Source: Alopecurus myosuroides (Eukaryota > Streptophyta > Magnoliopsida > Poales > Poaceae). From it: a stretch of DNA of 64,000 nucleotides. The DNA lies in NCBI GenBank assembly GCA_028641055.1, contig CM054061.1:34281877-34345876 (forward strand). Reading direction: 5' to 3'. Position 1 is the first letter of the stretch. The number at the start of each line of letters is the position of its first letter. A model generated the notes under the pieces. It saw only the letters and a program-made list of their open reading frames with translations, ran no database searches and had not been told where the DNA came from. Shown here one piece after another: positions 1 through 64,000 of this stretch. Position numbers and translations under genes: made by a program.

Positions 1-1
1 C

Positions 2-3000
2 AAGATAAGTATGGACAACCAAATTCTGATTGGAGGTCGCATATTCCTTGCTTCACTCATGTTGCTGGGAAATTCTGACATTGATGTCATCCTTGGTATG
101 GATTGGTTGAAGACCAACAAAGCCAAAATTGACTGTGCTCAAAAGTCAATAACTCTCTCCCACCCTTCTGGCCAGATAGTCTATTCTCCATATGGATCAA
201 ATTCCACTCAGCTATACACACTTGATGCTAAACCTCTACCTCTACTAGAAAATGTTCCGGTGGTTTGTGAATTCCCTGACGTCTTTCCAGAAGAATTGCC
301 AGGGATGCCTCCGGACAGAGCAGTTGAGTTTGTGATCGAGCTTGAACCAGGTACTGCTCCCATCTCTAAGCATCCATACAAGATAGCTCCTCCTGAACTG
401 AAGTTGTTGAAGGAGCAAATCGATATGTACATGGAGAAAGGCTACATTCAGCCTAGTTCCTCCGCTTGGGGTTGCCCAACTCTGTTCGTAGCCAAGAAGG
501 ACCAAACTAAGAGACTTGTTGTGGACTATCGTCCTCTTAACGAGAAAACAATCAAGAACAAATACCCAATTCCTTGTATCGATGATCTTTTTGATCAACT
601 TGCTGGAGCCTCAATATTTTCAAAGTTGGACTTGAGGATGGGTTACCATCAAATAAAGATCAGAAAGGAAGATATTCCAAAGACAGCCTTCACCACTCGC
701 TACGGTCTATATGAATACACCGTAATGTCCTTTGGTCTCACCAATGCACCGGCGACCTTCTCTCGACTCATGAATTTTGTCTTCCACGAATACCTCGACA
801 AGTTCGTTGTGGTATATCTTGATGATATCCTTGTCTACTCAAAATCCGAGAAAGAGCATGAAGAACATCTTTGTCTCACTCTCATGAAACTCCGCGAGCA
901 TCGTCTATATGCCAAATACTCCAAATGTGAGTTCTGGATTCCAGAAGTGGCCTATCTTGGTCATATCATCTCTGCCAAGGGCATAGCCATTGATCCTGAA
1001 AAGGTTAAGGCAATTGTTGATTGGAAACCCCCTAAGACGGTGAAGCAAGTCAGAAGTTTTCTTGGCTTGGCTAGCTATTGCCGTCGTTTCGTCGAAAACT
1101 TCTCCAAGATTACAAAACCTCTCACTGATCTCACCAAGAAGGACAAGAAGTTTGTTTGGTCTCCACAGTGTGATGAAAGTTTCAATCTCCTCAAAACTAA
1201 ACTCACTTCTACTCCAGTTCTAGTTGGTCCATATACCACCAAACCTTTCCAGATATTCTGTGATGCTTCTCTCCAAGGCCTAGGTGCAGTTCTTATGCAA
1301 GAACGTCAAGTTGTGGCCTATGCTTCACGTCAGTTGAACCCACATGAGCAAAACTATCCCACTCATGATCTTGAACTTGCAGCAGTCGTGTTTGCCCTCA
1401 AGAAATGGAGACAATACTTGTTGGGTAACCGCACTGAAATCTTTTCCGATCACAAGAGTCTGAAATACATCTTCACTCAACCAGATCTAAACCTAAGGCA
1501 AAGGAGATGGATTGAAAAGATCAAAGACTTCGATCTCACCATTTCTTACACTCCAGGCAAGGCTAATGTTATGGCCGATGCTCTCAGTCGCAAATCCTAT
1601 TGCAACAATCTCATGATCATGGACAGCCAACCTCCACTTCATAAAGAGTTCCAGAAGTTGAACCTTGGTCTTGTTCCTCAAGGCTATCTTGCTAGCTTGA
1701 CAGCCAGTCCAACTCTCGAGGACAAGATTCGTTCTGAACAGTTTCGTGATGCTGAAATAAAGAAGATGGTAGAGCAAATCAAAGAGGGCAGTGATAAATT
1801 CAAGTCCTTCTCTATTGATGACAAAGGAGCTGTGTTCTTCGAAGGACGCATTGCAGTTCCTAAGATTCAAAGTCTCAAAGATATCATTCTCAAGGAGGAT
1901 CATGAAACTCCTCTCTCCATCCACCCTGGAAGTACAAAGATGTACCAGGATCTCAAGACACTCTATTGGTGGCCTAGCATGAAACGTGAAATTGCTCAAT
2001 ACGTTTCTGAATGCGACGTTTGTCAACGTGTCAAGTTAGTTCATCAGAAAACAGCCGGTCTTCTCCAACCTCTCAAAATCCCCGAGTGGAAGTGGGACAT
2101 GATTGAAATGGACTTCGTTACTGGGTTTCCAAAGTCCAAGAAGGGCAACGATGCAATCTTCGTTGTCATTGATCGTCTCACTAAGGTTGCTCACTTCTTT
2201 GCTGTCAAAGAGACTATCTCAGCTAGCCAGTTAGCAGAACTTTACACAACAAAGATTGTTCCTCTTCATGGTGTCCCATTGGAAATTAGCTCAGACAGTG
2301 GAAGCATATTCACTTCTCATTTCTGGAAGAGTTCCCAAGATGCATTGGGCACTAAACTTCTGTTCAGCACATCTTATCACCCTCAGTCTCAAGGGCAAGT
2401 CGAAAGAGTCAATCAGATTCTCGAGGATATGCTCAGAGCATGTGGTCTCTCCTTTGGCATGAAATGGGAGGATTGTCTTCCATATGCTGAATTCTCCTAC
2501 AACAACAGTTTCCAGGCAAGCCTAGGCATGGCACCATTTGAGGCATTGTATGGCCGCAGATGCAGGAGTCCAATCAATTGGTCTGGAGCTGGTGAACGTT
2601 CACTCTTAGGTCCTGACATTGTTAAAGAGGCCGAAGAGAAAGTTCGCATCATTCGTGACAATCTCAAGATTACTCAGTCTCGTCAGAAGAGTTACTATGA
2701 CAGCAAAAACAGGGACATGATCTATGCTCCTGGTGACAAAGCATATCTCCGTGTAACTCCCTTCAGAGGCACTCATCGTTTTGGTGTGAAAGGAAAGATG
2801 GCACCAAGATACATTGGTCCTTTCAACATCCTGTCAAGACGTGCGGAAAATGCTTATCGTCTTGAACTTCCAGAAAAACTATCCAAAGTGCACGATGTGT
2901 TCCACGTGTCACAGCTCAAGAAGTGCTTCAAGGATCCAGATCGGGCAGTTGATCATGATGACATTGAACTGCAAGATGATCTCTCTTATGAGGAGCACCC

Positions 3001-3154
3001 TACTCGAATTCTCGATGAGACCGTTCGTAAGACTCGCAACAAGAGAACCAAGTTCTTGAAAGTGCAATGGTCGCATCATTCCGATAAAGAGGCAACATGG
3101 GAGACCGAAGAGGATCTTCGCAACAAGTATCCGGACCTTTTCATTTCTCAGTAG
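2..3154 (+). CDS. pol: gypsy pol polyprotein: protease end, RT, RNase H, integrase, chromodomain (5' partial)
   Basis: The frame is open at the window edge, so the ATG at 11 is internal. Numbering from that ATG: residues 1-60 are the end of the retropepsin (VILGMDWL); RT carries the YLDD catalytic box at about 269-272; RNase H begins with FCDAS and later shows the expected D and E residues; the integrase zinc finger has H631, a second H seven residues on, and the CDVC pair; the DDE triad is D721, D762 and E798, with 35 residues between the last two. A chromodomain occupies about 985-1045 and ends at a TAG. No frameshift or stop interrupts 1047 codons, unlike most other elements here, so this copy is young or still capable of making protein. 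In the cell it would copy and integrate the element, with the chromodomain steering it to heterochromatin. Confidence 0.95.
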
Positions 3155-3177
3155 GGAATCTCGGGGCGCGATTCCTT

Positions 3178-3192
3178 CAAGGGGGGGCGTTT
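3178..3192 (+). other. polypurine tract of the gypsy element
   Basis: A run of A and seven G lies immediately before the TGTAAC start of the 3' LTR, 24 bases past the pol stop. This is the expected primer site for plus-strand DNA synthesis. Confidence 0.75.
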
Positions 3193-4009
3193 TGTAACAT
3201 CCAAGTATGAAAACTCCCTAGTTGTTTTACCTTCTTGTTTAATTAAAGCAATGCATCATGTCATCATCCTCATTTTATTTTCTGCTTGCATTGTTTTCAT
3301 AATGAAATTCAATCTTTAATCAACATTTGTTTTCATACTTGTCTGTTACAATCTTTTCAAATAAAGAAATGCAAAACAAAACCTCCCTTGTTTCCAAATA
3401 ATTCATTTATGATTACTTATTAAATTGTTGCTTTAAATCAATCAATTATTTCAATCAATTAATTCAAATCACCTACAAATTCAAATCCAAGCCATCAAAC
3501 AACAACCCACTTGAGTTTATGAAATCTCTAAACAAATCAACTAATTTCAAACATTTAATCTATAGGGGTCACCCTATAAAAATGCTTTGTTTTCTTAATG
3601 TTAATCAATATTAAAAATTCTTTCAAATATTGATTTCAAATACAAACAACAATTTTAAATCTCAATTTTTGAAAACAAACTTTGGCATTTGGTTGCATTT
3701 GGTCTAACAAGGCTAACCTAATTTTTCTATAATTTTTACTAAGATAAAACCTACCTTTTTCTTCCAAAAGCAAAACCTACAAAAAAAAACAGAAAAGGAA
3801 AAATAAAAGAAAAGGAAAAACAACCGCGCGCGCTGCAGCTAACTACCCCAAGCCCACCTAAACCTAACCTAGCGCGCGGCCCAGCCCAGCTACGCGCGTA
3901 CCGTTTCGGATAGACGGCCGCCACCGTCGTCTCCCCGTACGGCAAGCATCGCAGCGGTGCCACGGCGGAACCGCGACGCCACCGACGGCCATCACATCGC
4001 CCCAGCCCC

Positions 4010-4015
4010 TATAAG
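4010..4015 (+). promoter_or_regulatory. candidate TATA box of the gypsy LTR
   Basis: TATAAG lies about 815 bases into the LTR in a GC-rich core, followed by a pyrimidine-rich leader. This is where transcription of a plant LTR element would normally start. Confidence 0.5.
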
Positions 4016-4708
4016 TACCACCTAGGCACTGGCGCCGTGCCCTAGCGCCTAGGGTTTCTCCTCCCCATCTGTTCCGCCGTCGTTTCCACCCTCCACCTTC
4101 TCTGAATCCACCTCACCGGAGCCGCTGTCTGAATTTCCGCACGCCGCCGACGCCATGGAGACGCACTCTCCTACCTGAGTGCTGGGATCGTTCCCCCTCT
4201 TCTACCTTTACATCTTCGACACCTAATCGCACTCGGTAAGCTTCTAATTCGCCGCCGCGGTCCTCGCCCTCTCCGGCCACCGTGACACCACGTTCTGAAC
4301 CCGAGCTTCCCGTCTTCGTAACAGAGCCTATCGACGCCGATCGTTCGCTGGAACCGAGCCACCACTCCGTCCTCTACACGTTGGACACTGGAGCTAGCCT
4401 GGAGGACGTCTACATCCGTGCCGCCGTCCTCTTCTCCGCCGCTGCCGCCGTCGTCACCGTGCGTCAGCAAGCCTCTGCTACGGCTACACCGGTGGTGAGC
4501 CACCGTTTCCTTCCCCTCGCTCCCTCCGTTGCTCCGCCACGGTACCGTGCATGTCCACGCACCACCAATTCCGAGCACGGCCGTGCAGCTCAACGCCGGC
4601 GAGCCATCTGCCTTTCTGTCAGCCGTGGAAGGTTTCCTTCGTCAGTTAAAAGTTCAGTTAGCTTGCGATGAACGATAACCTGCTTGCGTTTGCTACTCTG
4701 TCGAAACT

Positions 4709-4803
4709 GACGGAGTAGCGCAGTGGTAGCACCTGCGCTGTGCAAGCGCGCGGTCGTGGGCTCGATCCCCCTCGGCCGCAGTGGATTAAATCCACCTTTT
4801 TTT
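4709..4803 (+). other. tRNA-like segment with Pol III-type boxes and terminator, inside the LTR
   Basis: A perfect A-box match, TAGCGCAGTGG, is at 4716-4726 and a near-perfect B box, GGCTCGATCCC, at 4759-4769, at tRNA-like spacing. A five-pair anticodon-type stem encloses a seven-base loop. The acceptor and T stems hold mismatches, so this is not a sound tRNA gene. A 7-bp hairpin (4781-4795) and a run of seven T (4797-4803) follow at once, as in a Pol III terminator. It could be a SINE head or a tRNA-derived piece captured by the LTR. Confidence 0.5.
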
Positions 4804-7782
4804 CGCTCGCTTGGCTGACACCCGTGGCCCACATGTCATTGACTCCCTCAGCCACGCAAGCGCAGCAACGCCACGCTGGCCCCAGGCCCACGCTGCAGTG
4901 GCAGTGGCTAGGGGCCAGTACGGTACCAAACGTTTCTGCGAATTTCTGTTAAATCCAAAATCAATTTAAATAACAGATTTAAACCTAAAACTCGAAACCT
5001 TAATATCTTTTACTCTGTAATTCCAATAAATAAAAGTTTTATATGTTTTCTGTCCCAAATTTAATAATCTTTCCAAATATTCTATTTGTGTACTGTTTTG
5101 ACAATTACAAATGCATTTAAAATTCAAACTCAAATAATTCAAATGCTACATTCTAAAATCAATAACTAATTCATTCTTAATCCAATAAATGCAAATAAAA
5201 TATGTTTTCCATACCATTTCATCTCACCTTTGCCAATATAAATTTTGTTTTCTGTTTTGAATAATTAAAATTGCCTAAACAATTTAAGTCTTGTTTAAAT
5301 TCAATTAAAACTTGTTTAATATTGTTTAATTCATAATTAAATAATCCTACTTCCAATTTCAATATGTGAAATATGTAATCCAACTAAAATTTGATGTTCT
5401 TTTCAAATATAAACTTTGTTACTTGTTTTGAACATTTTAACTTGATGAAAACAACAATTACTTGTATAACATCATTAAGTAACCAAAAATTTCCAAACCT
5501 AATAAATGTTTTTCTAACTTGTTAACTATCATTCCAATTTCATCTAATCTTGTTATCTTATTGTTCTTTCATCATGCATGCATCATGCTAACTCACTTAC
5601 ACATGATGTTTAGTTGTAGCCCAATTAATTCAACCATAAGTCATGGGTTGCCATATGCAATCCTTGCATATGGGTCCATTTAAATTGTGTATCAAGTCAA
5701 CTAGTTACTTTGATGCATCTATTAACATGACATGCATCATCCCATGTTTGTGGACCCATGCCATGTATTGATTGTTCGTCCTTTTTCGATTGTGTGTTTG
5801 CTTCTTCTCGCTTTAGACGACGACGCTGAGCTTGACGAGACTTACGACACCACTACCCAGGACCTAGCCCAGTACCCGGCTGCTGAGCTTCCAGGCAAGT
5901 TATCACTCACATGAATCATCGAGTTCTCTTCCACACTTGTTGTCGATACTATCCTTTGTTCTATTTCCGCTAGCCCTATGAATCGATGCTTGTTCTTCGA
6001 ACCCATCACATGATACCCTGAACCAATGATATTGCCTCACATCCAAACCTACAGCCTTTGCTTGTGCCTGTTCTTATCTAGCATGCTTAGGGTTGCTTTT
6101 GCTCGAGTCTGTTGTCGGTTACTTCTTTTACTATTATTATTTTTGTACCGGGGGCTCGAATGTTAATCAATCAATCCTGATAATTGCTATGGTAATAATA
6201 ATAATTTGATGATAAGGCACCGGCAGGAGGCCCTAGTGGTTTTGAGGCCTGCTAGTGTCGACCCTAATAGGAAGAGGGTCTTGTCTACCGATCCATGATG
6301 AGCGCACTACCCGCATGTGGGAAGCGAGTATGGGCGCCCCCCTCAGTTTGACACGATTCGCATCTCGTCCAAATCGCCTCATTTAGTTCGGGTTTTCCAT
6401 TTGCTGCATGCATGATCTTGCGAGCCCTTGGATCCCGGGTGGAAACTTTCGTAGTCGGCATATAGGGGGACACGGTCTTACAGTGCTATGAGGGTCCCTT
6501 TTCTTCGGGGCTCGATTAGCCGTGCGCCCAAGGTGCTTTGGGCTTGATGCGAAGAACGGTTGGATTGTGTTGAGTGTCTCGTTTGGTGGGTTTGATTCCC
6601 ATCTGACGGGATATTCTTACGTGTACGGCCAAATTGGTGCAACCCTGCAGGGATAATCTTCTCGAGAAGCCGTGTTTTCCGCGGTTATGGACTACTTGGT
6701 GAAAGTACTGGCTAACAAGTACTCAGGACAACTTCAACATAATGATCAATCATGTTTCACCCAATGATTAATAACTTGACTAGTAATAGGTTATTCACAC
6801 AATAACTTGACTCATCTTTAATACAACTGTGTGAGTTATCCTCGGATCGCTTCTTCGGATAAGGGGCGAGATCCAGGATGGGTTTGGTTGAAGTTATCTT
6901 TCAGTTGGTTACAATTCCTCGATCTTATCTTTTCTGTTAGCCGGAACTTGTAGTTATTCTGTAGTTGGTTAGAGCAGCCCGTTGCAGCTTTTATAATACC
7001 TATCTTCTTCCGTTGATCCCAAGCATCCATGCTGGTGTTGACGGGTAACTCCTTGATGAAGTGTGAGTCTTGCTTGCCAGTACTTGGATGTACTGACCCC
7101 GTTGGGGCTGTGGTTTACGCAGACTACGACTACGACTATGATGCTTCCCAGGACGGCTACTTCGTGGAGTTTGACGAGACTGCAGACGAGTAGACTAGCT
7201 GGACCCCGGGCAGGATCCACGACCTACGTGGATGGGCTTCGTCTTCTTTATTTTCCCCGGCTTCTTAAGCCTTTGGTTTTGTCTGTACTCAGACACCGTT
7301 GTTTGCTTCCGCTGATGTAATGAATGATATGTTGGGACATGTGTCCTCTGAATGATTGTATCTGATATTCTCTGCTTTAGTGAAGGCTATTTGCAAACTT
7401 ATTTCATTCTTTTGTGTCTTAGAGACATTCTGTGTTATCCTTTGTTTAACGCTGTCGACGTACCCTGCGTGCTTGATATGAAGTACGTCGGCAGTAGTAC
7501 CTTAGATTTCTATCGGATAGTTTACATCGACGATGGAATAGCAGGGCTTGTGTTGTCGCGCATAAGCGCAGGCCTACCAGGAAGCTGGGACGTGGGAGCA
7601 GGTATGCCCCATAATCCAAGCACCTGCTATCCAGTTCGGCTCGATGAGTATCCCATAGAAGTCAGGGTGCGACATCTTCGTCACCTGCGGACACGTTACA
7701 TGCACAATCATGCATAACTTATCGATTAGACATACCATGCATGGAGTAAACAAAAGAGAATGGGCACAAGAGAGATGCACTC

Positions 7783-10700
7783 ACCCAAAATGGTAAGGAA
7801 ATATAATATGACTTTTGAGTTCATGCTTTCTAAGAAAATTGTACAAGTCTTTCTCCACGTCTTTGGGGTGACGTTCTAACATAGTTCCATTAATGATTTG
7901 TGGGTCAATGAACCCAACATCATGGATGAGTCTTATTTTGCATTCCCAAATCTTCAATCTGCATAATTGTGTAGGCAATGAAGAACTAGATGAGGTAGAA
8001 ATAAATCACTTAAAGAACGTAGCAACTCAGGATAGATTTGTCGAGCTCGCGCAGATTGAACAGCTGGAACATTTCACTCAGCTCAACTGCTACAGAGTAC
8101 TTTTTGGTGTGATGCTCCTCTGTAACATCCACATACACATAGTCTCTGTCGGACCATGATATGAATTGTTTGTACCAACGTAGCAGACTTTGCATTAGTG
8201 GTGGTAGATTCTTTTCCTGCGTAGGCTCGACGAGAGGCCCTTTCTTCACATATTGTAATGCTACCTCACCCATTGGCGCAACGTCCAGGCCTAACGAGGC
8301 ACGAAGAGACAAACCCATGTCGGACGCATTTTTCATGGCACTCTCTACAGTCATTCCAACTGTTGCCAAAGCTTTTATGACCTCGGGGTCCTGTTCCGGA
8401 CCGGCTTTCACTATGAGCGGGGGGATCGATTGTTTACTCTGCATCCGCTTTTTTTCATTTTTTCTTTCTCCTCCGCCAATGCTTTTGCTTGCGTACGAAG
8501 TTCATTATCATAGTATTTAGGCAAATTCTTCTCGGCTTGGGACGGTGTCGACAAAAAACCCGTAGCCCACTTGTCTACTATCGGAGGGTATACTTCCTTG
8601 GGCTTAGGCTCCTTTAGCGCCTTCTTATCGGCCTTCCATTTGTCATAGTGAGCCTTTGCGACCAATTTGGTTTCAGCATCACTAAGTTCCCAATGCCTTG
8701 GGGGATAGGCTTCAGTGATGGCTTTGGTACCCGTGTGGTCTAAGGTACATAAGGCTCCGGGTTAATAGTCCAAGAGCAGGTTTCCTTGCTGTCCGCCTGC
8801 TTCTGTTTCTTCGCCGGAGGAGGAATGGGGGGAGAAGGTTGCTGCTTATCCGCCGTAGGAGGAATGGGGGGCGACGGCTGCTGCTTATCCTCCGGAGAAG
8901 GAATGGGGGGCGACGGCTGTTTACCTGCCGGAGATTGTGGATCGGGGGACGGCGTCGAATGGCGTGAAGGGGGCGTAGGTGAACCAGCACCACCAACACC
9001 ACCACCACCACCACCTGCACCATCGGAGGGGGGTGGACTTGTTAGCCTTGGCGTCTCGCCTGGAAACACTATGTACTTCTTTTTCCAAAGAATGAACTGG
9101 CGCTTGACACCTCCAAGTCTTCTCTCCCCTTCGGGTGTAGCTATGTCAATCTCCAGGTCCTCAAACACTTGGACTATGTCTTCCACCGTGACACGAGCAT
9201 AGCCATATGGAATGGGGTTGTTGTGATGGAGTGCTCCGGGTGTACAGGGTAAAGCACTTCCGGTAGCTACCTTCATGGAAATGTTCCCCGCGGGATAATG
9301 CAGATCACATTCTTTCATCTCCTTTACATCATCCACGGGGTAGTGAGGCTCCGGTGCACGACTCTCGATCATCGGTGCATTAGCACCTGCAGGCGGGCCC
9401 TCCGTGGAAGCCACGCTGCTTCTCCGCTGATGCTGGCTTCCGAGATCCGCTGCATGTTCTTCATGCGGCCCTGCAGCCGCCGCTGTTTCTTTCTCAAGTA
9501 TTCCCGCCACGGTCTGCTTCAACTCACTAACTTCCGTTGCAAGCTTCGACAGAAGATCTACAGACCGGTCCGTATTTCTTTTACGGCTTCTGTAACAGTA
9601 CGTGTCACCCTCCTGGGAAAACCCTACTTTCCACGGCAATCTGCCTTTGCCTCGTATATGTCCTCCGTGTTCAGGATTCCCGAGGGCATGGGTCAGTTCG
9701 TCTCTCTCTCTGTTGAACGTGATCCAGCCCTGTTGAGCTTTGGTCATTGCGTGAACAAGGTTTTTTGTTGGAGCAAACGTTTTCTGCCGATGAACACACG
9801 CCCCTGTCTCCGGGTCTAGCGATCCCCCATGCCCGTACCACCACATTTTGGCTCTTTCGTCCCATCCCTCTGTACCTAGAGGGATTCCTCTTGCCCTCAG
9901 GCCGTCCTCCATCGCCTGCCACTTAGGCGCCAAAACGCGGTATCCTCCTGGCCCCATAACATGATGGTACTGTTTCTTATCCGCATTAGCCTTATTTTTT
10001 TTGACATTCCTTGAAATGCTCCGATTTCTTCTGCGTCACAAATTCTGGCCAATCATCTCTCAGTTTCTCATGTTGTCCAGTGAAAATCGGAGTCTTGCCC
10101 TTGCTGACATATTCACGGAACAATTTTTTCTTGAATTTCCGGAATGCGTCCGCCATCTTCTAAAGAGCGAACTCTTTGACTAGCCTCCTCCTCTCACGTC
10201 CACCCGGAACCTCGTTATCGAATTCATCTTTTTTGTTGTATTCCGGTGGTAGAATGAAATGTGCCATAAGCTTTCTAAACATAATCTTTTTTGTTCTCTT
10301 GTCGACATAACTGAAACCAAGACGTGCTTTCTTTGGCTCCTTCAATTCCTGGACGGTGATCGGGACGCTGTCTCTAACAAGGACTCCGCATTTGTTGATA
10401 AACTTTGTGGTGTGCTGTAGGGGATTGCCGGTTTCACCGACTTATTCGATGGTATATGTTTCTCCTTCTTTCATCGCCCTGGATTTTCCACGCTTTGTCG
10501 TACTAGATCCGGCTGAGGGCTAAAATAAGAAAGAGAGTCGCGCGCGTTAGTGCATATGTATTCACATTTCAGTAAGTTTGTATCACGAGAGGCTCAATGT
10601 ATATATATATACCTCGCCGGAGGTGGTTCTTCTTTGGAATTGGAGATCGTCGTTTGTCGACGGTTGACCTCCGTCATCAATGTCAATTCCTTCACCTCCT

Positions 10701-10873
10701 TGATCATCGACAATGTCCGTTCCTTCACCTGTTTGATCATCGACAATGTGCGTTCCTTCACGTTCTTGATCATCAAGGTTCAGATAAGAAGAGATTACAT
10801 CATGTTCTCTGGCTATCATTTCTAATATATAACCTTCAGCCTCCTGTTCCGTCAGGTCTCTATCGTCCGCCAT
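7783..10873 (-). pseudogene. CACTA A second gene: En/Spm-type protein plus start of a Ulp1-like protease, degraded
   Basis: Reading leftward from an ATG at 10873, the product resembles the second protein of grass CACTA elements: an acidic start, a splice donor near 10612, a charged block at 10345-10160, then a W- and G-rich block (MGPGGY, WWYGHGG) at 9957-9400 and a proline-rich stretch near 8800-9000. The last visible exon (about 7975-7783) holds GFIDP and ends in an FPYHF motif before a GTGAGT donor, as in Ulp1/C48-type protease regions of these elements. The catalytic exons would lie left of the gypsy element. The gene is broken by in-frame stops near 10435 and 10172 and by frame changes at homopolymers (9995-10002, about 8696, 8449-8455). 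Confidence 0.75.
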
Positions 10874-11850
10874 ATGTCACTCCTGCAGACATGCATGTAG
10901 TCAAAATTAATTAAGTATATAGGAGACTTAGCAAATATTGTCGTAGAAGAAGGGAAAACATATTGCTAGGGTTTTGGGTGGAAGAACGATGACCACCAGA
11001 GGAGTAAAACCATACTTTAGAGGTGTGTCCAAGATTAGTTTCTCAAATGACTTGGAGAACCCTATAGCTAGGTTGCATTTGCTTTCCTGGTCATTTTGGT
11101 ATATTACACTTAATATTCTGAATTTATTGAATTAAAACTTGTTTTCATTATTTTAATGAATTTAATAAAAATTCACATATAGTCTCATCTTGAACTTTGT
11201 CAAACATGATTGAAAATGATATAAACATATAGCTTACATTTTTCTGAATATTTTGCATATTTTTCCATAATTTTTGGAATTATAAATTAAAAGTTATTTA
11301 ATTTAGAAGATTAATTATGTTATGTTATTCCATATAAAGTGGGCCCCACGTGTCACGATGACGTCATCAAAAGAAAAATCTCGGCAACACGTGGCCAGGT
11401 GACGTCACTCCTGGCGTCACACGGTGGCCGGTTGCAGTTTAGGCTCTCGGGTCTCCGGCGATTTCGGCGATTCCGGCCACGGGGGAGGGAACGGAGATGG
11501 GGAGGATGCCACTGCCACTGTGGTGCTCGCCACAGGGGAGGGGACGGAGATGGGGACGAGGCCGCCGGCGGCGAATCTGGCCGCGTGCGGGAGCGAGAGG
11601 TTCGAGGGCAGCCGTTCGAGGGCGTTGGTTCGAGGGCGTTGGTTTGAGGGCGGCGTTCGAGAGACGGCGACGGGGCGGGGGCGGAGCAGGGTGGAGGTGG
11701 TGGAGAGAAGGGCGCGGCAACGGCGACGGCGCGGTCCTCTCGCAGAGTCTCTGCGCGGGCGACAGCGACGGAATCGGGGCGACGACGACGGAACCGGCGC
11801 GAGTAAGACGAGGAAGACGAGGGTTTTGGGGGCAGGAAGACATCGCGCAT
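10874..11850. other. non-coding interval of CACTA A: AT-rich spacer then GC-rich block
   Basis: 10874-11340 is AT-rich with no convincing gene and is the likely upstream region of the second CACTA gene. 11420-11850 is GC-rich and open in several frames on both strands, a composition effect. A TATATA stretch at 11849-11856 would serve the minus strand, so the GC-rich part may be a 5' exon or leader of a captured gene. I recognise no domain. Confidence 0.4.
11347..11407. promoter_or_regulatory. paired ACGT-core (bZIP-type) sites
   Basis: CACGTG at 11347 and 11388 and the palindrome TGACGTCA at 11359 and 11400 form two G-box/CRE pairs with the same 12-base offset. These are canonical plant bZIP sites. 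Function is not shown. Confidence 0.45.
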
Positions 11851-11861
11851 ATATAGGTCCA

Positions 11862-12440
11862 GCCTTTAGTCCCGGTTGGTGGTCCCCTGGGGTACCCTCC
11901 GCGGGCCTTTTGTCCCGGTTGGTGTCACGAACCGGAACTAAACGTGCACTTTTTTCGTCCCGTTTTCGTTCCCGCGCAGAACGAGCCTTTAGTCCCGGTT
12001 CCTGACACGAACCGCGACTAAAGGTGCTTATTCAAATACTTTTCCTTTTTCCCAAACTTAAAAGTACAAATAATATATCAGAAAATTCAGAAAAATAAAA
12101 CTAATTCTTTTTCCAATCTTAAAAATACAAATAATATATCAGAAAATTCAGAAAAATAAAACTAATTATTTTTCCAATCTTAAAAATACAAATAATATAT
12201 CAGAAAAATCAGAAAAATAAAACTAATTCTTTTTCCAATCTTTAAAATACAAATAATATATCAGAAAATTCATAAAAATAAAACTAATTCTTTTTAAAAT
12301 CTTAAAAATACAAATAATATATCAGAAAATTCAGAAAAATAAAACTAATTCTTTTTAAAATCTTAAAAATAAAAATAATATATCAGAAAATTCAGAAAAA
12401 TAAAACCCCTTTAGTCCCGGCATGTTTTACCAACCGAGAC
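11862..12440. repeat. internal CACTA subterminal-type motifs flanking a 61-bp tandem repeat
   Basis: TTTAGTCCCGGTT and its inverse recur at about 11866, 11908, 11990 and 12411. Between them (about 12050-12408) a 61-bp AT-rich unit containing ATAATATATCAGAAAATTC is repeated nearly six times with few changes. Such motifs normally sit next to CACTA ends, so their presence in the middle of A hints at a nested or fused element. Confidence 0.7.
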
Positions 12441-12489
12441 GAAATGGTTATGGTTTTGTTCCATCCAATCATAAAGATTCACACACATC

Positions 12490-12493
<4 letters not shown>

Positions 12494-12528
<35 letters not shown>
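12494..12528. repeat. TA dinucleotide microsatellite
   Basis: About 17 TA units follow a short non-coding stretch downstream of the minus-strand gene at 12674-13093. Confidence 0.95.
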
Positions 12529-12530
<2 letters not shown>

Positions 12531-12673
12531 TAAAAAAGGCAGTACATAAATGGCTAGAGTGGATCTAAACCTAAACGGAGAGCATAGATGCATGATCTGA
12601 TATCTGCTAGTCATACTCCTGCCTAGGCCTATAGTACATGTACTCGTAGTCGTCGTAGTCGTCGCCGTCGTCA

Positions 12674-13093
12674 CTATCGTCTGACGGTGCTCTGCACTCC
12701 CTCGGAGGCCCTGATGTAGTCCATGACGCTCTGTAGAGTCCGGCCGGACCACCATAGCCGACGACCGACCTCGTGAAAGTTCCCAGGATGCAGGTCGTCC
12801 TCCTCATACCTGGCGAGCGCCCTCTCACGCCGATTGATGAAGAAGGCATCCCAAGTATGCTGGTTATCGGGATGCCAACTAGGATTCCTCCGTTGCTCCG
12901 GCGTGAGCTCGTGATAGTAGTGGTTCGTGATGGCCGCCGGACGCGCCACACCTTGAGGAAGAGGAGGGACCGGCACTCCTCCGGCGCTCAGCATCCAACC
13001 GACGGGAACGTTGTAGCCGCACGGGCAGGAGTAGTTCAAAGCGGAAAGTGCCTCCGCCTGGTTGAATGTTAGAGTGGGTACGGTAGAAGCCAT
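12674..13093 (-). CDS. unassigned small gene carried in CACTA A
   Basis: I chose the ATG at 13093 because it follows a clear TATA stretch (13146-13154) by a leader-like distance; an upstream in-frame ATG at 13147 overlaps that box. The product is 139 residues. It has an SCPCGYNVP segment, a W-rich basic middle (LTPEQRRNPSWHPDNQ, then INRRERALARYEEDD) and a GRRLWWSGRTL tail. It has no membrane segment and no catalytic motif I recognise. From memory, proteins of this layout are common among unannotated CACTA-linked genes of Triticeae; I cannot name a function. It is divergently oriented to the AP2-like gene, and CACTA E split the space between them. Confidence 0.6.
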   Translation of the reverse strand: MASTVPTLTFNQAEALSALNYSCPCGYNVPVGWMLSAGGVPVPPLPQGVARPAAITNHYYHELTPEQRRNPSWHPDNQHTWDAFFINRRERALARYEEDDLHPGNFHEVGRRLWWSGRTLQSVMDYIRASEGVQSTVRR

Positions 13094-13145
13094 GAGAGAG
13101 TGGTGAGTTTGTATGTGTGTATGCCAATGGTGAGGCAATGCATAC

Positions 13146-13154
13146 ATATATATA
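13146..13154 (-). promoter_or_regulatory. TATA box of the small minus-strand gene
   Basis: TATATATA on the minus strand lies about 53 bases before the chosen ATG and only about 22 bases from the edge of CACTA E, so most of the upstream promoter is now separated by that insertion. Confidence 0.55.
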
Positions 13155-13672
13155 GCGAGAAGAAAACATCCCTTTCACTACTAGGGAAAAGCTTACCCCA
13201 GGCGAACAGAAAAGGCCTACCACAGGCGCATTTTGGTTCTCGTGGGACCATATCGCCAGCGGTAATGGCTTACCCCAGGCGAATAGTAAAATGCGCCTGT
13301 GGTAAGTTGACATACCCCAGGCGAATAGGCCTTGTGCGCCTGGGGTAATACTTTTACCTGTGGCGACCAAGCGTTGTGCGCCTGGGGTACAGATGCGCCC
13401 GGGGTACCGTATTCTGTTCGCCTGGAGTATGGCGTTGCTGTATCAAAAAATAAAAGAAACCAAAATAACAGAATTACAGGAAAATGACAGAAGTAAGTCT
13501 CAAAATGACAGAATAACAGCAAAATGACACAATTAAGTTTTATAATCGATCATCAACACATAGTCTCGATCATCACCACATAGTTCAACAAAATTACATA
13601 GTCTCTAAAAGAACCATACTACTAATTAATAAATCCAGGAGTTAGCTAGTCAGATGAAAATGATTATTTGTT

Positions 13673-14711
13673 CTAATTTGGGCTGATGTACTGGATGACC
13701 ATCAACATGTCCAAGTTGGGGATGTCACTATTCCTTATGGTGATCAGAATAGCTCGGCCAGCCTCCATACCAACTCTTGCGGAATGGAACTGCCTCCATG
13801 CTTGAGAGTTGAGGATGACGCGACCATCAGCATTATCCCTGGTGATCGAAACTGCGGTGACATGTCCTGATTCTCCACGGCGTACTCCAATGGTACCGGG
13901 CTCCATGCCAGCACTGTCCGCTACCGCCATAGGTATTTTCTAGAACACACAATTCCAAGAAAGAATAAAAGCACAATGTCACATACCGGCCACATTATAA
14001 CATAAGCAACTATAGGAATAAGAAAATGCTAAGAAACATACCATGACATGTCCATTGGAGATGTTAGTGTTGGTGATGCGATGCACAAAAGGGAACCCGA
14101 TGTAGCTATCTATCTGGGCAAGTCTCTGAAGGACACGGTCCTTCTCAAGCTCGCTAAGATTCGCTCTTTGAGCAACCACCACATGTTTCCATGGGTCCTC
14201 CTCGTCCATATCACCCTCAATGTCCATATCATCCTCAGTGATCCCAATTTCCTCCTCACTCCCGCCATCCGCGCTCGCAATCCCGCCCATATACAGAATT
14301 TTGATACGAGGTTGCGGTCCTTCCATAGAGAAGTGAATGTAATCACCTCCGCTTAAATTGTACGTGGCGATGATAGCCTGCAATTGTTCCCCGCAGAAGT
14401 AGGTCTTCTTTCTTTCTTTCTTCACTCGAAGAATGTAAGTGGTCCCGTGAACATTGAAATCCATGTTATTGCCAACTAACTCGTTGAACTCTTCTCGAAT
14501 ATTGCATGGTAGAATCTAAAAAAGAAATATAAAGAATCTTTTGTTAAGAAACACAAGTCTCAAGCTAGATAGTAAAACGAAAGAACAAGTTAACATAAAA
14601 AGAATTGTTAATTACCAACGAATCAACGTCACCATCGTGGAGCTGAAGCATAAAAGAAGTCCCGGTGAATCGTCCTTGGGCACATCGGGACCGACATACT
14701 TCGCAAGCCAT
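13673..14711 (-). CDS. three-exon gene with two B3-like domains, cargo of CACTA E
   Basis: On the minus strand I can trace exon 1 (14711-14616), exon 2 (14515-14042) and exon 3 (13939-13673). All introns have GT and AG ends and fall between codons, giving 278 residues with no stop before the TAG. Residues about 18-95 resemble a plant B3 DNA-binding fold: an LPCNIREEF strand-helix, then the hydrophobic strands around TYILRV, and an LSGGDYIHF strand. An acidic linker follows (about 100-130). Residues about 150-275 look like a second B3-like unit with LNSQAWRQF and a VIQYI end. The B3 assignment comes from pattern similarity only. Plants use such proteins as transcription factors. It is probably a captured host gene fragment maintained inside the transposon. 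Confidence 0.55.
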
Positions 14712-15480
14712 GTTCTATTAAATTAAGAAAGTACACATAGAGTTTAGAGGAGCATAGCTATCACAAAACAAAGACAAATGGCATCACCTACCTATCACAA
14801 AACAAATGCAGAAAGGCTATCTACTATACTGGAATATCCAAAAACAATGTTGTGTGTGGTACCACCAGATTACTGTGTTTTTTTGTTGTAGCTATCACAC
14901 CATAAACTACTATCTTGTGAATTTTTACCCGTGGCCAATACAAGTTCTGTGTACTAGTGGAGTCTGAATCAAAATTGGGGACATAGACCATTGATTTGTC
15001 ACGGAAATACGCATTATTGAATATTAAATGTTGGAGATATAATGCACTACAAAGATCCGATAAGAGCTCTGAATCCTGGAGCTCAAAGAAAGCAAACATT
15101 GCTTTGAATCCACGACGATGGGAGCACCGCGGCCACCAGGAGCAGGCGCACATCCTCTGGATCCACAACGACGACGGGAGGGCCGGAGTGGGCTGGGATG
15201 GAGGGGGGATGGGATGGAGGGGGGATGGGAGGGAGAGGGGCTGACCTGGATCAACAACGACGACGACGACGGAGTGGGCGATGACCTGCTCTGCTCCTCC
15301 TCGACACTGGCGAAGGCGGCGGCGTGTGGGTGCGTGTGGGTGCGGGTGCGGGTGAGATCTGGTCACTTAGAATACTAGTACTAAAGCATTGAGCTAAGCA
15401 CATTGGCATAGGTTTGTGATACAAACCGGTTCTAAAAGGATCTGTCCACTGGGCCCCCCACCCTGCCGCAAATGGCCTCA
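14712..15480. other. upstream part of CACTA E, no recognised gene
   Basis: This stretch holds a GC-rich tract (15110-15370) open in several frames on both strands and an AT-richer part near the B3-like gene. It may contain the promoter and leader of that gene. I see no domain in it. Confidence 0.4.
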
Positions 15481-15483
15481 ACG

Positions 15484-15522
15484 CCTTTAGGACCGGTTTG
15501 TATCACAAACCGGTCCTAAAGG
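15484..15522. repeat. perfect 18-bp inverted repeat (hairpin)
   Basis: CCTTTAGGACCGGTTTGT and its exact complement are separated by three bases (ATC). A transcript would fold into a near-perfect short hairpin. A related imperfect copy lies at about 15411-15440. Confidence 0.85.
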
Positions 15523-15835
15523 TTTTCTCATTTTTTTGCAGCAACAACGAGGGCTTACCCCAGGCGCAGAGGTACGTCTTTTGCCTAGGGTATGTGTTAT
15601 ACCGGAGGCGAACATGTGCTCTATTCGCCTGGGGTAAACGAAGAGTGTCAGGGGGTGGTGTTGGGTGGCCCTGCCACACTTTACCCCAGTCGCTTCCGTA
15701 GTTGGTTCCCCTGGGGTAAGGGACTTACCGCAGGCGCATGGTTCTGCTGTTCGCCTGCGCTTAGTAGCCCAGGCGCGTCTACTTTCGTGTTCGCCTGTGG
15801 TAGGATATGCTGCTATAAGCAAATCTCTAGTAGTG

Positions 15836-15945
15836 TTTAGTCCCGGTTGGGGACACCAACCGGGACTAAATAGGTTAGGGTTTCATTGAGAAACGGATCA
15901 TCCCTTTAGTCCCGGTTGGGGACACCAACCAGGACTAAATGGGTT
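15836..15945. repeat. two inverted-repeat motifs of CACTA A
   Basis: TTTAGTCCCGGTTGG, five spacer bases and its inverse occur at 15836-15870, with a second copy (one mismatch) at 15905-15939, each followed by GGTTAGGGTTT. They match the subterminal motifs at 21041-21440. Confidence 0.8.
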
Positions 15946-16166
15946 AGGGTTTTGTTTGGACCAATCAGATAGAATCACACGGATCGTGTGTTTCTTTAAA
16001 GCGCTTGTGAGTCGTTGGATCCGGGGTGTGTTTCTTTCGAGCTGTTGTGAGCCGTTCGATCAGGGCTACGGTGTGTTTCTTTCGAGATGTTGTGAGCCGT
16101 TGGATGAGGTGGTTTCTTAACCGTTGCATCAAAACCCTAGCACAACACTTTGTGAGCCAGAGGACC

Positions 16167-16176
16167 CTATATATAG
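16167..16176 (+). promoter_or_regulatory. TATA box upstream of the AP2-like gene
   Basis: CTATATATAG lies about 300 bases before the ATG at 16479. The leader between them contains a run of 13 C at 16325-16337. Confidence 0.5.
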
Positions 16177-16478
16177 CCCACCTTCATACACCGGTCAGTT
16201 CATCGAGCAAATACAAAACATCCGGATTCGCCATCATACGTCCTGCCGTGCATTTGGTATGCATATTGCACCCAGTAGCCACAGTGGGGTTGTATGATGG
16301 CGATACCGATTGTTTTGTTCTACACCCCCCCCCCCCCTTTAACACATCCATCCATGCTTGGGTTGTGTTATGGTGGTGCGTGGCACGTGAGTTGTGACGC
16401 GTGGCCTGGAGGGCGCGGTATAAACTGTCGTGCCTCGAGCGCGTCTTCTCCATCCCTCTGCACAGTCGCGCTGACACC

Positions 16479-17129
16479 ATGCCTCCGAGGAGGAACAACA
16501 CCACCGGCTTCCGCGGCGTCCGAGCACGGCAGAACGGAATGTTCAACGCAGATATCCGCTGGGGGGACGACCGCGTCCCCCTCGGCTCCTTTGCGACGGT
16601 GGCGGAGGCCGCCCGCGCCTAGGACGCGGCGTCCTGGCGCCTCAACCGCCCGCGGTCGCTGATGAACTTCAACAACTGCCACACCGTCTGGGAAGCGGAG
16701 GCCAGGGCGCCGAAGCCGCAGATCATCACTTCCGCCGACCAGCTCCACCTCCGCCACCGCGCGTTTCAGGGCCTAGTGGACGCCAGGGAAGACCGCGTCG
16801 TCCGCGAGTATTACCGGAACAACCCGGGGGAGGAGAGCGCCGACGAGGAGCTCTGGCAGACCCGCGCGGCTCAGTGGGCGGAGCGCCGCCTCGAACGCCA
16901 CCTCGCATTAGATGCCACTTAGGAGGCGAGGACGAAGGCGTTGCAAGAGCTTCGTCGGGCCGACCACGCTGGCGAAGTCTGGGCCTCCGACGATCCGAGG
17001 TGGGGGCCTATCTCGAACATACCATCATGCACCTCCGACGACAACGAGGAGGTCACCGACGAGTTTGATGACGATGATGACCCGGAGGAGGTCACCGACG
17101 AGTTCCCCGACGACGACGAGGAGGAGTAG
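16479..17129 (+). pseudogene. AP2/ERF-domain-like gene with two in-frame stops
   Basis: From the ATG at 16479 a single frame of 217 codons ends at a TAG at 17127. It is interrupted only by TAG at 16620-16622 and 16920-16922. The N-terminal 60 residues match the AP2 pattern: TGFRGVRARQ, then ADIRWG, then LGSFATVAEAARA, and RPRSLMNF after the first stop. The middle is rich in W, R and E, and the C-terminus carries two acidic repeats (DDDPEEVTDEF type). An AATAAA lies at 17152. Related AP2-like proteins are common cargo of Triticeae CACTA elements, to my knowledge. The first stop falls inside the AP2 domain, so the domain as read is truncated. The clean frame outside the stops implies recent decay, or readthrough. 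Confidence 0.75.
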
Positions 17130-17398
17130 TGTTCGTCTGTTCTCTCTTTTTAATAAAAGAATTTGTATTCCGGCGACACTGCGGGGCGCTAGCACGTCTG
17201 TTTTCTTTTTTCAATTAAAGTTATGAAATCAGATATTTTATCTCACAAGGTTTTCAGACATTTAAGTAACCTTCTGTTTTCCATGTTTTCCACTCGTTTT
17301 CTCAAATATTTTGCAAAGGAGTTAGTCTTAAACACATCAGAGATAATATAATTCACATGATCCATTCAAAAAAGTTTGGTACAATAAATTATTACACA

Positions 17399-20300
17399 TC
17401 AATTCTTCCGTCGTGTCCCCGCTTTCTTATGATTTTGCCGTATCCATGGAGCATCCTCATCATTTAACTTAATGCTTGGGTCAGTGTTCACTTTGAAGGG
17501 CTGAATTTCACCAAACATATTATAATCTTCTGACATGTCTGTCTTGTCCTCCACTCCCACGATGTTTCTTTTCCCTGAAAGAACAATGTGGCACTTTGGA
17601 TCATCGCATTATGTACTGATCGTTTTCTTATCTTTCCATTTCATCGGTTTGCTACTCATGTCATTCAAATAGAAAACCTGAGCGACATCTTTGGCTAGGA
17701 CAAATGGTTCGTCAAGGTAACCAAGATTGTCGAAATCCACCATTGTCATTCCGTATTGCTCGTCCACCTTTACCCCACCTCCTGTTAGCTTGAACCATTT
17801 GCACCGGAACAAAGGGACCTTAAAGGAGGGTCCATAGTCAAGTTCCCATATCTCCTCTATGTAACCATAATATGTGACCTTTTGCCCAATCTTGGTTGCT
17901 GCATCAAAGCGGACAACACTGTTTTGGTTGGTGCTCTTTTTATCTTGGGAGATCGTGTAAAATGTATTCCCATTAATCTCGTACCCTTGGAAAGTCGTTA
18001 TAGTCGAAGATGGTGTCTTGGCCAACATGTACAGCTGATCTCCAACATCATTGTCATTCATTAAATGTTTTCGCAACCAACTGCCGAAAGTCTCCATGTG
18101 GGCCTTTCTAATCCATGATTCAGGCTTCCCCGGGTTGTCCGAGCGTAAAATATTCTTGTGTTGCTCGAAGTACGGAGCCACCAAGCTCGAATTTTGCTGA
18201 ACTGTGTGGTGTGCTTCAGTCATAGAATGACCGTCCATACATATCGTTGATTTCCTTCCGATCGTGCCTTTTCCACTTAGTCTCCCCTCGTGCCGCGATT
18301 GAGGAATACCAATCGGCTTAAGGTCAGGAACATAGTCAATACAGAACTCAATTACGTCCTCATTTCCATAGCCCTTTACGATGCTTCCTTCTGGCCTAGC
18401 ACGGTTACGAACATATTTCTTTAATACTCCCATAAACCTCTCAAAGGGCAACATATTGTGTAGAAATACAGGACCGAGAATGGAAATCTCTTCGACTAGA
18501 TGGACCAGGAGGTGCGTCATAATATTGAAGAAGGATGGTGGAAACACCAACTCGAAACTGACAAGACATTGGACCACATCGTTCTGTAACCGTGGTAGAT
18601 CTTCTGGACTGATTACCTTCTGAGAGATTGCATTGAGGAATGCACATAGCTTCACAATGGCTACTCGAACATTTTCCGGTAGGAGCCCCCTCAAAGCAAT
18701 GGGAAGCAATTGCGTCATAATCACGTGGTATTCGTGAGACTTCAGGTTTTGGAACTTTTTGTCCGCCATGTTTATTATTCCCTTTATATTCGACGAGAAG
18801 GCAGACGGGACCTTCATACTGCTCAGGCATTAAAAAAAATGACATTCTCTTCTTTGGTAAGAGCGTAGCTGGCACGACCTTGAAACCATTCCGGATGCCG
18901 GTCATCTGGGTCTTTCAAAAGTTGCTGGTCCTGCCGTGCTTCCTTTGTATCATTTGTCTTCCCATACACGCCCAAGAAGCTTAGCAGGTTCACGCAAATA
19001 TTCTTCGTAACATGCATCACGTCGATTGCAGAGCGGACATCTAGGACTTTCCAATACTGTAGCTCCCAAAATATCGATTTATTTTTCCACATGGGTACGT
19101 GCCCGTCAACTCCCAGCGGAACTGATTGTCCGCCAGGACCCTTTCCAAAGATGACTTTCAAATCCTTGACCATATCAAATACCTCAGCTCCAGTACGTTC
19201 CGCAGGCTTCCGCCGGTGATCTGCCTTGCCGTTGAAATGCTTGCCTTTCTTTCTTACGGTATGATTTCGCGGAAGAAATCGACAATGACCCAGGTACACG
19301 TTCTTCCTACAATTATCCAAAAATACACTTTCAGTCTCATGTAAGCAGTGCGTGCATGCTTTGTATCTCTTATTTGACTGTCCCGAAAGGTTACTGAGAG
19401 CAGGGCAATCGTTGATGGTTACAAAAAGCAACGCTCGTAGGTCAAATTCCTCTTCTTTGTGCTCATCCCACACAGGTACACCAGGTCTGCCCCACAACTG
19501 TAAAAGTTCATCAACTAATGGCCTTAGGTACACATCGATGTCGTTCCTGGATTGCTTCGGACCTTGGATAAGCACTGGCATCATAATGAACTTCCGCTTC
19601 ATGCACAAGCAAGGAGGAAGGTTGTAGATGCATAGAGTCACGGGCCAGGTGCTATGGCTGGAGCTCTGCTCGCCAAAAGGATTCATGCCATCAGTACTTA
19701 GACCAAATCTTATGTTCCTTGCGTCAGCTGCAAAATCTTTGAACTCTCTGTCAATTTTTCTCCATTGCGTTCCATCAGCGGGGTGTCTCAACTCCCCGTC
19801 GGACTTACGGTCCTCTTTGTGCCATCGCAACAACTTGGCATGCTCTTTGTTCCTGAACAGGCGTTTCAACCGAGGTATTATATGAGCATACCACATCACC
19901 TTGGTGGGAACCCTCTTCCTGGGTTTCTCGCCCTCAACATCGTCACCAGGGTCATCGCCTCTGAAGTTATAACGCAATGCAGTGCATACTGGGCATTCAT
20001 TCAAATTCTCGTATGCACCGCGGTAGAGGATGCAGTCGTTAATGCATGCATGTATCTTCAGAACCTCTAAACCTAGAGGGCAGACAACCTTCTTTGCTTC
20101 GTACGTACTAGCGGGCAACTCGTTATTCTTCGGAAACATTTTCTTCAACATTTTCAGCAAATTTTCAAATGATGAGTCAGATACACCTTCCCGTGACTTC
20201 CATTTAAGCAAATCCAGTGTGCAGCCCAGCTTTTTCAGACTATTGTCGCATCCTGGGTACAGCGACTTCGTGTGATCCTCTAACATGCGATCCAAATTCT

Positions 20301-20733
20301 CCCTCTCCTTGTCAGTTTCGCGGCGTCTCCGTGCATCAGCAATGGTCCGACCAAGATCATCAGCGGGCTCATCATGTGCCTCTTCTTCACCTTCACCAAA
20401 CCCTTCCCCACCTCCAGCATCATCCTCCATGAAAGTATCACCGAAAGCGTCATGATAGATGAAATCGATATCATCCTCTTCTTCATCTTCTTCCATTCTA
20501 ACCCCTTTTTCTCCATGCTTGATCCAACAATTATAGCTTCGCATGAAACCGTGCCGAAGCAGGTGCATGTGAACGACTTTTGAGGAGGAGTGACCCTTCT
20601 CATTCTTACATTCAGCACATGGACAGATAATAAAACCTCGCTGCTTGTTCGCATTTGCCACTACGAGGAATTCTTTCAAACCCGTAGTGAACTCGCCGGA
20701 GATTCGGTTACCGTACATCCATTGCCGATTCAT
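17399..20733 (-). pseudogene. CACTA A transposase (TNP2 type), broken by a frameshift and a stop
   Basis: Translation starts best at the ATG at 20733 (MNRQWMYG), which follows a CAG splice acceptor. The order is: transposase-associated domain with a CPCAEC zinc-type motif (about residues 5-75), an acidic linker, the TNP2 catalytic region (Transposase_21; GLSTDGMNPF and DVMHVTKN motifs), then the DUF4218-type region (LKSHEYHVIMTQLLP, FPPSFFNIMTHLLVHL) and the DUF4216-type region (FRCKWF, YLDEPFVLA). The frame shifts at an eight-base A/T run (18832-18839) and an in-frame TAA sits at 17609-17611. The same frame then continues for 69 codons to a TGA at 17399. The protein would bind the CACTA termini and excise the element. 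As it stands it is inactive. Confidence 0.93.
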
Positions 20734-21030
20734 CTGCATTATTATTATATAAAGTATATACTTAACCATCATGCATTTGTTAAACTAACTAGCTGGAAAT
20801 AATACAAATCATGAAAGGTTCAAGTTGCTAACCGCGACCGCGGAGGTAAAATAAATGAAAATCCTCAAGTGCGGCTCGGACACTTCATATCATGTGTGTT
20901 TCATGCTATCGGGCATTTCATCGAACACCTTGTGTGCATAGTAGGAAACAAAAGCAAACCCACCACCACTTGTGAATATTGTGATTAGAAGTGACACCAA
21001 ATGTGGCAAAGTGCAGCCAGCTGAGCCCTA
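20734..21030 (-). promoter_or_regulatory. leader, first intron and promoter of the CACTA A transposase
   Basis: Non-coding. The CAG acceptor borders 20733, and CTATATATAGG at 21027-21037 on the minus strand is a good TATA box just inside the subterminal repeats, where transposase promoters of CACTA elements normally lie. Confidence 0.5.
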
Positions 21031-21542
21031 TATATAGGGATGGGCTTTTAGTCCCGGTTGGCCTGGACAACCGCGACTAATAGCCTTCGGGGCAGCCTGA
21101 GGACCTATTAGTCCCGGTTGGCCTGGCCAACCGGGACTAAAGCCCCTCCCGTCCGCCAGCTGTGGACCGAGCGTTGGTCGCGGGTCTCGTCCCGAACCGC
21201 GACTAAAGACTCCTATAGTCGCGGGACGATTATTTTGGGGACTAATGGGGGCGTATGGAAGGCCTATTTTCTACCAGTGTATATAGGGATGGGCCTTTAG
21301 TCCCGGTTGGCCTGGCCAACCGCGACTAAAGTCCTTCGGGCCAGCCTGAAGACCTGTAGTCCCGGTTGGCATGGCCAACCGGGACTAGAGCCCTCCCGTC
21401 TGCCAGCTGTCGACCGAGCGCGCTGGGCCCAGATAGTTGGTCGCGGGTCTCGTCCCAAACTGCGACTAAAGACCCCTTTGGTCGCGGTTCGATTATTTTG
21501 GGGACTAATGGGGGCGTATGGAAGCCTCTTTTTCTACTAGTG
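21031..21542 (-). repeat. tandemly duplicated right terminus of CACTA A
   Basis: 21031-21279 and 21280-21542 are two diverged copies of the same terminal segment. Each begins TATATAGGGATGGG, contains TAGTCCCGGTTGG/CCAACCGGGACT inverted motifs, and ends in a CACTA-type terminus. The outer one is CACTAGTAG and the inner one has decayed to CACTGGTAG. AAA follows the outer end. Confidence 0.88.
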
Positions 21543-21579
21543 AAATGGGGTTACAATTTATCCGTTACAGCCTTTCGGG

Positions 21580-22062
21580 ACATTTTTTGTTAGACTCAAA
21601 AAACAGTTTCCATTGAGCTGATACAGTCTGAGAGCCAACACCCGACCTCTGCACAGTGGTGCGGACAGCCGCAAATAATTGGTAGAATAGAGGATTGTGA
21701 AGACAGAGGACTCATTAGGATAGTGAAATGATCATACATGACATTGGAAAAAGACTCTAGTAATGGTGGATCTATCTGAAAACTTTGCCGCCGCCAATGC
21801 GGGGTAAAAATATCCTTCGCCACAAGCTCCAGACGCAAAGAAACCTCTGTAGAGAGGACGTCGTGTTCCCGTTTTTAACGAATAAACCACGGCCGAAGAT
21901 AGGTAGCACACTGAAAAATAACCTGCATGGGAGAAGAATGTTTAGCGTTAGAAACCTTGTCATTTGTACATACCCATAGCGACAATCCATGCGATCTATG
22001 CCATACAACCAGTTAGCAAAACTATTAGCAACATAGCGTGGCAGATTCATAGTCGAACCCAT
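21580..22062 (-). pseudogene. LINE ORF2 C-terminal fragment, inverted
   Basis: On the minus strand, broken frames resemble the C-terminal zinc-binding region of plant L1-type LINE ORF2: a VANSFANWLYGID segment, a later NDKV...SSPMQVIF block, then LELVAKDIFTPH. At least one frameshift separates them. A run of six A at the minus-strand end (near 21580) may be a poly-A remnant. It points away from the LINE fragment that follows. Confidence 0.5.
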
Positions 22063-22289
22063 TGGATGACTAATTGAAATGGGAGAATATCTGTTTAATT
22101 ATATTCCCGTCATGGTGACAGAAGCAAATATTTGTACTTTCTTTCCTTATGCTCTTTACGAGGTTTTCTTTGGTTAGAAATACCAATTGACCATATAAAT
22201 ATCTTAATTTGAAGTGGCACATTTTTTTTAAAATGTGTTTATTGTTGATGACTGGCACATTACAATGGCCTAATGAGGTTTACATGGAT

Positions 22290-24130
22290 TCCACTGAAAA
22301 TTTACCATTTTCATGTATATTTCATTGGATTTTTTATGAAGAATTTGATCTAAATTTAATTCGTCTGCTGGAAAGTACCCGATGGCTTGCGATAGCTAGG
22401 GTTCATTGTGATAAAGGCTCTAGCCACGAGGACTTTTTCCTGCAGATGCGAGCTGCATGGAACCCGGCCAAGGAGGTTTCGATTCGGCAGGTAGGAGTTA
22501 AACGCTTTGTGATTCAGTGCTATTTCTTAGGGGACTGGGAGAAAATTACTGAGAGAGGGTCGTGGCTGTTTCGGGAGTGGCCAGTGGTGATTGCTCCGTA
22601 TGATGGATTATCGGACCCTGATGAGGTGGAACTAAATCTCATGCCAATTTGGATACATGTTCATAAAATACCTGAAGGTTACAGACAACAATCCATAGTG
22701 AAACAGTTGATTAGTCGCCAGGCTGGAGAGGTGATGGAGATTCAGATGGTACCGCCCGGAATTTTTAGAGGTGATTATGTTCGGGTTAGAATCAAACAAG
22801 ATGTCCGTACGGCGTTAACTAGATTTTTTCTATTTCTCTTGGAAGGAAGAGATCGATTTTTGAAGTCAAATACGAAAATTTGGGCATGCTTTGCTTTGCA
22901 TGTGGCAGAATTGGACACACCTATAAGGAGTGTGGGATTGGGGTTTATGAAGACAAGGATCTAAAATTCGGTGAATGGATTCACGCTGACGGCTGGCGGT
23001 CTCGAGATGGAGGGGGGTACGTGGTGGTTTAAGGGGTGGAGGTGGAAGAAATCACGCAGCATGTCGTGGTGCTTCCCCCGACAGAGGGCAACCTTATGAT
23101 TGGAGGGCACATCCGGAGAGACCCCTGGTTGTTTCGGAGGAGCTAAAAGATACGGCTACTAGTCCAATCAAACCCACTGATCAGCACATGTTGGATATGG
23201 AGAAGAATGCACGGAAATGTCTCGCTTTTGAGCAGGAGAACAAAAAGACCAATGAGGTACTCATGATCTCTTATAAAGGATATGCAGAAGAACAACCCCC
23301 CCAACAAAATAGTGGTGGCAAAGCACAAGAGGTGAAGGAGAAGAAACAACACAAAGGGGGAGATGGCTCCTCCTTTTCTGCAAATTCTAATGGATCGGCG
23401 GCATCCCTCGAGGGTGACCGCCGGGTCCAATGAGTATCCTATGTTTGAATTGTCGAGGGTGTGGGCGGCTGGAGACAATTCATGAGATATGCAACTTAGT
23501 TAAGTTGCACCGCCCAAGGTTGGTCTTTCTCTCGGAGACCAAGCTAAGTGATACGAGAGCGCAAGAGGTGAGAGGAAGATTGGGCTTTTCCAATGCTTTC
23601 GGTGTGAAGAGTGAAGGGTTGAGTGGAGGGGTTTAGAGAGACCATTGATCTCTGTGGCTTTGAAGATTTGGTTTTTTGGGTTTGCCCTATACTTGGCACA
23701 ATAGACAGCAAGGTGGAAGCAATATCAAGGTGAGATTGGATAGGGGTTTGGCGGATCTTAATTTCATGGAACTGTTTGATAATACCATGGTGACACACAT
23801 TCAAACTACACAGAGTGACCATTGTGCTCTTTTCATTTAGATTCGGAAATCTGATTGGTGTGGAGTGGAAGGGGGACATAAACCCTTTTGGTTTGAAAAA
23901 TCATGGATGAGACATCAAAGTTATGCGCAAACGGTGGAATCGATATTAACCACGGATGCTGCCTCCCTCGATCGCATTGCTTCTGTTCATGGCAACGCGC
24001 GGCAGGGGCTAAACAATTGGAGTAGGGAGGAATTAGGTTCGGTACACAAACAGTTGAAGACCCTCAGAAGAAGATTGGAGGAAATTTGGAGGGATTCTCT
24101 CGGCACGGGTCCTTCAAGAGCTGAGCTACA
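22290..24130 (+). pseudogene. LINE (L1-type) ORF1 and ORF2 start, decayed
   Basis: ORF1 shows a DUF4283 domain (WLAIARVHCDKGSS, LGDWEKITERGSWLFREWP, then PYDGLSDPDEVEL). A CCHC knuckle with [10 protein letters not shown] follows, broken by a short duplication near 22895. ORF2 starts near 23430 with the endonuclease motif LCLNCRGCG and FLSETKLSD. An internal deletion follows 23630, with further stops, then LDRGLAD and the SDH-type motif at 23814. It stops abruptly at about 24130, where macrosatellite sequence begins. RT and later domains are missing. It is dead. Confidence 0.8.
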
Positions 24131-27100
24131 GTATGATTATATGTACTTCATAATTAAACATAATAATTTAAACTAACCACAACGGCCATTCAAATTATTA
24201 ACGTAACTATAAATTTCACATTCATATGGTTTGATCTATTTTATCGTTTAAATTTGTTTGATATTATCTAATGTACTCAATTACCCATGTAATTTTCTCA
24301 ACTATAAATTTGTACATGCTATTAAAACTAGATAGTTAGTTATCATACCTATTCACTCTAATAAAAAAATCATGTGTGGTCACCATCTTGTGTTTTCTAT
24401 GAGTAAACCATGTTCGTTTCTTCGTACCATATACACAATTTATGGTGAGGACTTCCAGAAAATACACATCTGCCCTTGGGGGCATCTGCCCTGGGGGCAT
24501 CTGCCTCGTTTTAAAAAACAGGAATTAGTGTAATCGAGCGTGTCGATCGTCGCGTGGTGTGGATCCTTTCGTCGCCTGCACAAAACGAGCTACGTTGCTT
24601 TACTAGGCTACATTGAGATGGGATTAGGCTGGCTAAGGAGAATCTCCGTTCCGACTCACCCATGGTGCTGCGGCCCGAGCCCGTTGGTGGGCCCGGCGTT
24701 CCTCGCTGTGGATGAGAAAAAAGTTGATCGACGGGCTCTTTGCGTCGCCGGAGGCGCCCACCTAGCCCTGGCACGGGTTCGTTATGATGGGAGAGGGGGC
24801 AGTGACGATGGAGCTCACACCGTCGACGGTGGTTCGTGGCGGGGCGAGGTCGTCGGAGCGCTCGGCGAGGGCCACAGGTGGCGGGTAGTTGGAGCGCTCG
24901 GCGAGGGCCACAGGTTCCGGTTCGTCAGAGCGCTCGGCAAGGCCCACGGGTGGCTGTTCGTCGGAGCGCACGACGAGGTCGTTGTGGCGCTCGGCGAGGG
25001 CCGCAGGTGGCTGGTCGTCGAAGCGCTCGGCAAGTGCCACAAGAGGTTAAATTGAAGTGTTAAATTATCATGTTATTTCTCTTAAGTGTGTTTTACAAGT
25101 TATATTCTTTCCAATAATAATCCCACCATATGATTATATGTACTTAATAATTAAACATAATAATTTAAACTAACCACAACGGCCATTCAAAGTATTAACG
25201 TAACTATAAATTTCACATTCATATGGTTTGATCTATTTTATCGTTTAAATTTGTTTGATATTATCTAATGTACACAATTACCCATGTAATTGTCTCAACT
25301 ACAAATTTCTACATGCTATTAAAACTAGATAGTTAGTTATCATACCTATTCACTCTAATAAAAAAATCATGTGTGGTCACCATCTTGTGTTTTCTATGAG
25401 TAAACCATGTTCGTTTCTTCGTACCATATACACAATTTATGGTGAGGACTTCCAGAAAATACACATCTGCCCTTGGGGGCATCTGCCCTGGGCGCATCTG
25501 CCCTGGGGGCATCTGCCTCGTTTTAAAAAACATGAATTAGTGTAATCGAGCGTGTCGATCGTCGCGTGGTGTGGATCCTTTCGTCGCCTGCACAAAACGA
25601 GCTACGTTGATTTATTAGGCTACATTGAGATGGGCTTAGGCTGGCTAAGGAGAATCTCCGTTCCGACTCACCGATGGTGCTGAGGCCCGAGGCCGTTGGT
25701 GGGCCCGGTGTTCCTCGCTGTGGATGATAAAAAGGTTGATCGATGGGCTCTTTGCGTCGCCGGAGGCGCCCACCTAGCCCTGGCACGGGTTCGTTATGAT
25801 GGGAGAGGCGGCAGTGACGATGGAGCTCACAGCGTCGACGGTGGTTTGTGGCGGGGCGAGGTCGTCGGAGCGCTCGGCGAGGGCCACAGGTGGCGGGTAG
25901 TTGAAGCGCCCGGCGAGGGCCACAGGTTCCGGTTCGTCAGAGCGCTCGGTAAGGCCCACGGGTGGCTGTTCGTCGGAGCGCACGACGAGGTCGTTGTGGC
26001 GCTCGGCGAGGGCCGCAGGTGGCTGGTCGTCGAAGCGCTCGGCAAGTGCCACAAGAGGTTAAATTGAAGTATTAAATTATCATGTTATTTCTTTTAAGTG
26101 TGTTTTACAAGTTACATTCTTTCCAATAATAATCCCACCATATGATTATATGTACTTAATAATTAAACATAATAATTTAAACTAACCACAACGGCCATTC
26201 AAAGTATTAATGTAACTATAAATTTCACATTCATATGGTTTTATCTATTTTATCGTTTAAAGTTGTTTGATATTATCTAATGTACACAATTACCCATGTA
26301 ATTTTCTCAACTATAAATTTGTACATGCTATTAAAACTAGATACTTAGTTATCATACCTCTTCACTCTAATAAAAAAATCATGTGTGGTCACCATTTTGT
26401 GTTTTCTATGAGTAAACCATGTTGGTTTCTTCGTACCATATACACAATCTATGGTGAGGATTTCCGGAAAATACACATCTGCCCTTGGGGGCATCTGCCC
26501 TGGGGGCATCTGCCTCGTTTTTAAAAACAGGAATTAGTGTAATCGAGCGTGTCGATCGTCGCGTGGTGTGGATCCTTTGGTCGCCTGCACAAAACGAGCT
26601 ACGTTGCTTTACTAGGCTACATTGAGATGGGCTTAGGCTGGCTAAGGAGAATCTCCGTTCCGACTCACCGATGGTGCTGCGGCCCTAGCCCGTTGGTGGG
26701 CCCGGCGTTCCTCGCTGTGGATGAGAAAAAGGTTGATCGACGGGCTCTTTGCGTCGCCGGAGGCGCCCACCTAGCCCTGGCACGGGTTCGTTATGATGGG
26801 AGAGGGGGCAGTGACGATGGAGCTCACAGCGTCGACGGTGGTTTGTGGCGGGGCGAGGTCGTCGGAGCGCTCGGCGAGGGCCACAGGTGGCGGGTAGTTG
26901 GAGCGTCCGGCGAGGGCCACAGGTTCCGGTTTGTCAGAGCGCTCGGCAAGGCCCACAGGTGGCTGTTCGTTGGAGCGCACGACAAGGTCGTTGTGGCGCT
27001 CGGCGAGGGCCGCAGGTGGCTGGTCGTCGAAGCGCTCGGCAAGGGCCACAAAAGGTTAAATTGAAGTGTTAAATTATCATGTTATTTCTTTTAAGTGTGT

Positions 27101-30100
27101 TCTACAAGTTACATTCTTTCCAATAATAATCCCACCATATGATTATATGTACTTAATAATTAAACATAATAATTTAAACTAACCACAACCGCCATTCAAA
27201 GTATTAATGTAACTATAAATTTCACATTCATATGGTTTTATCTATTTTATCGTTTAAAGTTGTTTGATAGTATCTAATGTACACAATTACCCATGTGATT
27301 TTCTCAACTATAAATTTGTACATGCTATTAAAACTAGATACTTAGTTATCATACCTCTTCACTCTAATAAAAAAATCATGTGTGGTCACCATCTTGTGTT
27401 TTCTATGAGTAAACCATGTTGGTTTCTTCGTACCATATACACAATCTATGGTGAGGACTTCCGGAAAATACACATCTGCCCTTGGGGGCATCTGCCTCGT
27501 TTTTAAAAACAGGAATTAGTGTAATCGAGCGTGTCGATCGTCGCGTGGTGTGGATCCTTTGGTCGCCTGCACAAAACGAGCTACGTTGCTTAACTAGGCT
27601 ACATTGAGATGGGCTTAGGCTGGCTAAGGAGAATCTCCGTTCCGACTCACCGATGGTGCTCCGGCCCGAGCCCGTTGGTGGGCCCGGCGTTCCTCGCTGT
27701 GGCTGAGAAAAAGGTTGATCGACGGGCTCTTTGCGTCGCCGGAGGCGCCCACCTAGCCCTGGCACGGGTTCGTTATGATGGGAGAGGCGGCAGTGACGAT
27801 GGAGCTCACAGCGTCGACGGTGGTTTGTGGCGGGGCGAGGTCGTCGGAGCGCTCGGCGAGGGCCACAGGTGGCGGGTAGTTGAAGCGCCCGGCGAGGGCC
27901 ACAGGTTCCGGTTCGTCAGAGCGCTCGGTAAGGCCCACGGGTGGCTGTTCGTCGGAGCGCACGACGAGGTCGTTGTGGCGCTCGGCGAGGGCCGCAGGTG
28001 GCTGGTCGTCGAAGCGCTCGGCAAGTGCCACAAGAGGTTAAATTGAAGTGTTAAATTATCATGTTATTTCTTTTAAGTGTGTTTTACAAGTTACATTCTT
28101 TCCAATAATAATCCCACCATATGATTAAATGTACTTAATAATTAAACATAATAATTTAAACTAACCACAACGGCCATTCAAAGTATTAATGTAACTATAA
28201 ATTTCACATTCATATGGTTTTATCTATTTTATCGTTTAAAGTTGTTTGATATTATCTAATGTACACAATTACCCATGTAATTTTCTCAACTATAAATTTG
28301 TACATGCTATTAAAACTAGATACTTAGTTATCATACCTCTTCACTCTAATAAAAAAATCATGTGTGGTCACCATTTTGTGTTTTCTATGAGTAAACCATG
28401 TTGGTTTCTTCGTACCATATACACAATCTATGGTGAGAATTTTCGGAAAATACACATCTGCCCTTGGGGGCATCTGCCCTGGGGGCATCTGCCTCGTTTT
28501 TAAAAACAGGAATTAGTGTAATCGAGCGTGTCGATCGTCGCGTAGTGTGGATCCTTTGGTCGCCTGCACAAAACGAGCTACGTTGCTTTACTAGGCTACA
28601 TTGAGATGGGCTTAGGCTGGCTAAGGAGAATCTCCGTTCCGACTCACCGATGGTGCTGCGGCCCTAGCCCGTTGGTGGGCCCGGCGTTCCTCGCTGTGGA
28701 TGAGAAAAAGGTTGATCGACGGGCTCTTTGCGTCGCCGGAGGCGCCCACCTAGCCCTGGCACGGGTTCGTTATGATGGGAGAGGGGGCAGTGACGATGGA
28801 GCTCACAGCGTCGACGGTGGTTTGTGGCGGGGCGAGGTCGTCGGAGCGCTCGGCGAGGGCCACAGGTGGCGGGTAGTTGGAGCGTCCGGCGAGGGCCACA
28901 GGTTCCGGTTTGTCAGAGCGCTCGGCAAGGCCCACAGGTGGCTGTTCGTTGGAGCGCACGACAAGGTCGTTGTGGCGCTCGGCGAGGGCCGCAGGTGGCT
29001 GGTCGTCGAAGCGCTCGGCAAGGGCCACAAGAGGTTAAATTGAAGTGTTAAATTATCATGTTATTTCTTTTAAGTGTGTTCTACAAGTTACATTCTTTCC
29101 AATAATAATCCCACCATATGATTATATGTACTTAATAATTAAACATAATAATTTAAACTAACCACAACCGCCATTCAAAGTATTAATGTAACTATAAATT
29201 TCACATTCATATGGTTTTATCTATTTTATCGTTTAAAGTTGTTTGATATTATCTAATGTACACAATTACCCATGTGATTTTCTCAACTATAAATTTGTAC
29301 ATGCTATTAAAACTAGATACTTAGTTATCATACCTCTTCACTCTAATAAAAAAATCATGTGTGGTCACCATCTTGTGTTTTCTATGAGTAAACCATGTTG
29401 GTTTCTTCGTACCATATACACAATCTATGGTGAGGACTTCCGGAAAATACACATCTGCCCTTGGGGGCATCTGCCCTGGGGGCATCTGCCCTGGGGGCAT
29501 CTGCCTCGTTTTTAAAAACAGGAATTAGTGTAATCGAGCGTGTCGATCGTCGCGTGGTGTGGATCCTTTGGTCGCCTGCACAAAACGAGCTACGTTGCTT
29601 AACTAGGCTACATTGAGATGGGCTTAGGCTGGCTAAGGAGAATCTCCGTTCCGACTCACCGATGGTGCTCCGACCCGAGCCCGTTGGTGGGCCCGGCGTT
29701 CCTCGCTGTGGCTGAGAAAAAGGTTGATCGACGGGCTCTTTGCGTCGCCGGAGGCGCCCACCTAGCCCTGGCACGGGTTCGTCATGATGGGAGAGGGGGC
29801 AGTGACGATGGAGCTCACAGCGTCGACGGTGGTTTGTGGCGGGGCGAGGTCGTCGGAGCGCTCGGCGAGGGCCACATGTGGCGGGTAGTTGGAGCGTCCG
29901 GCGAGGGCCACAGGTTCCGGTTCGTCAGAGCGCTCGGCAAGGCCCACAGGTGGCTGTTCGTTGGAGCGCACGACGAGGTCGTTGTGGCGCTCGGCGAGGG
30001 CCGCAGGTGGCTGGTCGTCGAAGCGCTCGGCAAGGGCCACAAGAGGTTAAATTGAAGTGTTAAATTATCATGTTATTTCTTTTAAGTGTGTTTTACAAGT

Positions 30101-33100
30101 TACATTCTTTCCAATAATAATCCCACCATATGATTATATGTACTTAATAATTAAACATAATAATTTAAACTAACCACAACGGCCATTCAAAGTATTAATG
30201 TAACTATAAATTTCACATTCATATGGTTTTATCTATTTTATCGTTTAAAGTTGTTTGATATTATCTAATGTACACAATTACCCATGTGATTTTCTCAACT
30301 ATAAATTTGTACATGGTATTAAAACTAGATACTTAGTTATCATACCTATTCACTCTAATAAAAAAAACCATGTGTGGTCACCATCTTGTGTTTTCTATGA
30401 GTAAACCATGTTCGTTTCTTCGTACCATATACACAATATATGATGAGGACTTCCGGAAAATACACATCTGCCCTGGGGGGCATGTGCCTCGTTTTTAAAA
30501 ACAGGAATTAGTGTGATCGAGCGTGTCGATCGTCGCGTGGTGTGGATCCTTTGGTCGCCTGCACAAAACGAGCTACGTTGCTTAACTAGGCTACATTGAG
30601 ATGGGCTTAGGCTGGCTAGGGAGAATCTCCGTTGCGACTCACCGATGGTGCTGCGGCCCGAGCCCGTTGGTGGGCCCGGCGTTTCTCGCTGTGGATGAGA
30701 AAAAGGTTGATCAACGGGCTCTTTGCGTCGCCGGAGGCGCCCACCTAGCCCTGGCACGGCTTCGTCATGATGGGAGAGGGGGCGAGTATGATGGAGCTCA
30801 CAGTGTCGACGGTGGTTTGTGGCGGCGCGAGGTCGTTGGAGCGCTCGGCGAGGGCCACAGGTGGCGGGTAGTTGGAGCGCCCGGCGAGGGCCAGAGGTTC
30901 CGGTTCGTCGGAGCGCTCGGCGAGGTCCACCGGTGGCTGTTCGTCGGAGCGCACGACGAGGTCGTTGTAGCGCTCGGCAAGGGCCGCAGGTGGCTGGTCG
31001 GCGAAGGGTTCGGCAAGACCCACAAGAGTTTAAATTGAAGTGTTAAATTATCATGTTATTTCGTTTAAGTGTGTTTTACAAGTTATATTCTTTCCAATAA
31101 TAATCCCACCATATGATTATACGTATTTCATAATTAAATATAATAATTTAAACTAACCATAACGGCCATACAAAGTATTATTGTAACTATAAATTTCACA
31201 TTCATATGGTTTGATCTATTTTATCGTTGAAACTTGTTTGATATTATCTAATGTACACAATTTCCCATGTAATTTTATCAACTATAAATTTGTACATGCT
31301 ATTAAAACTAGATACTTAGTTATCATACCTATTCACTCTAATAAAAAAAATCATGTGTGGTCACCATCTTGTGTTTTCTTTGAGTAACCATGTTCGTTTC
31401 TTCGTACCATATACACAATCTATGGTGAGGACTTCCAGAAAATACACATCTGCCCCTAGGGGGCATCTGCCTCGTTTTAAAAAACAGGACTTAGTATGAT
31501 CGAGCGTGTCGATCGTCGTGTGGTGTGGATACTTTGTTCGCCTGCACAAAACGAGCTGCGTTGCTTAACTAGGCTACATTGACATGGGCTTAGGCTGGCT
31601 AGGGAGCATCTCCGTTCCGACTCGCCGATGGTGCTGCGGCCCGAGCCTGTTGGTGGGCAAGGCGTTCCTCGCTGTGGATGAGAAAAAAGTTGCTCGGCGG
31701 ACTCTTTGCGTCGCTGGAGGCGCCCACCTGGCCCTGGCACGACTTCGTCATGATGGGAGAGGGGGCGGGGACGATGGAGCTCACAGTGTCGACGGTGGTT
31801 TGTGGCGGGGAGAGGTCATCGGAGCGCTCGGCGAGGGCCACAGGTGGCGGGTAGTTGGAATGCCCGGCGAGGGCTAGAGGTTCCGGTTCGTCGGAATGCT
31901 CGGCGAGGTCCACCGCTGGCTGTTCGTCGGAGCGCACGACGAGGTCGTTGTAGCGCTCGGCGAGGGCCGCAGGTGGCTGGTCGTCGAAGCGCTCGGCAAG
32001 GGACACAAGAGTTTAAATTGAAGTGTTAAATTATCATGTTATTTCGTTTAAGTGTGTTTTACAAGTTACATTCTTTCCAATAATAATCCCACCATATGAT
32101 TGTATGTACTTTATAATTAAACATAATAATTTAAACTAACCACAACGGCCATTCAAAGTATTAATGTAACTATAAATTTCATATTCATATTGTTTGATCT
32201 ATTTTATCGTTTAAATTTGTTTGATATTATCTAATTTACACAATTACCCATGTAATTTTCTCAACTATAAATTTGTACAAGCTACTAAAACTAGATACTT
32301 AGTTATCATACCTATTCACTCTAATAAAAAAAAACTCCTGTGTGGTCACCATCTGGTGTTTTCTATGAGTAAACCATGTTCGTTTCTTCGTACCATATAC
32401 ACAATCTATGGTGAGGACTTCCAGAAAATACACATCTGCCCCAGGGGGCATCTGCCCTGGGGGGCATCCGCCTCATTTTAAAAAACAAGAATTAGTGTGA
32501 TCGTGCGTCGATTGTCGCGTGGTGTGGATCCTTTGGTCGCTTGCACAAAACGACCTACGTTTCTTTACTAGGCTACAATGAGATGGGCTTAGGCTGGCTA
32601 GGGAGAATCTCCGTTCCGACTCGCCGAAGGTGCTGCGGCCCGAGCCCGTTGGTGGGCCCGGCGTTCCTCCGTGTGGATGAGAAAAAGGTTGATCGACGGG
32701 CTCTTTGCGTCGCCGGAGGCGCCCATCTGGCCCTGGCACGGCTTCGTCGTGATGGGAGAGGGGGCGGGGACGATGGAACTCACAACGTCGACGGTGGTTT
32801 GTGGCGGGGCGAGGTCGTCAGAGAGCTCGGCGAAGGCAACAGGTGGCGGGTAGTTGGAGCGTCCGGCGAGGGCCAGAGGTTCCGGTTCGTCGGAGCGCTC
32901 GGCGAGGCCCACCGGTGGCTGTTCGTCGGAGCGCACGACGAGGTCGTTGTGGCGCTCGGCGAGGGCCGCAGGTTGCTGGTCGTCGAAGCGCTCGGCAAGG
33001 GCCACAAGAGTTTAAATTGAAGTGTTAAATTATCATGTTATTTTGTTTAAGTGTGTTTTACAATTTACATTCTTTCCAATAATAATCCCACCATATGATT

Positions 33101-34029
33101 ATATGTAATTAATAATTAAATATAATAACTTAAACTAACCACAACGGCCATACAAAGTATTAATGTAACTATAAATTTCACATTTATATGGTTTGATCTA
33201 TTTTATCGTTGAAACTTGTTTGATATTATCTAATGTACACAATTTCCCATGTAATTTTCTCAACTATAAATTTGTACAAGCTATTAAAACTAGATACTTA
33301 GTTATCATACCTATTCACTCTAATAAAAAAAATCCTGTGTGGTCACTATCTTGTGTTTTCTATGAGTAAACCATGTTCGTTTCTTCGTACCATATACACA
33401 ATCTATGGTGAGAACTTCCGGAAAATACACATCTGCCCCGGGGGGCATCTGCCCTGGGGGGCATCTGCCTCATTTTAAAAAACAGGAATTAGTGTGATCG
33501 AGCGTGTGGATCGTCGCGTGGTGTGGATTCTTTGGTCGACTGCGCAAAACGAGCTACGTTGCTTTACTAGGCTACATTGAGATGGGCTTTGTCTGTCTAG
33601 GGAGAATCTCTGTTCCGACTCGCCGGTGGTGCTGCGGCCCGAGCCCGTTGGTGGGCCCAACGTTCCTCGCCGTGGATGACAAAAAGGTTGATCGACGGGC
33701 TCTTTGCATCGCCGGAGGCGCTCACCTGGCCCTGGCACGGCTTCGTCATGATGGGAGAGGGGGCGGGGACGATGTAGCTCACAGCGTCGACGGCGGTTTG
33801 TTGCGGGGCGAGGTCGTCGGAGCGCTCGGCGAGGGCCACAGGTGGCGGATAGTTGGCCGGCGAGGGCCAGAGATTCCGGTTCGTCGAAGCGCTCGGTGTG
33901 GCCCATGGGTGGCTGTTCGTCCGAGCGCATGCACGGCGAGGTCGTTGGGGCGTTCGGCGAGGGCCGCAGGTGTCTGATCGTCGAAGCGCTCGACAAAGGG
34001 CCACAAGGGTCGGTGCGTGGGAGCGCACG
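24131..34029. repeat. macrosatellite array of about 1-kb units
   Basis: Using the ATGGG(A/C)TT anchor, units start at 24618, 25630, 26627, 27609, 28606, 29618, 30601, 31584, 32583 and 33582, spaced 1012, 997, 982, 997, 1012, 983, 983, 999 and 999. Each unit has an AT-rich half of about 410 bp, a 15-bp minisatellite (CATCTGCCCTGGGGG type, 2 to 4 copies), and a GC-rich half made mostly of 36-bp repeats. The GC half is open in several frames on both strands, giving frames of up to about 145 codons on the plus strand and 92 on the minus strand. I regard these as by-products of the 36-bp period, not genes. The array starts mid-unit against the LINE fragment and its last unit is interrupted by a hAT element. 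Confidence 0.95.
24840..25047. repeat. 36-bp minisatellite in the GC half of each unit (first copy)
   Basis: A 36-bp motif around GGAGCGCTCGGCGAGGGCC is repeated about five times, with one shortened copy. In one frame it gives a 12-residue period (VGALGEGHRWRV type), and on the other strand an ALAERSDD type. The same block recurs in every unit, about every kilobase, up to 34 kb. Confidence 0.9.
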
Positions 34030-35329
34030 CAGGGCCGGTCCAATAATATTCCGGACCCGGGGCAAGTTAAGCCAATATATTTATATCAAATTCTTATAAT
34101 ATAATATAACTTATTTTTATTATTTTACAATCTTATAAGTGTATATTCTCAATATAGTTAACACATTTAACTTAATTCTTTTTTTATTGCATCTATCTTT
34201 CTTGTACAAAAAAATGCACATTCAAAATACATTTTAGTTTTTTTAATCTAAATATTTTGTGAAGAAAAATATGTTAGTTTTTGTTTTTTTGCACATATAC
34301 TAAAGTTGTAAAACAAGTTGCGCACCTCTTCATTTTTGGAAGTTGAATTTATACTATCTATAACATTTTGGGAGACATATCTATTGAGTCTATTCTAACA
34401 AATATCTTATATAGCAGTTTCAAGTGTATCGCTAGATCAGAAAATTTATGAAGACTTCTAGAGGTTAAATTGAAGTGTTAAATTATCATGTTATTTCGTT
34501 TAAGTGTGTACTTCTTACAAGTTACATTCTTTCCAATAATAATCACACCATATGATTATATGTACTTAATAATTAAATATAATAATTTAAACTAACCACA
34601 ACTGTCATACAAAGTATCAATGATTCTATAAATTTCACATTCATATGGTTTGATCTATTTTATCGTTGAAACTTGTTTGATATTATCTGGAGTACTTCGT
34701 TATCATACCTTTTATTCACTCTAATAAAAAAAATCCTGTGTGGTCACCATCTTTTGTTTTTTATGAGTAAACCATGTTGGTTTCTTGGTTCCATATACAC
34801 AATCTATGGTGAGGACTTCCTCCTAACTAACAAATAAACTTATCTTACCAGCTTCGTAATTTCTTGGCCCATTGAGCATGCCATGTTAGACCATCCTTTA
34901 TGACTGCTATAGTCCCTTGATGTGGCTTTTTCGGTGTCACAGCCAGTTGGCATCGAGTGCCGACCACCATTGTAGCCATATGTGACAATCATTATGTTGC
35001 CAAAACACCAGGCGCACAACCGAATGTTGGTGTAATTCATCATTTTTTTTTCTACATCGTCATTTGATTAGTAATCACCATCGATTTTATTGTCATGGAA
35101 ATCCTCTTTATGGTGTACCACCTAGGACACATTGATGGTGTTGCGTGTCCTAAGAGTGTTGTTCTTACTCTCGTTGTGAGATTTGAACTGTCTGGCCTTT
35201 GTGTGTTTCCTTTGTTTTTTCCTTGGACCAAATGTACTAAATATATAGATGTATTAATTTGGTTAGGCCCCCCTACAACTCAGGGGCCACGACGGTCGCC
35301 CCTCTGCCCCGCCATCTAGGCCGGCCCTG
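34030..35329. mobile_element. non-autonomous hAT-type transposon
   Basis: The ends are CAGGGCCGGTC and GGCCGGCCCTG (inverted). Both sides are flanked by the 8-bp direct repeat AGCGCACG (34022-34029 and 35330-35337), diagnostic of hAT insertion. It has no transposase. It lies in the GC half of the last macrosatellite unit, which resumes at 35338. Confidence 0.9.
34459..34821. repeat. macrosatellite AT-half copy inside the hAT element
   Basis: From AGAGGTTAAATTGAAG to GGTGAGGACTTCC the sequence follows the array's AT-rich half in the same orientation, with point changes and one deletion of roughly 60 bases. It is flanked on both sides by hAT-specific DNA. Confidence 0.88.
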
Positions 35330-35337
35330 AGCGCACG

Positions 35338-35644
35338 GAAAGTGCGTCTGAGCTCGTGGTGAGGACGTCGGAGTGCTCGTCAAGGGCGTTGGAGCGCACT
35401 ACGAGTGCATCTCAACTCCCGGTGAGGTCGTCGGAGCACTCGGCGAGGGCCGCAGTTAGCGGGTCATCGGAGCGCTCGGCAAGGGCCACAAGTACGGCGA
35501 TGCGGGTGTCAGAGCGCACGGCGAGTGCGTCTGAATGCGCGAGAGTGTCGGAACGCACGATGAGTGCATCCGAGCCCAGGACGATGTGCTGGGGAACTGG
35601 GGGTGGTGACGAGGTTGGCGCCCGCTCGGAGCGGCGGACCTGTT
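35338..35644. repeat. diverged end of the macrosatellite GC half
   Basis: The 36-bp-type motifs (TCGGAGCGCTCGGCAAGGGCC and variants) continue after the hAT element but are more diverged. CACTA D interrupts them at 35645. Confidence 0.8.
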
Positions 35645-36002
35645 CACTAGTGGAAACAGGGCTTCTGGTCCCGGTTTTTAAGGGCTATTCGTCCCCGTTG
35701 CTCAACCGGGATGGAGACCCCGGGGAAATGCCCCCCCTCTCTCCATTAGTCTCGGTTGTGTTAAAAACGGGATGAATGGGTCCTCCACGTGGGCGCTTAG
35801 GGATTGGCCCCTAGCCAGGACCATTTGTCCCGGTTCTTAACACCAACCGGTATAAATGCTGCCGCTCCCGCGGCAGATTTTTTCTTTCTATTTCTTATTT
35901 TCCTTTCAGGGTTTCGTATGTTATATTCCATTTTATTAGCGAGCAATTGGGGGGAAGAAAGTACTCTTTTCCCCCTGTAGTCTCTGTCCCAATCAATAAG
36001 AT

Positions 36003-36156
36003 GTATGAGCTAGGGCCCCAAGCGATATGGCGGCCACAACCTCCGCCGTAGTAGGCACTGGGGGAGAAGAGGCTGCCCCGACCGATTGGGAAGCAGGCGC
36101 GATGCTCTTTTTCTCACTGGCGCGAGGGGAAGCCGTAGTAGGCACCGAGGGAGAAG
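36003..36156 (-). other. CACTA D internal duplicated motif
   Basis: GGCAGCCTCTTCTCCC followed by GGTGCCTACTACGG occurs twice here, and its first half recurs at 42371-42395 across the solo LTR. It was a short tandem repeat split by that insertion. Open on the minus strand, function unknown. Confidence 0.45.
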
Positions 36157-39100
36157 TGTGGGGACCCAACACTAGCAGTCCGAGACCTCCAGTATGCATA
36201 CATTCACGATCCCATGATCAGTCAGTCGTGAACAACATACTCGAGTTGGCATTGCAGATTACAACATCCACTACACGAATACACGGCTTACACAACTGGT
36301 CAAATGACTCAGTTGAAAACAACTGCCACGCAGGGCAGGAAAACACACTAAACAGCGGAAGTCTACACAACACACTCGTGGTAAACCCAAGTCATGCCTT
36401 GACTACCTACAGGCTACTGACTCGGAGACGTTCCTAGCTCGCACAGCCGTCAGCGACACCATCTTCTTCTGGTTCTCCGGGTTTGTGCTCAAAGTCTGGC
36501 TAAGGCAATAGCCAGGGACGCAACCATTGTGATAACATTGGAATGTACTCCGCAAGACACCCCAAATGAAAGCTAAACATGCAAGTATGCATATATATAG
36601 GTGGTAGGAAGGCTTTAATTAGGGTTCAACTAGCCATGATAAATTTAACACCCATAATAGTTGCACAAGTTTTATTTTTCTTTGTTGAAGAAGATATTTC
36701 AAAGGATATTTCATTTCTCTTGTAGATATAGCATGTCCACAAGGTTTTGATAAAGCATTTTAACTAGAATAAAAGTTTCTCTTTGCAAAACTTCTTGGAA
36801 GATCACATCTTCAAGATCACCATTTATCCGGTACCTCAAAGGTACAATCATTCCCTTTCAACGTACCTCCCAGGTTCAAGTTCCAAAACACTTTTACATC
36901 TTTTTTGAAAACATTGACACAATGCTAGCTACATGGCCATTCAACTGTCCATATTCGAGGACGCGACTATTCTGAATAGTTTTACTCTGCAGAGGTGTAC
37001 ACAATCCACAAGATCAAGTACATCCGCCGTGAACAACCACGGACTGTCCGAGACAGTATGCAAACATTGGATAACTGGTCCTAACCATCCACTATGTCAG
37101 CGCTAGTAAATGACAACCTCTTCAACTGGGTTTGTTCTCCCCGGCACCGAATGAGTCAGCCGTATCGATCCGGTTTCCCCTGACAACACACCGCCATGGC
37201 AGGAGACCCAATTGCTGCAACCGGTAGTGAACTTAATCCTACATTGTGAATGTCCCGTTTCTCCCTCCTGGCGACAATTCGGTTCGGGGGACTCTAACCC
37301 CTATAGCACTTTGAGGTAGGCACGGACTAACACCGACCAGCAATTAGCTAGACCTCGTTCCCATATTGAGGTAATGTGGCAGCACAGCTTGGTTGTCCGG
37401 CGAAGACTAGGTTATGTGTCATTTTTGGAAAACAAGTCGAAAACATTTCCTTCTTCACAAACCTCCCTCGGACAAGGTCCCACCCTTCCTCGGGGTTTTT
37501 CCAAGCTTTTGTTTTCCAAAAAAATCAAGTTAAAATGTCCACTAGGGGACTTCAGTTGATTAAGTGATGATACTAAAATGTCTAAAGATCTTGGTAACAC
37601 CAAGATTATATAGTGGATATAGCATATTAGATACATAAAAATAGATATTGGTATAGTCCACTAAAAGAATAGTTTTTTTTTTTAATCAAACTTTTGTAAA
37701 ACTTCAGAAGTAAAACATGCATGATAGATAATGATAAGTAAAACAACAGCAAGCATTTATAGTGGCTTGCCTTGGCACTGGTCTTGGTCTTGCTCTTGAA
37801 ATAAACAAGAGTTGCAATAAAAACCTCTCTGGGAAATAATATTGTCTTCGTTATCTAACGTCGTAAACTCAAAAAGGAAAACACCCAATCAGAACCAAAC
37901 AAAGGCAATCACTTGAAAAAAAGTAAACATACAGCAAGTATTTCATCAAACAAGTACACTCACAAACAATGGTAATAGGGTGCACACCATCAAGCAAAAC
38001 AGGCACAGACAATACACACGAATAACACTAGAATTGATGTTATGGATCCTCAACCAAAATGGCATGAGTCCAGTGGGTGTGCCACTCTCATATCATGCTC
38101 GAATAAGGTTAAATGACTCTCTGGTCATTCATGAGGATGAGAAAAATAACAAGAAAACAACCTAGGAACACATACACATGCATAGGAAAATATTAACAAG
38201 CAATACTACAAGCTCATAGTAACACATGCTTTTCTAAACATGGAGAAATAGTATAACCAGTACCTAAGCAACCTAATAACAGAGACAAATCAATACCAAA
38301 CATATCATGGCATCACTCAATACATGAAAATAATCATGGAGCAAAAGACTACTAAAACTAGAGATGCAAAAGGGCCATTTAGACATGCATACATGCATAA
38401 CAATACTAGATCATCAAACATGATTTATTCTAGCATGATGGATCTGTAATATAGGGTCCAAGTAACAGAGAAAACAACACCTAAGCATCCTAGTAATCTC
38501 AAAATAACCATCTCATTAATGCCTAAAAAATTAAGCATGTAAATAACCACATATGGCATAAAATCATCTATAACTATCATAGCATGGCAAATTTTATCTA
38601 GAGATCACTCAAGCATGTAAGAAAGTATAATATGCTATAATAACAGTAGCTATGCTAGGGAAAACAATACTAAAGCATTTATAAAAGTCGTCATACCCAT
38701 AAGGAGAAAAACAAGATTTATCCTAATATTACAAGGAAAACAACCCTATTGAAATATACTATAACAACATGCTTTTCACACACATTTTATTAACATGATA
38801 ATGATACACTCAAAACACAAATCAAACATGTATTGATACCCTACACATTCTAGGAATCAAATTTATAACAAGAACATGATAACACAACAATTTATCAAGT
38901 CATATCAATAAAAGGCAGAAAAGGACTATTTACTAATTAATGCACCAAACCAATACAAGTGGATTCACATCAAAAATCATGAGAATCTAGTAAAAGGTGC
39001 TACTAGTCACTATCAAACCAATACAAGTGGATTCACATCAAAATTGATCACCAATAAAATTAAACAATTCATAGAAGTGCTTTCTGGTCTAAAATTAACA

Positions 39101-42100
39101 TGCATGTAATTTTCACACCACAACACAAGTCAACACAAGGCCAACTGCAACAGATATACATTTTCAAGGGCTACTCAGAACAATTGAGTTTGCAAGTTTT
39201 GGATCCATAAAACTCAAGTTATCAAATAAAAGGTGTTAATGAGTGCCTCTGCCATTTATTTTAGTTCTCCTAAAATACATCACAAAACCTAGATCTGCAA
39301 GTTGGAGAAGGTTAATATTGTATATCTAGCACTGTGAATTTTAGTTTGGCGAGATTTGATTATTTACATTTTCATTTCGAATTAAAGTAGAGTATCAGAT
39401 CTGGATCTGTAGGGAAAAAGGAAAAACAACCTGCAGAGATGGAGTAGGCCAAATCTGCGTGCTGGGCCGGCCTGCTAAGGACTCTCCCGCGGGGGAAGAG
39501 TTCATACACGAGGCTGGGCCGCGGCTGGGCCCGCCCATTAACGGGACGCAGGACGAAAGGGTAAGCTTCCGTCGGATTGAGATCCGACGGCTCTAAGGTG
39601 GCCACGCGGGAGGGAGTCGGCGGCGACCTAAACAGACGGCGGAGTCCTCTCCGGTCGCCGTTACGGAGGCTCGAGCTCGCCGCCTGGATCTCTCGCAGCC
39701 GCATGGAAACAAGGTGAGCTCCAGGAGGACCAGCACGACGATGCGCACCCAATGCCCACCTTGATAACAGCAGAGGAAGGTCGGAGAAGGGAGATCGACG
39801 GGAGCGGCGGTCGCGAACCGAGGGTGCTGATGGCGGCGCTCCTACAGGGAAACAAACGGGAGATTGAGGAGGGCACGAGCATGAAAGGGTCTCAAGATTG
39901 GCAGGGAAGAAAACAGAGCGGCCGGAGCTTCCCCGTGTGTTGAGCTCGATGAGGAGATCGACGGCGGCCGCGTCGGGCTCGATGCCGGCGAGCAGGACAC
40001 AATGCGATGGGGTTTTAGTACGGCAGTGCGATTGGGGAGGAGGGGAGGTGGTGCGGCAGGGTAGACATAAAGGAGAAGGCTCGGGGTGGCCTGGCCGCAG
40101 AGCTCGGTGGACGACGACCATGGCGGCTCGGTTGTTGGCTTGAAGGAAGAAGCAAAGGTTGCCTAGGTGGTGGAGCATGACCAGGAGGTCCTCTAGGAAC
40201 AGCTAGAAACGGAGGAGGTGGTTTGTAGCGAGCGGGATCCTGAGCTCCGAGCTCCCACCCGCAGGTGTTCGACAGCTATGAGGAGGGGGTGGGAGGGCGA
40301 ATGAGGCCAAGGGAGAGCACGGGCATGCTCTTGGAAAGATCTTGAAGCGAGTTGACACGGTCTCGAGGGTGAGCATGCGTCGCAAGTGTCGGAACGTGAG
40401 AGACGTGGCGAGCGCGTCCTGGGCGCCATGGCCAGCGCATGGATTGGAGGAAGAGGACAATCAGAGAGGTAGGGCTTTCGCCAGGGAGTCACGGGAGGCT
40501 ATAGGAGGCTGATGGCGCAAGTTTTCTCCCTGTGGTGCACTGTGGTGGTGGATGAGAGAAATGGGTGGTGATCACCACCTTGTCCATTTGTTGGTGCGTG
40601 TGATAGGAAGAGAGAGGATGTCTAGGGCGTTGAGGGACTAAAATCCACTGTCCAGGTGCAGGAGAGAGGAAGGGAGAGACAGAAGGATGACCAGAACAAG
40701 CACGCTCTCAATAGTGTCCAGGAATAACATAAGTGGTTTTTGCTTGTTTTCACCAGAATGTTGAATGGAACATAGGTGATAAATCATGTCCATTGGATAG
40801 AGGATGAAAAATGGAGTATAGGGGTGGTGGTCTCAAGATTTTCTGAAAACTTTTCTTTCACACAATTTTGGGAATTCAAAAAGGGCAGAAACTGTTTTTA
40901 AATGTTGTCTCCAAAATTTTCAGAACAACTTGCAAATGTTTTTGTATAAGTAAGTCCCACATTACCATAGGCATGTTGGGTAATTTTTCCAAGATTTTAG
41001 GAAATACTTTTCTTCACAAAATATTTTAATGTCCATTTCTGGCCTCTTGGAAAATGGAAAATAATAAATAGTAAAATGCTTTTAAAACAAATATTTTTTA
41101 GTTGGGAGGAGGGAGTACATGATATAGGTCTCAAAAGTGATTTTTAATAAACAACTCTTTTGAAAATATTTGAGGCACCAAGTGGAAAAAGGGGTGAAAA
41201 CAGGAGTTTATTTAATAGTTTAAAAACCATGAGAGATAAATAATTAAATGGTCTATGGAAAATAATTGGACCACATAGAGGTGATATATAAGTCATGAAT
41301 ATGACAAGGGTAGGTTGATTGGGCTTGAAAACAATGAGGAGTTATTTTGAGTAACACAGAAAAAGTGCACCAAGATAACAGGGATATGATCAATATTTAG
41401 GGATGCCTTCTAAAGGACTTTGAAAAGAGATACCAAAGTGTTTCAATATCCAGAATAACAACTTGGATAGATAGCATAGATATAGATAAAGAGATTTATG
41501 ATGATGCATTGGTGAATAGAAGAAAATTGGACATAAAAGCATGTCTCCAAAGTTGGAAGTTTTTAGGAAAGCAGAGGATAAAATGGACATGTGATGGAAA
41601 ATGATATAGATGCTTGATCTTGTTATTAATAGGTTTTATTTTATTAGAACAACACACATTAATCAACAAACAGACATGAATACTTCCAAGCAAACACAAG
41701 ATAAAATCACATAATAAGCAGATAAAATAACAAGACACACAAGATCACTCAAACAACTGAGTTCTTCAATTTAATTTCCAGGATGTTTTCTCATGTGTTA
41801 AATAGAGGTAGTGACCAAGACATACCATGACAAGAGTATTTTGTAAAGAGTTTCAGCTCAAAAGTTGTTATTCCCAAAAGAATATAATTGAGATAAAACA
41901 CAGGGGTAACATAGTCCCCTCTTATAGTTTTTTACAAAAGAAGAAAGTGAGAAGGAGTTTTTAAAATATTTGCAAAAACATCTTGGCTGAAAACAGGTTG
42001 GAGATGATTAGCTCCAAAATACTTTTCATATAGTTTTGGAAATTTCTTTTGTTTCCTCAAAACTTGGCCTTTGGGTTTCTTCTAAAATCAAAACTTTCCC

Positions 42101-42365
42101 CAAAAGGTTTTTTCCAAAAGAGGGTGATGGATGAAGATGATAAGCTTTCTTGTCATGACTTGATCACAAGGGTTGTGCTTTAAGAAAGTTATGATCATAG
42201 GTCTTAATGTTAGTTGTTAACAAACTCCAACAAAAACACATACACCAAGCAAATAGAAAAGAAACGCAAGCATTAGTCAAATATATTAAAAAAGTTTTTG
42301 TTGGCCCTGATTTTTGGGTTATTGAAAACAAGTTTTTCCTGCCTTCCAAAAATTGGGCTGTTACA
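36157..42365 (-). repeat. solo LTR of a long-LTR gypsy element (about 6.2 kb)
   Basis: The right end inverted reads TGTAACAGCCC and the left end is TGTGGGGACCC, so it has TG...CA ends in minus orientation. AGAAG flanks both sides (36152-36156 and 42366-42370). No gag or pol lies inside. It is AT-rich with a GC-rich core (39400-40500) and a TATAG near 40500 on the minus strand, the same layout as the LTR at 3193-7700. An open frame of 268 codons at 39372-40178 (minus) lies in the GC core and matches nothing I recognise. An LTR-LTR recombination would leave exactly this structure. Confidence 0.85.
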
Positions 42366-42599
42366 AGAAGAGGCTGCCCCCACCGATCGGGAAGCGGGTG
42401 ATCGCAATAGAATATATACTTGAAACATATACAAGTAATTAAGTACGCACCATGACTCAAATATACAATTAAGTACTATGCATCAAGGTACTCTTTCCCA
42501 TAAGTACTCAAATCTACCACCACATGCACCATGACTCAAATATACAGGTAAATACTATGCATCTAAGAAATCGAGTGTGAACTTGTGAAACTGTAATAA

Positions 42600-42915
42600 T
42601 ATTCTTCTTCTAGCTTTATGACCTCTGCATCCAAGAATCCGCAGATTTCCTCTTGAATTTCTCAGATGCGATCCCTTGGGAGAAGACCGTCCTACATCCG
42701 TTCGATCTAATATAAAGAAGAGTGGTTTATAAATATATAAGGGATTGTCAATAAATGGTAATTAATAAGATAAAAGAGAGTTTTGACGTACACGAAGTTT
42801 TTCGAAATCCCTGCCCTTGGCGCAGGTCGTCTGACAAATGAACTCGCAGGCATAGTATCCACATAAGTGGTTCCCGTCGCCCTGGTCCAAGCACTTTACA
42901 AGAACATGGTTTCAA
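42600..42915 (-). pseudogene. CACTA D Ulp1-like protease, C-terminal exons
   Basis: The minus strand at about 42901-42792 encodes a segment with GDGNHLCGYYACEFI, the catalytic-Cys region of C48 (Ulp1-type) proteases found in the second gene of CACTA elements. A last exon at about 42715-42600 carries the usual LLPRDRI...EIQEEICGF tail with two in-frame stops. The earlier exons lie across the Tat element at 55900-56769. Confidence 0.75.
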
Positions 42916-42964
42916 TAAAAAAAAAATCTAGCGCTGCCCGGCAAATAAAATGAACAAAGAGAGT

Positions 42965-43393
42965 TGATGGAGGGATGATAACCCGGTAGGATAATGCCAA
43001 GGTGTAACTCGGCCCAAAGGGAACCGTGCAAGACCCGGCTCAACGAAGAGGAGTTTCTAGAAGGCCCAAGAACTAGCGTAGGCCTTATAACCCGGCTTTT
43101 GGGGTTACTATTAGGAAACTTAGGGTTTGTATGCGGTTACTAGGTAGGACTCCGAGTGTGCCTTGGATAGGAAGCCAGGGAGCCGGGTAAGATATAAACC
43201 GGCTCCTAGGGTCAGGAAAACAGAGTTTCACCAGATATTTGAGTATCCCCTGTAATACGAGAGTTGAGATAGTAACCCTAGATCGGAGACTCGGCGACTT
43301 GATTGCCAGAGCTACCAGATCGATTAACACCAGAGTCAAATTGTCCCAAGATAAGTTACCCCCGGTAACATCTGCCGTGATTATCCCACGACA
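42965..43393 (+). repeat. 5' LTR of the Tat element
   Basis: Begins TGATGGAGGG, ends CCACGACA. It is shorter than the 3' LTR because 36 bases are missing after 43322 (AGATCGATT). Confidence 0.95.
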
Positions 43394-43395
43394 GT

Positions 43396-43413
43396 TGGCA
43401 CCCGCCGTGGGGC
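43396..43413 (+). other. primer binding site of the Tat element
   Basis: TGGCACCCGCCGTGGGG begins two bases after the 5' LTR. The TGG start complements a tRNA CCA end. I have not assigned the tRNA. Confidence 0.7.
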
Positions 43414-43457
43414 CTACGTCCAAGGGTGTTTACATCACGGGAGAAGCTCGGGAGAGC

Positions 43458-46400
43458 ATGAAGAACCTCGTCATCGGCGAGATCTACACCAACCCCGAGG
43501 GAGAGAAGATGGTGGACGACTTTGGCTGGGGGCCAGAGTCGGATCTGCTGGAAGCCGGGTCTATCGTCACGATCGGCCAAGTCAACATCTTCATCGGCAT
43601 GGAACGTACGTCCGGTTCAATCCCTGATGATTTTGGATATGATTCTGTGTCAGGGGAAGCGATCTGCGTTCAGTCGGATGGAGAAGAATCGGTCGGGCCG
43701 ATCGATCCGATAGAAGAGCCCACCACGAAGAGGGAACAGCCGGAGGAGCCGGCATGGACCCCGCGTGGCCGGGTCATGAGAGAAGATGATACCGAGTCTA
43801 TCATGCACCTGCTGGAGGACCGGTACGAAGAAGATAGTTGCGATTAGGAAGAATACGAGTCTTCACCAGGCATCGCGCGCCAGGTCGCGGTATACGCGGC
43901 CCCTGCAACCAATCTCAATAAGGGGGACGTGACTACGGCCGCGGTCGGAGCGGCGCGAGCGCTGGCCCAGCAGCAAAATCCGGTTGACGGAAACCCGGTT
44001 CTAGCCCGGGTTGACGGAGAGTCGGCTTCAATCACCAGCCGTACGGCGGAGAGCGAGATGCGGAGAAATATTTTTGGGTTTATGGCGAACAGAACGCCAG
44101 GTGCGGGTCCTTCAAAGCCACCAAATCCGGCTATGTTCAACAACAACCTGATCTTGGATCCCACAGTGTTAGCTACGGTGATAACTCCGGAAAACGCAGC
44201 GGCACGTGCTGCAGATCTGGATGTGGCCCGCCGTGCATTGGAGGAACAGAGGAGAGATGTGGAAGCTGAGAAGCAAGGGATAGGCACGCGCCAGCGTGAG
44301 CTGGAGGCATTGGAGAACCGACTCCAGGTTCAGTCGACCAGGATGCATCATCAGAGATATCAAACAAGATTACCGGCAACGGGTGGAACTTTACACCCGG
44401 CCGCGTTATTCATCACACCTCAGGATCAACCAATTCCGGCTGTGAATCAGGAAACCGGACATCAGCCTGCAACCGTGGGAGGACAGCCGGCAAACGTGCA
44501 AGCCGGGTTACCCACGTTGCAGACAGGGATCGCTGTTGGCAATACAGTACCACCACCACCACCATCACGATTTCATACGCCACCAGGTCATTTTAACAAC
44601 CCCATGGATAATGTGTATGCGGCAACGTTGGCATTGGATCGCATTCCCTTAAGAGATTCACCCCATGTGGAGGAGACCCGGCGGGCGATAGATCTATTGC
44701 GCACAACAGTGGCTCAGCAGGCCAATTACCCGGATAATAGGAGTCGAATGCACGGAACGCCGTATGTTAGCCGGCAGAACGATAACACCGGCAATATTCA
44801 GACAAGTTCAGCACGACGGAGGGCAGAGCAGCAGCAAATGCCGCCTCCTCCCCGTGCTCCAGCAGCACCCGCAGCATTAGCAGCACAAGCTATTGTGGAC
44901 AGTTCCAGAGCCAGGCGATCCGCGGCCGTGTCTGCGGTGCAAGGGCCAGTAGCAGTTGCACGCCCTGCCGTGCCCGCCGCGGGATCACATGTTTCCCGGG
45001 TGAGGCCAGTGCCGGCTAATCTGGCCGGGCCTAAGTGTTTGTCGCATACCATCAGAGCTGAGTCTTACCCGGATAAATTCAAGGAACCGGGTAAAATGGT
45101 TAACTACAAGCCGACCATGGGTCCAGAAACCTGGTTGAGCAGCTATGAGATGGCCATGTAAATTCACAACGCATCTGAAAATCTTCAAGCCAAGTTTATG
45201 TACTTAGTGATGTCAGAGGGAGCAGCAAAGTTGTGGTTGAACAATTTACCCGAAAAGTCTATCAATTCGTGGAGTGAGTTGAAAATTGCATTTATCAAGC
45301 ACTTTCATGGAACGTGCAGGAAGTTATTTACTATCGATGATATAGAACGGTGTGTCCAGAAGAAGGGAGAATCGGCGCGCAGTTGGGTGCGCCGGGTTAT
45401 GGAAATACTCCACTCGTCTACGGATATTCAGCCAAAGGATGCATTACAAGCTATGGCAAAAACATGCAAGTATATACCCTTAGTGCAAAAGTTAACGCGC
45501 ATGAAATCTAGTAGGAAAGCTTCAGAGGTTACAATGGGAGAATTGATGGACGCGTGCAACAAGCACGCAGCTACGGATACCACGGAAGAGGATGTTGACG
45601 ATAAGAAAGCAAAAGCCAACGCAAGCAACAGTGGAAGACCCGGCAATGGATCTGCGCCGGGTAACAATGGAGGAAATAATGGAAACAACCAGAACAAGCG
45701 CTCGTATGAGGGAGGTTCCGAGTTCGTCGCCAGTACAGAAGCCGGGTTTTCAAGACCCAGAGCAGAAGGAAATTTCAATGGAGGAAACTTTAATGGAGGA
45801 AATTACCAAGGACCACCAAGGCCGGCTAATAATCTAGAGGCCTTCAGGATGCCGTGTCCGCGATACAGTAGGAACGGTAGGCCGGCTAATCATTCATTGG
45901 AGCAGTGCGTGGATCTACAAAGATGGAAGAATGAGGAAATAAACAAGGCTATGCGAGGTGCAGGCCGGGGAGGAGGACCGGGTCCGGGTGGAAACCCGGG
46001 CAACGGCCCACCCCCAGCAGGCAACCCGGGAGGTGGTAATCCGGGTAATAACCAGGGAGGTGCTGGAGGTTTCCAAGCTAACCCTAAGCAGTTGGGACAG
46101 TACCACGTGCATACTACAGGGACTTCCAACAAAGATAGAAAGATACTTAAACCTGCAGTGAACGCGGTTTCTTCAGCTGTTCCGAGATACTTGAGATGGT
46201 CGGATCAAGAGGTGACATGGAACAAAAGGGATCACCCGGAAACAATAGAGCATCCGGGTGTGTTAGCATTGGTGGTTGTGCCACAGGTTAATGGTTACGA
46301 GCTGAAAAAGGTTCTGATGGATGGTGGAAGTAGCATCAATATCTTATATTGGGAAACTATTTTGCGCATGGGTCTCAAGGAGTCCCAGCTACAGAAAAGT

Positions 46401-46766
46401 TCCACAGTTTTTCACGGGATTGTGCCGGGTCACTCGGCGTGCCCCGAAGGAAAGATTACATTGGAGGTCGCTTTTGGAGAATCAAAGGACAATTTCCGAG
46501 TAGAGTGGCTCACGTTCGAGGTGGTAAAACTGCGCAGCCCTTATCACGCGCTGTTTGGAAGGCCGGCTTACGCCAAGTTCATGGCCAGGCCATGTTACGT
46601 ATACCTACAGCTAAAGATCCCGGGTCCCAAGCAAACCATTACTATACATGGGAACCGGGTTATAGCATCTCAAGTAGACCCGGATGACAGAACAACATTG
46701 AAGAGGCACAGGATACCAAGATGGTGGCCTTTGTCGAAGGTGATCCCTCCAAGCAATTTTCTATAG
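43458..46766 (+). pseudogene. gag: Tat gag-protease, three lesions
   Basis: The first good ATG after the PBS is at 43458. One frame runs to 46766, broken by TAG at 43845-43847 and TAA at 45159-45161. The leading part is low-complexity and acidic. A coiled-coil-like stretch (44200-44330) precedes an A/P/Q-rich region. The capsid domain (LWLNNLPEKSINSW...IKHFHG) starts near 45228. A knuckle-like CPRYSRNGRPANHSLEQC lies at about 45858. The protease shows LMDGGSSINILY at about 46316. The frame then runs out at 46766, while RT is read in another frame beginning about 46700, so a frameshift separates protease from RT. Confidence 0.88.
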
Positions 46767-48742
46767 GATCTAACATGGACAATGAGCAGGAAAAAGCGCT
46801 CGTAGAGTTTATTCGTGCAAATCAAGATGTTTTTGCTTGGACGCCTAGCGATATGCCGGGTATCCCTACCGAGTTAGCTGAGCACAGCTTTCATGTTGAT
46901 CCCAAGTCTAGGCCTGTGAAGCAGGGCCTGAGAAAAATTAATGAGGAAATAAGAAAATCTATAGGAGAAGAAATTGCTCGGCTATTGACAGCCGGCTTTA
47001 TCATGGAGGTATTTCACCCAGATTGGTTGGCAAATTCGGTTCTAGTAATGAGAAAGAGTAACGAGTGGAGGATGTGCATAGATTACACGAGTCTCAACAA
47101 GCATTGCCCAAAGGATCCGTTTGCCCTTCCAAGGATAGATCAGATCATAGATGCAGTGGCTAGAAGTGACCTATTATGTTTCCTGGACGCATATTCCGGA
47201 TATCATCAGATCAAGCTCAAGAAGGAAGATTGGGAGAAAACATCGTTCATAACCCCTTTTGGGGCTTTCTGTTACAAAACCATGACTTTCGGGCTAAAGA
47301 ACGCTGGCGCAACTTACCAGCGGTGCATTCAGAAGTGCTTTGAGGATCAGATTGGACGCAACGTTCATGCCTATGTGGATGATGTGGTGATCAAGACCAG
47401 CAAAGCGGAAACATTTATTGACGATCTAAAGGGAACATTCAGGAATCTGAGAAGATATCAGATGAAGCTTAACCCCACAAAGTGTGTATTTGGAGTTCCA
47501 GCAGAAAAATTACTCGGTTTCATTGTTTCCGAGAGAGGAATTGAGGCAAACCCGAACAAAATCAAAGATATCGAGAGTCTGAAAAAGCCGGAAAGCCTGA
47601 AGCATGTTCAAAAACTTACAGGGTGCGTAGCACCGTTGAGCCGATTTATATCCAGACTCGGAGAGAAGGCAATACCCTTATACCGGCTCTTGAGGAAATC
47701 CGAAAAATTTATTTGGGACCAAGAGGTGGATGAAGCGTTCGAAGCACTAAAAAAGCAGTTATCTGAGGCACCGGTCCTAGCAGCTCCGGGTCCTAAAGAG
47801 CCGATGTTACTATACGTTACGGCCGGGCCCCGGGCGGTCAGTGCAGTGGTTGTGGTTGAGCGCAAAGAGGATGGAAAAGATCACCCGGTTCAGGGGCTGG
47901 TTTATTACGTAAGCGAGGTACTATCGGATGCAAAGCAGCGTTACCCATATTGGCAGAAGTTGGTTTTCGGGGTCTTCATGGCCAGCCGGAAATTGAAACC
48001 CTATTTTCAGGAACACCCCATAACCGTGGTTAGCTCTATACCAATGTCGGATATTATCAGAAACTCAGATGCAACAGGTAGAATAGCCAAGTGGGCCATT
48101 AAGATGGGAGATTATCACATCAACTACGAGCCCAGGTTAGCAATCAAATCCCAAGCTTTAGTTGATTTTATCAATGATTGGACTCACACAAGCATGCCCA
48201 CAATGACACCAACTTCTGAGTCTTGGGTGATGCACTTCGATGGTTCTAAACAATACGAGGGATCAGGAGCTGGGGTGGTACTTACATCACCCAAAGGAGA
48301 CAAATTGAGCTACGTGTTGCAAATCCACTTCGATTGCTCCAACAACGTGGCCGAGTATGAGGCGTTATTGCATGGATTGAAAGTAGCCAAAGAGATAAAC
48401 ATCAAGCGAATACGGTGCTATGGAGATTTGGATCTTGTCGTACAACAGGTCTCAGGAACTTGGGATAGAAAGGATGCAACTATGGCAGCATATCGCAGAG
48501 AGGTGGACAGGGTCGCTGGGTGTTTTTCCGGGTATGACGTAGAGCATATTGACAGGAGAAAGAAAGAGGCAGCATATGCGATCGCAAGACTCGGCTCACG
48601 CAGAGAGCCGGTTCCACCCAATGTTTTCCTGGACGAGCTATGGAGGCCATCTGTTAAAACCGAGTCTGAGGAAGAGGTGGCTAACCAAGACCCGGATCTG
48701 GAGCTCGTGGCCACAATACGCGCCGTTCCCGAGTGGACATAG
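46721..48742 (+). CDS. pol: Tat reverse transcriptase, RNase H and archaeal-type RNase H
   Basis: 673 codons. RT motifs: MCIDYTSLNKHCPKD, then LDAYSGYHQI, and the YVDD catalytic box at residues 218-221. The first RNase H-like region (after about residue 350) keeps few catalytic acids (LYVTAGPRAVSAVVV). This is usual in Tat elements, where a second RNase H takes over: WVMHFDGSKQ with D507, NNVAEYEALLHGL, and a CYGDLDLVV strand. The TAG at 48740 is premature, since the same frame continues into the integrase linker. It overlaps the end of the gag-protease frame by 46 bases. Confidence 0.93.
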   Translation: MVAFVEGDPSKQFSIGSNMDNEQEKALVEFIRANQDVFAWTPSDMPGIPTELAEHSFHVDPKSRPVKQGLRKINEEIRKSIGEEIARLLTAGFIMEVFHPDWLANSVLVMRKSNEWRMCIDYTSLNKHCPKDPFALPRIDQIIDAVARSDLLCFLDAYSGYHQIKLKKEDWEKTSFITPFGAFCYKTMTFGLKNAGATYQRCIQKCFEDQIGRNVHAYVDDVVIKTSKAETFIDDLKGTFRNLRRYQMKLNPTKCVFGVPAEKLLGFIVSERGIEANPNKIKDIESLKKPESLKHVQKLTGCVAPLSRFISRLGEKAIPLYRLLRKSEKFIWDQEVDEAFEALKKQLSEAPVLAAPGPKEPMLLYVTAGPRAVSAVVVVERKEDGKDHPVQGLVYYVSEVLSDAKQRYPYWQKLVFGVFMASRKLKPYFQEHPITVVSSIPMSDIIRNSDATGRIAKWAIKMGDYHINYEPRLAIKSQALVDFINDWTHTSMPTMTPTSESWVMHFDGSKQYEGSGAGVVLTSPKGDKLSYVLQIHFDCSNNVAEYEALLHGLKVAKEINIKRIRCYGDLDLVVQQVSGTWDRKDATMAAYRREVDRVAGCFSGYDVEHIDRRKKEAAYAIARLGSRREPVPPNVFLDELWRPSVKTESEEEVANQDPDLELVATIRAVPEWT

Positions 48743-49966
48743 CCGTTTTTGGCTTACCTATCACGGGGTGAGTTACCACCACAGGAAGTTCTAGCAAGGA
48801 AAATTCTGAGGCGAGCAAAGGGCTATTCTATTATCAATGGGGAGCTGTATAAAAGAAGTGCAGCGGGAGTATTTTTACGCTGTGTAGCACCAGAAGAAGG
48901 CCGACGGATTTTGAAGGAGATCCATGAAGGTGATTGTGGGCATCATGCATCCACAAGATCCCTTGTGGCCAAAGCTTATTGACACGGTTTCTTCTGGATC
49001 ACGGCCCTAGCCGATGCAGACACTTGGTGGCAAGGTGCGATGGATGTCAAAGGTACGCTCGCCAAACCCATGTGCCGGCTATGGAATTGCGAACCATCCC
49101 GCTAACCTGGCCGTTTGCTGTTTGGGGGTATGGATATGGTTGGCCCCTTTCACATGTCACCTTGCAAAAAGACACATCTCTTGGTAGCTATTGATAAGTT
49201 TACCAAGTGGGTTGAAGTTATGCCAGTTACCAATTGTGAAGCAGTCACGGTAGTCAAGTTCCTGAAAAGGATTATCTATCGGTTTGGGTATCCTCACAGC
49301 ATAATAACAGACAATGGAACCAACATGTCCTTGGGTGAGATGGAAAAATTCTTTGGAAACAATGGCATCCGCCTGGACATAGCTTCAGTGGCCCATCCAC
49401 AGGCTAATGGACAGGTAGAGAGAGCAAATCAGGAGTTACTTTGCGGATTAAAACCACGGCTGTGTGTCCCGTGCATCAGACCTGCTGGCGCATGGGTTGA
49501 GGAGTTACCATCAGTGGTTTGGGGAATTAACACCACACCTAACAGATCTACTCAGATGACCCCGTTTTTCATGGTTTATGGCGTAGAAGCAGTATTGCCG
49601 AGTGATATTATTCACGATTCGCCTCGAGTGTCGGCTTACGTCGAGGTAGAGAACGAGAAGACCCGGCAGGATGCCGTGGATATGCTAGATGAACACAGAG
49701 AACAAGCTTTGGAGAGATCATCCATATATCAGCATGATCTGAGAAGATATCATAGTCGGCGAGTCAAAACCCTGGTCTTCCAGGAAGGAGACCTGGTGTT
49801 GCGCCTGATACAGTCAAAGGAAGGAAAACACAAGTTATCTCCGCCATGGAAAGGACCGTTCATCATACGCCGGAATCTGCACAATGGATCATATTACTTG
49901 ATAGATGCAAGGGAAGAGTCGGACACTGTCAATGACATCGCTCAGCTGCGTCCCTACTACACCTAG
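48743..49966 (+). pseudogene. Tat integrase, fragmented
   Basis: The linker and zinc-binding part (HEGDCGHHAST) continue in the RT frame to a TGA at 48980. Frame changes follow (LVARCDGCQRYARQ is read in another frame). The catalytic core is open at 49115-49966 with D27, D66 and E102 (numbered from the ATG at 49115), a DD35E spacing, then a C-terminal domain with a W-K-GPF motif and stop TAG at 49964. The core alone is intact, but the whole integrase is not readable without interruption. Confidence 0.88.
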
Positions 49967-51110
49967 AATAGGCTAGGCTTACAAGTGGAACTACACGATG
50001 TAACAGGCAGCAGGTTTCAGACGCACTCTTTTCCTATCCAGGGTACCTAAGGGGACTGGAGGGTTTTTAATGAGGCGGCTTGCTGACCCAACTTTTCTCA
50101 GATCAATAAAAGAGATGGTTAAACAATGATATTGTTTCTTTCTTGTCTGTTCTTTGTTAAGTTTTTATATTCCTGTTTTTACCTTTTGTCTCTTATTTTC
50201 CGTCAGGTAAGTATTATTTGTTTATTCATAGTACATTAGTTTTTCTAAAGGTTATATATATAGGTCATGGGGGCTTATTGCTTGAGTAGCACAGTTGCAA
50301 ACTCAAAGACCCGGCCACGATGCCATCAGGTTATAAGGACCGATTACTTGCAAAAAGTACGGTTACAATCTTATAACCGGACAATAGAGCCAAATTTTCT
50401 TGATTTTTCTTGCTTAAGCTTGATGTGACTCACAACAATGTGGCATGCTTTGCTAGCGTGTAATTACAATCAGTCATGATGCCCAATGGGACTTGCCTGA
50501 CCCTGTTTTTATAGAGTTATAGCAGCATTGAATATCCACGCGAAAGCCGGCTTACAGCAAAGAGAATCAAAAGGGTCATCCAAACCACAAGTTATGCAGA
50601 GTACAAGGTTAACAGCCGGAAACTCGCAGTATATCAAGCATAACTTTAAACCTATGTGAGTAACTCTAGGTTTTGGGGCTTAGCAGAAACAATTTTCCCC
50701 TTTGAAAATTCCAAACCTCCAGACTCGGAAATTCGGGCCTTGGCGACTTCAGAATTTGGAAAAAGCAACAAATTGTATAGCTATTGAGCCTAAAAACCCA
50801 AATATCCGACTCTTGGGGACTTAGAAAAAATCGACTTGTCAAAACCCCCGAGACTCGAAAACCGAGTCTCACAAAAGGAAAAATAGCGAAAGTCGGAAAG
50901 CCAGCAACGAAAAGTTCAAATCTAGGAAATAACAAATCCATGCGAAAGGCCGGAAGGGCCACAAAAGCTATTAAGGTTTTAGCGTATTCCAAACCAAGTG
51001 AGTTGTATCGAAAAGTGCACAGGCGCACCATTAAAAGAATAATTGTTTTAGGCATATTACAAAATGCCCATTGGCCGAATAAAGTGTTTGAGGCGGTAAA
51101 AGGTGAAACT
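49967..51110. other. Tat 3' spacer without a recognised gene
   Basis: It follows the integrase. An AATAAA lies at 50105. The rest holds only short frames. The antisense gene ends at its right edge. Confidence 0.5.
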
Positions 51111-54100
51111 TCACTCGGCATCCTTGGCCGAGTCATCAACGTTGTCCTTGGCAGCCGGGTCTTGGAATTGCTCTTCGGTGGTCTTCCCAGCTCCTGTATC
51201 TGGATTAGCAGCAGAGTCGGCACGAGCTGGTGGACGGACAGCCGGCGTAGAGGAGGAAGGCGCAGCATCAGCCTCAGCTTTTCTCTTGGCACCTTCCTCC
51301 TTCCTCTTGGCAGCTTCCGCCTTCCATTTCTCCAGCATGTCAAAGGGCTTAGGCAGATCCGCTTTAATCGGCTTGTCTTCGGCATCATAAGGTGGAACGA
51401 TCCTGTTTAAGTCAAGACTGTCGGCGATCAAGCTCGCCGAGTGACGCACCTCAGTTTGAATGGCTTTTTAGTTCTTGGCGGAAAACTTGGAGCCGTCGAT
51501 GTTGAACTCGGGAAACCCGCCCACGAGTTTTGCCGGCTCAAGCCTGGGAAAATAGGCCTTGGCCAGAGTAAGCCCGCGGGTTACCCCAACCCGGCACGAC
51601 GAACGCTTCCAGTGGTCGATCCACTCAGGGATAGTGGAACATGCTTCAAGCAAAGTGTCCAAACCACAATAACCCACAGCCGGCCACTGCACAGCCTCCA
51701 GAATCCACTTGGTGCCGGCGGAAAATTGCCGGATCACGCCCTTCAGTGTCTTCAGTTTTTCAATGTCATCTTCGTCTGGGGCCACTTCACCCGGGCCTGC
51801 AGTATAACGGAAAAAGTTAAAGCAATAACATCCGGGTATCGTGCGTAATGAAAAACCCGAGTTATAGTTAGCGAGTTACGAATCTTTACCAAGTAGAGCG
51901 CGATAAGTATCGGCAATTTGAGCCGAGAGCTTCTTCAACACATTTTCCCCATTGTGGTATTTCTTCTTGTACCTTTTTACATCTTTGTCGAGGTTATGTA
52001 CTTCAACTTCAAGCTCTGCATGCAGCTTTGTCTCGGCCTCAAGGAGCTGATTGGTTTTGGCCAACACCTCCTCGGAGCGGGTCACTTGTGCCTGTGGAGA
52101 AAGGTAAAAGAAAGATTAGTCGGATATAAGAAAAAGGCGGATATAAAAGGAAGTACCGAGTAAACTTTGCCTAGTTAAACTCGGAACTTGGGGACTAGAT
52201 GAGTATATACACAATGTTGATCAGGATTACCTGGTGCTCAGCAGCCATGGCCTGAAGGATATCTCTATCGGTGGTCTTCAAAGCGAAGAGCTCATCTAGC
52301 ATTTCTTCATAGGAGAGATTTCTGAGATCCAGCTTGGAAGAGCCGGGATTCTGGTTACCCGGAGGCGGGGTTCTCTCCTTCTTGGGGGTGGACACCCGGG
52401 TCGTCTGGTTGTTGGGTGTGGGATCACCCCTCCCTGTGCCCAGGATCACGACGTCGTCATCCCCGGGTGTGTGTGAGGGAATCGGATACTCGGCCTCCTG
52501 CTCGGCCGGGTCTTTCAGCAGGACTTCTTCTTCTTCTTCAGCGCCGACACCCGCGGCCTTCACAGTTTCTTCCGCATCCTCCATCGCCGGGTTATCCACG
52601 TCCATATCGTCCGGGTCACTGGTTGTGACCTTGGCTCTGAGGAAAATAAAAGGAGCAGTTAGTACATGATGAATGAAAATTATGGAAAGAGTTAGTATAT
52701 CAAATAGCAAGAAAGGTAGCTTACCCGGTATTCACCACAAAATCTGGTGGAAGATTATTGCTAGACCCGGAGGAAGCTGATAAAGGGTCCGAAAGTGAGA
52801 CCCGGAATTGTCCAGCTAGTGGATGATTTGGACAAGGATGTTTTTGGGGAGAGTTGGAAGGATGGGTTTGGGGAATACCGGCACGGCGAGCTGGGGACGA
52901 AGGGATACCCGGGTGGAGAGGGTCATCTCCCGGAGAATTCCGGGTTACCCTGCGCTTGACTGGAGCGGGTTCCTTCAATTGTGGCGAATCGGACAAGTGT
53001 TGGTTAAGCTCACACATGTTAGCAAATGAATATGGTTTGGAGGCAATAGAGGAGTAAGGAACCTTGAATACAACCCCTCGGGGCTTCCTCTTAGCTCCAA
53101 CCTCAACGTCCGGCTCAGCTTCGCTTTCGTCCGACTGAGTCTCCTCCTTGTCCTCCAACCCTGATAAGCATAGCGTATTGTCGGAAAAAGGAAAACAAGT
53201 TGGAAATATAAGATAACGGAAAGGGGAGTAGGTGAGAGTCGGGTGTTACCTTCGTCCGAGTCAGCCGGCTCCTCGTCCTCTTCCGAGTTTTCGAAAGGAG
53301 GTGGGGTATCGATCTTCCAGAAAGCGATGTCCTCCTGATAAAAAAATGAAGTGGTGAAAGTTAGTAATTGTGCAATAAATGTATTAGTCGGTAAAACCAG
53401 TGGTAACCGGTTCTTACAGTGGGGGCCGGGTTATCGCGGGTGAAAGGATCCAAGCCGGCTATGGTCCGGATCACCTCCAGCTTCTCGGTTAGGAAGTTTT
53501 TCATTATCTTGTTTGTGTCTGTGGCCGGGTAATTCCTCAGCGAGTAACGAAGGGAATCCGTGACGTGCCCAGAGTAGTTGCACATAAGTTTGGGCCGGAA
53601 AGCGTTGGGTTGGATCCGGTAAGTTACCCAAGTTTTCACTAAGTTAAGCCCAAGAAGGCCTTGGGCCGAGATTACAGCAAGCTTGGCGAGGAGGGGCTGG
53701 ATGGATTGCCAATCCGACTCAGAGGCATAGGAGCTGAGATTGTCGGAAAGGGTGAGGAGATCTTCGGTGAAACCCAGCAATGGCTTTTCACCGGCTCAGG
53801 AGGTGTCCTGGCAATAAAAATAGGTATTTTGCTAGTGTTTTACATGGGAGTTAAGACTCAGAGTCGGCATTAAGGAGTTCTTCCGTTTCTGGATAGAAAC
53901 CCCTCCGCAAACCAGGAGGGCCCCGTCGCCGCTCTCGCGGCACAGTTTGCATTGGAATAGTTCAAGGAAGAGTGCAAGATTCGGAGGAATGCATAAATAT
54001 GACTCACACAGGACGATAAAATGAGTAATATTGAGCATAGAGTTGGGGCCGATATCAAATACTCTGAGCCCGTAGTGGTCAAGCAGCTCGCGGAAGAAAG

Positions 54101-54361
54101 AGTGACCCGGGGGCGGAAACCCCGGATCACATGCTCTACGAAGACTATTACCTCATCAAGACCCGGAGAAGGCCGAGTCTCGTCTCCAGGTACACGCCAG
54201 TGAATGTCCTCCCGAGCGGGCAAGACACCCGACTCTGCGAGTTCATCTAGCTTGGCCTTGGTTACAGTTGATCTCGCCCAATTGGCAGAGATCGACTGAC
54301 TCGGCTTTGCCTTGTTGGCCGGTTGTTTTCCCTTTGTTTTCGCACTGGCCTTAGGTGCCAT
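51111..54361 (-). pseudogene. antisense multi-exon gene of the Tat element
   Basis: Starting at ATG 54361, I trace about six exons: 54361-53419, 53335-53252, 53158-52725, 52637-52232, 52094-51891 and 51797-51111. Most junctions show GT donors (for example GTAAGC near 52724, GTAATC near 52231) and AG acceptors. The first exon carries VIVFVEHVIRGF and, after a frame change at a run of five C/G (54110-54114), an FIVLCESYL...CGGVSIQKR block typical of the putative gypsy-type transposon family (Transposase_28) found antisense in Grande-like elements. Later exons are acidic, with a coiled coil at about 52085-51900. Lesions: that frameshift, stops near 53840 and 53795, and TAA at 51468. The role of this protein in Tat elements is unknown. 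Confidence 0.75.
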
Positions 54362-55367
54362 GGGCGTAATCTAAAAAACAAAAGTGCAGGATATAAGCAA
54401 CTTGAGACCCGGAAAATGATCGTGTTCCGACTTACTGAAAAACACTTGCGAAAAATCTTGGCTGATTGGATCTAGGCGGAAAAGTTTACGGGAAAAATCA
54501 TGATTGCGAGTTGTGGAGATGTTCTGCGAGGTGCGCTATTGAATATAAGCCCAGTATTTGTTGAAGGAGTGTAAGGTATGGATTGTTTAATCTATGATGA
54601 ACAAAAAGAGTATCTAGAGGCAAATATAGATCAAATCTACCCGTGAAATTAAAGATCAAATCCAAGGAGACGAAGAACTTACCGAAGAAATGTGGGCAAA
54701 AACGCGGCGACGACGGATTTCTTGATGGCGGCGGACTTAGGTTCTCCGGTGGGTTGCTCGAGGGCGCGGCGGCGTCACGAGTGCGGGCGCGGCGGACGGA
54801 CGGCGGCTCGATTTCGGCGGTGTGGTCGCGGATGAACGGCGGCGGCGCGTCTCCGGTGAACGCGCTCGCGGGCAGCGCAGCAGTGCAGGCTCAAACTCGC
54901 ATGTGAGCGCACAGAGAGAGATGAGGAGATGAAAAGGTAGGTAGCAAATGGAAGTGGAGCTAAACGGTGCCATTTGGGTGCCTATTTGTAGGAGCTGAGC
55001 GGGAAAATGCCCTAGGGTTGGGCGGAAAAGGCCAAAAATTTCGGAGAAAGGATACTTAGCCGGATTTTTTGGGATAAGCATTGAAGGTGCCCATTACGAG
55101 ATATTCGGAAGAGATTGGAACAGATTCCCACCGCGATATTCGGACTAACTAACGAACGGTGTGAGCCAGGTCTTATGTGTTTTCTCGGAGTGTTGACCCG
55201 GGAAAACAATGTTGGACTCGGGGAAAGCCGGGTTACTATATGGACCACCTACAGAGTTAGGCCTAGCTATTGTCAAAGCATTCTAACCCGGAATTCTATG
55301 AACTTGTATGTTTATTGTTTTGCAGGGAATAGCGTGCGCTTCATGGTTGATCCCGCGAAGCCCAAAC
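54362..55367 (-). promoter_or_regulatory. upstream region of the antisense gene
   Basis: A GC-rich leader (54700-54900) and an ACAAATAGG motif on the minus strand at about 54984-54993 are the best candidates for leader and TATA-like box. No separate gene is seen. Confidence 0.35.
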
Positions 55368-55382
55368 TATTTTGGGGACTAC
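55366..55382 (+). other. polypurine tract region of the Tat element
   Basis: TTTTGGGGACTAC abuts the TGATGG start of the 3' LTR, the usual Tat-type plus-strand primer context. Confidence 0.6.
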
Positions 55383-55847
55383 TGATGGAGGGATGATAAC
55401 CCGGTAGGCTAATGCCAAGGTGTAACTCGGCCCAAAGGGAACCGCGCAAGACCCGGCTCAACGAAGAGGAGTTTCTAGAAGGCCCAAGAAGTAGCGTAGG
55501 CCTTATAACCCGGCTTTTGGGGTTACTATTAGGAAACTTAGGGTTTGTATGCGGTTACTAGGTAGGACAACGAGTGTGCCTTGGATAGGAAGCCAGGGAG
55601 CCGGGTAAGATATAAACCGGCTCCTAGGGACAGGAAAACAGAGCTTCACCAGATATTCGAGTATCCCTTGTAATACGAGAGTTGAGATTGTAACCCTAGA
55701 TCGGAGACTTGGCGACTTGATTGCTAGAGCTACCAGATCGATTGATAGTATGTTTTCCCTTGAGCTAAACCCTCTCCCAAACACCAGAGTCGAATTGTCC
55801 CAAGATAAGTTACCCCCGGTAACGTCTGCCGTGATTATCCCACGACA
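55383..55847 (+). repeat. 3' LTR of the Tat element
   Basis: 465 bases, the same ends as the 5' LTR, with about 14 base differences and 36 extra bases (about 55745-55780). Confidence 0.95.
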
Positions 55848-55899
55848 AGAGTTATCAGAAAATGAACGAAAGTTGTCGTTATAGTGTCATAAAGATTGA

Positions 55900-56769
55900 A
55901 ATTACCGTTGGATCGTTTGCTGCATGGCGGCCCACAGCTCAAGGTATTTATTTTTCGATTCCATTACCGATACTATTCCTTTGTCAGTTTCAAATATGAG
56001 CAGAATATAGTGGAAGCCGTGCAAACATAACTCATCGGTTATACACTTATCATCGACTAAGGAAAACATAATGTTTACATGACAGTAACACTCACTTGAA
56101 GTTGTAAGGAAAAATAATTTCTCTCTTGTGAGCGTGAAACCTTAACGCCGTCACAATACCATCTTCTGTCTCCTTGGGATTTATTTCTAGAGTTTTATGA
56201 TTAACCCAATATGGGTCAATGAACCCAATGTCATATATTCGTCCTCTTTTGCATTTGAGAATCTTCATTCTGCAATTATAATATAGCGAGTGTTATTATA
56301 AATGCAATAAACAAGGTGAGCTAGCTAGAGAATTAATTAAGTGCAGAAATAAATACTTGCAGACAATAGGCACTGACGATAGATTTGTCGAGGGCCTGCT
56401 GCTAGAATAGCTGAAATAATTCATAAAATTGAATAAGGATAAGCCTCTCTCCGTACCCGTGATGATCGTTTCTAACTCCCATTGGTAGCCAGTCCTATGA
56501 TTCCTTCGAGGCTTGCATGTACCAATTATGCACTCTACGCATTTTTTTGGGAGATCATTCCCCCCCCCCCCCCGGGGTCTCACTAGATGATGCCCGTGCC
56601 GGTATTTGTAGGCTAATTCAGAATCGGCGAAGTTTGATAAGGTCAACATAGACTCCTGAATGGACTGACCCGCAGCAGCGGCCGCTTCTCCGTACAGTGC
56701 AATAAACTCCTAGGCAACTTGCTCTCCTGCACCCGTGGTCGGCCCCACCTTGGTATTCGGATGCACTAT
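55900..56769 (-). pseudogene. CACTA D second gene: upstream exons and protease His exon
   Basis: Leftward from 56769, one frame (with a TAG near 56709) runs through SMLTLSNFADSEL and GTCKPRRNHRTG, parallel to the matching part of CACTA A's second gene at 8440-8010. An exon at about 56270-56100 has GFIDPYW and ends in FPYNFK before GTGAGTG. The next exon (about 56040-55910) has FHYILLIFETDKG, the catalytic-His region of a Ulp1-like protease. The Cys exon lies at 42850 beyond the Tat element, so Tat sits in an intron. A 14-C run is at 56560-56573. Confidence 0.75.
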
Positions 56770-58169
56770 TGAAAGTACAAACGCGCTTAAATCATCTTGT
56801 TTTGATGTTTGTTAACAACACATATACGCTAAAGGGTGTTGATGTATTTCAGGGGTTTAATTCAACTCTTATCTATGGTGGTGCTTTGGTACAAAAAGGA
56901 GCTAGTTCCCAAGTCTCTGTTCTCCGGAGTTTTATCCAGGCCGGAGTCTCCGGTACACCAGACCGGAGTCTCCGGTGTGGACATTTCTCCCCAGGATTTC
57001 TGCTAAGGACTTGGTGGTGTCGCGTACTGTACCCACACCGGAGAGTGTCCGGAGACTGTCCGGAGTCTCCGGTGTGAGCCTTGATTATCTCAGTTTCGCT
57101 AAGGATTGTGTGGTGTCGCGTACTGTACCCACACCGGAGACTCACCGGATACTTACCGGAGTCTTTGGTGTGAGTAAAGGTTTCCTGCCATCGCAAGACC
57201 ACAGACTCTCTCTGCGTCATTTCGAAGCGCCAAGACCGGAGTCTCCGGTCCAACAGACCGGAGTCTCCGGACTGAAGTTTTTCTAGAGAAACCCCAAGGA
57301 ACCAAGGTGGTGTCCGGTACTGTAACCACACCGGAGAGTGTCCGGAGTCTCCGGCCTTTACACCGGAGTCTCCGGTGTGATTTCGCCAGATCTGCTCCAA
57401 CGGCTCCTTGCACTTATGAGGGGTATAAATACCCCCCTCCCCTCCACCTACCTCAGTTTAGCTCGACCAGAATTAAAGTCACCATTGTTGGAGCTCAACC
57501 ACCTTGCTAGATCTCCCAATCCAACCACCCAAAAGCCTAGATCTTTGGAGGATTGAAGGAGAAGGCCCCGATCTACGTCTTCACCAACCGGATTTTATTT
57601 CCCCTCTCTTTTGCTTGAGGGATCTTTGCCTAGGGTTTCCTCTTGTGGAGAACCTAGGCTTCTTTCTACTCTTGGTGATTTGTGAGTGTTGGGAGCCCCC
57701 AATTAAGTTGTGGGTGTGTGCCCCAAACTTGTTTGTAAAGGATTCGATCCTAGCCTCAAAGGGGTTCAATAGTGGAAGGTGAACTAGGCCTTTGTGGCGG
57801 AGTTCATCGGAGAATAGGGTGAGGCCTTTGTGGCGTTGAGTAGGCCTTCATGGCGAGCTCACACCCCTCCAACGAGACGTACTCCCTTAACAAGGAGGAA
57901 CTCGGGAATACATCATGTCTCCGTGTGCTCCCATCGGTTATCTCGTTCCAATCTCTTTACCTACTAGTACTTGTTACATTTATTGTTGTACTAGTTGTAT
58001 TAAGTGTTGTACTAGTTGCATTAATTGCTTGCCTTGTCATATAGGTAAATTCACCACTAGTTGCACAATCTAGAGAATTTACCTTCTTGTCAAGCCTAAT
58101 CTTTAAGAAAATTAAAATTGGTCATATCACCTATTCACCCCCCCTGTAGGTGCCCATACTTTACTTTCA
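56770..58169 (+). repeat. copia 5' LTR with palindromic repeats
   Basis: Between 56930 and 57380, GGAGTCTCCGG-type palindromes recur many times, with a duplicated GTGTCGCGTACTGTACCC block (57024 and 57113). A TATAAATA box is at 57424-57431, about 650 bases into the LTR. Confidence 0.88.
57424..57431 (+). promoter_or_regulatory. TATA box of the copia LTR
   Basis: TATAAATA follows the palindromic repeats and precedes a pyrimidine-rich start region, the expected U3/R border. Confidence 0.65.
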
Positions 58170-58171
58170 AT

Positions 58172-58183
58172 TGGTATCAGAGC
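58172..58183 (+). other. copia primer binding site (initiator tRNA-Met)
   Basis: TGGTATCAGAGC lies two bases after the LTR end and matches the standard plant copia primer site. Confidence 0.95.
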
Positions 58184-58224
58184 CTCGGCTCTTCTATCGG
58201 GTTTAACCGCCTAAGAGTTTAAGT

Positions 58225-59978
58225 ATGGGAGATGATGTGGTTGACACTCCATCCGATGTCAATGTGACCATGGATGATCTCAATGAATTGAGAACTTCAT
58301 TGACCTCATCCATAGACACAAAATTTGATGAGTTGCGTCAATTCATGACACAACTCCTCAAAGACAAAGGACCGGAGGTGGTCGACTCATCCCCTCCGGA
58401 ACAACCGGAGGGAGCCAAGAAAGGGGTTGATGGTGAACCACTTAAAACTGCTTCCGCCGAACAATCCGCTAAGAAGGGTGCGGGTGATAAGGAAGAATAT
58501 CACGCCGTAGAAGGCCGATATTCTCCCGACCCCCCCGTCCCTTTTCCCCATATAATACCTAGAGGAGATCCACCTAAAATTGATGCTTATTCTTTTCGTG
58601 AATAGCAATACTATATGGAAACTCACTTGAACTCTTCTTGTATAGATCTTTGGAGAATCACTCGTGACGGATACAAGCCATTTGATCCCAAGAATCTCAC
58701 AAGAAGAGAGGTTGTGGATTGCCAACTCAATTACACCGCTTTATCCATCCTTCATCAAGCCGTGGGCCCCAACCACATGCCGCATCTTAAACACTTCTCC
58801 ACCGCCAAAGAAAAATGGGATGCACTAGTCATCATGTTTGTAGGGAATGAGAGCATGCAAAGAAACCGCTATGACACTTTGACCAATGAGGCCGAAGGAT
58901 TTTTCATGCGTTATGGAGAGGATCACGTTGACATGTATCGAAGACTCAAAACTCTTGCCACCGCCTTCTCTAATGCGGGGGAAAAGTATATTGACGATGC
59001 TTGGATCAAGAGGAAGTACATGATTGCCGTGATGCCATTTGAGGGCACGGACTTGAAGAGCATTCAAGGAAGACATGACTTCTCCATCATGACCTCAACT
59101 CAAGTGATGTAAGAATTGTGCTCCTACAAAGTGCAAACCAAGAATGCTCTTGACAACCGTGCTAGTGCCATTGGAATGCATCAAGGAGCATATGTTGCTT
59201 TGAAGGCCAAGGCTTTGACTAGAGAGGTTGAGAATGAAGAAGATGGAGAAGAGGCATTGCCTCCGTTGAAGGAACAAGACTATGATCCCGTTCTAAAGGA
59301 TCTAATTGCTCTCACTGTGCAAAAGTTTTGGAACAATCCCCCCAAGGGCAAGAAATTTGTTGAGGAGAAGACCAAGTCTCGTTATGGAAATGATGGGGCT
59401 CAAAAAGTGAGGTCTTGTTTCAATTGCCAAGACAAGTATCACTTCATTGCGGAATGCCCCTACTAGAATAGAGAACACCATATTGGCAAGCTCATTCGCA
59501 AGGACAAGTCCAAGGTTGAATACAAGAAACCTCACTTCAAGAAGAAACCTTTCAACAAGAAATCCCCCACCAAGTTTGTGCTCTTGACTCAACAGGAGTA
59601 TGATTCCGGGAGCGATGAAGAAGAAGAAACAACAAGTGAAGTGGCCGCTCTAGCTATTGCTTCCACTCCATCTTCATCATCCCTCTTTGAATCTCCCAAT
59701 GAAAATCTTCCTCAACGCGATGCCAGGTGCTTCATGGCTAAGGCCATGGAGGTATCTCCTTCTCCTAACTCTAAGACCCCTAGTGAACTAGAACATATTG
59801 CTAGTCTTAGAGAAGAAGAGGAAAGGGCCTCCTTGGACCATTTTATGTCTAACATGCAAGGGGATACCAAGAAGTACTTTGAGCATCTCATGAGGCAATT
59901 GGGGGAGGCCCAAGAGGCCCCTGAGAAGAAAGGTGAGATTGAGAGGAGGGATGCAGATGAAATTGCATCTCTCTCTAT
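58225..59978 (+). pseudogene. gag: copia gag with three in-frame stops, cut by a CACTA element
   Basis: From ATG 58225 a single frame continues to 59978, interrupted by TAG at 58603, TAA at 59110 and TAG at 59464. An acidic, charged N-terminal segment precedes the UBN2-type capsid region (LNYTALSILHQAVGP, HFSTAKEKWDAL). A CX2CX4HX4C knuckle (CFNCQDKYHFIAEC) is at about 59416-59457. A Ser/Glu-rich tail follows until CACTA B breaks the frame. All three breaks are point changes and no indel is needed, so decay was modest when the CACTA arrived or since. Confidence 0.88.
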
Positions 59979-60011
59979 CACTAGTAGGGAATTGCCATTC
60001 TATGAAATGGA

Positions 60012-60130
60012 TTCTGTGGCGCACCTCTATCTGGTGCGCCACAGAAATATTATTTTGTGGCGCATGGCCCAGGGTGCGCCACAGAAATACCTATTTTTGT
60101 GGCGCATGTGGTGGACGTGCGCCACAGAAA
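60012..60130. repeat. CACTA B subterminal repeats, left block
   Basis: Several alternating copies of TGTGGCGCA and TGCGCCACA form short inverted pairs, the usual transposase-binding arrangement near a CACTA end. Confidence 0.8.
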
Positions 60131-60201
60131 GCGTGCGGGGCCCACACCAATCATTGGGCTGGGTGTCAGAGGCCATATTTTTATGACGCACCCTGACGCG
60201 T

Positions 60202-62591
60202 CACTACTAGAGAAATGCTTATAGCAGCACAACTTACCACAGGCGGACAGAGAAGTGAATGCGTCTGGACTACTTAGCGCAGGCGAACAGGTACAGTATG
60301 CGCCTGGAGTAAGTGTGTTACCCCAGGCAAACCAATTTCAGATGCGCCTGGGGTAAAGTGTGGCAGGGCACCCACCACCACCCCGCACTGTGCCTTTACC
60401 GCAGGTGAATCTGATATTGGTTCGCCTGGGGTAGCACACTTACCCCAGGCGAATAGCATCAAAGCGCAGGCGAACTAAATATATGTAACGTGTGGGTCTG
60501 GACCAGCTGGATGGGCACGATCTACCGCAGGCGCTCTTGCGTGTGATGCGCCTGGGGTATTCCACACCGCTCCTTTTTATTTTGGCCCGTACAGGCACAA
60601 CCGCACAAGGAAACCTAGCTAGTTTTCTCCATGGAAGACGCCTCATCCAGATCCCCTTTCTCTCTCCCGACCTCATCCGCAGCTTGCCGGCCAGTTAAGA
60701 GCACAGACGTCGGCGAGCAAGGGAGACGGGAGGGGAGAGAGGGGCGGCTTACGAGGCGAGAGCCGCATCTTCGATCCCCCGGACCGGCCGCATCTTCCGC
60801 CCCAGAACAACCGCATCGTCGACAACGTCGCCGCTATTCTTGGTCCGGCGAACCTCTGGTACGCGCCTCTCTCTCTCCCCCTCCCCCTCTCTCTGCGTGC
60901 GCCTCCGTTCTTGGTCTGGCAGCTCCGGTAAGTAGTCCGTCCTCCAATTAATCATCGCAAATTACGAACCACGACCAACAGTACGAGTTGTGACCACCAG
61001 CTCGGCTGCCAAATTAATTTTCCATAGATAGGTAGCAGCGTTGCTCGTACCAGCCGGCCGGCCGTACGAACAAAGGCTGGGCGGCTTGGAAGAAAAATCA
61101 CAGTTCAGAAAAGAGTATTAGCTAGCCGACGTGCTCATTCCGTGTGCGCGTGGAATTGAAGCTGAAGCCGAATTTTGGCGCCGGCCGGTTTGCCTGACTT
61201 ACGGGGTACTGAACCATCGTGCCTGCATGATTCGCAAGTCTTTTCGGCCAAAAGCACTTAGCTAGCTAGACGCGCGCGTGCACAGAATTTATTTGCTGGT
61301 TGTGTGCTTCTGCTCCATCGTCTACACAAGGTGCTTGTATCTTTGTTTCAGTCGTTTCCACTTGGATTAGTCCGGGCTAGTTGGTCGATCTGCTTGTAGC
61401 ATAGCATTTTACTGTGCTCTTAACTGGTTGGTACGCTTCGATTTAGTCTCTTTAGTTTCACTGATCTAAAATAATTTCCTTTCAAGACCTCTGTTTTGCT
61501 GGTTAGTTCTACAACCTGTGCTTATCCCGAATCTGAGTTCGTTGATGCTATTTTAATAGGGAGAATCTACTCTAGTGAGTGCACTTTCTGAAACTGATCT
61601 GTACAGTGATAGCAGGTATGATGAAATTAACTTTACCCTGTACTCACTTTTCAGCTGTGGTGCAGAGGCAATTTATTTCCCTTTTCCATGCAGATTATTT
61701 GCAACAGTAGATCCTCGATTACAGTGTGATCCTTCCATCAGGGTAACATAGAAAATTTCATTCTGCTACAATATTTTGGAGGAATTATGCAGTTTGCGCA
61801 TGTTCAGCACATAATCTTTTATTTGTCAAAACTAAATTCAGGAGAAAAGCACTTCTTAGTGATACCATTGGCTTTACATATTTCTTAGTGATTGAATTTT
61901 AATTGGAGATTCAGTTCTGGCTATATGACATGTTATTTTCCATTTATATGCGCTACAGATGTGTCAGAATAGCTAAGCAGATAGCATGATTTAGAGAGCA
62001 GCAAGATTCAGAAATGAAGCAATGTTTCAGCTTTGATGTATTGAGGCGTGCATGCCATGTTGTGAGCTGCTGCTGTAGATAGAAATAGGCGTGCATGCCA
62101 TGATATGCATTGTGCTGCTGTTGAGTGTACTGCTGTGAGTTATTCCGAGTACTGGTGTAGTGCTGTTGTACATTGTTCCTATTCAGCACTGTTGTGTCCT
62201 TTATAATAGTGGTGTAGGGCTACTGCAGGGCTAGCAGTGGTCTCCCATGCACGCCTCGTCGTGTGTGTGGTTGTAGGCTCTGCTGCTCATGCATTTTTTT
62301 TTAAATCCTTAAAATCATATCGCTGGCGCACTGAGCCTATGCGCCTGGGGTACTATAAAAATACTGCAGGCGCAAATACCTATATGGCGCATATGGATAT
62401 GCGCCTGCGGTAAGCAACTTACCCCAGGCGCACAAGGCTGATTCGCCTGCGGTAGCCTGACTTACCACAGGCGCATTTTGCAGTTCGCCTGCGGTAAGTC
62501 ATTACCGCTGGCGATGTGGTCCCAGGCGAACTGAAATTCGTCTGCGGTAGCCTAATTTGGTTCGCCTGCGGTAGCCTTTTCCCTAGTAGTG
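60202..62591. mobile_element. non-autonomous CACTA transposon C
   Basis: The left end CACTACTAGAGAAATGC and the right end CTAGTAGTG are flanked by CGT on both sides (60199-60201 and 62592-62594). Subterminal TACC(C/A)CAGGCG motifs lie at 60232-60560 and 62325-62580. The first 30 bases nearly match the right end of CACTA E, so C and E are one family. No transposase is present. Confidence 0.93.
60600..62320. other. interior of CACTA C: unassigned gene-like cargo
   Basis: It opens with a CT-rich leader and an ATG at 60631 (86 codons, plus strand), followed by a GC-rich block, a possible donor near 60858, and about 1.3 kb of intron-like AT-rich DNA. I find no domain or long frame. It could be the 5' exon and intron of a captured host gene. 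Confidence 0.35.
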
Positions 62592-62593
62592 CG

Positions 62594-62765
62594 TGCGTCA
62601 CAGAAAGGGCAACTTCTGTGGCGCACTGCACTTGTGTGCCACAGAAACACCATATTCTGTGGCGCATCCTGCCCAATGCGCCACAGAATATGTTGTTTCT
62701 GTGGCGCACCTGTGCAGTGCGCCACAGAATAGCATACTGGTGCGCCACAGAAATATGCGCACTGT
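62594..62765. repeat. CACTA B subterminal repeats, right block of the left end
   Basis: TTCTGTGGCGCA and its inverse recur about every 20-25 bases. This block was contiguous with 60012-60200 before CACTA C inserted. Confidence 0.85.
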
Positions 62766-63320
62766 GCACATAAAGGTGGCAGCCCCCTCTCCCCCCCCAC
62801 TCACTTCATTGCAAGTGGATGTTGCTCACTCGCCCCCCCCCTTCTCTCCACTCTATTTTTACACATTTAGTTCTCCTTTTTAGGTAGGTGAACCTATTTA
62901 TTCGATGTATAATTGTTGGTGAAGTTTGTTGTTGTTGGGGGGGCCTAATTACTTGCATCTATACTCTTTGCATCTATACTCCGGTCCCTCCCTCTCCCTC
63001 GCTCTTTTCGCGTGTCGGTATCGAATCTACTCGGTGAGTATATATAGTTGGAGGTGCATATGTCTTGTGTGGCCATCGATCGATGTGTATGGGTGTTTGT
63101 CATGCATGTGCAGGTGGACCGATCGAACCGATCGATTGTCGCGCGTGCGGGCGCGGTGGTGCATGGATGTTTGCCGAAATGTTGATTCACTTCCATTTCG
63201 GCAAACTTTTGCACCCCATATGTCCTACTTATAGGAGAGGTCATGCCGAATTTTTCCGGCGACTATGCATGCATGTTGTGGTTCTAATTTTCTGCTCTCT
63301 ATGTGTCTGTGCAGGCAACC
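62766..63320 (+). promoter_or_regulatory. leader and introns before the CACTA B transposase
   Basis: C-rich runs, then several GT donor candidates (63033 GGTGAGTATATATA is the best) and a TGTGCAG acceptor just before the ATG at 63321. No coding domain. Confidence 0.4.
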
Positions 63321-64000
63321 ATGGTACTAGAAATGAGCTCTGCTCGAATCGCTAGATACAAAAAAGACGCGAAGGCGGACATGATTCGGTGCAACAGGCG
63401 GCAGATAAGATGCCCGTGTCGATCATGCAAACTCGTGCGCTGGATTGACCCTGATTCCGTACAATTGGAGGAGCACCTTCTCAGACGCGGTTTCTTTGAC
63501 GACCGCAACCACGTGGCACCGCCGGCAGCAAAAGTTGTGCACGAAGAGGAGGGCGAGCGAGGATATGACGACGAACAAGATCATCATGAAGAAGGATATG
63601 TCGGCGGAGAAGATCGACATGACGATGAAGGCGAGAACACGGAGACCCCGCTAATTTCGGCCTTGCGGGACTCTCATGTTCAGGATCTGCTGCTTAAGGA
63701 GACGAGCAACGACATAGCTGCAGCTAGGGAGAAAGCCAAACTGGCGCAAATGGAGATAGACGGGGTGACTCCGTTGTTTCCTGGGTGCCGCCCCGAGGAT
63801 ACGCGGTTGCATGTAACGCTTGCTGCTCTGAAGATGAAGACGCAAAACAAATGGACCGACTCGAGCTTCAACAAGAACTTGAAATTCTGGCACGATCGCC
63901 TTCCCGAGGGGAACACATTGCCAAGCAGTATCAACGAGGCTAAGAAAGTCGTGTGCCCTCTTGACCTACCTCACGAAAAATTTCACGCCTGCATCAATGA
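63321..64000 (+). CDS. CACTA B transposase (TNP2 type), N-terminal part
   Basis: The start ATG is in an ACCATGG context directly after a TGTGCAG splice acceptor. The frame stays open to the window end (226 codons). Residues about 8-60 resemble the transposase-associated domain: RCPCRSCK and HLLRRGF. An acidic D/E/H-rich linker (about 75-110) follows. The last part has PLFPGC, then KKVVCPLDLPHEKFHAC, the region that precedes the TNP2 catalytic domain. No lesion is visible so far, in contrast to CACTA A. It would bind the subterminal repeats and excise CACTA B, and perhaps related elements. Confidence 0.85.
   Translation, partial: MVLEMSSARIARYKKDAKADMIRCNRRQIRCPCRSCKLVRWIDPDSVQLEEHLLRRGFFDDRNHVAPPAAKVVHEEEGERGYDDEQDHHEEGYVGGEDRHDDEGENTETPLISALRDSHVQDLLLKETSNDIAAAREKAKLAQMEIDGVTPLFPGCRPEDTRLHVTLAALKMKTQNKWTDSSFNKNLKFWHDRLPEGNTLPSSINEAKKVVCPLDLPHEKFHACIN

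What the first reader, a model, noticed from the sequence alone, without database searches (positions are those of the whole stretch)
24131..34029. Macrosatellite whose unit length moves in 15-bp steps
Anchor spacings of 1012, 997, 982, 997, 1012, 983, 983, 999 and 999 are accounted for by the number of CATCTGCC copies in an internal 15-bp minisatellite (4, 3, 2, 3, 4, 2, 2, 3, 3): length is about 952 + 15n, within two bases. So the large unit evolves almost only through a tiny nested repeat while the rest stays length-stable. That suggests strong homogenisation of the large unit. I do not recognise this repeat family.
Basis: seen in the sequence. Interest (0 to 1): 0.78.

Follow-up and report, generated by a model that had tools for sequence, protein, structure and literature searches.

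The report
One-kilobase grass repeat with nested minisatellite
A run of about ten one-kilobase DNA repeats in a grass genome varies in length almost only through a tiny repeat inside each copy, and its edge suggests that it began when a mobile element landed in a GC-rich sequence and the pair was then duplicated; it is an ordinary kind of repeat with an unusually readable history.

Summary
Ten GC-rich unit bodies lie at 24131-34007; the nine unit-to-unit spacings are 997, 1012, 997, 982, 997, 1012, 983, 983 and 999 bp. With the CATCTGCC minisatellite string removed, each is 966 or 967 bp. A second, 36-bp internal repeat shows no copy-number step. The inference of strong homogenisation is only partly right: indels are about as rare in four other repeat pairs of this window (5 per 126 substitutions) as in the array (7 per 177 variable sites). 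Exchange shows in other ways: U3-U4 resembles U5-U6, U4 is a mosaic of U6-like and U2-like sequence, and divergence rises towards the right edge.

Its interior carries the AT-rich part of the unit in the same orientation, starting at the unit's GC/AT junction. I read the unit as a chimera of hAT interior and GC-rich flank, tandemly duplicated, with the right edge keeping the founder arrangement. No grass DNA collection answered, so family name, copy number and chromosome location stay open.

The parts
24131..34007 (+). Tandem array: truncated AT part, then 10 GC-rich bodies separated by 9 AT-rich segments
24467..24505 (+). Minisatellite of U1, n=3
25464..25517 (+). Minisatellite of U2, n=4
26476..26514 (+). 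Minisatellite of U3, n=3
27473..27496 (+). Minisatellite of U4, n=2
28455..28493 (+). Minisatellite of U5, n=3
29452..29505 (+). Minisatellite of U6, n=4
30465..30488 (+). Minisatellite of U7, n=2 (second copy CATGTGCC)
31447..31471 (+). Minisatellite of U8, n=2
32433..32472 (+). Minisatellite of U9, n=3 (third copy CATCCGCC)
33430..33469 (+). Minisatellite of U10, n=3
30042..30454 (+). Example of the AT-rich segment (27% GC) that matches the hAT interior; same segment at 25042-25453, 26054-26465, 27051-27462, 28033-28444, 29030-29441, 31025-31436, 32008-32422, 33007-33419
29442..30041 (+). Example of the GC-rich body (63% GC) with the minisatellite at its left end and the 36-bp internal repeat
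34008..34029 (+). 22 bp of GC-rich sequence after U10, absent from the other units; its last 8 bases are the left target-site duplication
34030..35329 (+). hAT-type element of 1,300 bp, ends CAGGGCCGG, flanked by AGCGCACG on both sides
34460..34820 (+). hAT interior homologous to the unit's AT-rich segment (about 90-93% identical in two pieces; about 64 bases of the unit segment are missing between them)
35330..35644 (+). Right target-site duplication (35330-35337) and continuation of the GC-rich host sequence (66% GC), with one more 36-bp-type match at 35421-35490
22380..24131 (+). Decayed 5' half of an L1-type LINE (DUF4283 ORF by Pfam; zinc-knuckle and endonuclease-like fragments by eye) ending abruptly at the array

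Best explanation
The array is a non-coding tandem repeat whose unit is a chimera. About 410 bp are the AT-rich interior of a hAT-type element without a visible transposase gene, and about 550-600 bp are the GC-rich sequence into which that element had inserted. Inferred order of events: (1) the hAT element inserted in the GC-rich sequence; (2) a tandem duplication joined a point inside the hAT element (after GGACTTCC) to a point upstream in the GC-rich sequence, 10 bp before the minisatellite; (3) in an inner copy a deletion of about 452 bp (counterpart of 34008-34459) removed the hAT left end, with 2 bp shared at the junction; (4) that shortened unit spread by unequal exchange and conversion to at least nine copies; (5) the right edge, U10 plus the whole hAT element, kept the founder arrangement. 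Inside each unit the 15-16 bp CATCTGCC repeat gains and loses copies by replication slippage independently of the large unit. Shown here: anatomy, length accounting, dimer pattern, U4 mosaic, hAT ends and target duplication, module homology. Inferred: the order of events, and slippage as the process. I see no molecular function.
For: Length accounting: 966 or 967 bp in 9 of 9 spacings once the minisatellite is removed. U3/U5 differ at 4 and U4/U6 at 11 of 872 sites; among U3-U6, 10 sites show U3=U5 against U4=U6 and none show U3=U4 against U5=U6. U4 switches from U6-like to U2-like: 8 of 2,000,000 shuffles reach the observed statistic; 4 of 345 scored triplets (of 360) pass Bonferroni, 3 with U4 and 1 with U6 as child. 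Distance grows with separation (Mantel r 0.46, p 0.0017). The hAT element has matching 9-bp ends and a perfect 8-bp duplication. Within the array its interior matches only the AT segment, in 9 of 9 full segments and the truncated one, in array orientation, beginning at the junction AGAGGTTAAATT that abuts GC sequence in the units. hAT left part, hAT interior and unit AT segment have similar GC content (0.258, 0.280, 0.269). The insertion lies 22 bp from the position where the AT segment starts in the units. hAT, U8 and U10 AT segments fall outside the group of U1-U7 and U9 (support 84/92), and the U10 GC body has the longest branch.
Against: No other copy of the hAT element, and no copy of the GC sequence outside this locus, could be fetched, so which arrangement is ancestral rests on one locus. 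The fork separating hAT from all units is without support, and both tree roots are midpoints. The left edge is cut off inside a LINE, so the founder's left flank is not visible. The hAT right part has another base composition (0.437). A late hAT insertion carrying a captured fragment is not excluded. The identity of hAT interior to units (about 90-93%) is about the same as that between edge units and the rest (91.5-93.8% for pairs with U8-U10), so it does not by itself place hAT as older.
Confidence: 0.58

Rival explanations
1. The array is older than the hAT insertion. The hAT element captured an AT-rich fragment of a unit, here or elsewhere, and later inserted beside U10.
For: The ends and the 8-bp target duplication are intact, as in a plain insertion; the hAT fragment groups near the older units U8 and U10.
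Against: It needs three coincidences: same orientation, insertion 22 bp from the homologous junction, and a captured fragment that starts exactly at the unit's GC/AT junction. The neighbouring hAT left part has the same base composition as the fragment.
Confidence: 0.25
2. The AT-rich segment is an independent dispersed repeat that inserted separately into the hAT element and into the GC-rich sequence.
For: The segment behaves as a module, present without the GC body in the hAT element.
Against: By eye I saw no terminal inverted repeats and no target duplication around it in either context (junctions printed); this was not computed.
Confidence: 0.1
3. The unit belongs to an already described grass satellite of about 1 kb (for example rye B-chromosome D1100), only unrecognised here. 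This concerns the name and is compatible with the origin proposed above.
For: D1100 is 1.1 kb and contains mobile-element fragments (PMC6210368, passages). The window looks like a Pooideae grass: the best named relatives of its CACTA transposase are from barley, wild emmer, Aegilops tauschii and Lolium (best 120 of 1253 listed).
Against: No sequence comparison was possible. About ten copies with a divergent edge does not look like a high-copy satellite block (inference).
Confidence: 0.12

Closest known systems
Satellites derived from non-autonomous DNA transposons (Xstir and miDNA4 in Xenopus; reviews PMC9659126 and PMC12628747, passages read)
   Same: Tandem repeats related to internal transposon sequence; composite structures of element plus array occur (Xstir).
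   Different: Here only part of the unit is transposon interior; most of it is GC-rich flanking sequence, and the element is hAT-type (miDNA4 is Tc1/mariner).
Rye B-chromosome repeats D1100 (1.1 kb) and E3900 (3.9 kb) (PMC6210368, passages read)
   Same: About 1 kb unit in a grass, assembled from fragments including mobile elements.
   Different: Those are high-copy and B-specific; identity to the unit here is untested.
Tandem direct duplications by reversed-ends transposition of Ac elements (PMC3744419, abstract and outline read)
   Same: hAT-family elements can cause tandem direct duplications.
   Different: Those breakpoints carry 8-bp target duplications of Ac/Ds; the array junction here lies inside the element and shows none.
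Rye pSc200 and pSc250 arrays (PMC4857426, start of abstract, passages)
   Same: Grass tandem arrays with dimers and higher multimers, unevenly placed between centre and ends.
   Different: Monomers of a few hundred bp in large heterochromatin blocks (size recalled); no nested minisatellite is mentioned in the passages that I read.

Membership tests
Macrosatellite / large-unit tandem repeat | Head-to-tail units of about 1 kb or more, highly similar | tested here: met
Macrosatellite / large-unit tandem repeat | Tens to hundreds of copies, polymorphic between individuals | not testable with these tools
   Ten GC bodies seen; the genome search gave no answer
hAT transposon (34030-35329) | Short terminal inverted repeats | tested here: met
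   CAGGGCCGG at both ends
hAT transposon (34030-35329) | 8-bp target-site duplication | tested here: met
   AGCGCACG on both sides
hAT transposon (34030-35329) | hAT transposase, in the element or in an autonomous relative with the same ends | not tested
   One search lists no ORF of 150 aa or more within the element; it was not scanned for a transposase domain and no relative was fetched
Transposon-derived satellite | Unit sequence homologous to a transposon | tested here: met
   34460-34820 matches 9 of 9 full AT segments and the truncated one
Transposon-derived satellite | Transposon sequence is ancestral to the array | tested here: inconclusive
   Positional coincidences favour it; the fork that would place hAT outside all units has no support
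Rye D1100 satellite | Sequence identity to D1100 | not testable with these tools
   No grass DNA collection available; only passages about D1100 read
Protein-coding tandem gene | Substitutions concentrated at third codon positions, or protein relatives | tested here: not met
   Variable sites among U1-U9 are 31/36/30 by codon position in one + strand ORF frame; no protein relatives for 2 of 2 unit ORFs searched; no Pfam match for 2 of 2 unit ORFs

The most novel reading that the evidence does not exclude
The locus preserves the birth of a macrosatellite: the founder copy, a hAT element still in its target site in GC-rich DNA, sits whole at the right edge, and the array is made of a hAT-interior/host chimera that lost the element's end and was then amplified, with a fast-changing nested minisatellite marking each unit.
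Probability: 0.5. Interest if true: 0.42.

Novelty: new member of a known kind. Interest (0 to 1): 0.3.

Why it matters
How satellite units are born from transposons is usually inferred after the founder has been lost. If the founder reading holds, this array shows the founder insertion with its target duplication, the chimeric junctions and the amplified derivative side by side, and separates slow unit-level exchange from fast minisatellite change in the same molecule. It would be a useful worked example, not a new principle.

Tried and rejected
Coding array: rejected, since substitutions are even across codon positions in the one frame counted (U1-U9), two unit ORFs have no protein relatives and no Pfam match. 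RNA gene: no Rfam match at the gathering score in 22000-37000. Relatives in other collections: none for unit U4 in plasmids, none for one exact 26-base pattern in viral contigs. Helitron: by eye I saw no CTRR end with a hairpin; not computed. Reversed-ends hAT transposition as cause of the duplication: not favoured, because the array junction lies inside the element and shows no 8-bp duplication. Methylation decay as driver: CpG observed/expected in the GC part is 1.17, with a mild excess of variable CpG sites (35 of 122 against 96 of 416). Length stability as evidence of homogenisation: dropped after the in-window control. That control is small: four pairs chosen by me from the BLAST list, whose ends were set by BLAST and so may miss large indels.

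Corrections made on checking: pair counts with U10, and triplets with U10, included a misaligned tail of U10, because one extra A in U10 near its end was not given a gap; one search masks that stretch of U10 (its last aligned part, from column 1017) and replaces those numbers, and that A is counted as the seventh indel. The trees used their own alignment.

Literature searches (listings) showed no paper that I could match to this repeat; the library holds open-licence papers only and cannot be searched by sequence similarity.

Full report
Observation. The array is real and nearly as described. Aligning the units gives nine spacings of 997, 1012, 997, 982, 997, 1012, 983, 983 and 999 bp, and a tenth GC-rich body ending at 34007. 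Copies of the CATCTGCC unit number 3, 4, 3, 2, 3, 4, 2, 2, 3, 3 in U1-U10, and the rest of the unit is 966 bp in 7 of 9 and 967 bp in 2 of 9. The step is 15 bp in U1-U6, where the first minisatellite copy is 16 bp and later ones 15 bp; in U7-U10 copies are 16 or 17 bp. Outside the minisatellite I count seven indel events: an A-run step shared by U7-U10, +2 and -2 in U9, -1 in U8, and -5, +4 and +1 in U10 (the last by eye). The 36-bp repeat in the GC body (73-81% matches, listed there for U1-U9) shows no copy-number step in the alignment of U1-U10.

Homogenisation. The array has 7 indels to 177 variable sites. Four other repeat pairs in the window give 1 to 14, 3 to 24, 0 to 30 and 1 to 58, together 5 to 126 (the pairs were picked by me and their ends set by BLAST). 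The controls are few, but length stability outside the minisatellite is not exceptional. Exchange between units is shown by other facts. U3 and U5 differ at 4 of 872 sites, U4 and U6 at 11, and the other 43 pairs at 13 to 73. Among U3-U6, ten sites alternate as U3=U5 against U4=U6 and none support U3=U4 against U5=U6, so a two-unit block was probably copied. U4 is U6-like up to column 713, apart from one U2-like site at 654, U2-like from 764 to 1020, and U6-like again at the last informative site, 1044. 8 of 2,000,000 shuffles reach this, and 4 of 345 scored triplets (of 360) pass a Bonferroni limit, three with U4 and one with U6 as child. Mean divergence to the other units is 4.2-5.3% for U1-U6 and 5.9-8.0% for U7-U10. 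The shuffles treat sites as independent.

Minisatellite. On the trees, with an ancestral n of 3, the copy numbers need five single steps (U2, U4, U6, U7, U8). This is my own reading and was not computed. Units U4 and U6, sisters in the AT tree, have n=2 and n=4, so the minisatellite changes faster than the unit; U3 and U5 both have n=3. Slippage is the usual explanation; it is inferred.

Edge of the array. After U10 the GC-rich sequence runs on for 22 bp and is interrupted at 34030-35329 by an element with ends CAGGGCCGG and an exact 8-bp duplication AGCGCACG; the GC-rich sequence then resumes, with another 36-bp-type match at 35421-35490. Such ends and an 8-bp duplication are those of a hAT-type element (general knowledge). 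Its interior, 34460-34820, matches the unit's AT-rich segment at about 90-93% identity in two pieces and in the same orientation, and has no GC body. The match starts at AGAGGTTAAATT, which is where AT sequence abuts GC sequence in the units, and stops at GGACTTCC, 10 bp before the minisatellite. GC content of the hAT left part, the hAT interior and the unit AT segment is 0.258, 0.280 and 0.269; the hAT right part is 0.437. A deletion equal to 34008-34459 would turn the U10 edge into the junction seen in the other units, with a shared AG at the ends (by eye). I therefore favour the founder reading. Against it, only one locus is available, the fork that would place hAT outside all units has no support, and the left flank is lost where a decayed LINE (DUF4283, E 3.1e-15; endonuclease-like fragments by eye) meets U1 at about 24131.

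Nature and function. Variable sites among U1-U9 are spread evenly over codon positions in the + strand frame counted (31, 36, 30). Two unit ORFs have no Pfam match and no protein relatives, although the same database holds many grass proteins, as the CACTA transposase search shows. No RNA family matches in 22000-37000. I see no function; the array is best read as neutral tandem DNA. CpG is not depleted in the GC body (observed/expected 1.17), which does not suggest long heavy methylation.

Known or new. Satellites from DNA transposons are well documented (PMC9659126 and PMC12628747, passages), and a grass repeat of 1.1 kb containing mobile-element fragments is known in rye (PMC6210368, passages). 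hAT elements can cause tandem duplications (PMC3744419, abstract and outline), but the junction here lacks that signature. This is a new member of a known kind. The named family, if one exists, could not be looked up: the genome search failed ten times, and the plasmid and viral collections, where a plant repeat is not expected, gave no match.

Noticed in passing
17609-21542: CACTA-type transposon genes on the minus strand (tnp2 transposase at 18823-20784, DUF4218/DUF4216 ORF at 17609-18829), with duplicated subterminal repeats at 21031-21542 ending in CTACTAGTG; the far boundary was not determined.
   Followed up: partly
42965-55847: LTR retrotransposon: LTR pair 42965-43393 and 55383-55847 (14 substitutions and one 36-bp indel in 465 columns), reverse transcriptase and RNase H ORF at 46688-48742, apparent 5-bp target duplication AGAGT (flanks printed, by eye).
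   Followed up: partly
35645: A CACTA-like end (CACTAGTGGAAACAGGG) starts where the GC-rich sequence stops; its other end was not located.
   Followed up: no
12045-12406: Another tandem array: 61-bp AT-rich unit, 5.9 copies, 95% matches, no indels.
   Followed up: no
protein P0049: A tnp2-type transposase relative is filed under Proteus mirabilis in public sources, perhaps plant contamination of a bacterial assembly.
   Followed up: no
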